Origin: Calorimonas adulescens
GTDB lineage: Bacteria; Bacillota; Thermoanaerobacteria; Thermoanaerobacterales; UBA4877
Assembly: GCF_008274215.1 (NCBI RefSeq)
Contig: NZ_VTPS01000020.1
Location: 1 to 45,916, forward strand
DNA: 45,916 bases
Direction of reading: 5' to 3'
Part shown: positions 1 to 45,916 of the stretch, one piece after another
How the letters are laid out: every line of letters starts with the position of its first letter
Numbering within the stretch: the stretch's first letter is position 1
The notes under the pieces: model-generated
What the model was told of the DNA's origin: nothing
What the model saw: only the letters and a program-made list of their open reading frames with translations
Database searches by the model: none
Position numbers and translations under genes: made by a program

Positions 1-2
1 AC

Positions 3-40
3 ACGATTTGCGGGTCCTTCGGGACCCGCAAATCGTATTT
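3..40. terminator. Strong terminator hairpin with UUCG loop
   Basis: A perfect 15-bp stem (3-17 with 22-36) closes on a cTTCGg tetraloop and is followed by a short T-rich run. It most likely ends a gene lying left of the window. Confidence 0.75.
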
Positions 41-52
41 TAAGGTGAAAAA

Positions 53-106
53 GGGCTGTGCAAAATTGAACTGGTTAGTTCATTTTGCAACAGCCCCTTA
101 TTTTGG
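53..106. terminator. Long imperfect hairpin, terminator-like
   Basis: GGGCTGT-GCAAAAT (53-66) pairs with ATTTTGCAACAGCCC (82-96) with one bulge. An inner TGAAC/GTTCA stem (67-71 with 78-82) sits on top, and a T-rich tail follows. It is either a second terminator or a small mobile palindromic unit. The TGTTGCAAAA core recalls the ends of some insertion sequences, but no transposase is present. Confidence 0.5.
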
Positions 107-141
107 TCTATTTGGGCCAGAAAAATTTTTTAAAATAGTTA

Positions 142-197
142 TTGACATATGCTAATAATGGTGGTATTCTATTTATAGAATTAATGGCATATGCCAA
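142..197 (+). promoter_or_regulatory. Promoter with two CATATG-dyad operators
   Basis: A -35 TTGACA (142-147) lies 17 bp from a -10 TATTCT (165-170). The -35 is part of dyad TTGACATATGCTAA (142-155), a perfect match to TTRRCATATGYYAA. A second dyad, ATGGCATATGCCAA (184-197, one mismatch), covers the expected early transcribed region. The dyad centres are 42 bp apart, about four helical turns. The layout suits repression of the DUF5320 gene by a dimeric protein. Confidence 0.7.
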
Positions 198-218
198 TTA
201 TAAAAAGGAGGTGTGAAC

Positions 219-488
219 ATGCCGAGAGGAGATGGAACAGGTCCTATGGGTCTTGGCCCAATGACAGGCAGGCGTATGGGTTTTTGCGCAGGGTATAACA
301 GGCCTGGCTATATGGGATTTGGAAGATATCCCATGCGGTTCTGGAGAAATCCATATCATCCCTATTATGCACCCTGGTGGTATGATGAGGAGATAGAGAA
401 AAATTATCTGCAGGCGGAAGCAAAATATTTAGAGAAAGAGCTTGAAGAGATTAAGAAAAGATTGGACCAGTTAAATAAAGGCGAATAA
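219..488 (+). CDS. DUF5320 family protein
   Basis: An 89-residue protein of unknown function. The N-terminus MPRGDGTGPMGLGPMTGRR is the hallmark of the DUF5320 family. It is followed by a Gly/Tyr/Pro-rich aromatic stretch (about residues 20-50) and an acidic-basic C-terminal helix with coiled-coil character (about 55-88). The ATG at 219 is chosen because AAAAGGAGG at 203-211 lies at the right distance; a GTG two codons upstream overlaps that site. In anaerobes such genes are often neighbours of NifX-like and Mrp/MinD-type iron-sulfur genes, as here. The promoter carries the shared CATATG dyads, which ties the gene to the NifX/MinD and thioredoxin operons. The function is unknown. Confidence 0.85.
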   Translation: MPRGDGTGPMGLGPMTGRRMGFCAGYNRPGYMGFGRYPMRFWRNPYHPYYAPWWYDEEIEKNYLQAEAKYLEKELEEIKKRLDQLNKGE

Positions 489-500
489 ATTATTTTATTG

Positions 501-545
501 AATCAGGGTATGGTGGTTTTAAACCATCATATCCTGATTTGTTTA
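501..545 (+). terminator. Terminator after the DUF5320 gene
   Basis: AATCAGG...CCTGATT (501-507 with 533-539) continues into an inner TGGT/ACCA stem, followed by T-rich sequence. It isolates the short gene as a single transcript. Confidence 0.75.
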
Positions 546-585
546 ATGCATCTGCTCGTCATTCATCATATTAGGTGTTAAATCC

Positions 586-614
586 TTGTGATAAGCATAT
601 GTCAATATCATATT
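586..614 (+). promoter_or_regulatory. Likely promoter with a CATATG dyad in the spacer
   Basis: TTGTGA (586-591) lies 17 bp from CATATT (609-614), a weak -35/-10 pair. The dyad TAAGCATATGTCAA (592-605, one mismatch to TTRRCATATGYYAA) fills the spacer. It would leave an untranslated leader of about 140 nt before the gene at 761, in which I see no clear fold. Confidence 0.5.
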
Positions 615-760
615 ACATACGCCATCTATGATAATATGAATTGTAAACTCTTTATTTACAAATTCCTCATAAAATCATCACACATACATTACAGTTTCAT
701 CAAATGCCTCTGTTATCCTATAATTGAAAACAAAGATAAAAGCAGAAAGGGGTTATAAAA

Positions 761-1282
761 ATGAAAAGTGTAAGTTTTAAAAGGTTAGTAGCATCATTGT
801 TGGTTGGAGGTACATTAATAACAGGAGGGATAGCATTGGCTGCAAGCAATGACAGTATAACTGTCACAGACAATGCCACAACAACAGTGACAAGGCAATA
901 CCTGGGTTTGGGTTATCAGGCTATGAGAGATGGCGAAAGGCCTGGCCTTAGAATCGGTGGTGCTAAAGGTATGAATCAAGAGGTTGCAGACTTCCTCGGA
1001 GTTTCTATTGAAGACCTGATAGCAAAAAGACAGTCAGGAATGTCTCTGGCAGACATAGCAAAGGAAAAGGGAATCACAGAGGAGCAGCTTATAAACTTTA
1101 TATCGGAGAATCGAAATGAAGCCTTGAAAAAGCTGGTAGATGAAGGCAAAATAACACAGGCGCAGTTAGAGCAGCATCAGACCTATATGGAACAAAGGAT
1201 AAAGCAAAACATTGAAAGCACTTCAACTGGTCCAAAGGGCCTTGGAAATGGAATGGCACAGGGAAGAAGAGCCGGTAGATAA
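761..1282 (+). CDS. Secreted helical protein of unknown function (DUF2680-like)
   Basis: A 173-residue exported protein. A signal peptide spans about residues 1-28 (basic start, hydrophobic core, cleavage near ALA-A). A Thr/Ser-rich linker leads to a helical region (about 75-155) with the pattern LGVSIEDLIA...MSLADIAKEKGITEEQL. This is the type seen in small clostridial secreted proteins related to DUF2680/YckD. The C-terminus is Gly/Arg-rich. The start follows AAAGGGG at about 747-753. A CATATG dyad upstream puts it in the same candidate regulon as its neighbours, and a bidirectional terminator separates it from the convergent DUF134 gene. An extracytoplasmic metal or stress role is only a guess. 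Confidence 0.75.
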   Translation: MKSVSFKRLVASLLVGGTLITGGIALAASNDSITVTDNATTTVTRQYLGLGYQAMRDGERPGLRIGGAKGMNQEVADFLGVSIEDLIAKRQSGMSLADIAKEKGITEEQLINFISENRNEALKKLVDEGKITQAQLEQHQTYMEQRIKQNIESTSTGPKGLGNGMAQGRRAGR

Positions 1283-1297
1283 TTTTTAACACTTATT

Positions 1298-1337
1298 AAT
1301 TAGGGGGCAGCTAAGGCTGCCCCTAATTGTATTTTTT
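1298..1337. terminator. Bidirectional terminator between convergent genes
   Basis: AATTAGGGGGCAGC (1298-1312) pairs with GCTGCCCCTAATT (1316-1329), with a T-run on the plus strand to 1339. It serves the secreted-protein gene and probably the DUF134 gene from the other side. Confidence 0.8.
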
Positions 1338-1348
1338 TTCATCAATGT

Positions 1349-1828
1349 TTATTCTTGTCCCCTCCTATGCCTCTTTCTTTTACAGCAGACATCGCCACAA
1401 AATTTGTCTTGAAAAACGCATTCTAAATCATGCCCTCCACAATTTGGGCATATGAGTCCCTCTTTTTTTATCCTTTCTAAATCCTCAAAGGTTTCATTCC
1501 ACATAGCACCACATTCTTTGCACATTACCCTGCATACATTCCTTACATAGTTTCCACCTTTTACTCTGATGGCTTTACCATTGACCAGGCTATCTGCCAC
1601 CTTTTTTCTTGCAGAGCTTAATATGTTCTGGAATGTAGCCCTGGATACATTCATAAGCTTTGCACATTCTTCCTGGTCTAACCCTATAAGGTCTTTTAGC
1701 CTGATAGCTTCCAGTTCCTCAACTGCAAGGATATTTTCATCATAAACCCCTTCTGGGACATTGTATGGTATATATTGACTTACTGAAGGCAAAGCTGATA
1801 TTCTTCTTTGTTTTACAGGTCTTGGCAC
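1349..1828 (-). CDS. DUF134 (UPF0251) putative DNA-binding protein
   Basis: A 159-residue protein matching the DUF134 family. It has an N-terminal MPRPVKQRRI, a sigma-70 region-4-like helix-turn-helix at about residues 40-75 (core LDQEECAKLMNVSRATFQ), and a C-terminal Cys-rich region. The C-terminal cysteines (C-CKEC, CPNC, C-C, CC at about 98-150) suggest metal or cluster binding. It starts at a GTG (1828-1826), since GGAGGT lies 7 nt upstream. The family is usually near NifX/NifB-like proteins and is assumed to be a regulator. It is one of two candidates in this window for the protein that reads the CATATG dyads; a weak dyad (1896-1909) stands above its own promoter. Confidence 0.85.
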   Translation of the reverse strand: MPRPVKQRRISALPSVSQYIPYNVPEGVYDENILAVEELEAIRLKDLIGLDQEECAKLMNVSRATFQNILSSARKKVADSLVNGKAIRVKGGNYVRNVCRVMCKECGAMWNETFEDLERIKKEGLICPNCGGHDLECVFQDKFCGDVCCKRKRHRRGQE

Positions 1829-1867
1829 AAAAATACCTCCATAACTTTTCTTTTAACTACTACCTAT

Positions 1868-1909
1868 ATAATATCCCTAATTTGGCCAAATATCAATGCC
1901 ATATGTTAG
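1868..1909 (-). promoter_or_regulatory. DUF134 gene promoter with weak CATATG dyad
   Basis: On the minus strand TTGATA (1896-1891) lies 17 bp from TATTAT (1873-1868). The spacer contains the palindrome TTTGGCCAAA (1881-1890). A degenerate CATATG site (1896-1909, three mismatches to the consensus) touches the -35. The promoter is convincing; the operator call is weak. Confidence 0.5.
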
Positions 1910-2095
1910 CTATACTTTTTCCAATTCAACTGTCGACTATTAGGGTGTGTATTCTCTTTGTTAAAAATATAAATGTGTAACATACTTCCTTTTATTTGTA
2001 TCTTTGTAGATCGAATATATTGCTGATTCTTAATAACCACATTATCATCATTATTGTCAACATAGGCAATGATGATTTTTAAAGGGACTCTTATG

Positions 2096-2119
2096 ATATA
2101 ATACTGTACAGAAGGAGGG
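2096..2119 (+). promoter_or_regulatory. -10 element and ribosome site of the CoA-binding gene
   Basis: TATAAT at 2096-2101 is a good -10, but I see no clear -35. GAAGGAGGG at 2111-2119 is the ribosome site. The rest of 1829-2128 is AT-rich and otherwise empty apart from the DUF134 promoter. No CATATG dyad precedes this gene. Confidence 0.45.
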
Positions 2120-2128
2120 ATATATGTA

Positions 2129-2518
2129 ATGGATGAATTAATAAATGAAGCATTGAGCAAAAAGGTATGGGCGGTTGTTGGAGCAACGCAGAGAAAGGAG
2201 AAGTTTGGTTATAAGATCTATAAAGCATTAAAAGACCATGGATATGAAGTGTACCCTGTAAACTCACGCTATGATGAAATAGATGGCGAAAAATGCTATC
2301 CTGACCTTTCTTCATTGCCAAAGATACCTGAGGTAGTAGATCTTGTGATATCTCCAGGCAAATCTGAGGAATCTATAAGAAAAGCAGCTAAACTCGGTTG
2401 TGAATATGTTTGGTTCCAACCTGGGGCTGAAAGTGATGAGATGATAAATCTATCTAAGGATTTAGGCTTTAAGGTTATAAGTGGTGTCTGTGCAATGTTT
2501 GAAGCCGGACGAGTATAA
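2129..2518 (+). CDS. CoA-binding domain protein (YccU type)
   Basis: A 129-residue single-domain Rossmann protein of the CoA_binding_2 family, the fold of the succinyl-CoA synthetase alpha-subunit N-terminus. The nucleotide-binding signature is VWAVVGATQRKEKFGYKI (about residues 13-30). The later segments YPVNSRYDEIDGEKCY, VVDLVISPGKS and YVWFQPGAESDEM are typical for the family, and the length is normal. The start at 2129 has GAAGGAGGG about 9 nt upstream. It stands alone between two terminators. Its partner and substrate are unknown; small YccU-type proteins probably bind CoA or acyl-CoA in the cytoplasm. Confidence 0.9.
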   Translation: MDELINEALSKKVWAVVGATQRKEKFGYKIYKALKDHGYEVYPVNSRYDEIDGEKCYPDLSSLPKIPEVVDLVISPGKSEESIRKAAKLGCEYVWFQPGAESDEMINLSKDLGFKVISGVCAMFEAGRV

Positions 2519-2529
2519 CAACAAAATTT

Positions 2530-2570
2530 CAAGGGCGGTAGATAAAATACTTATTTACCGTCCTTATTTC
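2530..2570 (+). terminator. Terminator after the CoA-binding gene
   Basis: AAGGGCGGTA (2531-2540) pairs with TACCGTCCTT (2556-2565, one wobble) and is followed by a T-rich tail. Confidence 0.75.
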
Positions 2571-2658
2571 ATAATTAAAAAGACGATGCCTGAACTGTTT
2601 GAGTTACTTATAGGAGCAGTTTAGTTGCCTCGTGGTTAATACACGTAATGCATAGAAA

Positions 2659-2715
2659 TATTATTGACATATGTCAATAATAAAGCTAAAATATATTTAG
2701 CATATGCTAAATATA
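2659..2715 (+). promoter_or_regulatory. NifX/MinD operon promoter with two perfect 24-bp CATATG palindromes
   Basis: TTGACA (2664-2669) lies 17 bp from TAAAAT (2687-2692). Two perfect 24-bp palindromes, both centred on CATATG, flank the -10. One spans 2659-2682 and contains the -35. The other spans 2692-2715 and covers the start site. Their centres are 33 bp apart, about three helical turns. Their inner cores TTGACATATGTCAA and TTAGCATATGCTAA define the consensus TTRRCATATGYYAA found elsewhere in this region. This is the strongest operator signal in the window. Confidence 0.8.
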
Positions 2716-2729
2716 AGGAGGTGGAGAAG

Positions 2730-3095
2730 ATGAGAGTTGCTATTTCATCTACAGGGACTGACATTGATTCAATAGTAGATGAAAGGTTTGGAAGGGCGAG
2801 GTATTTTATCATTGTAGACACTGAAACCGGTGAGCATGAAACTATAGATAACGAAGCATACCAATTGTCAGGCGGGGCAGGGGCCAAGACGGCTCAAATG
2901 ATTATAGAAAAAGGGTCAGAAGCTGTCATATCAAGTAATATTGGACCGAATGCCATGGACGTAATGGAGAAAGCAGGGATAAAGGCATACCGTGCTTATA
3001 ATATGTCAGTTAAAGAAGCAGTAGATTTATTTAATAAAGGGCTGCTTCAAGAGATATTGCAGCCAACATCAAAGGGGCACCATGGGGGAATTTGA
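2730..3095 (+). CDS. NifX/NifB-domain protein (dinitrogenase iron-molybdenum cofactor family)
   Basis: A 121-residue protein of COG1433, the NifX/NafY-like cofactor-binding domain. Visible signatures are an N-terminal VAISSTGTDIDSIVDERFGRA, the loop LSGGAGAKTAQMI, and VISSNIGPNAMDVMEKAGIK. The ATG at 2730 is chosen because AAGGAGGTG lies just upstream; an earlier in-frame start would begin inside the operator. It opens a five-gene run (NifX, two MinD-type ATPases, Mrp, NifX) ended by a Fur-family gene. The family carries metal-sulfur clusters in nitrogen fixers, but many anaerobes have it without nitrogenase. A cluster-carrier role is therefore inferred. The C-terminus is rich in His/Gly. Confidence 0.9.
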   Translation: MRVAISSTGTDIDSIVDERFGRARYFIIVDTETGEHETIDNEAYQLSGGAGAKTAQMIIEKGSEAVISSNIGPNAMDVMEKAGIKAYRAYNMSVKEAVDLFNKGLLQEILQPTSKGHHGGI

Positions 3096-3100
3096 TAATT

Positions 3101-3964
3101 ATGGCTAAAATTTCTATTTTGAGTGGTAAGGGCGGTACAGGTAAGACCTTTGTTGCGACAAATCTGGTTAGGGTATTGCCAAATGTCACCTATATAGATT
3201 GTGATATTGAAGAGCCTAACGGGAGGATTTTTTTAAACCCAATTATTACAGATATAAATGATGTATACACAAAAGTTCCTCTGATAGATGATAACAGGTG
3301 TGAGAGGTGCGGTATTTGCAGTAAAGCGTGTAGATTTGGCGCACTGATTAATCTTGGAAGGGAAATACTTATACTGGATCACTTATGCCATTCTTGTGAA
3401 GCATGTTATGAAATGTGCCCGATGAATGCAATAACTATGGCAAATAGAAAAATTGGCGAGATAAGTATCGGGGTATCCAGAGGTATAGATTTTATTGAAG
3501 GGAGATTGAATCCAGGTAAACCATCTGGAGTACCTGTTATAAAACAGATAAATATACTAATAAAAAGCATTGACATTGCCATTGTAGACAGTCCGCCCGG
3601 TACATCCTGCAGTGTAGTAAATACTATAGAAGATAGTGATCTATGTATACTTGTTACTGAGCCAACGCCATTTGGACTGCACGACCTCAAACTGGCAGTA
3701 GAGCTTGTAAAGGAAATGGATATACCAATGGCAGTGATAATAAATAAGTCAGGCAGTGATAATCAAATTATATATAATTACTGCATGAAAAATGACATTA
3801 AGGTATTAATGGAGATCCCCTATGACAAAAAAATAGCCGAGCTATATTCAAGAGGGACTTTAATAGCTGAGGTGGATTTGACATATGAAAAAATGTTTGT
3901 GGATCTGGCGGAAAAAATATTGGAGTTGATTGAAAATGAAGCAGCTGGCAATAGTGAGTGGTAA
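3101..3964 (+). CDS. MinD-superfamily P-loop ATPase with inserted ferredoxin domain (first copy)
   Basis: A 287-residue cytoplasmic ATPase of the COG1149 type. The deviant Walker A is SGKGGTGKT (about residues 8-16), and the switch motif is VDSPPGTSC. A two-cluster ferredoxin insert has cysteines at about 67, 70, 73, 77 and 96, 99, 102, 106, suited to two 4Fe-4S clusters. The ATG at 3101 is preferred over an in-frame TTG three codons upstream. It overlaps the next gene, a paralogue, by 29 nt, which suggests the two proteins work together. Members of the group are thought to help assemble or transfer iron-sulfur or other metal clusters; the target is not known. Confidence 0.9.
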   Translation: MAKISILSGKGGTGKTFVATNLVRVLPNVTYIDCDIEEPNGRIFLNPIITDINDVYTKVPLIDDNRCERCGICSKACRFGALINLGREILILDHLCHSCEACYEMCPMNAITMANRKIGEISIGVSRGIDFIEGRLNPGKPSGVPVIKQINILIKSIDIAIVDSPPGTSCSVVNTIEDSDLCILVTEPTPFGLHDLKLAVELVKEMDIPMAVIINKSGSDNQIIYNYCMKNDIKVLMEIPYDKKIAELYSRGTLIAEVDLTYEKMFVDLAEKILELIENEAAGNSEW

Positions 3965-4784
3965 AGGTGGAACGGGTAAAACGACCATAGCAACGGCAAT
4001 CTCTTCTATCCTGAATAATAAGGTCATGGCAGATTGTGATGTGGAGGCTGCAAACCTCAATATTCTATTAAAAGGGAAAAAGATAAAGGCTTCAAACTTT
4101 AAAGGGAAAGAGATTGCAGCAATTGATTATAGTGAATGCAACTATTGTGGCATATGTGAGGATGTATGCAGGTTTGATGCCATAAAAAACATCAAGGTTA
4201 ATCCATATAAGTGTGAGGGATGTGGCCTATGCACATTAAAATGTCCTTTAGACGCTATAAAAATGAAGTGGGTGGAGACGGGAGAAATTGTTGTATCGGA
4301 GATTGAAAATGGACAATTATGCGAAGCCCAGTTGAGACCTGGTGCAGATGGTTCAGGAAAGCTTGTAACAGAGGTCCGTAAGATGGCAATATCAATAGGT
4401 GAGAAACCTGAGTGGGTAATAATAGACGGCCCTCCAGGCATAGGGTGTCCGGTGATAGCCTCAATTACAGGTGTTGATGCTGTCCTTGTGGTAGTTGAAC
4501 CAACATTATCAGGGTTTGAGGACATGCAGAGGGTTATAGATGTCATAAGGGATATTGGTTGTAAAACTTTTGTCTGTATAAATAAGTGGAATATAAATTT
4601 CAGGGTATCACAAAACATCATGTCATTTTGTGAAAGTAGAGGTATTCCAGTTGCAGGTAAAATATATTATGATGAACAGGTGATAAATGCCTTAAAAGAA
4701 ACAAAAGGTATATCAGAATTCAATGATAGCGAGACATATAAGGAAATAGCAAGAATGTGGGAATATATAGAAAAACATATATGA
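3936..4784 (+). CDS. MinD-superfamily P-loop ATPase with inserted ferredoxin domain (second copy)
   Basis: A 282-residue paralogue of the preceding protein. Walker A SGKGGTGKTT is at about residues 8-17. Ferredoxin cysteines lie at about 68, 71, 74, 78 and 93, 96, 99, 103, and the switch motif is IDGPPGIGCP. The ATG at 3936 has GGAG about 11 nt upstream and sits inside the end of the previous gene, so translation is probably coupled. Two similar but non-identical ATPases in tandem are usual for this cluster and suggest a heterodimer. About 320 bp carrying a repeat element separates it from the Mrp gene. Confidence 0.9.
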   Translation: MKQLAIVSGKGGTGKTTIATAISSILNNKVMADCDVEAANLNILLKGKKIKASNFKGKEIAAIDYSECNYCGICEDVCRFDAIKNIKVNPYKCEGCGLCTLKCPLDAIKMKWVETGEIVVSEIENGQLCEAQLRPGADGSGKLVTEVRKMAISIGEKPEWVIIDGPPGIGCPVIASITGVDAVLVVVEPTLSGFEDMQRVIDVIRDIGCKTFVCINKWNINFRVSQNIMSFCESRGIPVAGKIYYDEQVINALKETKGISEFNDSETYKEIARMWEYIEKHI

Positions 4785-4792
4785 ACAAATTT

Positions 4793-5077
4793 CAAAAATG
4801 GTTACACTGTAAAAACCCTTATGAAGAATGATATGCAACATCAAATGCAACCTTAAAGCGAGTCTATGATACTCTTGATAAGTGGCAAGTGTAGCCGGGG
4901 CATCTGGCATGGACGCCAGATGAGCCGACTTTGAGGCAAGGACGCCGAATGGAGGCGTACCCGGCGAAATGCAGCCACGAATTATTAGAGTATCAAGACG
5001 AACGATCAGGTGCATAGATGTTGCTATCATTCGTGGAATACTGTTTTGTACACTAAAATCAAAAATGGTTGCACTGT
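4793..5077. repeat. Structured inverted-repeat element flanked by direct repeats
   Basis: This fills the 320-bp gap between two operon genes. Outer direct repeats CAAAAATGGTTACACTGT (4793-4810) and its one-mismatch copy (5060-5077) bracket imperfect inverted arms of about 55-60 bp (about 4824-4881 with 4982-5036). Nested stems lie inside: GATACTCTTGATAA (4868-4881) with TTATTAGAGTATC (4982-4994), GTGGC/GCCAC, GCCGGG/CCCGGC, a perfect 8-bp hairpin CATCTGGC/GCCAGATG (4901-4922), and ACGCC/GGCGT (4942-4958). The core is far more G+C-rich than its surroundings. Parts recur near 38421 and 40484. It could be a MITE-like element or a structured RNA; no coding capacity is seen. Confidence 0.6.
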
Positions 5078-5104
5078 TTATATCAAACCAGGGAGGGATA
5101 GTAA

Positions 5105-5941
5105 TTGTCAGAGTGTCAAAATTGTACGGTTGAGAAAACTTCAAAGAAAACAGGATTTGTAGATTGTAATCAGTACAGCTCAATAAAAAATGTTATAGGT
5201 GTGATGAGTGGTAAGGGCGGGGTTGGTAAATCTACAGTATCTGTTATGATAGCAAATAGGCTGAGCGAAATGGGCAATAAGGTTGGCATTTTGGATGCTG
5301 ATATGACTGGCCCCAGTATTCCGAGGCTGTTAAAGGTTAACAATAGAAAAGCAGAGGGGAGTGAGTTGGGAATATTACCAGCAGTTTCAGATAATGGTAT
5401 AAAGGTCATGTCGCTAAATCTGCTTTTGGAGGATGAAGAACAACCTGTAATATGGAGGGGCCCTTTGATTGCTGGTGCAGTAAAGCAGTTCTGGACCGAC
5501 GTATTCTGGGGCGATCTTGATTATCTGATAATCGACATGCCACCGGGTACAGGGGATGTAGCACTCACTGTAATGCAATCTATCCCATTGGACGGAATAG
5601 TTGTGGTGTCAGTTCCACAGGACCTTGTCTCTATGATAGTGGCAAAAGCAGTTAATATGGCTAAATCTTTAAACATTGAAGTTATTGGACTTGTAGAAAA
5701 CATGAGTTATTTAATCTGTCCCCATTGCAACGAAAAGATAAATATATTTGACTATGATGAGAGAGAAAGTTTTCTTAATTCTATGGAGATACCTCTGCTT
5801 GGGGAGTTACCCATGAGTAAAGGTATAGCGGATATTACTAAAGGGACTGCTCAGTTTGACGAAGAAATAAAAAAGGATATAGATGAAATAACCAATAAGT
5901 TGGTAAACTTTATTAATAATAAGGGAGGTAATGAGAAATGA
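5105..5941 (+). CDS. mrp: Mrp/Nbp35-family iron-sulfur cluster carrier ATPase
   Basis: A 278-residue cytoplasmic ATPase. Walker A is GKGGVGKS (about residues 36-43) and the switch region is DMPPGTGDVAL. A C-terminal CPHC pair (about 205-208) is the usual cluster-bridging motif of the dimer. A short N-terminal extension carries CQNC (about 4-7), as in Nbp35-like members. The start is a TTG at 5105, because GGGAGGG ends 5 nt upstream and no ATG or GTG is better placed. Mrp/ApbC proteins bind and pass on 4Fe-4S clusters. The gene overlaps the next NifX-like gene by 4 nt (ATGA). Confidence 0.92.
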   Translation: MSECQNCTVEKTSKKTGFVDCNQYSSIKNVIGVMSGKGGVGKSTVSVMIANRLSEMGNKVGILDADMTGPSIPRLLKVNNRKAEGSELGILPAVSDNGIKVMSLNLLLEDEEQPVIWRGPLIAGAVKQFWTDVFWGDLDYLIIDMPPGTGDVALTVMQSIPLDGIVVVSVPQDLVSMIVAKAVNMAKSLNIEVIGLVENMSYLICPHCNEKINIFDYDERESFLNSMEIPLLGELPMSKGIADITKGTAQFDEEIKKDIDEITNKLVNFINNKGGNEK

Positions 5942-6297
5942 AGGTTGCAATAGCAAGTGAAGGAAATTATGTAAGCAGGCATTTTGGACATTGTGAAGGC
6001 TATAAAATATATGAAATTGCAGAAAATAATATAATTAGTAGGGAATTTATTGAAAATCCAGGACACAGGCCGGGATATCTGCCATTATTTTTAAAAGAGA
6101 GGGGTATTGATGTAATAATTAGTGGTGGGATGGGTGAGAGTGCTAAAACACTGTTTAATGAACAAAATATTGAGGTTGTAACGGGGGCTGAGGGTGAATG
6201 CGATGATGTTATATCCGACTATTTAGCAGGACGTCTGATGTCAACAGGTAAAACATGTGAAGAACATCAATACAGGGGACAATGCAATGATGATTGA
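5938..6297 (+). CDS. Second NifX/NifB-domain protein
   Basis: A 119-residue COG1433 protein. The start is MKVAIASEGNYVSRHFGHCEGY, where the HFGHC segment is a likely metal ligand site. Next come RPGYLPLFLKERGIDVIISGGMG and a C-terminal tail with further Cys/His (CEEH...C). It differs clearly from the copy at 2730, which lacks the HFGHC element, so the two may carry different clusters or act at different steps. Translation is coupled to mrp by an ATGA overlap, with GGGAGG upstream. It is probably a partner or acceptor of the Mrp protein. The exact cofactor is unknown. Confidence 0.9.
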   Translation: MKVAIASEGNYVSRHFGHCEGYKIYEIAENNIISREFIENPGHRPGYLPLFLKERGIDVIISGGMGESAKTLFNEQNIEVVTGAEGECDDVISDYLAGRLMSTGKTCEEHQYRGQCNDD

Positions 6298-6321
6298 TAA
6301 AATAGGGTATGATAAGATCTT

Positions 6322-6771
6322 ATGGATGAGAGAATTCCTTTAATTAAGGATTTACTGAGAAAATCAGGATACAGGCTTACAAAGCAAAAAGAGGTTATCT
6401 TAAAAGCTATATTAAATGAAAATAGACATTTAACCGTAGAAGAAATATATGAAAAAATTAAGAGACATGGCATAGGCCTGGCCACTGTATACAGGGCAAT
6501 TAATATGTTTCAGGATACTGGTATTGTTAAAAGGATAGATATAAATAACAAAAGATATTACGAACTAAAAATTTATAGCAAGAAACCACTGCATATACAT
6601 TTTAAATGTATGAAATGCGGGAAGGTAATTGACGTGGATAATATGGAAATTATCATAGAATATTTAAAGATTAATAATAAAGCAGAAAAATTTTATGGAT
6701 TTGAAATAGATGATGCAGATATAATATTAAACGGCATATGCAAAGAATGTAAAGATTGTAATACCAGCTAA
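6322..6771 (+). CDS. Fur-family metal or redox-responsive repressor
   Basis: A 149-residue Fur-family regulator. A winged helix-turn-helix occupies about residues 10-75 (core GIGLATVYRAINMFQDTGIV). The dimerisation domain follows, with structural-zinc pairs CMKC (96-99) and CKEC (140-143), plus a further Cys at 146. The HIHF segment (91-94) stands where classical members have a run of histidines, so metal sensing may differ from Fur and PerR. The gene lies 24 nt after the NifX gene and is probably co-transcribed with it. It is one of two candidate readers of the CATATG dyads in this locus, which would be autoregulation. The binding specificity cannot be told from sequence alone. Confidence 0.88.
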   Translation: MDERIPLIKDLLRKSGYRLTKQKEVILKAILNENRHLTVEEIYEKIKRHGIGLATVYRAINMFQDTGIVKRIDINNKRYYELKIYSKKPLHIHFKCMKCGKVIDVDNMEIIIEYLKINNKAEKFYGFEIDDADIILNGICKECKDCNTS

Positions 6772-6796
6772 TACACATATACCTTCAAGGTTATAT

Positions 6797-6830
6797 AAAA
6801 AAGGAAGTGACTAAACCACTTCCTTTTTTA
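6797..6830. terminator. Bidirectional terminator between the Fur and reductase genes
   Basis: AAGGAAGTG pairs with CACTTCCTT around a 7-nt loop, with A- and T-runs on both sides. The stop codon of the minus-strand reductase gene is within the hairpin. Confidence 0.8.
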
Positions 6831-7677
6831 CTGTATCTACATATCTTGCTGCTGAGAGACCGGCTACCAGGCCTTCACCTACTGCCTTAGCCACCTGATA
6901 TGGTGCACCGGTGCAGTCACCTGCAGCAAATACTCCGGGTATATTGGTAGACATCATCCTGTCGACCTTAATTGTGCCGCCATCCATTTCTAAACCAGGA
7001 ATTAATTCCGTTATAGGTGTTACTTTTTTAATCAAAAAAATACCATCAATATCTATGGATTGATTTTTCAATTGCAGGGTTTGTACTTGAATATCATCGC
7101 CTGTTATTTTCACTGGTTTATCAGATATTATTTTTACATTGTTATTTAATGAGTATATTGATTTATACAAGGGTATATAATAGACCATTTCGGCAAGTTC
7201 TGAGAGGAAATTGGCTTCTTCTTCTCCCTCATTATCCTCACTGATAACTGCCACGGTTTTATTTTTATATAGAGGACCGTCGCATGTTGCGCAATAACTG
7301 ACACCTTTTCCTAAATACTTTTTTTCACCTGGAATGTATCTATTCCTTGGTATACCGGTAGCTATTATTACTGATAATGCATCAATAAAGTTATTATTTG
7401 CGTTTATTACAAAATAGTCAGAGGTTTTGAATATATTAATAACCTTATCAGGATATTCCGGTATTCTCAATTTTAAAGCATGGTCCTTATATTTTTTCAA
7501 TAATTCCTCTCCTGTTATTGAGGGACATCCAAGATAATTATCCACGCTTGGAGCTTTCAACAAAGGAGAGGTTGGATTTTTACCTGTAAATACAATAACA
7601 TCTTTATTTCTAATCTTGACGTTTACTGCGGCGGAAAGCCCTGCCGGGCCTCCGCCTATTACAGCAATGTCATACAT
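6811..7677 (-). CDS. Thioredoxin-reductase-like flavoprotein without NADPH motifs
   Basis: A 288-residue flavoprotein of the low-molecular-weight thioredoxin reductase family. The FAD-binding GGGPAG is at residues 8-13, the ATG motif (IIATGIPRN) at about 104-112, the redox-active CATC at 129-132, and the C-terminal GVFAAGDC FAD motif at about 248-255. At the place of the usual GGGDSA NADPH-binding motif it reads VISEDNEGEEEANFL, and the downstream HRR-type NADPH phosphate contacts are also absent. The protein is somewhat shorter than the usual 310 residues. Clostridial ferredoxin-dependent flavin thioredoxin reductases and related disulfide oxidoreductases share these losses, so NADPH is probably not the donor. 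The ATG at 7677 overlaps the thioredoxin stop by 8 nt. Confidence 0.88.
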   Translation of the reverse strand: MYDIAVIGGGPAGLSAAVNVKIRNKDVIVFTGKNPTSPLLKAPSVDNYLGCPSITGEELLKKYKDHALKLRIPEYPDKVINIFKTSDYFVINANNNFIDALSVIIATGIPRNRYIPGEKKYLGKGVSYCATCDGPLYKNKTVAVISEDNEGEEEANFLSELAEMVYYIPLYKSIYSLNNNVKIISDKPVKITGDDIQVQTLQLKNQSIDIDGIFLIKKVTPITELIPGLEMDGGTIKVDRMMSTNIPGVFAAGDCTGAPYQVAKAVGEGLVAGLSAARYVDTVKKEVV

Positions 7678-8008
7678 TGTCTTTGCTCTCCTTGATGTAT
7701 CTTGACAATTTTTCTTCCAGTTTTTCGATAGGCATATAACCCACAACTCTATCTACCAGTGCACCATTTACAAATACGGCAAGTGTTGGTATGCTCATCA
7801 CGTTGTATGTGGTGGCTATTAATGGGTTTTCGTCAACGTTTAGCTTGGTTACCTTTATTTTGTCTCCGTGTCTTCTATCAAATTCTTCAAGAACGGGGGC
7901 AGTTAATCTGCATGGTGCACACCATGGAGCCCAGAAATCTACAAGGACAGCCTTGTCTTTTATAAAGACCTCAGAAGAAAAGTTAGAATCGCTTACGGTT
8001 TTTATCAT
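7670..8008 (-). CDS. trxA: Thioredoxin with a WCAPC active site
   Basis: A 112-residue thioredoxin. The active site is FWAPWCAPC (Cys 30 and 33), with Ala replacing the usual Gly of WCGPC. The cis-Pro loop VMSIPTLAVF and the DVNENP-type segment NVDENPLIAT are intact, and length and fold order are normal. The ATG at 8008 has AAGGAGG about 10 nt upstream. It is first in a two-gene operon with the reductase-like gene, which must be its reducing partner. The promoter carries a CATATG dyad between -35 and -10, so thiol reduction appears to be controlled with the iron-sulfur genes. Confidence 0.95.
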   Translation of the reverse strand: MIKTVSDSNFSSEVFIKDKAVLVDFWAPWCAPCRLTAPVLEEFDRRHGDKIKVTKLNVDENPLIATTYNVMSIPTLAVFVNGALVDRVVGYMPIEKLEEKLSRYIKESKDNV

Positions 8009-8061
8009 TAAATATTACCTCCTTAAATACCATCCCTGGGTATATGGGTTTTACAAAATAG

Positions 8062-8090
8062 ATATTAGCATATGTTATTAACTTTGTCAA
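8062..8090 (-). promoter_or_regulatory. Thioredoxin operon promoter with CATATG dyad
   Basis: On the minus strand TTGACA (8090-8085) lies 17 bp from TAATAT (8067-8062). A dyad (8065-8078, plus strand TTAGCATATGTTAT, one mismatch to TTRRCATATGYYAA) overlaps the spacer and the -10. Bound protein would exclude RNA polymerase. Confidence 0.7.
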
Positions 8091-8102
8091 TAGTCTTTTT
8101 GT

Positions 8103-8213
8103 TATGGCCAAGATAGCGCAAAATTTAAGTACGAGCTTGAAGAAGGTATACATGAGATTAAGAAGATTAGTGGAGAACGATATAGACTGAAAAATAAGCT
8201 TGTAGTAAGATAA
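8103..8213 (+). pseudogene. 36-codon C-terminal gene remnant
   Basis: An open stretch with coding character reads YGQDSAKFKYELEEG then IHEIKKISGERYRLKNKL and ends in TAA. It has no start codon and a TAG lies just upstream in frame. I do not recognise the parent gene. It is probably a decayed fragment left by rearrangement between the thioredoxin and toxin-antitoxin loci. Confidence 0.3.
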
Positions 8214-8242
8214 AAAATTTTTAAAAACTTACCTACAAAATC

Positions 8243-8271
8243 TTGACATGGACTATAAGAGATCTTATATT
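8243..8271 (+). promoter_or_regulatory. Toxin-antitoxin promoter with internal dyad
   Basis: TTGACA (8243-8248) lies 17 bp from TATATT (8266-8271). The spacer and -10 hold ATAAGA-GA-TCTTAT, a dyad that could be the antitoxin operator. The leader to the antitoxin start would be about 145 nt. In the 8009-8420 gap this promoter, the thioredoxin promoter and the remnant ORF are all I can identify. Confidence 0.5.
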
Positions 8272-8420
8272 GCGTTATTATATTGCACGGTGTAAGCTGA
8301 TATTAACGGGGCAATAGATGTCTTATTATAATGGTAACTGAAAAGGGTGTATTGATCTTTGTTAAAATATAGGTTAAAATATATATGAAAATAAATGTTA
8401 AGATTAATGGAGGTGATAAA

Positions 8421-8705
8421 ATGGAGAGGATAGTTGGAATAGACAAAATAAGACCCAAACTGGGCGAATATCTAGAAAAAGCAGAAAAGGGCGAAGTATT
8501 AATCATATCCTCCCGTTCAGAACCCAAAGGGGTTATAATTGGTTACTCTATGTACAACGAACTGAAAACCTTGGCCCAGAAGGCTAAACAATTAGAGGTT
8601 GCTCAAATCCTTGATAAATTCAGAGACAGAGCTGAGAAAGCCGGCCTTTCTGAAGCAGAAATACAAAAAGAGATAGAGGAAGCACGAAATGCTGGCAGTG
8701 ATTGA
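8421..8705 (+). CDS. Antitoxin, Phd/YefM family
   Basis: A 94-residue antitoxin. The N-terminal DNA-binding fold is of Phd/YefM type (MERIVGIDKIRPKLGEYLEK...GEVLIISSRSEPKGVIIGY). An acidic helical tail (about 55-94) would wrap the toxin. The ATG at 8421 follows GGAGGTG at 8409-8415; an earlier in-frame ATG at 8385 lacks a ribosome site. It overlaps the toxin start by 17 nt, which is typical for coupled translation. It should neutralise the PIN toxin and repress its own promoter, probably through the dyad at -10. Confidence 0.85.
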   Translation: MERIVGIDKIRPKLGEYLEKAEKGEVLIISSRSEPKGVIIGYSMYNELKTLAQKAKQLEVAQILDKFRDRAEKAGLSEAEIQKEIEEARNAGSD

Positions 8706-9117
8706 TACAAATGTTTTAATCTCCGGGTTTATCAGCAACAAAAGTTTTCCTGCAAAGGTGCTTGACTTCTGGGTTTTAGATAAATTTAAACCTGTAGTAA
8801 GCAGTGAAATTATCAAAGAGTATAGTGCCGTTTTAATAAGAAATAAATTTTCGGTTTTGGGTAGCATAGAAGAAAGACTGGATTTACTGGGCAGACTTTT
8901 ATCTTTTGATCAGGTAATTCTGGTAAATCCACAGCAAAAAATAAATGCAATAAAGGACGACCCAAGAGATAATATTTTTTTGGAATGTGCTGTAGCAGGG
9001 GATTGCGAGCTTATTGTATCGGGTGATCAACATTTACTTCAATTAGAAGAATACAATGGCATTAAAATAATAACGGCCAGGGATTTTATAATCAGAGTAG
9101 AAATCATAGACCGCTGA
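8689..9117 (+). CDS. PIN-domain toxin (putative endoribonuclease, COG1569 type)
   Basis: A 142-residue PIN-domain protein. The first acidic residue is Asp6 in VIDTNVLISGF. The middle DDPRDNIFLECAVAG supplies the central acids, and VSGDQHLL gives the last. The pattern suits a Mg-dependent single-strand RNase. The length and order fit the COG1569 toxin group, often paired with Phd-type antitoxins as here. The ATG at 8689 lies inside the antitoxin gene. Whether it still cleaves RNA cannot be told, but all the acidic positions I expect are present. Confidence 0.88.
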   Translation: MLAVIDTNVLISGFISNKSFPAKVLDFWVLDKFKPVVSSEIIKEYSAVLIRNKFSVLGSIEERLDLLGRLLSFDQVILVNPQQKINAIKDDPRDNIFLECAVAGDCELIVSGDQHLLQLEEYNGIKIITARDFIIRVEIIDR

Positions 9118-9168
9118 AGTTAAAACTCTACGGCTTGTAGCCGCACTATGACCAGCCTGAGTGTCTGA

Positions 9169-9297
9169 CCTGAAGGACAAAGGTATAAAGATGCCACGTT
9201 ATCGATAAAAAGTCTCTTGTACCTCTCGGATGGTGATGTTTTTAAAAATCCAAAAGTACGTGACGCGATCATAAATATTAAATTTATTGACAACTAA
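9169..9297 (+). pseudogene. About 42-codon gene remnant
   Basis: An open frame reads EGQRYKDATLSIKSLLYLSD then GDVFKNPKVRDAIINIKFID and ends in TAA within the FmdE promoter. It lacks a start codon and follows a TGA. The composition is coding-like but I do not recognise the family. The rest of 9118-9286 holds only a small CGGCT/AGCCG hairpin near 9131. Confidence 0.3.
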
Positions 9298-9315
9298 TTA
9301 ACAATATTGTATACT
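9287..9315 (+). promoter_or_regulatory. Consensus promoter of the FmdE/ABC operon
   Basis: TTGACA (9287-9292) lies 17 bp from TATACT (9310-9315). The start site falls near 9322, leaving a leader of about 168 nt that ends in the hairpin at 9387-9438. Confidence 0.75.
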
Positions 9316-9386
9316 ATTTATGGCAGAAATATAAAAGATATTATGTTGATTTGTCAGGAATAAAGGTATCAAGAAGATGCCGAAAC

Positions 9387-9438
9387 AAAGGCCATGAAGG
9401 TCTGGCGTAAATCGCCTGTGCTTTCGTGGCCTTTTTTG
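9387..9438 (+). promoter_or_regulatory. Leader hairpin with U-tract (candidate attenuator or riboswitch platform)
   Basis: AAAGGCCATGAAGG (9387-9400) pairs with CTTTCGTGGCCTTT (9421-9434) around an inner GGCG/CGCC hairpin (9404-9416). T6 follows, then the FmdE ribosome site about 40 nt later. A near-identical design (GCCATGAAGGT, 5-bp inner hairpin, TTTCATGGC, T5) sits in front of the S-component gene at 14047-14090. A terminator inside the leader of two related transcripts suggests ligand-controlled attenuation. Confidence 0.55.
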
Positions 9439-9489
9439 TGTGAATAATAAAATATATACATCAATTGACTCAGATGGGAGGAATCTAGG

Positions 9490-10020
9490 ATGTATCAAAA
9501 TCAAGCAGAGTGGGAAAAGGCAGTGGAATTTCACGGGCATGAGTGCCCGGGCCTTGCGATTGGTGTCAGGGCGGTGGAAGCTGCAAAAACAAAAATGGGC
9601 ATTACTTTTTCTAAGGATGAGGAAATTGTATGCGTTACAGAAAACGATGCATGCGGTGTGGATGCAATCCAGGTGCTGACGGGGTGCAGCCTTGGTAAAG
9701 GCAATCTTATATACAGAGGCACCGGCAAACAGGCATTCACCTTTTTCAAGCGGAAGACTGGTGAAGGATTAAGAATAGTGTTAAAACCCTTTCGCATAGA
9801 AATGGACAGAGAGCAGCGCCAGGAGTTTATTTTGAATGCCAGCCTGGAAGAAATTTTTGATTTCAAAGCGCCTCATTTTAGTGTGCCGGAAAAAGCAAGG
9901 ATATTTTCCAGCATAATATGCGAAATTTGCGGCGAAGCAGTTCCTGAACACAAGGCAAGGATTCAGGATGGAAAAAAGGTTTGCCTTGATTGTTTCAAGG
10001 AATACAGCAGGGGCTGGTAA
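9490..10020 (+). CDS. FmdE family protein
   Basis: A 176-residue protein related to subunit E of molybdenum/tungsten formylmethanofuran dehydrogenase. Found on its own in many bacteria, it probably handles metal or cofactor. The family core EFHGHECPGLAIGVRA is at about residues 14-29, NDACGVDAIQVLTGCSLGKGN at about 54-74, and a C-terminal zinc-ribbon with CEIC and CLDC pairs is at about 147-170. Start ATG 9490 follows GGGAGG. No other formylmethanofuran genes are present. It heads an operon with a methyltransferase and a FecBCDE-type importer, which points to uptake and use of a metal or metallocofactor rather than C1 metabolism. Confidence 0.88.
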   Translation: MYQNQAEWEKAVEFHGHECPGLAIGVRAVEAAKTKMGITFSKDEEIVCVTENDACGVDAIQVLTGCSLGKGNLIYRGTGKQAFTFFKRKTGEGLRIVLKPFRIEMDREQRQEFILNASLEEIFDFKAPHFSVPEKARIFSSIICEICGEAVPEHKARIQDGKKVCLDCFKEYSRGW

Positions 10021-10021
10021 G

Positions 10022-10843
10022 ATGGATGTTTTATATTATGATGATTTATGGAGGCCGAAGAAAAGCGGTCAGAACACCAGCCAGCAGTTCTGGGACAGCA
10101 GGGCCGACCATTTTTGCACAAATGCCTACTGCAAAAGTGCGGCGGAGCGCGTAAGCAAACTCATAGCGATGCTGACTGAAAAAGGGATGCTCACAAAAAA
10201 CAGCTCTGTGCTCGATATAGGCTGCGGTCCCGGTACATATGCTGTGGAAATAGCAAAGCGCGCAAAAGAAGTTGTGGGCATTGACATATCTCCCAAAATG
10301 CTGGAGTATGCAGAAAAAAACAGAAAAAATGAGAAATTGGAAAACCTGAAATTTATGAAGCTCGATTGGGAACAGGTTTTGCTGGAAGAATGGAATTGGG
10401 AGATGCGTTTTGATCTTGCTTTTGCATCCATGTGTCCCGCCATAAACAGCAAAAATGCGCTGGAGAAAATGATTCGTACCAGCAGAGGATATTGTTTCAT
10501 GAGCACTTTTGCCAGAAGGGAGGAAAGTATCCGGGACAGGCTGGCGGAAGAACTGATACCGAACTGGGACTTAAAAAATCAGGGGAATGGTGTTTACTGC
10601 TGTTTTAATATTTTATGGCTCATGGGGTATTATCCCGAAATCACTTATGTGGATTCCTGCTGGGAAAATAAATTCAGTTTCCGAGAAGCGGTTGAATATT
10701 ATTGTAATGCTTTGCCCATACCGGGTGGCCCCTCGAAAGCTCAAAGAGAATTTATTGAAAATTACTTAAAAACTCTGGACGAAGGTGGGTTAATAACAGA
10801 GAAAGTGAAAATGAAATTTGCGTGGATATACTGGAAAGTATAA
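10022..10843 (+). CDS. Class I SAM-dependent methyltransferase
   Basis: A 273-residue methyltransferase. Motif I VLDIGCGPGTYAVEIA is at about residues 63-78, the acidic loop VVGIDISPKMLEYAEKN follows, and motif IV lies at about FDLAFASMCPA. The ATG at 10022 comes 1 nt after the FmdE stop; an in-frame start upstream would lie inside the FmdE gene. The substrate is unknown. Its position between FmdE and a metal/cofactor importer suggests it modifies the imported ligand, a chelator or a tetrapyrrole. Similar FmdE-methyltransferase pairs next to FecCD transporters are, as far as I know, a common clostridial arrangement. Confidence 0.85.
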   Translation: MDVLYYDDLWRPKKSGQNTSQQFWDSRADHFCTNAYCKSAAERVSKLIAMLTEKGMLTKNSSVLDIGCGPGTYAVEIAKRAKEVVGIDISPKMLEYAEKNRKNEKLENLKFMKLDWEQVLLEEWNWEMRFDLAFASMCPAINSKNALEKMIRTSRGYCFMSTFARREESIRDRLAEELIPNWDLKNQGNGVYCCFNILWLMGYYPEITYVDSCWENKFSFREAVEYYCNALPIPGGPSKAQREFIENYLKTLDEGGLITEKVKMKFAWIYWKV

Positions 10844-10891
10844 ACGCTTGATTCAGTGAATTATATAAAAAAGTAAAGGAATTGAGGAACG

Positions 10892-11977
10892 GTGAAACAG
10901 GAAGTGTCAGCCATCACAAATTTACGTCAAACAGGCTTATATCAACAATATACGGGCAGAAAGAAGTTTGTTATTTTACTTTTGGCATTGCTGACGGTAG
11001 CCCTGTCGGTTATTGCCGTTAATGCCGGTTCCATGGACGTAAGCCCGTACCAGATTTTTATGACACTGCTTGGGCGGGGAAGCGGCATTTCCGATGTGGT
11101 TATCTGGAATATCCGATTGCCCAGGGTTCTTGCGGGCATTATCGCAGGCTCTGGCCTTTCGGTAGCAGGATGCGTGATGCAGAACAACCTGAGAAACCCT
11201 CTGGCGTCTCCCTCAACTCTGGGCATATCCAACGCCGCTGCTTTTGGGGCAAATATTGCGATTATTGTATTTGGAGCAGGGAGCATTCAGAGTTCCAACA
11301 CGGATGCGGTAATTATAAACAACCCTTACGCTGTAACAGCTTCGGCTTTTATGTGGGCTATGGTGGGTACCCTGGTTATTATACTTTTGGCCAGGCTGCG
11401 CGGCTTTTCGCCGGAGGCAATGGTGCTGGCAGGGGTTGCGATTGGCTCGCTTTTTTCTGCGGGCACAATACTGATTCAGTATTTTGCCCAGGATGTGCAG
11501 GTGGCGGCAATGGTGTTCTGGACCTTTGGAGATTTGGGAAGGGCTTCGTGGAAGGAAGTCGGTATTATGGCTTTCCTGGTGATTGTTTCCATTGTTTACT
11601 TTATGTTCAAGAGGTGGGACTACAACGCTCTAGACACCGGTGAAGAAACCGCCAAGGGACTAGGGGTAAATGTGGACAGAGTGCGGCTTGAGGGGATGTT
11701 TGTCGCTTCCCTGATAACTGCCGTTACCGTGTCTTTCCTTGGGATCATCGGATTCATAGGGTTGGTGGGGCCGCAAATAATCAGGAGGATAATAGGCGCA
11801 GACCATAGATTTCTAATTCCGGGATCCGCACTTATGGGGGCGCTCCTGCTCCTTTGCTCTGACACCCTGGCCAGGACAATTATTGCGCCGGTAGTGCTGC
11901 CCGTAGGGGCCATCACTTCCTTTCTGGGAGCGCCGCTGTTTTTGTATCTGCTGGCAAGGGGGTATCGAAAGCGATGA
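10892..11977 (+). CDS. FecCD-family ABC transporter permease
   Basis: A 361-residue integral membrane protein of the siderophore/heme/cobalamin/metal-chelate importer class (BtuC/FecCD). A hydrophilic N-terminal tail of about 28 residues precedes about ten membrane helices. Signatures include WNIRLPRVLAGIIAGSGLSVAG (about 77-98) and LGIIGFIGLVGPQIIRR near residue 290, the cytoplasmic coupling helix. The GTG start at 10892 has GAGGAAC just upstream. The gene overlaps the ATPase gene by 4 nt. Substrate: the FmdE and methyltransferase neighbours favour a metal oxyanion or metallocofactor, but iron-siderophore or heme cannot be excluded. Confidence 0.93.
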   Translation: MKQEVSAITNLRQTGLYQQYTGRKKFVILLLALLTVALSVIAVNAGSMDVSPYQIFMTLLGRGSGISDVVIWNIRLPRVLAGIIAGSGLSVAGCVMQNNLRNPLASPSTLGISNAAAFGANIAIIVFGAGSIQSSNTDAVIINNPYAVTASAFMWAMVGTLVIILLARLRGFSPEAMVLAGVAIGSLFSAGTILIQYFAQDVQVAAMVFWTFGDLGRASWKEVGIMAFLVIVSIVYFMFKRWDYNALDTGEETAKGLGVNVDRVRLEGMFVASLITAVTVSFLGIIGFIGLVGPQIIRRIIGADHRFLIPGSALMGALLLLCSDTLARTIIAPVVLPVGAITSFLGAPLFLYLLARGYRKR

Positions 11978-12726
11978 TTTTATCGGTGAACGGATTGAAA
12001 TTCAAATATCCAGGCCGCCGGGTGCTTCAGGATATTGATTTTTCCGTAGAAAAAGGGGATTGCCTTGCGATACTGGGCACCAACGGGGTCGGCAAATCCA
12101 CCCTTTTAAAATGTATCAACCGAATCTTAAAACCGCAATCGGGGGCGGTATACATTCAGGAAGATGAGATATTTAAGCTCAGCCGCAATGAGCTGGCGCA
12201 GAAAGTGGGTTATGTGGCGCAGAAGCACGAAGGTGCAAGACTCACTGTATTCGATGCGGTGCTGCTAGGCAGGAAGCCATATATTAAATGGGATGCCAGC
12301 CCGAAAGACATGGAAGTAACCCGCAGGGTCTTGAAATTGATGGAGCTGGAGGATTATTCCCTCAGGTACTTGGATGAATTGAGCGGAGGAGAGCTGCAAA
12401 AGGTGGTAATAGCCCGGGCTCTGGCTCAGGAGCCGAATATTCTCCTGCTCGATGAGCCCACCAGCAACCTTGATTTGAAAAATCAGGTTGAAGTCATCGC
12501 TATCATAAAGAAAGTGGTGAAAGAGCAGCAGATTGCCGCAATTGTAACCATGCATGACATAAATCTTGCAATCCGCTTTGCGGACAAATTCATTTTCCTT
12601 AAAAACGGCACCATATTTGCAGCCGGCGGCGTAGAAATAATTACTCCTAAAAACATCGAGAGCGTATATTCCGTTCCGGTGGCAGTCGAAAAATTCAACA
12701 ATATACCCGTGGTCTTACCGCTTTAA
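11974..12726 (+). CDS. FecE-type ABC transporter ATP-binding protein
   Basis: A 250-residue ABC ATPase. Walker A GTNGVGKST is at about residues 35-43, the signature LSGGE at 136-140, Walker B ILLLDEPTSNLD at about 156-167, and the H-loop in TMHDINLA. The start overlaps the permease stop (ATGA), so the two are translated together. It powers the FecCD permease; BtuD and FecE are the closest family types. An intercistronic hairpin follows before the binding protein. Confidence 0.95.
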   Translation: MILSVNGLKFKYPGRRVLQDIDFSVEKGDCLAILGTNGVGKSTLLKCINRILKPQSGAVYIQEDEIFKLSRNELAQKVGYVAQKHEGARLTVFDAVLLGRKPYIKWDASPKDMEVTRRVLKLMELEDYSLRYLDELSGGELQKVVIARALAQEPNILLLDEPTSNLDLKNQVEVIAIIKKVVKEQQIAAIVTMHDINLAIRFADKFIFLKNGTIFAAGGVEIITPKNIESVYSVPVAVEKFNNIPVVLPL

Positions 12727-12760
12727 ATTTCGGCTTCGATGTTCGAGGAAGCCTGAAATT
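12726..12760 (+). other. Intercistronic hairpin
   Basis: AATTTC-GGCTTC pairs with GAAGCC-T-GAAATT around a 10-nt loop. There is no T-run, so it is more likely an mRNA-processing or stabilising hairpin than a terminator. It may set the different levels of ATPase and binding protein. Confidence 0.45.
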
Positions 12761-12807
12761 CGGCATATGCCCTGTGTAACAATTTGAATTATGGGAGGTC
12801 GTGAATT

Positions 12808-13917
12808 ATGCGAAAAAAAAATTTCTTTTTATTACTTGCAGCGTTGCTCATATCTGCCTTTTTATTGAGCGGCTGCGGCTCCGGCAATGTACAGAAGCGG
12901 CAGAATGCTTCAGAAAAGATTACTGTTACTGATATGGTGGGGAGAAAAGTTTCTGTAACATTGCCCGTAGAACGGGTAGTGGCTATTGGGCCGGGGGCCC
13001 TGAGACTTTACTGTTATGTAAACGGTGCGAGCAAGGTAGCGGGAGTGGAACAGCTTGAAAAGGATAACCCCATAGGCAGGCCGTATATCCTGGCGAATCC
13101 TTCGCTGGCAGATTTACCTGTCATCGGCCCAGGTGGCCCCAACAACGCTCCTGATCCGGAGAAAATACTAGCTGTGAAGCCTGACGTTATTTTCAGTATG
13201 TACACTTCAGATAAGGCTTCTGTGGATGCTCTGCAGGAAAAAACCGGCATACCGGTGGTGGCCCTCAGCTATGGAAAAGTGTCCACCTTTGATCCGGATG
13301 TTTATGCTTCTTTGAAACTGATAGGCAAAATAATGGGGCGAGATGATAGGGCAGAGGAATTAGTAGCCTATATGGAAAAATGCAGGCAAGACCTCAATGG
13401 CCGTACCAAAGATATTCCGGAAAATGAAAAGCCATCCGTTTATATAGGTGCCCTGGGCGCAAGAGGAACGCACGAAATCGAAAGTACCCAGGGGAAGTAT
13501 TCTCTGTTCGAAGCCATAAACGCCAGGAATGTGGTGGATGAGACCGGTAAAACGGGTTCCATCATGATAGATAAGGAGAAATTGATTCAATGGGACCCCG
13601 ACATAATTTTTATCGATAGAGGCGGATATGCAATGGTACAACAGGATTATCAAAAAAATCCGGAATTTTACGGAGCTTTGTCTGCTGTCAAAAAGGGCAA
13701 AGTGTATGCACAGCTGCCTTATAATTATTACCACACAAATATCGATACTGCCATGGCTGACGCATACTATCTGGGAAAAGTGATATATCCAGAGCAGTTT
13801 AAGGATGTGGCTCCGGAGGAGAAAGCCGATGAAATATATCAAATCCTTCTGGGAAAACCGCTCTACGCCCAAATGGCAAAGGATTTTGGAGGTTTTGGCA
13901 AGCTGACACTGCCGTGA
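12808..13917 (+). CDS. FecB-type substrate-binding lipoprotein
   Basis: A 369-residue periplasmic-binding-type lipoprotein. The lipobox LLSGC puts the lipidated Cys at 23. The mature part starts with the family pattern ITVTDMVGRKVSVTLPVERVVAIGPG, followed by the helical-backbone metal/siderophore-binding fold (DVIFSMYTSDKASVDALQ, later IIFIDRGGYAMV). The ribosome site GGGAGG precedes the ATG at 12808. It completes a full importer with the permease and ATPase. As in other FecB/MolA-type proteins, the ligand cannot be read from the sequence. Residues 200-225 (IGALGARGTHEIESTQGKYS) look like a binding-site loop. Confidence 0.92.
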   Translation: MRKKNFFLLLAALLISAFLLSGCGSGNVQKRQNASEKITVTDMVGRKVSVTLPVERVVAIGPGALRLYCYVNGASKVAGVEQLEKDNPIGRPYILANPSLADLPVIGPGGPNNAPDPEKILAVKPDVIFSMYTSDKASVDALQEKTGIPVVALSYGKVSTFDPDVYASLKLIGKIMGRDDRAEELVAYMEKCRQDLNGRTKDIPENEKPSVYIGALGARGTHEIESTQGKYSLFEAINARNVVDETGKTGSIMIDKEKLIQWDPDIIFIDRGGYAMVQQDYQKNPEFYGALSAVKKGKVYAQLPYNYYHTNIDTAMADAYYLGKVIYPEQFKDVAPEEKADEIYQILLGKPLYAQMAKDFGGFGKLTLP

Positions 13918-13939
13918 ATTCAAAATGGCCAAACAACAA

Positions 13940-13968
13940 TTGACACACAACGGTTATTGATATATAAT
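13940..13968 (+). promoter_or_regulatory. Consensus promoter of the S-component transcript
   Basis: TTGACA (13940-13945) lies exactly 17 bp from TATAAT (13963-13968), a perfect sigma-A promoter. The start near 13975 gives a leader of about 145 nt with an ATATGT/ACATAT hairpin near 14005-14022 and the terminator-like hairpin at 14041-14092. A perfect promoter followed by a terminator before the gene is typical of riboswitch or attenuator control. Confidence 0.8.
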
Positions 13969-14040
13969 TCACATAGAAGGAATTTATTGGCCAGAAGGTC
14001 AAATATGTTCTTGCACATATAGATTATTATATCATTGTTG

Positions 14041-14092
14041 AAAAAAGCCATGAAGGTAGCTGTATGTAACAGCAAATTTCATGGCTTTTTAT
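14041..14092 (+). promoter_or_regulatory. Leader hairpin with U-tract, twin of 9387-9438
   Basis: AAAAAGCCATGAA pairs with TTTCATGGCTTTTT (14077-14090) around an inner GCTGT/ACAGC hairpin (14059-14073). GCCATGAAGGT is shared letter for letter with the FmdE leader, and TTTCRTGGC on the far side is shared except one base that keeps pairing. The inner hairpin sequences differ, but position and size match, which is the pattern of a conserved RNA fold. Confidence 0.55.
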
Positions 14093-14118
14093 TTTGAATT
14101 TTTATTGAGGGAGGTAAA

Positions 14119-14640
14119 ATGATGTACAACAGAGCAACAAGGAATATTGTTTTGAGTGCGTTGTTTATAGCACTTGGTATAATTATACCAATATTATTTC
14201 ATGCCGTAGGCATGGGGTCCGTGTTTTTGCCAATGCATATTCCTGTAATTTTAGCAGGTTTTTTTCTCGACCCGTTATATTCTATATGCGTGGGGGCACT
14301 CACACCAATCCTGAGTTCTCTGATGACAGGAATGCCGCCATTGATTCCTACGCTGCCAATTATGGTATTTGAGTTAAGCACCTATAGTTTATTAGTAAGT
14401 ATAATTTATAAAAAACTCAAGCAGAACGTTTTTACTTCACTGATCGTCTCTATGCTGGCTGGCAGAGTGGTTGCCGGTCTGGTAGCATGGGTTTTGGTTA
14501 CTTTCTTCTCGGTGAAGATGCTGCCTCCATTGGTGTATATATATACCAGCATAGTCAATGGTATTCCTGGGATTATTATTCAGCTCATATTGATACCCAT
14601 AATTGTAATGCTTGTTGAAAGGAGACTGAAGCATGGATAA
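14119..14640 (+). CDS. ECF transporter S component-like membrane protein
   Basis: A 173-residue protein with about five or six membrane segments. The N-terminal TRNIVLSALFIALGIIIPIL, the conserved MHIPVILAGFFLDPLYSICVGALTP (about residues 35-60) and the short basic C-terminus are typical of small substrate-capture subunits of energy-coupling-factor transporters. No ECF ATPases or T-subunit lie nearby, so it would use shared ones. Start ATG 14119 (or 14122) follows GAGGGAGG. The S component is probably for a small cofactor or vitamin; the shared leader RNA links it to the FmdE/ABC operon. It overlaps the downstream methyltransferase gene by 8 nt. Confidence 0.75.
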   Translation: MMYNRATRNIVLSALFIALGIIIPILFHAVGMGSVFLPMHIPVILAGFFLDPLYSICVGALTPILSSLMTGMPPLIPTLPIMVFELSTYSLLVSIIYKKLKQNVFTSLIVSMLAGRVVAGLVAWVLVTFFSVKMLPPLVYIYTSIVNGIPGIIIQLILIPIIVMLVERRLKHG

Positions 14641-15226
14641 TTTAAAATATTTTGACGATATAGCGCAAAAATGGGATGAGATTGTCAAACATGATTATAG
14701 CAAAATTGATTTTGTCCTGGATATGCTTGATATGGCTGAAGGAGATAAGGTGTTAGACGTTGGTACTGGTACAGGAGTTCTTATACCACTTCTTTTGAAA
14801 AGGGTGGGAGACAAAGGTAGCATTACTGCTATTGATATATCAAAAGAGATGCTTAAGGTGGCAAAAAAGAAATATAATTATCCAAATGTCAGCTTTATAG
14901 AAGCCAATATAGAAAATTTTTCTGCTAAAGATAAGTCATATGATTACATATTTTTTTATTCTGTTTTTCCTCATATAGGGGATAAAGCAAAGGCTGTTGA
15001 GAATGCCCGTAGGCTTTTGAAAGATAATGGCTATATTATAATTTTTCACTCAGAAAGCCGTAGGGCTATAAATGAACTTCACAGTCAGATACCTGGTTTA
15101 TCAGATCATTTTTTGCCACCTATAGATGAAATAATGGACATATTGGATAAGAACCATATGGAGTGTGTTGAAAGTATAGATAATGAGGATATGTTTTTGG
15201 TTATTGGGAGAAATAGGCTTGCTTAA
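14633..15226 (+). CDS. Class I SAM-dependent methyltransferase (second)
   Basis: A 197-residue methyltransferase. Motif I VLDVGTGTGVLIPLLLKR is at about residues 40-57, the post-I acidic loop ITAIDISKEML follows, and motif IV lies near YDYIFFYSVFPHI. The ATG at 14633 lies inside the end of the S-component gene, so the two are translationally coupled. It is not a close copy of the methyltransferase at 10022, but both are coupled to a transport gene with the same type of leader. The substrate is unknown; it could be the compound imported by the S component. Confidence 0.85.
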   Translation: MDNLKYFDDIAQKWDEIVKHDYSKIDFVLDMLDMAEGDKVLDVGTGTGVLIPLLLKRVGDKGSITAIDISKEMLKVAKKKYNYPNVSFIEANIENFSAKDKSYDYIFFYSVFPHIGDKAKAVENARRLLKDNGYIIIFHSESRRAINELHSQIPGLSDHFLPPIDEIMDILDKNHMECVESIDNEDMFLVIGRNRLA

Positions 15227-15244
15227 AGAACTTTATGTTAGGGG

Positions 15245-15346
15245 TTTGAAACGGCACTACATTACTATTGAGAAAACTTCCGAGATGAGAGAAGTAAAAC
15301 ACTATTATCAAAAAGGGATTTTAGCCAGGAATAGTATAGACAAATA
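15245..15346 (+). pseudogene. Short ORF or remnant of about 33 codons
   Basis: A frame of coding-like composition (LKRHYITIEKTSEMREVKHY then YQKGILARNSIDK) ends in TAG. There is no well-placed ribosome site. It may be the end of a lost gene or a chance frame. It lies in the 190-bp gap before the HicAB module. Confidence 0.2.
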
Positions 15347-15369
15347 GATTTTAATGTCAATTCTAATTT

Positions 15370-15406
15370 AATATATCCCCCCCTTGTACAAGGGGGATAT
15401 ATATTA
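15370..15406. terminator. Bidirectional terminator between methyltransferase and hicB
   Basis: A near-perfect palindrome ATATATCCCCC...GGGGGATATAT with central TTGTACAA separates the plus-strand methyltransferase from the minus-strand hicAB genes. Confidence 0.7.
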
Positions 15407-15415
15407 TAAAATCAA

Positions 15416-15835
15416 TTAGAGTGCTTTCTTTTTACGCTCATTTATACCTAATCGTTCCTTTAAAGCCTGCTGCAATAATTGAGAGAAGTTTATTTCAGCT
15501 TTCTCAGCCGCATCGTTTAACCATTTAGGCAATGTCAGGGTCTTTTTTACAGCTTTGTTTGCCATCTCGTCCCTAACAGGAGGCATGTAGACCTCAACAG
15601 GTACAACAAAAGAGCCTTCCGGAGCGTGTATTTTCTCGGGCGGGGTGGGCTGTGGTATGAAGTTACCATCCTCTTCCATACCATATAGGTGCAGTTCCAG
15701 AGCATCCTTGGCCATAGCAAGGGCATCTTCAAGGGTATCACCCTCGGTTATACAGCCAGGTAAGTCAGGGAATGTTATAACATAACCTTTTATATTGCCG
15801 GGCTCAAACACAGCGGAGAATATATATTTATCCAT
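15416..15835 (-). CDS. hicB: HicB-family antitoxin
   Basis: A 139-residue antitoxin. The N-terminal partial RNase-H-like HicB domain (YIFSAVFEPGNIKGYVITFPDLPGC, then EGDTLEDALAMAKDALELHL) is followed by a C-terminal ribbon-helix-helix DNA-binding part (VKKTLTLPKWLNDAAEKA...INFSQLLQQALKERLG). It lies 48 nt downstream of hicA on the same strand. It should bind HicA and repress the pair, possibly at the CACGTG repeats at 16098-16116. The ribosome site AGGAGGTAATG precedes the ATG at 15835. Confidence 0.93.
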   Translation of the reverse strand: MDKYIFSAVFEPGNIKGYVITFPDLPGCITEGDTLEDALAMAKDALELHLYGMEEDGNFIPQPTPPEKIHAPEGSFVVPVEVYMPPVRDEMANKAVKKTLTLPKWLNDAAEKAEINFSQLLQQALKERLGINERKKKAL

Positions 15836-15883
15836 AACATTACCTCCTTGATATATTCACAAATTATTCTTACAAACATGATA

Positions 15884-16066
15884 TCATTTTAAACCTGCCT
15901 GCTTAAAGATATTATTTAAAGTTTTCGGGTCAAGGTCTTTGTTGTGGTTAGGAATAGTGACCTTACCGGGTTTTATGGGATGGATAAGCTGGATATGTGA
16001 ACCACGTTGGTTTTTTACAATCCAGCCGTCTTTATACAAAATTTTAAGGACTTCTTTAGGCTTCAT
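15884..16066 (-). CDS. hicA: HicA-family toxin (mRNA interferase)
   Basis: A 60-residue double-stranded-RNA-binding-fold toxin. The conserved catalytic His is at 24 in QRGSHIQL. The pattern KPKEVLKILYKDGWIVKNQ and the later VTIPNHNKDLDPKTLNNIFKQAGL are canonical. It lies upstream of hicB, the usual order. The start ATG at 16066 has GGGAGG 8-10 nt upstream. HicA cleaves mRNA when not held by HicB. The module ends the accessory block that begins with the other toxin-antitoxin pair at 8421. Confidence 0.95.
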   Translation of the reverse strand: MKPKEVLKILYKDGWIVKNQRGSHIQLIHPIKPGKVTIPNHNKDLDPKTLNNIFKQAGLK

Positions 16067-16090
16067 TAATTTTTTCCTCCCAACAACAAT

Positions 16091-16120
16091 ATTTTAACAC
16101 GTGTAAATAGCACGTGTCAA
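16091..16120 (-). promoter_or_regulatory. hicAB promoter with twin CACGTG operator
   Basis: On the minus strand TTGACA (16120-16115) lies 18 bp from TAAAAT (16096-16091). Two CACGTG cores (16098-16103 and 16111-16116), 13 bp apart, overlap -35 and -10. The spacing suits a ribbon-helix-helix dimer pair, so this is the likely HicB operator. Confidence 0.6.
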
Positions 16121-16288
16121 GAATACTTTATCTATTATTGCCTCTCAGATGAACAGTACACAATAAAAATATTTTTACTGATATTTATAAGTGCTTTTCA
16201 TGTTTATATTTGAGAAAAGGAATATACTGGCATGACATTTCGGGGTATCCATTACAGATATCCTGAATGGCTTATCTATACCACTACC

Positions 16289-16317
16289 TTTACATTTAAC
16301 ACAATATAGCTTATATT
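16289..16317 (+). promoter_or_regulatory. Promoter of the LevR-type activator gene
   Basis: TTTACA (16289-16294) lies 17 bp from TATATT (16312-16317), ahead of the gene at 16371. The rest of the 16067-16370 gap shows the hicAB promoter and no other clear element. Confidence 0.5.
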
Positions 16318-16370
16318 TATAATAACATAATAAAAGTCGCACATCTATAGATTTAGTAAGGTGATGTGTT

Positions 16371-19085
16371 ATGAAGAAACTAAATGAGATATACGAAGCG
16401 CTATTAGAGCTTGTCAAAGACTATAAAGATGGTGTCTGCGCCTTTGACATAAGTTCCAGGACAGGGATTGATAGGAGCACAGCCAGTAGATATTTAAATG
16501 AGCTATGCAAGATGGGAAAGGTTGAAAAGGTTAATGGGCGTCCTGTGCTTTACAAGCCTTGCGATGTAAAAAGTTCTGAGTCCATAGATAAAGCGGGAGA
16601 GAAGAATGTTGCGGGTTCGTTAGATATGCTTGTTGGTGCTGACATGAGCCTCAAGACGGCTGTGCAACTGGCAAAGGCTGCGGTACTTTACCCTCCTCAT
16701 GGTCTCTATACACTTATTTTTGGAGAGACTGGAGTGGGAAAATCCATGTTTGCTGAGGCCATGTACAGGTTTGCTTTAGAGTCTGGTGTATTATCGCTGG
16801 ATGCACCTTTTATTAGTTTTAACTGTGCAGATTATGCAGACAATCCACAGCTTTTGGTGGCACAGCTTTTTGGCGTAAAGAAGGGTACGTACACCGGGGC
16901 AAATACGGACAGGCCTGGCCTTTTTAAAAAGGCTGATGGTGGCATAATTTTTTTGGATGAGATACACCGCCTTCCACCGCAGGGGCAGGAAATACTCTTT
17001 ACCTATATGGACAAGGGATATTACAGGCCGCTGGGTGAGACAGAAGAAATTGTAAAAGTGAGTGTAAGGATAATTGCTGCTACTACTGAAGAACCTGATT
17101 CTTTTTTGTTAAAAACGTTTACAAGAAGGATACCAGTCCTTATAAACCTTCCGCCGCTGCGTGACAGGAGTCTTTCGGAGAGGTTCAGCCTGGTAAGCAA
17201 CTTTTTAAGAGAAGAAGCGAGAAGGGTAAACAGGGGTATCTATGTGGACAAAAACTCCTTTATATCTTTTCTCCTGTATGACTGCCCGGGAAATGTGGGG
17301 CAGTTAAAGAGCGACATTCAGATAGCATGTGCCAGGTCCTTTTTAAATTTTAAGTCGCAAAACAGAGATTATCTTTTTATCTCATCAGATGATGTTCCAT
17401 CCTATGTGAAACGTGGTACTATGAAGGTCCATGAATACAGAGATGAGATTGATGCTGTTTTACCTGAGGCAGATGATATACTCTATTTTTCATCAGACGG
17501 TGATATGGACTATACAACTATTTCTGATGACGGAGATGAGTACTTTTATGATGCAATTGAGAAAAAACTTAATATATTGAAGGAAAGTGGTATCGGTGAA
17601 GAGGAGATAAACCAGATATTAAATGGTGAAATTGAGAAGCATTTTAAAAAATATATACAGAAGATGCCTGGTAGATACCGGAAAGACCAGATATCTAAGA
17701 TTGTCGGTGAAAATGTGATAAATGCAACAGAGACTATACTCAATATGGCAGAGGAAAGGCTGGGAAGGTATATGGATGAGCGGATATTTTTTGGCCTGGC
17801 CCTTCACCTGCAAAAAACCATAAACCGCATAAAGTCTGGAAGCCGTATATATAACCCAAGGACAAACTTTATACGGGTAAATTACCCGGATGAGTTTATG
17901 ACAGCCATGGAGGCAGCAAGGATAATCGACAGGACGTTTAATATTGAAACCCCGTTGGATGAAATAGGCTATCTTGCCATGTTTTTTGTCCAGGATTCCA
18001 ATACAGCAGAATCAAAAGAAGATGGGAAAGTGGGCATACTGGTGGTAATGCATGGCAATTCAACAGCAAGCAGTATGGCCCAGGTTGCCAATGAACTTGT
18101 AGGAGTAGAACACGCAATAGGCCTTGATATGCCGCTGAGTTTAAACCCAGAAAAGATGTATGATATTGTGAAAGAAAACGTGATAAAAGCCGATGAAGGT
18201 AAAGGTGTTTTACTGCTTGTTGATATGGGGTCGTTGAAAAACTTTGGGGATATAATATCTGAGGAGACCAGTATAGACGTAAAAACTGTGGACATGGTAA
18301 CAACAATAATGGTTATAGATGCGTGTCACAAGGCAGTACTTGGTAAGGACTTGAATGATATATACGAATCTGCTCTTAAGATAAACAACAGGAGTTTGCC
18401 AATTAAAAAACAGGAAAAGGACAGGATAGAAAATATAATCATAACTGCCTGCTTTACGGGTAAAGGTGCAGCAGAAGAATTAAAGAAAATACTTAAGGAC
18501 GAGTACCTGAAAGATGTAGATAACATACGTATAATATCAATGGAATTCATTGACAAGATTCATTTCAAAAATTCTGTTGAAAAATATAGAGAAAGTTATA
18601 ATATTTTAGCTATAGTAGGCACATTGGACTTTTCATTTGCAGGTATTCCATTCATACCGGCCGTAGACCTTCTTACCGGGAAAGCCAGGGATACCATCAT
18701 GAGGATAAAGGATGAAGCCAATACCTTTGATGATATCAGGTCTTCGCTGAAAGGGTATTTTAATTCCATAGATGGAGAGGAATGTTTTAAGGTTGCCGGA
18801 CGGACAGTGGATGATATTGAAGGTGCATTAAATATCAAGCTGATGCCCGATGTAAAGATAGGTATAATGCTACACCTGTGTTTTCTTGCGGAAAAACTCT
18901 CTTCCGGCGGTACAGAAAATACATTTGAGGGTATAGAGGATTATGTTGAGATACACAATAATCAGATGAAAATAATAAAGGCTAACTTAAAAGAAATTGA
19001 GGAATTATGTAGTGTAGATATTGGAATCCATGAGTGTGCATATCTCTGCCGCATGTTTCTTGAAAACGCTATTGAATCGGTATAA
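16371..19085 (+). CDS. LevR-type sigma-54 activator with PRD and PTS-like domains
   Basis: A 904-residue PTS-controlled activator. In order: an N-terminal winged helix-turn-helix (about 1-62); a sigma-54 AAA+ domain (Walker A GETGVGKS 118-125, the sigma-54 contact GTYTGA 172-177, Walker B GIIFLDE 191-197); a first PRD (about 430-540, His in LALHLQ); an EIIA-Man-like domain (about 548-680, His in VVMHGNSTAS); an EIIB-like stretch (IITACFTGKGAAEEL); and a second PRD (about 785-900, His in IMLHLCFL). This is the LevR/CelR order. Such proteins turn on PTS operons with sigma-54 polymerase and respond to EIIB and HPr phosphorylation. The sigma-54 promoter at 19198 and the PTS operon right behind it are the obvious targets. 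Confidence 0.93.
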   Translation: MKKLNEIYEALLELVKDYKDGVCAFDISSRTGIDRSTASRYLNELCKMGKVEKVNGRPVLYKPCDVKSSESIDKAGEKNVAGSLDMLVGADMSLKTAVQLAKAAVLYPPHGLYTLIFGETGVGKSMFAEAMYRFALESGVLSLDAPFISFNCADYADNPQLLVAQLFGVKKGTYTGANTDRPGLFKKADGGIIFLDEIHRLPPQGQEILFTYMDKGYYRPLGETEEIVKVSVRIIAATTEEPDSFLLKTFTRRIPVLINLPPLRDRSLSERFSLVSNFLREEARRVNRGIYVDKNSFISFLLYDCPGNVGQLKSDIQIACARSFLNFKSQNRDYLFISSDDVPSYVKRGTMKVHEYRDEIDAVLPEADDILYFSSDGDMDYTTISDDGDEYFYDAIEKKLNILKESGIGEEEINQILNGEIEKHFKKYIQKMPGRYRKDQISKIVGENVINATETILNMAEERLGRYMDERIFFGLALHLQKTINRIKSGSRIYNPRTNFIRVNYPDEFMTAMEAARIIDRTFNIETPLDEIGYLAMFFVQDSNTAESKEDGKVGILVVMHGNSTASSMAQVANELVGVEHAIGLDMPLSLNPEKMYDIVKENVIKADEGKGVLLLVDMGSLKNFGDIISEETSIDVKTVDMVTTIMVIDACHKAVLGKDLNDIYESALKINNRSLPIKKQEKDRIENIIITACFTGKGAAEELKKILKDEYLKDVDNIRIISMEFIDKIHFKNSVEKYRESYNILAIVGTLDFSFAGIPFIPAVDLLTGKARDTIMRIKDEANTFDDIRSSLKGYFNSIDGEECFKVAGRTVDDIEGALNIKLMPDVKIGIMLHLCFLAEKLSSGGTENTFEGIEDYVEIHNNQMKIIKANLKEIEELCSVDIGIHECAYLCRMFLENAIESV

Positions 19086-19100
19086 AATTTACAGTGTGTA

Positions 19101-19132
19101 AAGTGTGCATTTATAACTGCACACTTTTTTGA
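19101..19132 (+). terminator. Terminator of the activator gene
   Basis: AAGTGTGCA (19101-19109) pairs with TGCACACTT (19118-19126), followed by a T-run. The dyad lies about 80 bp upstream of the sigma-54 promoter, so it might also serve as an activator site; the T-run favours a terminator. Confidence 0.75.
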
Positions 19133-19197
19133 TAGATATCCATTGAAGATCTCCCTTATAAACTGGACTTTTAAAGCATTTCAAGCTTATAACTTTC

Positions 19198-19213
19198 TGG
19201 CATGAAAATTGCT
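19198..19213 (+). promoter_or_regulatory. Sigma-54 (-24/-12) promoter of the PTS operon
   Basis: TGGCATG-AAAA-TTGCT matches the sigma-54 consensus, with GG (19199-19200) and GC (19211-19212) spaced by 10. It lies 31 bp before the IIB start. Two similar TTATAA-A-CT repeats upstream (near 19157 and 19189) could be activator contacts. Confidence 0.88.
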
Positions 19214-19243
19214 ACTATAGTAGTGTGTGAAGGAGGTGAGAGT

Positions 19244-19561
19244 GTGAAAAAAATTATGCTGGTTTGCTCTTCAGGCTCATCAACAAGCCTTCTTGTAAAA
19301 AAGATGCAAGAAGCTGCTGCTAAGAAAGGGATAGATGATGTGGAGATTTTTGCTGCCTCTCAGGCTGATGCCAAGGCACACTATGATGACGTGGATGTTT
19401 TACTCCTCGGGCCGCAGGTAAGATACCTCTACAATGAACTCAAAAAGAGCCTGGAGGGCAAAAAACTAGCTATAGACGTAATTAATAGTAGAGATTACGG
19501 GATGATGAACGGTGAGGTTGTCCTGGATCGGGCCTTAAAACTGATTGAAGGGAAAAACTAA
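19244..19561 (+). CDS. celA: PTS lactose/cellobiose-type IIB component
   Basis: A 105-residue cytoplasmic phosphotransfer protein. The active-site Cys8 lies in the loop MLVCSSGSSTSLLVKKMQ, and the downstream DVLLLGPQVRYLYNE is typical of the family. The start is GTG 19244, following GGAGGTGAG at 19232-19240. An in-frame ATG at 19202 lies inside the sigma-54 promoter and cannot be used. It accepts phosphate from the IIA protein and passes it to the sugar held by IIC. It is the first gene of the five-gene sugar operon. Confidence 0.93.
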   Translation: MKKIMLVCSSGSSTSLLVKKMQEAAAKKGIDDVEIFAASQADAKAHYDDVDVLLLGPQVRYLYNELKKSLEGKKLAIDVINSRDYGMMNGEVVLDRALKLIEGKN

Positions 19562-19582
19562 TAACTTGAAAGGGGGATTTCA

Positions 19583-20842
19583 ATGGATACATTTATAAAT
19601 TTTATGGATGAGCATTTTGTACCTGTGGCAGCAAGGATTGGTTCACAGAGACACCTGTTAGCTATTCGTGATGGTTTTGCAGCCGTGATGCCTATTACAC
19701 TTGCCGGTGCTTTTGCTGTACTTATCAATAACACATTATGTGTGTGGATTCCCGCACTGAAATTTTTGGTACCTATAAACAATGCTGTGTGGGCTGGTAC
19801 ATTTGCTATAATGACCATATTTGTGGTGTTTGCAACGGGGTATAATCTGGCAAAAAGTTACGACGAGGATGCTCTTGCCGCCGGCCTTATATCGTTAGCC
19901 TCATTTATTGTTACACTTCCACAGACAGATGGGGGACTAAAAGTAAACTATTTAGATGCCACTGCACTGTTTACAGGCCTGATAGTGGCAATCATATCGA
20001 CAGAAATATTTGTAAGGCTTACAAAGGCACACATAGTTATCAACATGCCCGGAGACATACCACCTGCTGTTGGCAGGGCGTTTGCAGCTTTAATCCCTGG
20101 TTTAGGAAGTATATTTTTGTTTGGCATAGTCGCTGCTATAATCTCTGCATCTGGTGCTGGAAGCCTATATGACATAATATTAAAGACAATACAGACGCCA
20201 CTCCAGAATATAGGTCAGGGTGTCGGATCTGCAATGCTCGCCACATTCCTTATAACACTCTTCTGGTTCTTTGGGCTTCACGGTGCAAACCTTTTAGACC
20301 CCGTGATGAATGTTGTTTATGTCCCTGCACTGCAAGCAAATGCTGCGGCAGTCCAAGCTGGCGCTCACCCTCAGTTCCTTATTACAAGGGTGTTCTTTGA
20401 CGTATTCTGTCATCTTGGAGGTTCGGGAGCTACCCTGGGACTTCTTGTAGCTATAATACTTGTTGCTAAGAGGAGAAAGGATTTGAAAACGTTAGCAAGG
20501 TTGGCTCTACCAGCTGGCATATTTCAGATTAATGAACCAGTAATATTTGGACTACCTATAGTCTTGAACCCAATTTTATTTATACCCTTTATAATAGTTG
20601 AGCCTGTGCTTACTTTAATTGCATATATAGCTACAGCCATAGGACTTGTGCCACCGACATATGTGGCTATACCGTGGACATCACCTGTGGGTGTGGGCGC
20701 ATTTCTTGCGACTGGCGGGAGCTGGACAGCAGCACTTGTAGCTATAATAAACCTGATAGTTGCGACCTTGATTTACATGCCATTTGTCATGCTCTTAGAC
20801 AGGCAAAAGGTAGAAGAAAAGGAAGAAGCAGTATCAAAGTAA
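19583..20842 (+). CDS. celB: PTS lactose/cellobiose-type IIC permease
   Basis: A 419-residue sugar-translocating membrane protein with about ten helices. The N-terminus FMDEHFVPVAARIGSQRHL is typical. The substrate-site region FFGLHGANLLDPVM (about 230-243) and the conserved INEPVIFGLPIVLNP (about 314-328) carry the His and Glu that handle the sugar in this family. The ribosome site AAGGGGG precedes the ATG at 19583. It imports and phosphorylates beta-linked disaccharides such as cellobiose or chitobiose, but the exact sugar cannot be told. Confidence 0.95.
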   Translation: MDTFINFMDEHFVPVAARIGSQRHLLAIRDGFAAVMPITLAGAFAVLINNTLCVWIPALKFLVPINNAVWAGTFAIMTIFVVFATGYNLAKSYDEDALAAGLISLASFIVTLPQTDGGLKVNYLDATALFTGLIVAIISTEIFVRLTKAHIVINMPGDIPPAVGRAFAALIPGLGSIFLFGIVAAIISASGAGSLYDIILKTIQTPLQNIGQGVGSAMLATFLITLFWFFGLHGANLLDPVMNVVYVPALQANAAAVQAGAHPQFLITRVFFDVFCHLGGSGATLGLLVAIILVAKRRKDLKTLARLALPAGIFQINEPVIFGLPIVLNPILFIPFIIVEPVLTLIAYIATAIGLVPPTYVAIPWTSPVGVGAFLATGGSWTAALVAIINLIVATLIYMPFVMLLDRQKVEEKEEAVSK

Positions 20843-20865
20843 CGGACAATGTGTCCGTTACTTTG
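20835..20865 (+). other. Intercistronic hairpin between IIC and IIA genes
   Basis: A perfect 14-bp stem (20835-20848 with 20852-20865) with a 3-nt loop overlaps the IIC stop codon. The T-run behind it is weak, so partial termination or mRNA processing is likely. Confidence 0.6.
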
Positions 20866-20913
20866 ACTTATTATATAATTTAAAAACTCTGACATTATAT
20901 TTAAGGAGAGATT

Positions 20914-21252
20914 ATGATGGACCTTGAAAGAGACATACTTAACCTCATAGCTTATAGTGGTGAAGCTCGAAGCCTTGCTATGGAAGCTATAGGATATGCT
21001 AAAAATGGAGAATATGAAAGGGCTGAAGAGAGTCTCAATGAAGCTGATGAAAAACTTGCAATGGTACATGATATGCAGACAAAACTTCTGCAGAGGGAGG
21101 CATCTGGAGAGAGCTTTTCCATGTCAATCCTTCTTGTACATGCGCAGGATCATCTTATGAATGCCATAACAATACACACACTGGCAAAGGAGTTTTTAGA
21201 TGTATTTAAGAGGCTAAATGAACTGGAAAGGGAGAAAGAGCGGTGCAAATGA
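20914..21252 (+). CDS. celC: PTS lactose/cellobiose-type IIA component
   Basis: A 112-residue helical phosphocarrier. The conserved motif SILLVHAQDHLMNAITI (about 71-87) holds the phosphorylated His. The N-terminal LNLIAYSGEARSLAMEAI and the amphipathic helices are typical for the trimeric IIA family. AAGGAGAG lies upstream of ATG 20914, and a second ATG follows immediately. It overlaps the start of the next gene. It takes phosphate from HPr and gives it to the IIB protein at 19244. Confidence 0.95.
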   Translation: MMDLERDILNLIAYSGEARSLAMEAIGYAKNGEYERAEESLNEADEKLAMVHDMQTKLLQREASGESFSMSILLVHAQDHLMNAITIHTLAKEFLDVFKRLNELEREKERCK

Positions 21253-22334
21253 GAGAACTCGGAATATCTGTTTATCCAGAAAAAGCTGATATAGAAGACA
21301 ACCTTAGGTATATAGATACAGCGTCAAGATATGGTTTTACACGGATATTTACCAATCTTATATCTATAGAAGAAAGTGGAGATATACTGGATAGATTCAA
21401 GAAGATATGTGCTTTTGCCAATGAAAAGGGTATGAACGTGATTGCAGATATAAACCCTGGTGTGCTTAAAACGCTAAATATTGGTGTTGGGGATATGAAG
21501 CTTTTTCATGATCTGAATCTATACGGTATAAGACTTGATACTGGCTTTAGTGGACTGGAAGAGAGTATGATGACTTTTAATCCATATGGTTTGAAGATAG
21601 AAATAAATATGAGTTCTGGGACCAAGTATCTTGAGACGATTATGGAATACAAGCCAAATGTTGAAAATCTGTTAGGATGTCACAACTTCTACCCACTTAA
21701 GTATACAGGGATTTCACGAGAACACTTTATGCGTTGTTCTGAGGTCTATAAAAGGTATGGTATAAAGACAGCTGCATTTGTGACATCGCCAAGTTCAACA
21801 TTTGGGGCCTGGCCAGATAATGACGGGCTTTGCACATTGGAGGAACACAGGGGCCTTCCCATAGACACTCAGGCTAAAGACCTTTTTAATACCGGACTTA
21901 TAGATACTGTAATTATAGGTGACTGCTTTGCATCTGACGAAGAACTAAAGATCCTCGGAGAGATGGACAAGAATATACTGACATTTAACGTTGAATTAAA
22001 TGAAGGTATATCTGAAATAGAGAAAAAGATAGTCTTAGATGAACTTCACATCAACCGCGGAGACATATCGGAGTATGTAATAAGGTCTACGCAGAGCAGG
22101 GTTAAATACAGTGAATATGAATTTAAACTTTTTAATCCCAAAGAAATTATAAAAAAGGGGGACATACTCATACAAAGCTCCCTGTATCAAAGATATGCTG
22201 GTGAGCTGCAGATAGCCTTAAAAGACATGAAAAACAGTGGCAAGACAAATGTGGTTGGCAGAATAGCTAAAGAAGAGATATACCTTCTTGACTACCTCAG
22301 ACCATGGCAAAAATTTAAATTAAAACTGAGATGA
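21249..22334 (+). CDS. DUF871/MupG-family TIM-barrel protein
   Basis: A 361-residue protein of the DUF871 family. MupG in this family splits MurNAc-6-phosphate disaccharides with a TIM-barrel N-domain and a cyclophilin-like C-domain. Matching features are the N-terminal MRELGISVYPEKADIEDN, NLLGCHNFYPLKYTGISREHF (about 140-160), and the C-terminal small domain. GTG at 21243 is an alternative start. The gene lies between IIA and a GH1 enzyme in a sigma-54 PTS operon, so a phosphorylated disaccharide is the likely substrate. Whether it is muropeptide-derived or a plant sugar is open, since family members also occur in beta-glucoside operons. Confidence 0.85.
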   Translation: MRELGISVYPEKADIEDNLRYIDTASRYGFTRIFTNLISIEESGDILDRFKKICAFANEKGMNVIADINPGVLKTLNIGVGDMKLFHDLNLYGIRLDTGFSGLEESMMTFNPYGLKIEINMSSGTKYLETIMEYKPNVENLLGCHNFYPLKYTGISREHFMRCSEVYKRYGIKTAAFVTSPSSTFGAWPDNDGLCTLEEHRGLPIDTQAKDLFNTGLIDTVIIGDCFASDEELKILGEMDKNILTFNVELNEGISEIEKKIVLDELHINRGDISEYVIRSTQSRVKYSEYEFKLFNPKEIIKKGDILIQSSLYQRYAGELQIALKDMKNSGKTNVVGRIAKEEIYLLDYLRPWQKFKLKLR

Positions 22335-22349
22335 CGGAGGCGTGATACG

Positions 22350-23735
22350 ATGAAATACCAATTTCCAGAAGGTTTTTGGTGGGGCAGTGCCTCATCGGCA
22401 GCTCAGATGGAAGGAGCATCACAAGAAGGAGGGAAAGGTTCAAATGTATGGGACTACTGGTACACACAAGAACCCAATGTGTTCTATAATGGTGTAGGGC
22501 CTCAGACTGTAACAGACTTCTATCACAGATACGAAGAAGACATAAAGCTCATGAAAGAATTTGGCCACAACTCCTTCAGGACATCAATCTCATGGTCAAG
22601 ACTCATACCTGAGGGGAAAGGTGAAATCAATCAAGAGGCAGTAAAATTCTATAACAACGTAATAGATCAACTCATAGCTAATGAAATAGAACCGTTTATG
22701 GCCCTCTTTCACTTTGACATGCCGTGGGAGATGCAGAAGATAGGAGGTTTTGAAAACAGAGATGTAGTAGAAGCATATAAAGACTATGCCGGTGCGTGCT
22801 TCAAACTGTTTGGAGACAGGGTAAAGTACTGGTTTACATTCAATGAACCCATAGTGCCGGTAGAGGGAGGCTATCTAAACCAGACCCACTACCCACGCAA
22901 GCAGGACTTTAAGGCAGCCGTGCAGGTAACCTACAATACAATGATAGCCCAGGCGAAAGCCATAGAAGAATATAAAAAGCAGCATCAAAGTGGTAAGATA
23001 GGTGTTATACTGAACCTGTCTCCAGTATATCCAAGGAGCGATAATCCTTTTGACGAAGAAGCGGCCTACATAGCAGACCTGTTTCACAATAGAAGCTTTT
23101 TAGACCCGTCGATAAAAGGGGAATACCCTGAAAAGCTCATAGAAATAATAAAAAGATACAACCTTATGCCTGACATCCAGCCGGGAGACAAAGAGCTTAT
23201 AAGACAAAACACCATACAGATATTAGGTGTAAACTACTACTCACCGAGGAGAGTAAAGGCAAAAGAAACACTACCCAACCCATACTCCCCTATTACCCCT
23301 GAATGGTTCTATGACAACTACGAAATGCCGGGCAGGAAGATGAACCCGTATAGGGGGTGGGAGATATATGAAAAGGGAATATATGACATAATGATAAGGA
23401 TAAGAGACGAATACGGCGACATAGAAAGATACGTATCAGAAAACGGTATGGGAGTAGAAAATGAAGACAGGTTTATAAAAGATGGAATGGTACAGGATGA
23501 TTACCGCATAGAATTTGTAAAAGAGCACCTGAAATGGCTGTATAGATCCATTCAAGAGGGGTGTAACGTAAAGGGATATCATATGTGGACATTTATAGAT
23601 AACTGGTCATGGCTCAATGCCTTTAAAAACAGGTATGGCTTTATATCCCTTGATTTAAAGACGCTTAAGAGAACGCCCAAAAAGAGTGCTTACTGGTTTA
23701 AAGAGATGACAAAAAATAACGGTTTTGAAGAATAG
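22350..23735 (+). CDS. GH1 6-phospho-beta-glucosidase
   Basis: A 461-residue cytoplasmic glycoside hydrolase family 1 enzyme. The acid/base Glu166 is in FTFNEP and the nucleophile Glu364 in YVSENGMG. The N-terminal FPEGFWWGSASSAAQMEG is the family signature. The C-terminal LDLKTLKRTPKKSAYWFKEM has the Lys-rich phosphate-binding region expected of 6-phospho enzymes. It splits the phosphorylated disaccharide brought in by the PTS into glucose and glucose-6-phosphate (or an amino-sugar equivalent). It is the last gene of the operon, 15 nt after the MupG-like gene. Confidence 0.95.
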   Translation: MKYQFPEGFWWGSASSAAQMEGASQEGGKGSNVWDYWYTQEPNVFYNGVGPQTVTDFYHRYEEDIKLMKEFGHNSFRTSISWSRLIPEGKGEINQEAVKFYNNVIDQLIANEIEPFMALFHFDMPWEMQKIGGFENRDVVEAYKDYAGACFKLFGDRVKYWFTFNEPIVPVEGGYLNQTHYPRKQDFKAAVQVTYNTMIAQAKAIEEYKKQHQSGKIGVILNLSPVYPRSDNPFDEEAAYIADLFHNRSFLDPSIKGEYPEKLIEIIKRYNLMPDIQPGDKELIRQNTIQILGVNYYSPRRVKAKETLPNPYSPITPEWFYDNYEMPGRKMNPYRGWEIYEKGIYDIMIRIRDEYGDIERYVSENGMGVENEDRFIKDGMVQDDYRIEFVKEHLKWLYRSIQEGCNVKGYHMWTFIDNWSWLNAFKNRYGFISLDLKTLKRTPKKSAYWFKEMTKNNGFEE

Positions 23736-23851
23736 GTTTATTGCATAAATATTTTTATTTGAATAACTGCAATAAATTTAATTATACCATTTCTCCATTC
23801 ATAACTTTTTTGCACCTTAAGTATAACAAAGGAATGTGAGTTAAAATTTCA

Positions 23852-23895
23852 ATATAAGGAGGTATCCAGAATAGGATACCTCCTTATATATATGC
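23852..23895. terminator. Bidirectional terminator
   Basis: A perfect 16-bp stem (23852-23867 with 23874-23889) ends both the sugar operon and the convergent fluoride operon. Confidence 0.85.
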
Positions 23896-23925
23896 AGGCA
23901 TATTTTATGCTCAGATTACCCGGTA

Positions 23926-24279
23926 TTAGCTGTTTCCGGTTTTGTTAGTTGGGGAATACTTTATTATTTCTACATCCTGGATAACTATCATCAATCCCTC
24001 TTGAATCATTTCATCTAGTACATCTATAATTTGCATTATTTTCTCTTCCTTATCTACTATTTCTATGACAATGGGAAGGTCTTCAGATAACCTGAGTATT
24101 CTTGAGGTATGTATTCTACTATTAGCACCATAACCCTCTATGCCCCTGATTATAGTGGCACCGGCCATATTGTTTTCCTTTATTTTCTTTAGTATAGCAT
24201 GATAAAGAGGTTCCCCATGCCAGTGGTCTGATTCCCCTATAAATATTTTTAATAACTTACCCTTGCCCTCAATTTTCAA
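23926..24279 (-). CDS. DUF190 protein of the fluoride operon
   Basis: A 117-residue protein of the DUF190 family, which resembles PII-like regulators in fold. The run GKLLKIFIGESDHWHGEPLY, GATIIRGIEGYGANS and PIVIEIVDKEEKI are typical. The TTG start at 24279 is chosen because GGGGGTGA (24292-24285) precedes it by 5 nt; an ATG at 24294 overlaps that site. DUF190 genes are frequent partners of crcB and probably tune or accompany the channel. It lies just downstream of crcB and so under the same fluoride riboswitch. Confidence 0.85.
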   Translation of the reverse strand: MKIEGKGKLLKIFIGESDHWHGEPLYHAILKKIKENNMAGATIIRGIEGYGANSRIHTSRILRLSEDLPIVIEIVDKEEKIMQIIDVLDEMIQEGLMIVIQDVEIIKYSPTNKTGNS

Positions 24280-24300
24280 AATGTTCACCCCCATAAAGAC

Positions 24301-24678
24301 CTATGCCAGTATTTGAGCACAAATCCTTCCAAGCCATACAGCCGTTATACCCAATCCTATGTTCAAGAGTATATTTATAAGTGCCAAAACATTACTACCA
24401 TCACTGAGCATGATAGCTGTTTCATAACTAAGGGTGGAAAAAGTCGTAAAACCTCCCATAAAGCCAGTGGTCAAAAATATGCGGAGTTCGGCTGATAAAG
24501 GGAACACTGCCGTAGCAGCCTCCATAATAAAACCTATAAGGAAACACCCTGACACGTTTACCAGCAAAGTGCCCATTGGTATATTACTGCTAAAATAAGT
24601 CTCGGCCCATCCTGAAATTAAATACCTTAGTATGGAGCCAATGAAACCTCCAATACCTACTAAAAGTACTCTGCCCAA
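24301..24678 (-). CDS. crcB: CrcB/Fluc fluoride channel
   Basis: A 125-residue membrane protein with four helices that exports fluoride as a dual-topology dimer. Signatures are LLVGIGGFIGSILRYL, the pore Asn41 in GTLLVNVSGCFLIGF, and the GFTTFST box at about 76-82. The start is TTG 24678, preceded by AAGGGGA. The longer frame from an ATG at 24747 begins inside the fluoride riboswitch and cannot be right. Expression is controlled by that riboswitch and its terminator. A single CrcB can form the homodimer. Confidence 0.92.
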   Translation of the reverse strand: MGRVLLVGIGGFIGSILRYLISGWAETYFSSNIPMGTLLVNVSGCFLIGFIMEAATAVFPLSAELRIFLTTGFMGGFTTFSTLSYETAIMLSDGSNVLALINILLNIGLGITAVWLGRICAQILA

Positions 24679-24700
24679 ATCATATCCCCTTTCGCTTAAA

Positions 24701-24778
24701 AATAAATAAACTCCTATTATGGCTCTTGCCGTAATAGGAGTTATCATCTGTAAGAACAGCTATAGTGAACTCCATCAC
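24701..24778 (-). promoter_or_regulatory. Fluoride (crcB) riboswitch with terminator platform
   Basis: Minus-strand sequence GTGATGGAGTTCAC (24778-24765) followed by GCTGTTCTTACAGATGA and AACTCCTATTA matches the fluoride aptamer, with GATGGAGTTC and a late CTCCT. AACTCCTATTA also pairs with TAATAGGAGTT to form a terminator with a T-rich tail (24742-24701). Fluoride binding would therefore prevent termination and turn on crcB. The match is by eye to the known consensus. Confidence 0.88.
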
Positions 24779-24788
24779 TTTTATGCCC

Positions 24789-24817
24789 ATTATAATATAG
24801 ATATGCCAATTTTTCAA
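24789..24817 (-). promoter_or_regulatory. Fluoride operon promoter
   Basis: On the minus strand TTGAAA (24817-24812) lies 17 bp from TATAAT (24794-24789), right before the riboswitch. Confidence 0.75.
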
Positions 24818-24860
24818 GTTTGTTTTCATGTTATTCATGTCAATATTTTTTAAAATATGC

Positions 24861-24908
24861 TTGCACGTGCGGGGAGATTATGTTAAAATAATAGTACAAA
24901 ATATTGTA
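24861..24908 (+). promoter_or_regulatory. yhf operon promoter with TACA-N6-TGTA dyad
   Basis: TTGCAC (24861-24866) lies 17 bp from TAAAAT (24884-24889). TACA-AAATAT-TGTA (24895-24908) covers the start site. The same spaced dyad recurs at 25879-25892 inside the operon. Both are likely YhfZ operators for autoregulation. Confidence 0.6.
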
Positions 24909-24927
24909 TATTGTATAGGTGATAGCT

Positions 24928-25860
24928 ATGATAGATAAGCAGCTCCTGACCAAAAACGGAATAGCGGTATTGAGACTTGCGAGGGAGTTAATTTCACTGC
25001 GGCCTGGCCAGCGCATAGAGACAGTGGGGGACTATGCTGATAAGCTGGACCTGGGTAGGGGTACAATACAGTCAGCCTTAAAATACTTAGAGGATTCGGG
25101 AGCAGTGAAGCTGGATGCAAGAGGTCACCTGGGAACGTATATAGAAAGTATAGAATATAAGAAACTGTGGGAGGTGGCAGGTCTAAGGAGCATAACGGGT
25201 GTTATGCCGCTGCCCTATTCCAGGAGGTACGAGGGCCTGGCCACAGGCCTATACAAGACATTTGAAAAGGCCGATATCCCCTTTAATATGGCCTACATGA
25301 GGGGAGGATATAGAAGGGAAGAGGCATTAGAGCAGGACAAGTATGATTTTGCTGTAATGTCTATGCTTGCAGCAGAACTCAATATAGCCTCAGGGAAGGA
25401 TATGGAGATAGCTATGGACTTTGGTCGATATTCTTACGTGGGAGGTCATAAGGTTCTTTTCTCAAATCCTAAAAACAATGAAATAATGGACGGTATGAAG
25501 GTTGCATTAGACAGTAGCTCTGTAGACCATTTCATACTTACATGTTATGAATGTGAAGGTAAACAGGTTGAGTATGTAGAATTGAGCTACAACCAGATTT
25601 TAAAGAGCCTTATGGATGGCAAGATTGATGCAGCAGTGTGGAATATAGATGAGGTGATAGACAGGGGATTGAATATACCGTATTATGACCTTAAAAATCC
25701 CAAGATATTTGAACTTAATGAGAAGGATACAGTGGCTGCTATAGTAGTAAAAAAGTCTAACTGGGGTATAGGCGGGATATTAAAGCATGTAATAGATAAG
25801 GACTTTGTGATGAATGTTCAGAATAAAGTGTTAGCAGGCGAGATACTTCCGGCATATTAA
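24928..25860 (+). CDS. yhfZ: YhfZ-type regulator of the yhf operon
   Basis: A 310-residue protein. The N-terminal winged helix-turn-helix of GntR-like type (about 10-68, core DYADKLDLGRGTIQSALKYLEDSG) is followed by a YhfZ-like substrate-binding-protein fold (about 85-305). The ATG at 24928 has AGGTGAT upstream; a GTG three codons earlier overlaps that site. The E. coli relative heads the yhfZ-yhfS group, and here too it precedes yhfU, yhfT, php, yhfS, yhfX and yhfW. It probably senses the pathway substrate and represses the operon through the TACA-N6-TGTA dyads. The ligand is unknown. Confidence 0.85.
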   Translation: MIDKQLLTKNGIAVLRLARELISLRPGQRIETVGDYADKLDLGRGTIQSALKYLEDSGAVKLDARGHLGTYIESIEYKKLWEVAGLRSITGVMPLPYSRRYEGLATGLYKTFEKADIPFNMAYMRGGYRREEALEQDKYDFAVMSMLAAELNIASGKDMEIAMDFGRYSYVGGHKVLFSNPKNNEIMDGMKVALDSSSVDHFILTCYECEGKQVEYVELSYNQILKSLMDGKIDAAVWNIDEVIDRGLNIPYYDLKNPKIFELNEKDTVAAIVVKKSNWGIGGILKHVIDKDFVMNVQNKVLAGEILPAY

Positions 25861-25874
25861 ATATTTTATATAGT

Positions 25875-25896
25875 AATATACAAAGTTCTGTATATT
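25875..25896 (+). promoter_or_regulatory. Second TACA-N6-TGTA dyad, between yhfZ and the PRD gene
   Basis: The 8-bp arms AATATACA and TGTATATT are separated by AAGTTC. The core TACA-N6-TGTA equals that at 24895-24908. It lies in the short gap after yhfZ, so an internal promoter or roadblock is possible. Confidence 0.6.
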
Positions 25897-25912
25897 GAAT
25901 GGAGGTGCTGAG

Positions 25913-26278
25913 TTGAACGCTATAGACAGGGTAAACATACTCTATGAAAGTGAGGTTATCTCAGCCGATGTGAAAGACACGGTGCTTAGGGTCATAGAAT
26001 GGCTTGGTGAGAGGAAGGTTGGCATAGACTCTGACAATGGGCAGATGTTTCTGACACACCTTGCCATGTCACTTGAAAGGGTTTGCAAAGGGGAAGAAGT
26101 GGATGCCCTGCCCGATGCAATGATGGATGAGGTCAAGTCCAGCAGGGGGTATATCCTTGCTTTAGAGTTTATTGAATATATGGAGGGTATACTAAACAGG
26201 AAGCTTCCGGAGAGTGAAAAAGGATATATACTTTTGCATCTTTCAATACTTCAAGAAAAGGAGGATCAGCATGATTAA
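25913..26278 (+). CDS. Stand-alone PRD-domain protein
   Basis: A 121-residue single PRD (PTS regulation domain). The helical pattern INRV-type start (AIDRVNILYESEVIS), FLTHLAMSLERV with a His at about 51, and YILLHLSILQE with a His near 112 are the two usual phosphorylatable sites. A TTG start at 25913 is chosen since GGAGGTG lies at 25901-25907. Such orphan PRD proteins occur with YhfZ-type operons in Firmicutes. It might bind YhfZ and relay PTS state. The last bases overlap the yhfU start (8 nt). Confidence 0.78.
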   Translation: MNAIDRVNILYESEVISADVKDTVLRVIEWLGERKVGIDSDNGQMFLTHLAMSLERVCKGEEVDALPDAMMDEVKSSRGYILALEFIEYMEGILNRKLPESEKGYILLHLSILQEKEDQHD

Positions 26279-26645
26279 GATTGCAGTAGGAGGGGCTATA
26301 GACAGACAGAAGGTGGCAGAGGCGATAAAGAAAGCAGGAGGTGATAGGGTAGAGGCAAAGGTTATGGCCGACATTGAGGCGGCCATGGCAGTCAAAAATG
26401 GCCAGGCCGAATACTACTTCGGTGCCTGTGCTACAGGTGGCGGCGGTGCCCTTGCTATGGCTATGGCACTTCTTGGGGCACAAAAGTGCGCCACTGTATC
26501 CATGCCGGGAAGGCCACCAAAGGAAGAAGAGGTTGTAAAGGTGGTAGAACAGGGCAAGGTAGCCTTTGGTTTTACCAATGACCACATCGATAGGGCAGTA
26601 CCTATGATTTTAAGTGCCATATTTAAAAAGAAGGGGGAACAGTAA
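26271..26645 (+). CDS. yhfU: YhfU-like protein (DUF2620)
   Basis: A 124-residue protein of the DUF2620 family. It starts MIKIAVGGAIDRQKVAEAIK and carries YYFGACATGGGGALAMAMALLG (about 49-70) and a C-terminal GFTNDHIDRAVPMI. The glycine-rich loop suggests nucleotide or small-ligand binding. The ATG at 26271 has AAAAGGAGG before it; a longer frame runs into the PRD gene. yhfT follows at once (the stop ends at 26645 and the ATG is at 26646). It probably works with the YhfT transporter; the biochemical role is unknown. Confidence 0.88.
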   Translation: MIKIAVGGAIDRQKVAEAIKKAGGDRVEAKVMADIEAAMAVKNGQAEYYFGACATGGGGALAMAMALLGAQKCATVSMPGRPPKEEEVVKVVEQGKVAFGFTNDHIDRAVPMILSAIFKKKGEQ

Positions 26646-27926
26646 ATGAATATTGTGGTAATTGCAGCTATAGGTGCACTGGCAGCTATACTGGCCCAGA
26701 AGGGTATAGCAGTGTTTAACGACGGGCTTCGTCCTATAATGCCTGAGTATCTTGAGGGAAGAATGACCAAGGCAGAGCTTGCTGCCACCAGTTTTGCCAT
26801 GAGCTTTGGACTTGTAATAGGTTTTGGCATACCGGTCTCCATTGGTGCAGCAATACTTTTGGTTCACAGCATACTTCTGGGTACAGACATCATTGGCACA
26901 TGGTCCCCGGAAGGCAACACAGGAAGCATCATAGCAGGAGTAATAGGGGCAGTATATGGTGTGGGGCTTTTGCTTGGACTTCAATGGATAGTAACCTTAT
27001 TTAAATCGTTACCAGTAAACATATTTGATGCCATGGGTGCAGTGGGTACACCGGTAGTGCTTGCCTTTGCAGCGTTTCCAGCCCTGGCTGTTGCTCTTCA
27101 ACATGGCATTTCAAATGGAATAATCACCCTTTCAATATCAGCGCTGGTCAGGATTCTGATTGTCAGATTCAGCCCGTTTGCAATTGGTGGAGCCAATATT
27201 TCATTAAATCCTGATGGGATGGCCATGTTAGCAGGTATGATTATGCTTATAATATATGGCGCTCAAGAGAAGGCCACAGATGATACTAACTTGGCTACAC
27301 TTTTTACTGGCAGGGTGGCAAGAATAAAGAAGAATGTATGGATACTTGCTGTAATGGGAGCACTGGTTGCTGCAGCAACAGCTATGCATCTGCTTGCAGG
27401 TGACCCTATTTCATTGAACCTTGTAAAAGAAACAAAGTACTCTGATGCAGCCTTAACCGCCCTGGCGAGGGCCATAGGATTTGTGCCTCTGGTAGGTACA
27501 ACAGCAATTTCTACAGGTGTATATGGCCCCGTCGGGATGACATTCATATATGCGGCAGCCCTGTTCTCAAATAATCCAATCATAGCTGCTGTGCTGGGAT
27601 TTGTGATAATCTTTGTAGAGGTGTATCTGCTGGGAGGCATAGCCGGTTTCTTGGATAGATTTCCAGGTATAAGGAAATCGGCAGATAATATAAGGACATC
27701 CATGAGTCAGCTATTGGAGATTGCCCTTCTGGTCGGCGGTATTAATGCTGGCAATACTATGATGTCGGGTCTTGGTATGTTCCTTGTAATAGGTATTTAC
27801 CTTTTAAATGAGATTGCAGGTAGACCAATAGTACGCATGGCTATAGGTCCTGTAGGTGCAATAATAGTTGGTATATTAGTAAATGTGCTGGCAGTAATTG
27901 GACTTTATATACCACCGGCTGCATAA
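26646..27926 (+). CDS. yhfT: YhfT-like membrane transporter
   Basis: A 426-residue integral membrane protein with about eleven to thirteen helices. The starting GALAAILAQKGIAVFNDGLRP and YLEGRMTKAELAATSFAMSFG are family features. The gene follows yhfU directly and precedes the pathway enzymes, so it should carry the pathway substrate. No ATPase or PTS partner is associated, but the pairing with YhfU and a PRD protein recalls small-subunit-assisted permeases. The substrate is unknown. Confidence 0.88.
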   Translation: MNIVVIAAIGALAAILAQKGIAVFNDGLRPIMPEYLEGRMTKAELAATSFAMSFGLVIGFGIPVSIGAAILLVHSILLGTDIIGTWSPEGNTGSIIAGVIGAVYGVGLLLGLQWIVTLFKSLPVNIFDAMGAVGTPVVLAFAAFPALAVALQHGISNGIITLSISALVRILIVRFSPFAIGGANISLNPDGMAMLAGMIMLIIYGAQEKATDDTNLATLFTGRVARIKKNVWILAVMGALVAAATAMHLLAGDPISLNLVKETKYSDAALTALARAIGFVPLVGTTAISTGVYGPVGMTFIYAAALFSNNPIIAAVLGFVIIFVEVYLLGGIAGFLDRFPGIRKSADNIRTSMSQLLEIALLVGGINAGNTMMSGLGMFLVIGIYLLNEIAGRPIVRMAIGPVGAIIVGILVNVLAVIGLYIPPAA

Positions 27927-27939
27927 GAAAGGTGATTTT

Positions 27940-28830
27940 ATGAACTCAGTTACAGGTAAACTAGAAAAATTAGGTAGAACTCTTATGCATGAACACCTGA
28001 CTATAGACCTATCGGCAAACAAGAATGAGGATGCAAGTCTCAATGATGAAGAGGCGATAGTAGAAGACCTCAAAGAGATAAGGAACGCAGGCATTGACAC
28101 CATAGTGGATGTGACCAATAGAGGTATGGGCAGGGATATAAGAAAGATGGCCATATTGTCTAAAGCGTCCAACATCAATGTGATAGCCTCTACCGGCTAC
28201 TACAAGACCCCTTACCTCCCTGATGAGGTGAGAAGCAAAAACTATAAGGAACTGGCCGGGATCATGATAAGTGAAATAAGAGAAGGTATAGATGGCACAG
28301 GTATTAAGGCAGGGTTGATAGGTGAAATAGGTACGAGTAATATCTTTACTGAGGAGGAAGAAAAGGTATTTATGGCTGCCTGCTATGCCCATAATGAGAC
28401 AGGAACTCCAATATATACCCATACAACCATGGGTAAATTGGCCATTGAGCAGCTTCAGTTTTTAAAGAGGAATGGCGTAAATCTAAGTAAGGTTATAATA
28501 GGGCATATTGATTTAAACCCAGACATGGATTACTACAGTAGGATACTGGACTATGGATGCTTTGTGGGTTTTGATACCATTGGCAAGCTTAACTACCAGC
28601 CTGACAAACTGCGTGCAGAAAATATATTAAGACTGGTTGACATGGGCTATAGGGACAGGATAGTCCTGTCCCTCGATATTACTAGAAAGTCACACCTTAA
28701 GAGGTATGGCGGTTATGGACATGGGTATATAATGAATACGTTTATACCGATGCTGCTTAAAAATGGTTTAAAACAGGAAGATATAGATAATATGTTGATA
28801 GAAAATCCCGCCCGTATATTTTTGACTTAA
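27940..28830 (+). CDS. php: Phosphotriesterase-homology protein (Php)
   Basis: A 296-residue TIM-barrel hydrolase of the amidohydrolase superfamily. Metal ligands are visible: His17 and His19 in LMHEHL, Glu in GLIGEIGTS (about 131, in place of the carboxylated Lys), His in YTHTTMG, His in IIGHIDLN, and Asp in LSLDIT. An ATG at 27940 has AAAGGTGA upstream; the longer frame overlaps yhfT. Members of the group act on lactones or phosphate esters rather than pesticides. It lies in the yhf operon between transporter and PLP enzymes, so it probably opens a ring or ester of the imported compound. Confidence 0.9.
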   Translation: MNSVTGKLEKLGRTLMHEHLTIDLSANKNEDASLNDEEAIVEDLKEIRNAGIDTIVDVTNRGMGRDIRKMAILSKASNINVIASTGYYKTPYLPDEVRSKNYKELAGIMISEIREGIDGTGIKAGLIGEIGTSNIFTEEEEKVFMAACYAHNETGTPIYTHTTMGKLAIEQLQFLKRNGVNLSKVIIGHIDLNPDMDYYSRILDYGCFVGFDTIGKLNYQPDKLRAENILRLVDMGYRDRIVLSLDITRKSHLKRYGGYGHGYIMNTFIPMLLKNGLKQEDIDNMLIENPARIFLT

Positions 28831-28934
28831 TGTTATAGTAACGAATTTTCAATCCACCAAATGCGTGTATGAAATTTTGACATACCATTGTGGTCTTAAT
28901 GTACGGGAGTCAAAGATAATATGAGGTGAAACAT

Positions 28935-30023
28935 GTGAAGACATTTCCATTAGAGTTTTTAACACTAAATGAGGCAAAAGAACTTCAGTTTAAACTGGTA
29001 GATACTATCACTCGCCACTTTACAGGTACTGATTTTTTAAGCATGGGTGACCTGGGAGTGGTGCCGGGCTATGGGAGGCCCACTGTCACGTCAAAGGTGG
29101 AAAGTGTCATAGCGGATTTCTTTGGTTCAGAGGATGCTGTACTGGTGAGGGGTGCAGGTACAGGTGCTATAAGGTTTGCTCTTCAGGCTTTGTTAAAGCC
29201 CGGGGATAGGGTGCTTATACACGATGCACCTGTTTATTCCACGACAGCTACTACGATGGAATACATGGGCCTTGAGCTTATAAGGGCGGACATGAACGAT
29301 ACAGAGGCAGTTTTGGAGGCATTGTCAGAAGATATAAAGGCGGTGTATATACAGCACTCCAGACAGAAGAGCTCCGATAGGTATGATATGTATGAGCTGA
29401 TCGAAGCTATAAGAGATGCCTCTAATGTTCCAATAATTACCGATGAGAACTATACGGTATTAAAGACCAGATATATAGGCACACAGGTAGGGGCAAATGC
29501 TTCATGCTTTTCATGCTTTAAGCTCTTGGGGCCTGAGGGTATAGGCTGCATAGTATGTGATAAAAATGTCGCTGATAGAATCAGGGAGATGAACTACTCA
29601 GGAGGTGGCCAGGTACAGGGGCATGAGGCTATGGAGGCACTTAGGTCCATGATTTATGTCCCGGTGATGGTTGCTATACAGGCAGAAGAGATTAACAAGG
29701 TAGCTGATGCAATAAATTCGGGTATGATAGAGGGGGCAAAGGCGGCATATATCACCAATGCCCAGTCCAGGACTATCCTTGTGGAACTCTGCGAGCCTAT
29801 CTCGGCTAAGGTTATAAAAGAGGCAGATAGACTTGGTGCAGCAACGCACCCTGTGGGTGCAGAGTCCAGGTACGAGGCTACTCCTATGTTTTACAGGGCA
29901 TCAGGTACCTTTATAAAAGATAACCCTGAAATAAAAGACTATATGATAAGGGTAAATCCCATGAGAGCTGGAAGTGAGACTGTTTTAAGGATATTGAAAG
30001 AGGCCATTGAGAAAGCCAGGTGA
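28935..30023 (+). CDS. yhfS: YhfS-like PLP-dependent fold-type I aminotransferase or lyase
   Basis: A 362-residue PLP enzyme of the cystathionine-synthase/aminotransferase fold. The Schiff-base Lys196 is in FSCFKLLGPEGIGC and the cofactor Asp170 in IITDENY. GAGTGAIRFALQALL (about 74-88) is the phosphate-holding loop. GTG 28935 is preferred, with GAGGTGA at 28923-28929 just upstream; another GTG lies at 28926. It overlaps no neighbour but is 104 bp after php. It acts in the yhf pathway on an amino-acid-like intermediate; the reaction is not known. Confidence 0.88.
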   Translation: MKTFPLEFLTLNEAKELQFKLVDTITRHFTGTDFLSMGDLGVVPGYGRPTVTSKVESVIADFFGSEDAVLVRGAGTGAIRFALQALLKPGDRVLIHDAPVYSTTATTMEYMGLELIRADMNDTEAVLEALSEDIKAVYIQHSRQKSSDRYDMYELIEAIRDASNVPIITDENYTVLKTRYIGTQVGANASCFSCFKLLGPEGIGCIVCDKNVADRIREMNYSGGGQVQGHEAMEALRSMIYVPVMVAIQAEEINKVADAINSGMIEGAKAAYITNAQSRTILVELCEPISAKVIKEADRLGAATHPVGAESRYEATPMFYRASGTFIKDNPEIKDYMIRVNPMRAGSETVLRILKEAIEKAR

Positions 30024-30027
30024 TGAC

Positions 30028-31185
30028 ATGTTTTTAGAGGCAGTATTAAAGAGCAATCCAGCATTGATAGACGCAGCATATAAACTATATAAGGATGGAG
30101 ATATTGGCCCTAACACATACTGTGTGGACCTAAGCATGATTAAGAGGAATGCCTCTCTCATTGCTCGGGAAGGGAAAGAGTACGGTATAGAGCTATACTT
30201 TATGACAAAACAGTTTGGACGAAATCCGGTTATTTCCCAGGCTATAGTTGAAAGCGGTATTGAAAAGGCCGTGGCTGTGGATATGGATGAGGCAAGGGTC
30301 TTGCATAGAAACGGTATTAAGATAGGCCATATGGGCCACCTGGTACAGATAGCGAAGAGGGATATAAAAGAGGCACTGGATATGAGGCCTGAGGTCATAA
30401 CCTGTTTTAGTGCAGAGAAGGCTGCAGAGATAAATGAGGTGGCTGCTGAAATGGGCCTCATCCAGGATATACTCCTCAGGGTAATAGATAATGGAGACTA
30501 TATATATCCAGGACAGGAAGGTGGTATAAGGCTTGAATGCTTAGAGGAGACGGTAGATAGCATAAGTAAGCTTGGCAATGTGAGGATTGTTGGTGTGACA
30601 TCTTTTCCGTGTTTTCTATATAGTGAAGATAGCAGGGCTATTGAACCCACAACGAATGTTTATACGATTAAAAGAGCAGCAGAAATTTTGAGAGGCATGG
30701 GTATTGAGGTCAAGCAGATAAACGGCCCCAGTGCCACATGTGTTTCGTCCATACCCATTTTAAAGAAGATGGGGATGACCCATGGGGAGCCTGGCCACGC
30801 TCTTACAGGTACTACGCCGCTCCATGCCCGTGGGGATGAACCTGAGGGCCAGGCCATAGTCTATATCACAGAGGTATCTCACAGGGATAGGGACAGGGCC
30901 TACGTATTTGGAGGTGGGTTTTATCCACGTTCCCGTATGAAAAAAGCATACAGCCCGCGGCTTAAGACAACATTTGACGTGGAGGAGATACCGGCCGAGT
31001 CCATTGACTATTATGGTACAGTTATTGATGATGAAGGACTTTTGAAAATAGGTGACACTCTCATATATGCTTTCAGGACACAGGTATTTGTCACAAGGGC
31101 AAAGGTAGCAGTGATAGATGGCATACGTGAGGGCAGGCCACGTCTTGTTGGCATTTTCACTTCTCTTGGAGATGAGATAAGATGA
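30028..31185 (+). CDS. yhfX: YhfX-like PLP alanine-racemase-fold protein
   Basis: A 385-residue TIM-barrel PLP protein of the alanine racemase N-domain family. The probable Schiff-base Lys61 is in YFMTKQFGRNP. The distal loop NGPSATCVSSIPI and the C-terminal beta-domain (about 265-385) follow. The ATG at 30028 overlaps an AGGTGATG ribosome site in the end of yhfS; yhfW overlaps the stop by 4 nt. It may interconvert D- and L-forms of the amino acid handled by YhfS, or decarboxylate it. The pair racemase-like plus aminotransferase-like is fixed in yhf operons. Confidence 0.88.
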   Translation: MFLEAVLKSNPALIDAAYKLYKDGDIGPNTYCVDLSMIKRNASLIAREGKEYGIELYFMTKQFGRNPVISQAIVESGIEKAVAVDMDEARVLHRNGIKIGHMGHLVQIAKRDIKEALDMRPEVITCFSAEKAAEINEVAAEMGLIQDILLRVIDNGDYIYPGQEGGIRLECLEETVDSISKLGNVRIVGVTSFPCFLYSEDSRAIEPTTNVYTIKRAAEILRGMGIEVKQINGPSATCVSSIPILKKMGMTHGEPGHALTGTTPLHARGDEPEGQAIVYITEVSHRDRDRAYVFGGGFYPRSRMKKAYSPRLKTTFDVEEIPAESIDYYGTVIDDEGLLKIGDTLIYAFRTQVFVTRAKVAVIDGIREGRPRLVGIFTSLGDEIR

Positions 31186-32381
31186 GGAGAGTAATATTGT
31201 TGGTTATAGACAGCCTTGGTGTGGGCGAGATGGACGATGTGGATGCGGTAAGACCGCATGACAAAGGGGCAAATACGCTGAAGCATGTGGCGGAGCAAAG
31301 CAACCTTAATATACCAAACCTGGAGAAGATGGGTGCAGGTTACGTAGTGGAATTAGATAAGATAAAGAGAGTAGAAGAACCTATAGCGAGTTTTGGCAGC
31401 AGCAATCTCGCTCATTTTGGAGCAGACACATACCAGGGCCATCAGGAGATAATGGGTACAAAGCCAAGGATGCCTGTGATGAAACCATTTATATATTATA
31501 TAGACAAGGTAGAAAGAGCCCTCACGGATGCGGGGTATGATGTAGAAAGGCCAGACCCATCTCATCCCTATCTTCTGGTAAATGGTCTGGTAACAGTGGC
31601 AGATAACATTGAGGCCGACCCTGGGCAAAACTACAACCTCACAGCACCCTTAGACTATATATCCTTTGAAGAAGAGCTAAAGATTGGACGTATAGTAAGA
31701 GAAAATGTTGAGGTGGGCAGGGTAATAGTATTTGGTGGCAGAGGTGTAACCATAAAGGATATCCTCAATGCAGTAGAGGTAAAAGAAGGGGATATCACTG
31801 GCATTAATGCACCAAAGTCAGGTGTCTACAGGAATGGCTATATAGTAAGACACTTAGGATATGGTGTAAATCCGGATGTTCAGGTACCTACAATACTAAA
31901 GAGAGCTGGTTATGATGTATCCCTTATAGGAAAGATGGCAGATGTTATAGGGTGCGATGGAGCTGAGTATATGCCAATGGTCGAAACAGAGGGCGTGTTG
32001 GATCTTATACTGGAGAAGATAAAAGCACAGGATAGTGGCCTCATAGCAGCCAATGTGCAGGAGACAGACCTTGCTGGCCACTCCCAGGACCCTGTTAGGT
32101 ATGGAGAAAAGTTGATGACAGTAGACAGATATCTTCCAAGGATTATGGATGGCATGAATGATGAAGATTTACTTATCATCACCGGTGACCACGGTAACGA
32201 CCCAACCATAGGTCATAGCCATCACACCAGAGAAAGGGCCATACTTCTGGTATATGGGAGAAAATTAAAAACTGTGGACTTAGGTATAAGAAATACATTG
32301 TCTGATATAGGTGCAACCATAGCAGAATTTTTCAGGGTAGCAATGCCGGAAAATGGGGCCAGCTTTTTAAATTTGCTATAA
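31182..32381 (+). CDS. yhfW: YhfW-like phosphopentomutase-family metalloenzyme
   Basis: A 399-residue member of the alkaline-phosphatase-like superfamily, nearest to phosphopentomutase. The first metal site is IDSLGVGEMDDVD (Asp9 and following) and the second is ITGDHGNDPTIGHSHHTRE (about 333-351). The insert domain (about 100-215) is present. The ATG overlaps the yhfX stop (ATGA). It probably moves a phosphate within, or isomerises, a phosphorylated intermediate of the yhf pathway. It is the last gene, followed by a strong terminator. Confidence 0.9.
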   Translation: MRRVILLVIDSLGVGEMDDVDAVRPHDKGANTLKHVAEQSNLNIPNLEKMGAGYVVELDKIKRVEEPIASFGSSNLAHFGADTYQGHQEIMGTKPRMPVMKPFIYYIDKVERALTDAGYDVERPDPSHPYLLVNGLVTVADNIEADPGQNYNLTAPLDYISFEEELKIGRIVRENVEVGRVIVFGGRGVTIKDILNAVEVKEGDITGINAPKSGVYRNGYIVRHLGYGVNPDVQVPTILKRAGYDVSLIGKMADVIGCDGAEYMPMVETEGVLDLILEKIKAQDSGLIAANVQETDLAGHSQDPVRYGEKLMTVDRYLPRIMDGMNDEDLLIITGDHGNDPTIGHSHHTRERAILLVYGRKLKTVDLGIRNTLSDIGATIAEFFRVAMPENGASFLNLL

Positions 32382-32408
32382 AGGGAACCAATCTATAAAT
32401 ACAGGGTT

Positions 32409-32446
32409 TTGGTGTGCCGGTAGCAGTGCCGGCACACCAATTTTTT
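32409..32446 (+). terminator. yhf operon terminator
   Basis: A perfect 12-bp G+C-rich stem (32409-32420 with 32429-32440) is followed by T6. Confidence 0.92.
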
Positions 32447-32529
32447 GTAAGATTAAGATTTAATCCGGTATTTACAGTTACTGCGTTTCTCATTTCCAGT
32501 GCTGATTTCAAAGATGGAGAGCCTTTGTG

Positions 32530-32664
32530 TACAGCGTGGCCTTGAATGAAAATGTGACAGATTATTCTCTTGAACCGAGCAGGAAAAGAGTAGGCTACGG
32601 GGGTATAGATGGTCTTGAAGGGAAGATAAAATCCGTGAACATAAAAAATTTCAAAAAATATTGA
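32530..32664 (+). pseudogene. Frameshifted gene remnant, about 44 codons
   Basis: A coding-like frame reads YSVALNENVTDYSLEPSRK then RVGYGGIDGLEGKIKSVNI and ends in TGA. A different frame just upstream (ISSADFKDGEPL) looks coding too, so a frameshift probably split the same gene. I do not recognise the parent family. It fills most of the 32450-32730 gap before the GntR gene. Confidence 0.35.
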
Positions 32665-32688
32665 GGATAGATGGGCAAATGATATAAT
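32661..32688 (+). promoter_or_regulatory. Probable GntR gene promoter
   Basis: TTGAGG (32661-32666) lies 16 bp from TATAAT (32683-32688), 44 bp before the GntR ATG. Confidence 0.45.
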
Positions 32689-32731
32689 ATATAATATAGT
32701 AGCGATAATCTTTTGCGTTTGGAGGCAATAA

Positions 32732-33418
32732 ATGATAAACAAGGAGCTGCTAAAACCCATAAAGATTGATGATAGTTCCATAAGCGATAAGGTTTTTAAT
32801 TTACTTAAAAATGCAATACTAAGTGGAGAATTAAAGCCTGGGGAGAGGCTGGTAGAACGGAAACTATCGGAAAAGCTGGGTATCTCCCGTACACCTGTGA
32901 GGGAGGCGATACAGAAACTAAAATCGCAAGGCCTGGCCGTGCAGCTTCCAAGGAAGGGGGCGGTGGTCTCCATGGTTACCCCCAGAGAGGTCATAGATGT
33001 ATTTAACATCCGTGAGGTTTTGGAAGGCCTGGCCGCCCGTCTGGCGGCAGAAAATGCCAACAAGAGACAGATAAATCAGCTTAACAGGATACTAAACGAA
33101 ATGGAAAAGTGCGTGGCGTTAAACAATGAGGAAGAACTGGAAGACCTGCACATAAAATTTCATGAAACCATATATAAGATTGCTGGCAATGAGAAACTCT
33201 ATCAGATGCTTATAAATCTTCAGGAATATATCAGGACATATACCCGTGTGGGATACTCATTCCACGGAAGGATAGAAGAGGCTACCATGGAACACAGTCA
33301 GATAGTAAGGGAAATAGAATCCCATAATGCCAGCAGGGCCGAGTATTATGCCAAGAGACATATAGAAAATTCCAGAGATGCATATATAAGCAAACTGGAG
33401 GAAGAAAAGTCTAAATAG
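32732..33418 (+). CDS. GntR-family transcriptional regulator (FadR/FCD type)
   Basis: A 228-residue repressor. The winged helix-turn-helix occupies about residues 15-80 (LKPGERLVERKLSEKLGISRTPVREAIQKL). The all-helical FCD ligand domain (about 90-220) carries metal-site residues such as DLHIKFHETIYKIAGNEKL and the late His of EHSQIVREIESHNA. Regulators of this type sense small carboxylic acids. The ATG at 32732 has GGAGG upstream. The next promoter (acetamidase) contains a repeated ATAGCACAAA element that may be its target; the gene is otherwise monocistronic with its own terminator. Confidence 0.92.
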   Translation: MINKELLKPIKIDDSSISDKVFNLLKNAILSGELKPGERLVERKLSEKLGISRTPVREAIQKLKSQGLAVQLPRKGAVVSMVTPREVIDVFNIREVLEGLAARLAAENANKRQINQLNRILNEMEKCVALNNEEELEDLHIKFHETIYKIAGNEKLYQMLINLQEYIRTYTRVGYSFHGRIEEATMEHSQIVREIESHNASRAEYYAKRHIENSRDAYISKLEEEKSK

Positions 33419-33428
33419 GGTTTACTGA

Positions 33429-33457
33429 AAATGCTGCTTTTTGAGCAGCATTTTTTA
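33429..33457 (+). terminator. GntR gene terminator
   Basis: AATGCTGC (33430-33437) pairs with GCAGCATT (33445-33452), followed by a T-run. Confidence 0.85.
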
Positions 33458-33468
33458 TAATTTATAAG

Positions 33469-33527
33469 ATATAGCACAAACGTCTGTATAACTTTATCTT
33501 GATAACATGCCAGTTTTGTGCTATATT
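33469..33527 (+). promoter_or_regulatory. Acetamidase promoter with distant inverted repeat
   Basis: TTGATA (33499-33504) lies 17 bp from TATATT (33522-33527). Two 12-bp inverted arms, ATATAGCACAAA (33469-33480) and TTTGTGCTATAT (33515-33526), have centres 46 bp apart. The right arm covers the -10. This suits a repressor that bridges both sites, and the GntR protein next door is the natural candidate. The leader to the ATG at 33550 would be very short. Confidence 0.55.
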
Positions 33528-33549
33528 TTCCCGAAAGGGGGAATCGCAT

Positions 33550-34443
33550 ATGGAATATCATATAGAAAAGGAAAAGTGTATTTATAATATGAGTGCTAAT
33601 AATAGGCCTGTATTGATGGTGCCCTCAGGGAGTACAGTCAGGTTTGAGACCTGTGATTGTTTTGCGGACCGTGTCCAGGATGCGGATAGGGGTATAGAAA
33701 GCATTGACTGGGAACATATAAACCCGGTCACAGGGCCTTTATATGTGGAGGGGGCCAGGCCAGGCGATGTGCTGAGGGTGGAAATACTTGATATAATCAT
33801 AAACGACCATGGTGTGATGGCGGCAATACCTGGCTCGGGACTTCTGGGAGAGGGTATAGAAAAAGCTGAGGTGAAGATTGTACCTATTGAGAATGGCCTG
33901 GCCGTGTTCAATAACTCGATAAAACTGCCAATTTCACCAATGATAGGTGTAATTGGTGTGGCACCGGAGTCCGGGTCTATCCCATGTGGCTGCCCGGGTT
34001 CTCACGGTGGCAATATGGACAATACAAGGATAAAAAAGGGTGCCATACTGTATCTACCAGTATTTACAGAAGGTGCTTTGCTCGCTATGGGTGACCTGCA
34101 TGCCTGCATGGGCGATGGTGAGATAATGGTAACCGGGGTGGAGATATCAGGCAGTGTGGACGTAAAGGTTGATGTGTTAAACGGCATGGGCCTGAAAAAT
34201 CCAATGCTTGAGGATGACGAGTATATCTATACCATTGCGTCCAGTGAAAATCTTTTCAAAGCAGTAAAAACTGCTACGAAAGATATGCATGAGTTGGTGA
34301 TGAAATTATTGGGCCTTTCATTTAATGAAGCTGGTATGCTCTTGAGCGCCGCCGGAAATGTTCAGGTCTGTCAGGTGGTAGACCCCATGATGACCGTGAG
34401 GTTTGCCATGCCAAAGGTTTTATTAAAACAGATTGGGGAGTGA
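33550..34443 (+). CDS. Acetamidase/formamidase family protein
   Basis: A 297-residue amide hydrolase of the FmdA/AmdA family. Visible signatures are PGDVLRVEILDI (about 70), CGCPGSHGGNMDNTRIKKGA (about 141-160) and GDLHACMGDGEI (about 180-191), which together carry metal and active-site residues. The ATG at 33550 follows AAAGGGGG; the longer frame would start in the promoter. It removes ammonia from short amides in the cytoplasm. With glutamyl-transferase and peptide uptake downstream it fits a nitrogen-scavenging set. It ends 7 nt before the next gene's start. Confidence 0.92.
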   Translation: MEYHIEKEKCIYNMSANNRPVLMVPSGSTVRFETCDCFADRVQDADRGIESIDWEHINPVTGPLYVEGARPGDVLRVEILDIIINDHGVMAAIPGSGLLGEGIEKAEVKIVPIENGLAVFNNSIKLPISPMIGVIGVAPESGSIPCGCPGSHGGNMDNTRIKKGAILYLPVFTEGALLAMGDLHACMGDGEIMVTGVEISGSVDVKVDVLNGMGLKNPMLEDDEYIYTIASSENLFKAVKTATKDMHELVMKLLGLSFNEAGMLLSAAGNVQVCQVVDPMMTVRFAMPKVLLKQIGE

Positions 34444-34450
34444 ACGCTCT

Positions 34451-36520
34451 ATGCCTGGTACTCTCTTACTCATTGCAAAAGCTGCAAATGCAAAAGAGAT
34501 TTTAAGCAATCAGCTCCGAGAGATATTTCAAGGTAGTATTTTGGTTAAGGCTCGATGCCTTGATGAGCTTTGTCAGGAGGATATTGACGAGGCGTCACTT
34601 GTACTTTTTTCCAACAAGGCTGTATTCAATGAATATAAAAATTCTAAGAATATGCTCATACAGAACTTCTTGGTGGCAGAAAGATACATTTATTTAGACA
34701 ATCTCAACGAGATTATTGCCCTTCCACAAGGGGAAAAAGCACTTGTTGTCAGCAATTTGAAGATTTCAGCCGAGGATACGATAAATGAAATTATTGATGT
34801 TGGCATAAATCACCTGAGGCTTATCCCATATTATCCAGGCTGTGGCCTTGACATAAACGGCATAGATGTAGCAATATCTCCTGCTGCGGGAGACATTGTT
34901 CCAGCAGGCATTAAGAAAGTTATTGATGTTGGGGTAAGGAGGATTGCCATATCAACTATCTTTAAGATAACAAATTTCTTTAACCTCCCGATAGAAATTG
35001 TGGATAAATATATAATAGAATACACAAGGGAGTTTATACTTCAAGCGGAAAAACTTAACCGTACGATCACGACTGAAAACAGACTTAACCATGAACTGGA
35101 TGCCATTTTAAATTCCGTACATGATGCAATAGTTGCCACTGATGCAGATTGCAATATCACTGTATTTAATCCAAAGGCTGAAGAATTATTTGGCTATAAG
35201 AGGACAGAGGTTATGGGTAAAAATATATGTAAAATTATACCCCAAAACAACTTTAGAAAAATCATCGGGCAAAAAAAGGCCCTTTCAGACACTCTTGAAA
35301 GGATAGGCAATAGGCACCTTATCTCCAACAAGACGCCGCTCTTCATGGATGGTACAGTGACCGGTGTGGTTGCCACATACCAGGATGTTACGGAGATGCA
35401 GAGACTTGAGCAGGAGGTGAGGGGTAAGCTCTATGAAAGAGGGCATGTTGCAAGATTTAATTTTGACGACATAGTCAATAAAAGTGATTCAATGTATAGT
35501 GTAGTTAAAAAGGCAAAAAAATTTGCAGCGAGTGAAGAACCAGTACTCCTTAGGGGAGAAACAGGGGTCGGCAAGGAGATGTTTGCACAGGCAATACATA
35601 ACCATTCCGACCGGAGAAACGGTCCGTTTATTGCAGTTAATTTTGGGGCACTTCCTGAGAACCTGGCTGAAAGTGAGCTTTTCGGATATGAGGAAGGGGC
35701 ATTTACGGGCGCGAGGAAAGGAGGTAAGCCTGGCCTTTTTGAGCTTGCTCATAATGGGACAATATTTTTAGATGAGATAGGAGATGCTACGCTTTCTACG
35801 CAGGTAAAGATACTAAGGATTTTACAGGAAAAATGCGTCATACGTCTTGGTGCAACCAAGGTTATACCGGTAAACGTTAGAATAATAGCGGCTACAAATA
35901 GAGATCTAAAAGAGTTGATCCGTCAGGGGAAATTTAGGGAGGACCTCTATTACAGATTGAATGTGCTTAGTATTTCCATACCATCGCTCAGAGAGAGAAA
36001 AGAGGATATTGTGGCACTGGCGGAATACTTTATGTCCCAGTATTGCCCTGGTTTAGTACTGTCAGATGAGGTAAAAATGCTGTTCTACAATTACCCATGG
36101 CCAGGCAATGTGAGAGAACTGGAAAATGTTATTAGGTATATATCTGCTACGTGTGAAAATAAAGAAGTGAGATTGGATGATCTCCCACATGAAATAATTA
36201 ATATGAATTTGAAAGATGAATTGTCAACCAACTCAGTGGGAGAAATTTTCCGTAGTAAGGACAGAAAAGCGGCGGAATATGAGTATATTTTGCGTATTCT
36301 TAAACATTATTATGATACTGGCAGAGTGTGCGGCAGAGGCACAATCTTACTGGAGCTTAACAATAGATACGGGCTGGGGTTAACTGAGGAAAAAGTGAGG
36401 TGGAGGCTTCAGACCCTGTCAAAGATGGGATATATAAATATAGGCAGGACGAAACAGGGCTGTAAGATCACAGAGAACGGCATGAGGGTACTGGAAATGT
36501 TAAACAGGAAAGCAATATGA
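34451..36520 (+). CDS. Sigma-54 activator with PrpR-like N-domain, PAS and atypical C-terminus
   Basis: A 689-residue activator. The order is a PrpR-N/receiver-like sensory part (about 1-195), a PAS domain (about 212-315, core ILNSVHDAIVATDADCNITVF), a sigma-54 AAA+ domain (Walker A GETGVGKE 369-376, GAFTGA 416-421, Walker B TIFLDE 437-442), and a C-terminal winged-helix-like region (about 590-689). The usual Fis-type helix-turn-helix is not visible at the end. Start ATG 34451 has GGGGAG ten nt upstream. The near-perfect sigma-54 promoter at 36623 right behind it makes the glutamyltransferase/peptide-transport genes the likely target. The signal is unknown. Confidence 0.9.
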   Translation: MPGTLLLIAKAANAKEILSNQLREIFQGSILVKARCLDELCQEDIDEASLVLFSNKAVFNEYKNSKNMLIQNFLVAERYIYLDNLNEIIALPQGEKALVVSNLKISAEDTINEIIDVGINHLRLIPYYPGCGLDINGIDVAISPAAGDIVPAGIKKVIDVGVRRIAISTIFKITNFFNLPIEIVDKYIIEYTREFILQAEKLNRTITTENRLNHELDAILNSVHDAIVATDADCNITVFNPKAEELFGYKRTEVMGKNICKIIPQNNFRKIIGQKKALSDTLERIGNRHLISNKTPLFMDGTVTGVVATYQDVTEMQRLEQEVRGKLYERGHVARFNFDDIVNKSDSMYSVVKKAKKFAASEEPVLLRGETGVGKEMFAQAIHNHSDRRNGPFIAVNFGALPENLAESELFGYEEGAFTGARKGGKPGLFELAHNGTIFLDEIGDATLSTQVKILRILQEKCVIRLGATKVIPVNVRIIAATNRDLKELIRQGKFREDLYYRLNVLSISIPSLRERKEDIVALAEYFMSQYCPGLVLSDEVKMLFYNYPWPGNVRELENVIRYISATCENKEVRLDDLPHEIINMNLKDELSTNSVGEIFRSKDRKAAEYEYILRILKHYYDTGRVCGRGTILLELNNRYGLGLTEEKVRWRLQTLSKMGYINIGRTKQGCKITENGMRVLEMLNRKAI

Positions 36521-36521
36521 G

Positions 36522-36559
36522 ATAAGAAATTCTGGTTATATATAACCAGAATTTCTTAT
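36522..36559. terminator. Perfect 38-bp palindrome after the activator gene
   Basis: The stretch 36522-36559 is a perfect palindrome with no loop (core GGTTATATATAACC). It can fold as a terminator, though no long T-run follows. It ends about 65 bp before the -24 box, so it might instead be an activator-binding site. Confidence 0.6.
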
Positions 36560-36622
36560 TTAACAACCAGATAACTAACCAAAATTATCTAAACATACCT
36601 ATAATAGAAGGGATTTATGGTG

Positions 36623-36638
36623 TGGCATGATTCTTGCT
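36623..36638 (+). promoter_or_regulatory. Sigma-54 (-24/-12) promoter of the glutamyltransferase/peptide operon
   Basis: TGGCATG-ATTC-TTGCT, with GG (36624-36625) and GC (36636-36637) spaced by 10, is a close match to the consensus and to the first sigma-54 site in this window. The leader to the ATG is about 115 nt. Confidence 0.88.
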
Positions 36639-36762
36639 AATTAATAAAGACAACACATAAAGCTATATAGTGGAGGGAGGGATACCTGAGCCGACAGAGA
36701 CTGGTTCTCTATTTACTTTTATGAGTTAAAAGGTGATTATATTAAAAGAAAGGTGCAGTGAC

Positions 36763-38370
36763 ATGGATTTTGACTCATTAAGGTACAGCTATCCTTCAAG
36801 AAGAAATGTCATATATGGGAGCAGAGGCATGGTTGCGACATCCCAACCATTAGCAGCTCAAGCGGGTCTTGACATTTTAAAAAAAGGTGGTAATGCTGTA
36901 GATGCAGCTATAGCGACAGCGGCATGTTTGACGGTTGTTGAGCCGACCTCAAACGGCATTGGTGGCGATAATTTTGCTATTGTATGGACAAAGAATAGGC
37001 TTTACGGACTGAATTCCAGTGGACATGCTCCAAGAAATATCTCTATATCCATATTAAAGCAAAAAGGCTATACCGAAATACCAAAGTATGGCTTTATTCC
37101 AGTGACAGTACCTGGAGCGCCATCAGGATGGGCTGAGCTTTCAAAAAGATTTGGCAGACTGCCGCTAACTGAGGTTTTAAAACCTGCGATAGATTATGCT
37201 ATGAATGGCTATCCGGTGGCCCCAACCACCTCTTTTCATTGGCAGCGTGCTTTTGACGTATATTCGAAGATCCTTAAAGATGAAGAGTTCACATATTGGT
37301 TTGAAACCTTTGCAAGAAATGGCAAGGCACCTCAGCCTGGAGAAATGGTGATTTTGAAGGACCATGGCAGGACATTACAGGAAATTGCAGAGACGAATGC
37401 AGAGAGTTTTTACAGGGGCAATCTTGCAGAAAAGATAGGTGCATTTTCTAAAAAATATGGCGGCTATCTTGATGAAAATGACCTGGCGGCATTTAAAAGC
37501 GAGTGGGTAGAGCCTATAAAGATAGATTACAGGGGCTATGATGTGTGGGAGTTACCCCCGAATGGACAGGGTATAGTTGCACTGATGGCACTGAATATAT
37601 TACAAGGTTTTGAGTTTGCAGAAAGAGAAAGTGTTAAGACGTATCATCTGGTGATAGAAGCGCTGAAGTTAGCTTTTGCCGATGCGCAAAAATATGTGAC
37701 TGATCCAAAGGAGATGAGGGTAACTGTAGATGAACTCCTTTCTGCTTCGTATGCCGCAGAAAGAAGAAAACTCATAGGCAAAACAGCTATTGTGCCAGAG
37801 GCCGGAAATCCTAAAAACGGCGGGACAGTCTACCTGTGTGCGGCAGACTCTGAGGGGAATATGGTTTCTATGATTCAAAGCAATTATATGGGTTTTGGTT
37901 CGGGGCTGGTAGTGCCGGGAACCGGCATAGCCCTTCAAAACAGGGGATATAATTTTTCTTTTGACGAATCCCATGACAACTGCTTGGCTCCAAATAAGAA
38001 GCCGTACCATACAATAATTCCTGGATTTATGACAAAAGATAATAAAGCCATAGGACCTTTTGGGGTAATGGGCGGATTTATGCAGCCTCAAGGGCACGTT
38101 CAGGTTGTTATGAATACGGTGGATTTTAATATGAATCCACAGGAGGCTCTTGACGCTCCAAGAGTCCAGTGGGTTGGAGGGAAAAAAGTACAAATAGAGC
38201 CTCATGCAGCATTATCCATAGTTCAGGGGCTGAGCAGATTAGGCCATGAGGTCACATTAATGCACGATGCAAGTGAGTTTGGCAGAGGGCAAATCATCTG
38301 GAAGAATGATGATGGGACGTTCTGCGGTGGTACTGAGCCGAGGACAGACGGATATATAGCGGTATGGTAG
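36763..38370 (+). CDS. ggt: Gamma-glutamyltransferase family protein, cytoplasmic
   Basis: A 535-residue Ntn-hydrolase of the GGT family. The N-terminal GMVATSQPLAAQAGLDILKKGGNAVDAAIA is typical. The catalytic Thr lies in NGGTVYLCAADSEGNMVSMIQS (about 358), the autocleavage point. Further substrate-site segments are MGFGSG and NKKPYHTIIPG. No signal peptide is seen, so unlike most GGTs it should act inside the cell. The ATG at 36763 follows GAAAGGTG. It may split gamma-glutamyl amides or peptides brought in by the downstream transporter. It is controlled by the sigma-54 promoter upstream. Confidence 0.9.
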   Translation: MDFDSLRYSYPSRRNVIYGSRGMVATSQPLAAQAGLDILKKGGNAVDAAIATAACLTVVEPTSNGIGGDNFAIVWTKNRLYGLNSSGHAPRNISISILKQKGYTEIPKYGFIPVTVPGAPSGWAELSKRFGRLPLTEVLKPAIDYAMNGYPVAPTTSFHWQRAFDVYSKILKDEEFTYWFETFARNGKAPQPGEMVILKDHGRTLQEIAETNAESFYRGNLAEKIGAFSKKYGGYLDENDLAAFKSEWVEPIKIDYRGYDVWELPPNGQGIVALMALNILQGFEFAERESVKTYHLVIEALKLAFADAQKYVTDPKEMRVTVDELLSASYAAERRKLIGKTAIVPEAGNPKNGGTVYLCAADSEGNMVSMIQSNYMGFGSGLVVPGTGIALQNRGYNFSFDESHDNCLAPNKKPYHTIIPGFMTKDNKAIGPFGVMGGFMQPQGHVQVVMNTVDFNMNPQEALDAPRVQWVGGKKVQIEPHAALSIVQGLSRLGHEVTLMHDASEFGRGQIIWKNDDGTFCGGTEPRTDGYIAVW

Positions 38371-38420
38371 TGTACATGTATTTTATGAATTTGCTAATCC
38401 ATAAACTTTCCTCAAAAATA

Positions 38421-38440
38421 GTCTATGATACTCTTGAATT
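38421..38440 (+). repeat. Fragment of the dispersed repeat
   Basis: AGTCTATGATACTCTTGA is identical for 18 bp to 4861-4878 of the element at 4793-5077, in the same orientation. The remaining 38371-38600 is AT-rich with no promoter that I trust. Confidence 0.5.
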
Positions 38441-38601
38441 CATTAATTTGCATTTGGTTAAAAAAGTTGAAGAGAAAACATTTCCCTATGAGAAATTTCT
38501 AATTTTGTAAGAAGGATATTTATATTTTACGTTGAATACATATACCTAAATATCAATATTTATATGGTGTGCCGAATACCATAAATTTGGAGGGGGAGGT
38601 T

Positions 38602-39543
38602 TTGACTGGATATATTGTAAAGAGGTTGTTGCAGCTTATACCTGTATTGATTGGTGTTTCAATTGTAGTCTTTTTGATGATTTACCTTATCCCGGGTGAT
38701 GCTGCTGAAGTTATAGCAGGGCCTACTGCTACTGCGGAAGAGATAGCAAATATAAGGATAAAGTTGGGGCTGGATCAACCTGCCTATGTGCAGTATTTCA
38801 GGTATATGTCCGGGGTAGTCAGGGGAGACCTGGGGTATTCGTTTCAAACGGGCCAGGCCGTGTCAGAGGCTATTGCAACACGTTATGTAAATACATTCGG
38901 TCTGGCGCTGTTCAGTGCATTAATAGCGGTTATTATAGGTGTTACAGCAGGGATCATCTCTGCAGTAAAGCAGAATTCATGGTTTGATCACATCTGCATG
39001 TCCATATCTATACTTGGGATATCCGCACCCACATTCTGGATTGGACTTCTGCTAATTATAATATTTTGTGTTGAACTCAAGATACTGCCAATATCAGGGC
39101 TTAGCGGTCAGTTGTGGACATTAGATGGGATGAAACACATGATATTGCCGGCTGTCACATTGGGGTTTAACTCCTCAGCCATGATTGCCAGGATGACGAG
39201 GTCTTCCGTTTTAGAGATAATCCATCAGGACTATATTATGACGGCGAGGGCTAAAGGCCTCAGTGAGTTTATTGTCATTATGAAACATGCCTTTAAAAAT
39301 GCCTTAATTCCAATTATTACAGTGGTAGGTATTGACTTTGGTAGCCTGCTCGGGGGTGCAGTTGTGGTAGAATCAGTATTTGCTATAAATGGCATAGGCA
39401 GGCTCATGGTGCAGAGCATAAACGCAAGAGACTTCCCTATGGTACAGGGTACAGTGCTTGTGGTGGCTACGACATTTGTGCTCATAAACCTGATGGTGGA
39501 TATAATATATGCCGCTATCGACCCAAGGATATCGTATAAGTGA
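38602..39543 (+). CDS. dppB: Peptide ABC transporter permease (DppB/OppB)
   Basis: A 313-residue membrane protein with six helices. The N-terminal [21 protein letters not shown] and the coupling motif AKGLSEFIVIMKHAFKNALIP (about 218-238) are standard for OppB/DppB. The start is a TTG at 38602, 8 nt after GGAGG (38589-38593). It pairs with the next permease to form the channel. It belongs to a set with binding protein and two ATPases. Confidence 0.93.
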   Translation: MTGYIVKRLLQLIPVLIGVSIVVFLMIYLIPGDAAEVIAGPTATAEEIANIRIKLGLDQPAYVQYFRYMSGVVRGDLGYSFQTGQAVSEAIATRYVNTFGLALFSALIAVIIGVTAGIISAVKQNSWFDHICMSISILGISAPTFWIGLLLIIIFCVELKILPISGLSGQLWTLDGMKHMILPAVTLGFNSSAMIARMTRSSVLEIIHQDYIMTARAKGLSEFIVIMKHAFKNALIPIITVVGIDFGSLLGGAVVVESVFAINGIGRLMVQSINARDFPMVQGTVLVVATTFVLINLMVDIIYAAIDPRISYK

Positions 39544-39550
39544 GGCGAAG

Positions 39551-40450
39551 ATGATGACTGAGACAGGAGGAATAACAATACGCACTGATGAGAAGTACAG
39601 GAGGAAGAGTCCATTTGTGGATCTCTGGAAGCACCTCAAAAGGAACAAACTGGCTGTAACAGGCCTGGCCATTGTCACAGTGTTTATTATCGTTGCTATT
39701 TTTGCCCCGGTATTAGCACCATATGACCCATACAAGCAGGACCTGACTATAAGGCTTTTGCCTCCTGGCAGTCCAGGACACTTACTGGGTACTGACGAAT
39801 ATGGCAGGGATATGCTGAGCCGACTTATATATGGCGCAAGACTGTCGCTGCTTGTGGGTTTTAGTTCAGTGGGATTTGGCCTGGCCTTTGGTGTAATCCT
39901 TGGGCTCTTAGCTGGTTACTATTCGACTTTGGACAGCATAATAATGAGGATTGTAGACATCCTGCTGGCCTTCCCGGGGGTCCTGTTAGCTCTAGCTATT
40001 GTTTCAGCACTTGGGCCAGGCATAGCCAATGTGATAATTGCAGTAGGAGTATGGTCTATACCTACCATATCTCGCGTGGTTAGGGGCACAGTCCTTTATA
40101 TAAAGGAAATGGACTACATTGCTGCTGCTAAAGCCCTCGGTGAGACGGACTTTATGATACTGTTTAAAGAGATACTACCAAATTGTGTGTCATCCATAGT
40201 TGTCTATGCAACAATGAGACTGGCTACAGCCATACTTTCAGCCGCCACATTAAGTTTCCTTGGGCTTGGCGCACAGCCACCTGCGGCTGAATGGGGAGCA
40301 ATGGCATCTACGGGCAGAAACTATATCTTTCAGGCGCCATATCTTACACTTTTACCCGGGTTTGCCATTATACTTGTGGTTTTTGGCTTTAACTCTCTGG
40401 GTGATGGTCTCAGGGATGCATTGGATCCAAATTTGAAAAATGCACTTTAG
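39551..40450 (+). CDS. dppC: Peptide ABC transporter permease (DppC/OppC)
   Basis: A 299-residue membrane protein. The cytoplasmic N-tail KSPFVDLWKHLKRNKLAVTGL, the extracytoplasmic loop HLLGTDEYGRDMLSRLIYGAR (about 84-104) and the EAA coupling motif AKALGETDFMILFKEILPNC are typical. The ATG at 39551 follows the dppB stop by 7 nt. It forms the pore with DppB. It is the second permease of the set; peptides of two to several residues are the usual cargo. Confidence 0.93.
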   Translation: MMTETGGITIRTDEKYRRKSPFVDLWKHLKRNKLAVTGLAIVTVFIIVAIFAPVLAPYDPYKQDLTIRLLPPGSPGHLLGTDEYGRDMLSRLIYGARLSLLVGFSSVGFGLAFGVILGLLAGYYSTLDSIIMRIVDILLAFPGVLLALAIVSALGPGIANVIIAVGVWSIPTISRVVRGTVLYIKEMDYIAAAKALGETDFMILFKEILPNCVSSIVVYATMRLATAILSAATLSFLGLGAQPPAAEWGAMASTGRNYIFQAPYLTLLPGFAIILVVFGFNSLGDGLRDALDPNLKNAL

Positions 40451-40483
40451 ACAATATCTTAAATTGTGATTGCGATGTAAGAA

Positions 40484-40551
40484 GTAGACTTGCTTTAAGG
40501 TTGCATTTGATGTTGCATACCATTCTTTGATAGGACTTTTTTACAGTATAA
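40484..40551 (-). repeat. Partial inverted copy of the dispersed repeat
   Basis: The stretch from GACTTGCTTTAAGG through TTGCATTTGATGTTGCATA to the TTTACAGTATAA end is the reverse complement of about 4803-4868 with few differences. It lies between dppC and the binding-protein gene. The other arm and the structured centre are missing, so it is a decayed or solo end. Confidence 0.6.
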
Positions 40552-40594
40552 TCAAATTGTTTTCTGAATTAATAAATTAAAGGGGGAAACTGAA

Positions 40595-42166
40595 TTGAAA
40601 AAAAGTTTATTAATCATGCTCATCCTGGTACTGACATTAAGCTTTACTATGACAGCGTGTTCCTCAGGCAGCCAGACAAATAACCAGCAGGCACAGACAG
40701 GAGAAACAGAAAAGGCACAGGAGGTTCCTCAAGAGGTAACATATATATCCATGACCGACGCAGTAGGGCTTTCTCCTATCCTCACCAACGACTCTGCGTC
40801 CAGTAATATCATAAGGGAAATATATGAGACGCTGTTTATGAGAGACCCAAAGACAGGTGAGATAAAGCCGCTCTTGGCTGAGTCTTATGAAAATCCTGAT
40901 GATAATACCTGGATTATAAAGCTGAAGCAAAATATTAAATTCCAGGATGGCACGCCGTTTACATCTGAAGCTGTAAAATATACCTTTGAAAAGATAATGG
41001 ACCCGAAGACAGCTTCACCAAGGGCAAGTCTGTTAAAATCTGTAAGTTCAATTGAGACGCCTGACGACTATACAGTAGTTATCCACACCAAGAAACCATA
41101 TGGTATTATGCTGACAGCTCTGGCCCATGACAACCTATCTATAGTAAACCCAAAGGCTGACCAGAATGGCGACATCAACAAAAATCCAGTAGGAGCGGGT
41201 ACAGGCCCATATAAATTTGTGGAGTGGGTACCAGGCGACCACATCACCCTTGAGAAGAATCCTGATTACTGGCAGGGAGCACCAAAATTGGATAAGGTGA
41301 CATTCAAGGTTGTTCCTGAGATGGCTACAGCAGTATCTATGCTGGAGACTGGTGAGGCCGATTTTCTGGTAGGTGTCCCACCCGAGCAGCTGGATCGTCT
41401 GAAGAATAACCCGGATATTGACGTTATAGAGATGCAGGGCAATCCAACCAGATACCTTGGTTTTAACTTTGAGAAAAAACCTTTTGACAACCTTAAGGTA
41501 AGGCAGGCTATATCCTATGCCATCAATAGAGATGCATATATAGCCACATTGAATGGACTTGGATATAAGTCGAGAGGTATAATTGGGCCAAAGCTGTTTG
41601 GATATAATGAAGAAATTGAACAGCACGGATACGATTATGATCCAGAGAAGGCAAAACAGCTTCTGGCTGAAGCAGGGTATCCCAATGGCTTTAAGACAAC
41701 ACTCACTGTAGGCAATACCGATGTATATATGAAGATGGCACCGTTTATACAGGCACAGCTAAAGGAGATAGGTATAGATGTGGAGCTAAATGTAATGGAC
41801 TGGGCTTCTTTCCTATCATATTGCAAAGCCGGCAATCAAGAACTCTACCTGAATGGCTGGATGAATGTGACAGGGGACGGCGAAGAATTATTGTACCCAC
41901 AATTCCACTCATCCAATATTGGGGCCTCCAACTACTCCAGATACAATAAGCCTGATATGGACGCAATGATAATGAAGACCAGGGTGACTGTGGACCAAAA
42001 CCAGAGATATAACTATATAAGGGAAGCCAATATTGCATTGACTGATGATGTGGCATGGATACCCATGTTCAACGACGTGGTGACACTGGCCCATAGGAAG
42101 AATGTAAAGGGTATAACCTTTGAATCCAACGGAGAGTTCAGGCTAAACGATGCATATAAAGAATAG
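40595..42166 (+). CDS. dppA: Peptide-binding lipoprotein (DppA/OppA family)
   Basis: A 523-residue extracellular substrate-binding lipoprotein of the SBP_bac_5 family. The lipobox TMTAC puts the lipid Cys at 22. Typical blocks are ETLFMRDPKTGEIKPLLAESY, FQDGTPFTSEAVKYTFEKI, YLGFNFEKKPFDNLKVRQAI and the late WIPMFNDVVTLAHRKNVKG. A TTG start at 40595 has AAGGGGG upstream. It delivers peptides or related solutes to the DppBC channel; family members also bind nickel or glutathione, so the cargo is open. The GGT neighbour hints at glutathione or gamma-glutamyl peptides. Confidence 0.95.
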   Translation: MKKSLLIMLILVLTLSFTMTACSSGSQTNNQQAQTGETEKAQEVPQEVTYISMTDAVGLSPILTNDSASSNIIREIYETLFMRDPKTGEIKPLLAESYENPDDNTWIIKLKQNIKFQDGTPFTSEAVKYTFEKIMDPKTASPRASLLKSVSSIETPDDYTVVIHTKKPYGIMLTALAHDNLSIVNPKADQNGDINKNPVGAGTGPYKFVEWVPGDHITLEKNPDYWQGAPKLDKVTFKVVPEMATAVSMLETGEADFLVGVPPEQLDRLKNNPDIDVIEMQGNPTRYLGFNFEKKPFDNLKVRQAISYAINRDAYIATLNGLGYKSRGIIGPKLFGYNEEIEQHGYDYDPEKAKQLLAEAGYPNGFKTTLTVGNTDVYMKMAPFIQAQLKEIGIDVELNVMDWASFLSYCKAGNQELYLNGWMNVTGDGEELLYPQFHSSNIGASNYSRYNKPDMDAMIMKTRVTVDQNQRYNYIREANIALTDDVAWIPMFNDVVTLAHRKNVKGITFESNGEFRLNDAYKE

Positions 42167-42175
42167 GTGATATAA

Positions 42176-43138
42176 TTGGACACACTCTTAAAAGTAAATA
42201 GCTTAAAGACCTATTTCTATACCATAGATGGTGTAATGCCAGCAGTAGATGATGTCAGCTTTGAGGTTATGAGAGGAGAAACATTGGGGATTGTAGGGGA
42301 ATCGGGCAGCGGCAAGAGTGTCACTGCCCTCTCCATAATGCGACTGGTTCCTCACCCGCCAGGTAAGATAGTAGGTGGCTCAATAAACTTTAAGGGGGAT
42401 GAGCTACTTACTAAAAAAGAATATGAGATGAGAATGATACGAGGTAATAAGATAGCCATGATATTTCAAGACCCAATGACCTCATTAAACCCACTCTTTA
42501 CTATTGGCGATCAGATCATTGAGGCCTTAGTTACGCATCAGGACTTGAGCAGAAGAGAAGCGAGGGATAGAGCGATAGAGATGCTGAAGTTAGTGGGCAT
42601 ACCATCTCCAGAAAAGAGGGTAGATGACTATCCCCATCAAATGAGCGGTGGCATGAGGCAGAGGGTAATGATTGCCATGGGCCTCTCATGCAGGCCAGAC
42701 CTGCTCATAGCTGATGAGCCCACCACAGCACTGGATGTCACGATACAGGCACAGATACTGGAGCTTATTTCGGAAATGAAGCAGAAAATGAACATGTCGG
42801 TTATAATAATAACCCACGATCTAGGTGTAGTGGCTGAAGTGGCTGACAGAGTGGTAGTGATGTATGCAGGAAGGGTTATGGAGTACGGCAGTGTAAAGGA
42901 TGTATTTTCTATGCCGCTGCATCCGTATACCCGTGGTTTGATGGACTCAATTCCCAAAATTGATGTTAACGAAGATAGGTTAAAGTCTATTGAAGGGACA
43001 TTGCCTACACTTACTGAGAAGTTTAAAGGATGCAGGTTTAAAGACAGATGTGTCATGGCAGATAGAGTATGTCATGAGGAAGAGCCACCTATAGTAGAAA
43101 TTGATAATAGGCAGGTTCGCTGTTTCAAATATATTTGA
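42176..43138 (+). CDS. dppD: Peptide ABC transporter ATP-binding protein (DppD/OppD)
   Basis: A 320-residue ATPase. Walker A GESGSGKS is at 41-48, the signature MSGGMRQR follows, Walker B is [12 protein letters not shown], and the C-terminal Cys-rich segment ([14 protein letters not shown]) is known in this family to hold a 4Fe-4S cluster in some members. A TTG start (42176) follows AGGTGAT. It forms a heterodimer with the next ATPase and drives the permease pair. Confidence 0.95.
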
Positions 43139-43149
43139 GGGGTGGGAAG

Positions 43150-44112
43150 ATGGAACTTCTGGAGGTTAAGGGACTTAAAAAATATTTTCCTGTAAAAGGT
43201 GGCTTTCTTTCAAAGACAATCAATTACGTAAAGGCTGTGGACGGGGTCTCGTTCAATGTAAAACAGGGTAAGACCCTTGGACTGGTGGGCGAATCTGGCT
43301 GCGGCAAGTCTACTACTGGCAGGACCATCTTAAGGCTATATGAGCCTACAGAAGGGGCAATCTATTTTGAAGGCATAGATATTGTTACCCTTGATAAAGA
43401 AAAACTAAGGGCAAAGAGGAAGGATATGCAGATAATATTCCAAGACCCCTATGCATCGTTAAACCCCAGGCTTACAGCAGGAGAGATAATAGGCAGGGCC
43501 ATAGACATACACAATATAGCAAGAGGGAAGGAAAGACAGAGGCGTATACTCCAGCTTCTGGATGTTGTTGGTCTAAAAAGGGAGCACTACAATAGATACC
43601 CCAATGAGTTTTCCGGAGGTCAGAGGCAGAGAATAGGAATAGCAAGGGCTCTGGCAGTAAATCCTAAACTGATAGTTTGCGACGAGCCCATATCTGCCCT
43701 GGATGTATCAATACAGGCCCAAATTATAAACCTATTGAAGGACATACAGGACCAGTTTAATCTCACCTATATCTTTATAGCTCACAACCTTGCCGTTGTA
43801 AAGCATATAAGCGACACCGTAGCTGTTATGTATCTCGGCAAGATTGTTGAGATGGCAGACAGGGATGAACTTTTCTTAAGGCCTCAGCATCCCTATACAG
43901 CGGCACTCTTCTCTGCCATACCTATACCTGATCCATCGAAGAGGCACTCAAGGATAAAACTGGAGGGAGATGTGCCAAGCCCAATAAACCTGCCACCAGG
44001 CTGCAGGTTTGCAACAAGATGTCCGGAAAGGACATCTATATGTGATGAGGTTGAACCAGACCTTATAGATATAGGAGGAGGGCATATGGTTGCCTGCCAT
44101 CATAGGAGATGA
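43150..44112 (+). CDS. dppF: Peptide ABC transporter ATP-binding protein (DppF/OppF)
   Basis: A 320-residue ATPase. Walker [10 protein letters not shown] is at 47-55, the signature is FSGGQRQR, and Walker B is [14 protein letters not shown]. The C-terminal segment [14 protein letters not shown] resembles that of the D subunit and can hold a cluster. The ATG at 43150 is chosen; an in-frame TTG at 43135 overlaps the dppD stop. It is the last intact gene of the transport set. Confidence 0.95.
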
Positions 44113-44118
44113 TAACTA

Positions 44119-44292
44119 TTGAATACCGATGACATCATGAATATTGCGCTGGAAATGTCAGGTTTTAAGGAAATACCAGAGGACTCTGAGATTTATATTA
44201 AAGGGGATAATATAAAGAAGATTCCGTATAAATGCGTACAGGGTATATAAAGACCATGTAAAAATGATGATAAATACAGGGGTTCCGGAGTA
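44119..44292 (+). pseudogene. Frameshifted gene remnant after dppF
   Basis: A TTG-started frame with a fitting AGGAGATGAT ribosome site reads NTDDIMNIALEMSGFKEIPE then DSEIYIKGDNIKKIPYKC and stops at 44250. A second frame (RVYKDHVKMMINTGVPE) continues the coding look to about 44290. The start resembles the N-terminus of Nif3-like dinuclear-metal proteins by eye, but that is a weak call. A frameshift plus loss of the rest is likely. The remaining gap to 44478 holds the terminator and no other gene. Confidence 0.4.
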
Positions 44293-44350
44293 GATTACTA
44301 TACTTGCCGGGATAATTTAGTTTTGCCCTCTCCAATATAATCATAGACAT

Positions 44351-44382
44351 AAGGACTGCCACTGCGGCAGTCCTTAAAAATT
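44351..44382 (+). terminator. Terminator behind the peptide operon
   Basis: A perfect 10-bp stem (44351-44360 with 44366-44375). What follows on the plus strand is an A-run; a T-run would be on the minus strand. Confidence 0.5.
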
Positions 44383-44478
44383 GTAGGGCTTTCAGTTATA
44401 ATCATATAAAATGACAGTATAAAACTATTTGCATATATGATATAATATAAACCTGTGAGAATGATTAGGGGTGATTTG

Positions 44479-45549
44479 ATGTTTGATAAGCTGGATGCGA
44501 TAGAAGAAAAGTATGATGAGCTCACAAAAAAGATAGCTGATCCGAATGTCATTGCTGACAGGGAAGGATGGCAAAAATTAGTAAAAGAACATGCTTCCTT
44601 AGAAGAGATTGTAGTGAAATATAAGGAATATAAAGAGACTATAAATGAAATAGAGGAAAATAAAGCCCTTCTGAGAGAAAAACTTGACGACGATTTTAAA
44701 GAACTGGTCGAATCGGAAGTTGAGGAGCTGGAGGATAGGAAGGCTAAACTGGAAGAGGAGTTAAAAATACTACTCTTGCCCAAAGACCCCAACGATGAAA
44801 AAAACGTTATCGTAGAGATAAGGGCAGGGGCGGGTGGAGAAGAAGCAGCACTCTTTGCAGCAGACCTCTACCGCATGTACTCCATGTATGCTGAATCCAA
44901 GGGGTGGAAGGTAGAGGTATTGAGTTCAAATGCAACTGACCTGGGGGGATTTAAGGAAATAATATTCAGTGTAGAGGGAAAGGGTGCGTACAGCAGACTG
45001 AAATACGAGAGTGGTGTGCACAGGGTACAAAGGGTACCGGAGACAGAGGCTGGTGGTAGAATACATACATCCACAGCCACTGTTGCTGTTCTCCCAGAAG
45101 CAGAGGAAGTGGATGTCGAGATAAAGCCGGAGGATATAAAGATTGATGTTTTCCGTTCTGGCGGTCATGGTGGACAGAGTGTTAATACCACTGACTCAGC
45201 CGTGAGGGTAACCCACATACCAACGGGCATAGTAATATCATGCCAGGATGAAAGGTCACAGCTTAAGAATAAAGAGAGGGCTTTAAAATATCTGAGGGCC
45301 AGGCTTTATGAAATGGCTCTTGAGGAGCAGACAGCCAATATAGCTGAAAGCAGGAAATCACAGGTTGGAACAGGGGACAGAAGCGAAAGGATAAGGACAT
45401 ATAACTTCCCACAGGGTAGAGTATCAGACCACAGGATAAACCTGACCCTGTATAAACTCAATGCCATACTGGATGGAGATCTGGATGAGCTTATTGATGC
45501 ACTTACCATAGCGGACCAGACAGAAAAATTAAAAGAAGAGGCTGTGTAA
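44479..45549 (+). CDS. prfA: Peptide chain release factor 1
   Basis: A 356-residue RF1. It recognises UAA and UAG stops and triggers peptide release on the ribosome. The peptidyl-hydrolysis GGQ is at 231-233 within [15 protein letters not shown], and the stop-recognition PxT motif (PET) at 187-189. The N-terminal helical domain and full length are normal. The ATG at 44479 has AGGGGTGA upstream; a GTG eight codons earlier lacks support. It stands alone here as a housekeeping gene that borders the accessory block. Confidence 0.97.
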
Positions 45550-45716
45550 AAGAGTATAGTTAATGGAACAGCAAAGGCATTTAATAAATACAGTCCCATA
45601 TATTGAGCTGGATGCAGATATAATTTTGCCGGCATATTAAAAAAATATCCGGTAGACCAGAAACTCCTGTAAATGTCGATGAGAGAATGATAGTTGACTT
45701 TTATTAATCAAAATAT

Positions 45717-45766
45717 GGGAGTGTCGCAAAACACTATTTAAGTGTTAGCGGCACTCCCCTTTTTTG
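45717..45766 (+). terminator. Terminator-like hairpin after prfA
   Basis: GGGAGTG pairs with CACTCCC, with an inner ACACT/AGTGT stem. A T6 run follows on the plus strand. It sits 170 nt after prfA, so it could end the prfA message. Confidence 0.6.
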
Positions 45767-45849
45767 GATAAAAAATAAAAAACAGCTTCAAAATTTTAAA
45801 GGGAATATGGGCTTTCTCCCCGGTTAGCTGTTTTTGGGTATACTTAAAT

Positions 45850-45876
45850 AAGCCCCCTATGGTAGGGCTTTTTTTG
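45850..45876 (+). terminator. Short terminator hairpin
   Basis: AAGCCC (45850-45855) pairs with GGGCTT (45865-45870), followed by T-rich sequence. Confidence 0.6.
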
Positions 45877-45916
45877 AATATATTAGGCTGTTTTTAGCTC
45901 GTGAAGCGGTTTTCCG

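Follow-up and report, generated by a model that had tools for sequence, protein, structure and literature searches.

Comparative genomics of the yhf operon in Calorimonas adulescens and its possible role in the use of an amino-sugar conjugate

The yhf operon of Escherichia coli K-12 (yhfS-yhfT-yhfU-php-yhfW-yhfX-yhfY-yhfZ, b3376-b3383) encodes the same eight protein families as the locus described here, including the PRD protein YhfY and the regulator YhfZ, and is present in about 92% of the complete genomes of E. coli (5014 of 5426). A literature search found no published function for it, in line with the preliminary description of the present locus, which regarded the function as not established, and the PDB entries of its relatives (4j8l, 4kbx, 1bf6/4lef, and 2ozz) are labelled as “uncharacterized”, “homology”, or else “hypothetical” proteins. 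Parts of the gene set also resemble the EF_0829-EF_0839 type cluster, which comprises PRD, SFCGS, DUF4312, DUF4311, DUF4310, amidohydrolase, DgaE-family lyase, and KDGP aldolase genes and in E. faecalis includes a MupG-family gene. At the profile level, the yhf PRD protein is similar to EF_0829 and YhfU, over nearly its full length, to EF_0830/SFCGS; both systems combine a metal-dependent amidohydrolase with a fold-type-I PLP enzyme, and YhfS is related to DgaE. In contrast, the EF cluster encodes another transporter with no detectable relation to YhfT, a KDGP aldolase instead of YhfX/YhfW, and a BglG-type regulator instead of YhfZ. A further point of comparison is the MurNAc recovery operon mupG-murQ-murP-murR of S. 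aureus (PMC6262408).

The window, a 45,916-nucleotide stretch of the C. adulescens genome (contig NZ_VTPS01000020.1), contains eight yhf genes on the plus strand (24919/24928-32381) in the order YhfZ-PRD-YhfU-YhfT-Php-YhfS-YhfX-YhfW. The PRD/YhfU and YhfX/YhfW genes overlap, the largest intergenic gap is about 95 bases, and an intrinsic terminator on the plus strand (32409-32440; a 14-bp stem followed by TTTTTT) closes the operon. An FCD-type GntR regulator resembling phnR_burk, with a score below the cut-off, is encoded downstream, behind this terminator. Domains were assigned by Pfam and NCBIfam profile matches using the model cut-offs in bits. All eight families lie in a single co-oriented block, and the gene set is an orthologue of the E. 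coli operon, although the gene order there differs (yhfZ-yhfY-yhfX-yhfW-php-yhfU-yhfT-yhfS). The gene calls and profile matches, together with the PDB relatives, confirm the complete, tightly packed eight-gene order and the gene identities given previously. For comparison, we used about 85 yhf copies, 82 loci of which were comparable for gene content, and kept 80 of the 188 relatives found. The seven non-PRD genes occur together in 75 of the 82 comparable loci, and the PRD gene is present in 81.

The first gene, yhfZ (24919-25860, +; start at GTG 24919 or ATG 24928), encodes a GntR-like regulator with an HTH_41 domain and a YhfZ_C ligand domain (PDB relative 2ozz) and matches the YhfZ equivalog model NF041241 with 410 bits (cut-off 260). 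A palindrome, TACA-N6-TGTA, precedes yhfZ in 38 of 85 loci, where about one site is expected (an approximately 40-fold enrichment), and also occurs upstream of the PRD gene (23 of 84 loci) and of yhfU (20 loci), again with about one site expected in each case. Within the same locus set, it shows no enrichment ahead of yhfT, php, yhfS, yhfX, or yhfW. The window carries two of these sites, both without assigned strand: putative operator 1 (TACAAAATATTGTA, 24895-24908) lies ahead of yhfZ and overlaps the spacer and -10 element of a promoter-like site (24883-24912), and putative operator 2 (TACAAAGTTCTGTA, 25879-25892) lies in the gap between yhfZ and the PRD gene. The palindrome is probably the YhfZ operator. 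The E. coli stretch differs in lacking TACA-N6-TGTA; ahead of yhfZ it instead carries two TTCA-N6-TGAA sites that share the 4-6-4 geometry. In the C. adulescens genome, an extended YhfZ regulon was not supported, as two of the four pattern matches lie within the operon and a control pattern is equally frequent elsewhere.

The second gene (25895-26278, +; likely start at TTG 25913) encodes a stand-alone PRD-domain protein (PF00874, 2e-9; 38 bits vs. a cut-off of 23) orthologous to E. coli YhfY. Its PRD histidine sites are conserved (H55, 100%; H115, 95%), as is R62 (100%), making PTS-linked control through this protein plausible. Such control had already been suggested in the preliminary description, where the PRD gene was taken for a Gram-positive addition; this specificity does not hold because the E. 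coli K-12 operon contains the gene as well, its yhfY being annotated as encoding a PRD-domain protein.

The product of yhfU (DUF2620; 26271-26645, +; PF10941, 2e-48) is predicted to be an alpha/beta protein resembling ribose-5-phosphate isomerase B (RpiB/LacAB). Its AF2 model (pLDDT 95.9) aligns with RpiB chains at TM 0.62-0.65, the highest among the matches listed, with Foldseek E-values above 0.01 and thus short of 0.001, and hhalign detects a weak sequence signal (p=0.0024). The Cys-x-Thr/Ser-Gly anion-hole loop, catalytic in RpiB, is apparently common to both proteins, and its residues are invariant in YhfU (C53-x-T55-G56), whereas in the alignment YhfU lacks two other features of RpiB (PMC4783025), namely the SDH motif near the N-terminus and the phosphate-binding arginines at the C-terminus. 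YhfU looks RpiB-like in its predicted fold, with the catalytic Cys-x-Thr-Gly of RpiB apparently kept. It scores below the cut-offs for EF_0830/Gly_rich_SFCGS (PF14272, 14.5 vs. 27.3 bits; TIGR03577, 16.2 vs. 141.1 bits), and profile-profile comparison relates it to EF_0830 (p=7.8e-6). The adjacent yhfT (26646-27926, +; PF10797, 2e-188) encodes a polytopic membrane protein, presumably a transporter, whose AF2 model (pLDDT 87.1, pTM 0.84) gave no useful match to PDB folds, with none above TM 0.16 among the matches listed. On this basis a UlaA/GatC-like PTS permease was rejected, and a fused DUF4311/DUF4310 transporter was discarded for lack of any profile signal.

Several enzymes with conserved catalytic residues follow. 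By its sequence, Php (yhfV; 27940-28830, +) is a PTE-family metal-dependent hydrolase (PF02126, 306 bits, 3e-91; best PDB relative E. coli PHP, 1bf6/4lef) with the conserved residues H17-x-H19, E129, H161, H189, and D246, and is divergent from the E. coli model, scoring 315 bits against the equivalog NF007373 (cut-off 486). Kinship between Php and the COG3964-type amidohydrolase encoded in the EF cluster was rejected owing to a weak signal (p=0.006). A second PTE gene of the C. adulescens genome (C3:111300), with MurQ, a GatC-type EIIC, a creatininase, and an SIS protein as neighbours, is a distant paralogue that does not belong to the system. YhfS (28926-30023, +; start at GTG 28926 or 28935) is a fold-type-I PLP enzyme (PF22475, YhfS-like_C, 1e-42; PDB relative 4j8l) with a fully conserved candidate PLP lysine (K199), and its profile relation to DgaE (p=8.7e-8) is stronger than that to a general aminotransferase profile (1.4e-5). 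YhfX (30028-31185, +) has the alanine-racemase fold (type III) of PLP proteins (PF21279 and PF01168; YhfX-like_C, 1e-29; PDB relative 4kbx), and its candidate PLP lysine K60 (numbered from 30031) is likewise conserved in 100%. In 49 of 82 loci, an amidase-signature enzyme constitutes a ninth yhf gene, with its Lys-Ser-Ser triad (K61-S111-S135) conserved in 94-96% of 53 rows. No relative was found in a search of the C. adulescens genome, and the 95 bases between php and yhfS show no coding remnant. The amidase and a beta-lactamase-family hydrolase do not appear to replace each other, as their occurrences are not anticorrelated (p=0.76).

The last gene, yhfW (31182-32381, +), encodes by sequence an alkaline-phosphatase-superfamily phosphatase or phosphomutase (NF009049, 590 bits vs. 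a cut-off of 254). It resembles the phosphopentomutase DeoB in its metal ligands (D296, H300, D336, H337, and H348 in 80/80 rows; D10 in all 67 rows covering the position) and phospho-acceptor (T or S at position 83, 80/80), but is distinct from it, scoring 185 bits against the DeoB equivalog TIGR01696 (cut-off 341). Seven of the 82 loci lack yhfW, two of them on truncated contigs. All five complete yhfW-less loci carry a PHP-domain phosphatase, compared to one of 75 YhfW-bearing loci, a single locus holding both (p=4.5e-6 over all 82), and these five genomes contain only DeoB-like relatives. This swap is confined to three genera.

NagB (glucosamine-6-phosphate deaminase) is encoded within the operon or close to it in 13 of 82 loci, compared to 0.95 expected by a simple estimate; it abuts or overlaps YhfW in loci L012, L023, L024, and L025 and lies within the operon in L088 and L091. 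Another nagB is present elsewhere in all ten genomes tested with a yhf-linked NagB, and these linked NagBs are polyphyletic, with well-supported branches forcing at least three label changes. NagB, an extra copy where tested, was repeatedly recruited to the yhf operon, which points to an amino-sugar part of the substrate. However, it is absent from the examined stretch of the remaining 69 loci, including the window, and from the surroundings of the E. coli operon, and may therefore be accessory or work in reverse. MurQ/MurP/MupG genes, related to those of the S. aureus pathway, to which the yhf genes do not belong, adjoin yhf in Thermoanaerobacter/Caldanaerobacter, Halanaerobium, and Sporomusaceae, in few copies overall. 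The window's own MupG gene is found in a separate PTS operon, past genes on the opposite strand.

We tentatively propose, with less than even confidence, that yhf is an inducible, repressor-controlled, PTS-sensing catabolic operon for an amino-sugar conjugate whose sugar exits as glucosamine-6-phosphate. Computed support comes from operon unity, the operator motif, family relations, catalytic-residue conservation, the YhfW/phosphatase swap, and NagB recruitment, while we infer the catabolic direction, the substrate, the step order, the part played by YhfU, and recognition of the motif by YhfZ. In this pathway, YhfZ would repress from the sites before yhfZ and the PRD gene until freed by a metabolite, and the PRD protein would report the PTS state. 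YhfT may import a conjugate of amino sugar and amino acid, N-acylated or amide-linked and most likely derived from turnover of the cell wall or from a related sugar-amine, which would be hydrolysed by Php and, in most other copies, the amidase. YhfX and YhfS might process the amino-acid-like part, by racemisation or elimination and then by lyase or transaminase chemistry, while YhfU could isomerise or bind a sugar intermediate and YhfW remove or move phosphate. The glucosamine-6-phosphate released would be drained by NagB to fructose-6-phosphate.

The invariant lysines of the two PLP enzymes, the racemase fold of YhfX, and the replacement of YhfW by a phosphatase family would also fit a D- or phosphorylated amino acid-like substrate without a sugar part. 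Php and the amidase would here free an amino acid that is racemised by YhfX and deaminated or cleaved by YhfS, with YhfW taking off the phosphate. This substrate, suggested in the preliminary description, captures half of the comparative picture, but misses the amino-sugar part indicated by repeated NagB recruitment and the amidase that is usual elsewhere. We consider it doubtful, given the extra NagB, the RpiB-likeness of YhfU, and the homology to the cluster containing DgaE, whose PLP enzyme family takes its name from an amino-sugar acid substrate. NagB recruitment would also be consistent with glycation (Amadori/Heyns) products, the operon splitting a sugar-amine conjugate into an amino acid plus hexosamine phosphate, with frl as its partner in E. 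coli, where yhf directly adjoins the fructoselysine operon frlABCDR. As none of the recurrent neighbours in Firmicutes was recognised as an frl gene and the operon lacks a deglycase, this seems improbable.

Still less probable is phosphonate or organophosphate salvage, in which Php and YhfW would cleave a phosphorus-containing compound and the amine would be processed by the PLP enzymes. The superfamilies of Php (phosphotriesterase) and YhfW (alkaline phosphatase) are compatible with it, as is the phnR_burk-like regulator, but the latter sits behind the terminator, no phosphonate-cleaving or -transport families were recognised in the operon, and the NagB linkage would be unaccounted for. The NagB reaction is reversible, and an anabolic or modification pathway, leading to an amino-sugar or D-amino-acid component of the cell wall and using NagB to make glucosamine-6-phosphate, would accommodate the D-amino-acid-type PLP folds and the linkage to MurNAc genes. 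Against this, the operon encodes hydrolases, a presumed permease, and a repressor with a ligand domain, as is typical of catabolism, and has no ligase or transferase, leaving such a direction similarly remote.

New here are the TACA-N6-TGTA palindrome, the ninth amidase gene, NagB recruitment, and the PHP-domain/YhfW swap, as well as the kinship of YhfU and PRD to EF_0830 and EF_0829, the RpiB-likeness of YhfU, and some linkage to MurNAc genes. With the operator sequence, the additional NagB copies, the amidase absent here, and the YhfW swap, a gene list becomes a set of direct tests, such as for the molecule that releases YhfZ or for the accumulation of hexosamine phosphate, in an operon shared by most complete E. 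coli genomes (about 92%) for which the literature search yielded no function. If the amino-sugar reading held in its broadest form, which we regard as rather unlikely, these E. coli and many Firmicutes would share an unrecognised pathway for amino-sugar-conjugate catabolism that delivers the sugar as glucosamine-6-phosphate, YhfT would represent an undescribed fold, and YhfU/SFCGS a new RpiB-like sugar-handling protein.

The window holds eight plus-strand reading frames between 24919 (or an ATG at 24928) and 32381, encoding YhfZ, a PRD protein, YhfU, YhfT, Php, YhfS, YhfX, and YhfW. All eight score strongly against curated models, with overlaps or short gaps between neighbors. A promoter-like site lies 5' of yhfZ, and a terminator (14-bp stem and T-run, 32409-32440) follows yhfW, confirming the complete, packed yhf operon of the preliminary description. 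Two small minus-strand frames at 23926-24747 resemble, by eye, DUF190 and FluC/CrcB (fluoride export) proteins. Behind the terminator (32732-44112), we found an FCD-type GntR regulator, an FmdA/AmdA-type amidase, a PAS-bearing sigma-54 activator, a gamma-glutamyltranspeptidase, and a peptide-type ABC transporter.

Scanning genomes with a YhfT alignment gave 188 relatives, from which 80 loci were kept, and five further loci were added from genome searches. In 75 of the 82 loci that could be compared, the seven non-PRD genes are clustered. Membership is constant and gene order is lineage-dependent, e.g. yhfU-yhfT-php-yhfS-yhfZ-PRD-yhfX-yhfW in Lactobacillales. E. coli K-12 contains the same eight families in a single block (b3376-b3383), including yhfY, annotated as a PRD-domain protein. 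Thus, the PRD gene, present in 81 of the 82 loci, is not the Gram-positive addition it had been taken for. Among complete E. coli genomes, 5014 of 5426 carry the operon (at least 80% coverage), and a literature search that excluded most subscription journals and all preprints found no published function for it.

Of 85 loci, 38 carry the palindrome TACA-N6-TGTA 5' of yhfZ; it also lies 5' of the PRD gene in 23 of 84 and of yhfU in 20, whereas shuffled sequence would give about one site. The search fixed four bases at either end and left the A/T-rich inner positions free. Only background levels were found 5' of yhfT, php, yhfS, yhfX, and yhfW in the surveyed loci. In the window, one site (24895-24908) straddles spacer and -10 within the promoter-like site, and another (25879-25892) lies in the yhfZ-PRD gap. 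This motif is absent from E. coli, where two TTCA-N6-TGAA sites with the same 4-6-4 layout precede yhfZ. The simplest reading is repression of yhfZ and the remaining operon by the GntR-like YhfZ, presumably through binding to the palindrome. As H55 and H115 of the PRD protein are conserved (100% and 95%), this protein may undergo PTS-dependent phosphorylation.

In 49 of 82 loci, a ninth gene in or adjoining the operon encodes an amidase-signature protein of ~370 residues, in which a Lys-Ser-Ser triad (K61, S111, S135) is conserved. Neither the window's genome nor its near relative G298 yielded a relative; amide cleavage, if needed, would therefore proceed by other means there. The amidase gene is split in locus L040 (3258-4315). 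In Thermoanaerobacter thermocopriae (L019; 3199-4313, 6275-7522), yhfX lies in three frames and the amidase gene in two, possibly through decay or sequencing error.

YhfW belongs to the alkaline phosphatase superfamily. It retains the metal ligands, and each of the 80 sequences carries T or S as the phospho-acceptor; the window's protein does not reach the curated DeoB cut-off. YhfW is missing from seven loci; two of them, L026 and L056, run into a contig edge. Each of the remaining five has a PHP-domain phosphatase near the operon, compared to one of 75 YhfW-bearing loci (Fisher p = 4.5e-6, all 82 loci), and these five genomes contain only DeoB-like relatives. The swap spans three genera and thus represents few independent events. 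These data suggest that YhfW supplies a phosphate-removing step; a mutase role is also possible.

NagB (glucosamine-6-phosphate deaminase) is encoded in the fetched stretch of 13 yhf loci, vs. ~0.95 expected from a simple copy-number estimate that ignores relatedness. The gene overlaps or abuts yhfW in L012, L023, L024, and L025; in L088 and L091, it sits between yhfX and the amidase gene. In L083 (8130-8882), it is located between yhfZ and the PRD gene on the opposite strand, within the operon span. All ten tested genomes with a yhf-linked NagB have at least one further nagB elsewhere. In the NagB tree, the yhf-linked proteins are not monophyletic: at least three label changes (gains or losses) are required by well-supported branches, and most remaining branches are weak. 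This repeated recruitment points to glucosamine-6-phosphate, or a compound made or consumed by NagB, as a pathway end point in NagB-recruiting organisms.

Genes for MurQ, a MurP-like EIIBC, and MupG (chemistry taken from PMC6262408) adjoin yhf in Thermoanaerobacter/Caldanaerobacter, Halanaerobium, and one Sporomusaceae genome (MupG, six loci, p = 4e-4; MurQ, four loci, p = 1e-3; same simple estimate, two loci from close relatives). The window's MupG gene (21243-22334) carries little weight, because it belongs to a separate PTS operon, two opposite-strand genes apart from yhf. Positions 16371-23735 comprise a sigma-54/PRD activator, a lactose-type PTS (IIB, IIC, and an IIA-looking 112-aa frame), the MupG-family protein, and a family-1 glycosidase. 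The genome has another PTE-family gene (G000:C3, ~111300-112193; locus L016, 143-9673), whose neighbors encode MurQ, a beta-lactamase-family hydrolase, a BglG/MtlR-type regulator, a GatC-type EIIC, a creatininase, and an SIS protein, possibly a second amino-sugar cluster.

Profile comparisons relate YhfU to the SFCGS protein EF_0830 (116 columns, p = 7.8e-6), the PRD protein to EF_0829 (p = 2.7e-6), and YhfS to the DgaE-family lyase (p = 8.7e-8) of the EF_0829-EF_0839 type cluster, whose E. faecalis copy also holds PTS IIC and MupG-family genes. The yhf proteins do not reach the curated EF-family cut-offs, indicating kinship rather than membership. For the YhfU AlphaFold2 model (pLDDT 95.9), the best listed TM-scores are to RpiB (0.62-0.65), with none of the matches reaching E 0.001. 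Its invariant C53-x-T55-G56 aligns with the RpiB C-x-T-G, in which Cys is the base and Thr the proton shuttle (PMC4783025), and the LacAB_rpiB model matches an SFCGS gene directly (E = 7e-5, under the curated cut-off). As YhfU lacks the SDH motif and C-terminal arginines of RpiB, we term it RpiB-like. The YhfT model (pLDDT 87.1, pTM 0.84) had no useful match among solved structures, and profile comparison found no relation to DUF4310 or DUF4311; topology and context suggest a transporter.

The account best supported by these data is a tentative one: yhf may encode a PTS-sensing catabolic pathway under YhfZ control that acts on an amino-sugar conjugate, a substrate and step order that we infer. 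The amidase and Php would cleave an amide or ester of the conjugate, YhfX and YhfS would perform amino-acid chemistry, YhfW a phosphate step, and the pathway would exit via glucosamine-6-phosphate. The yhf operon itself was already known; the putative operator, the ninth gene, the recruitment of NagB, the YhfW swap, and the kinship of YhfU are new.
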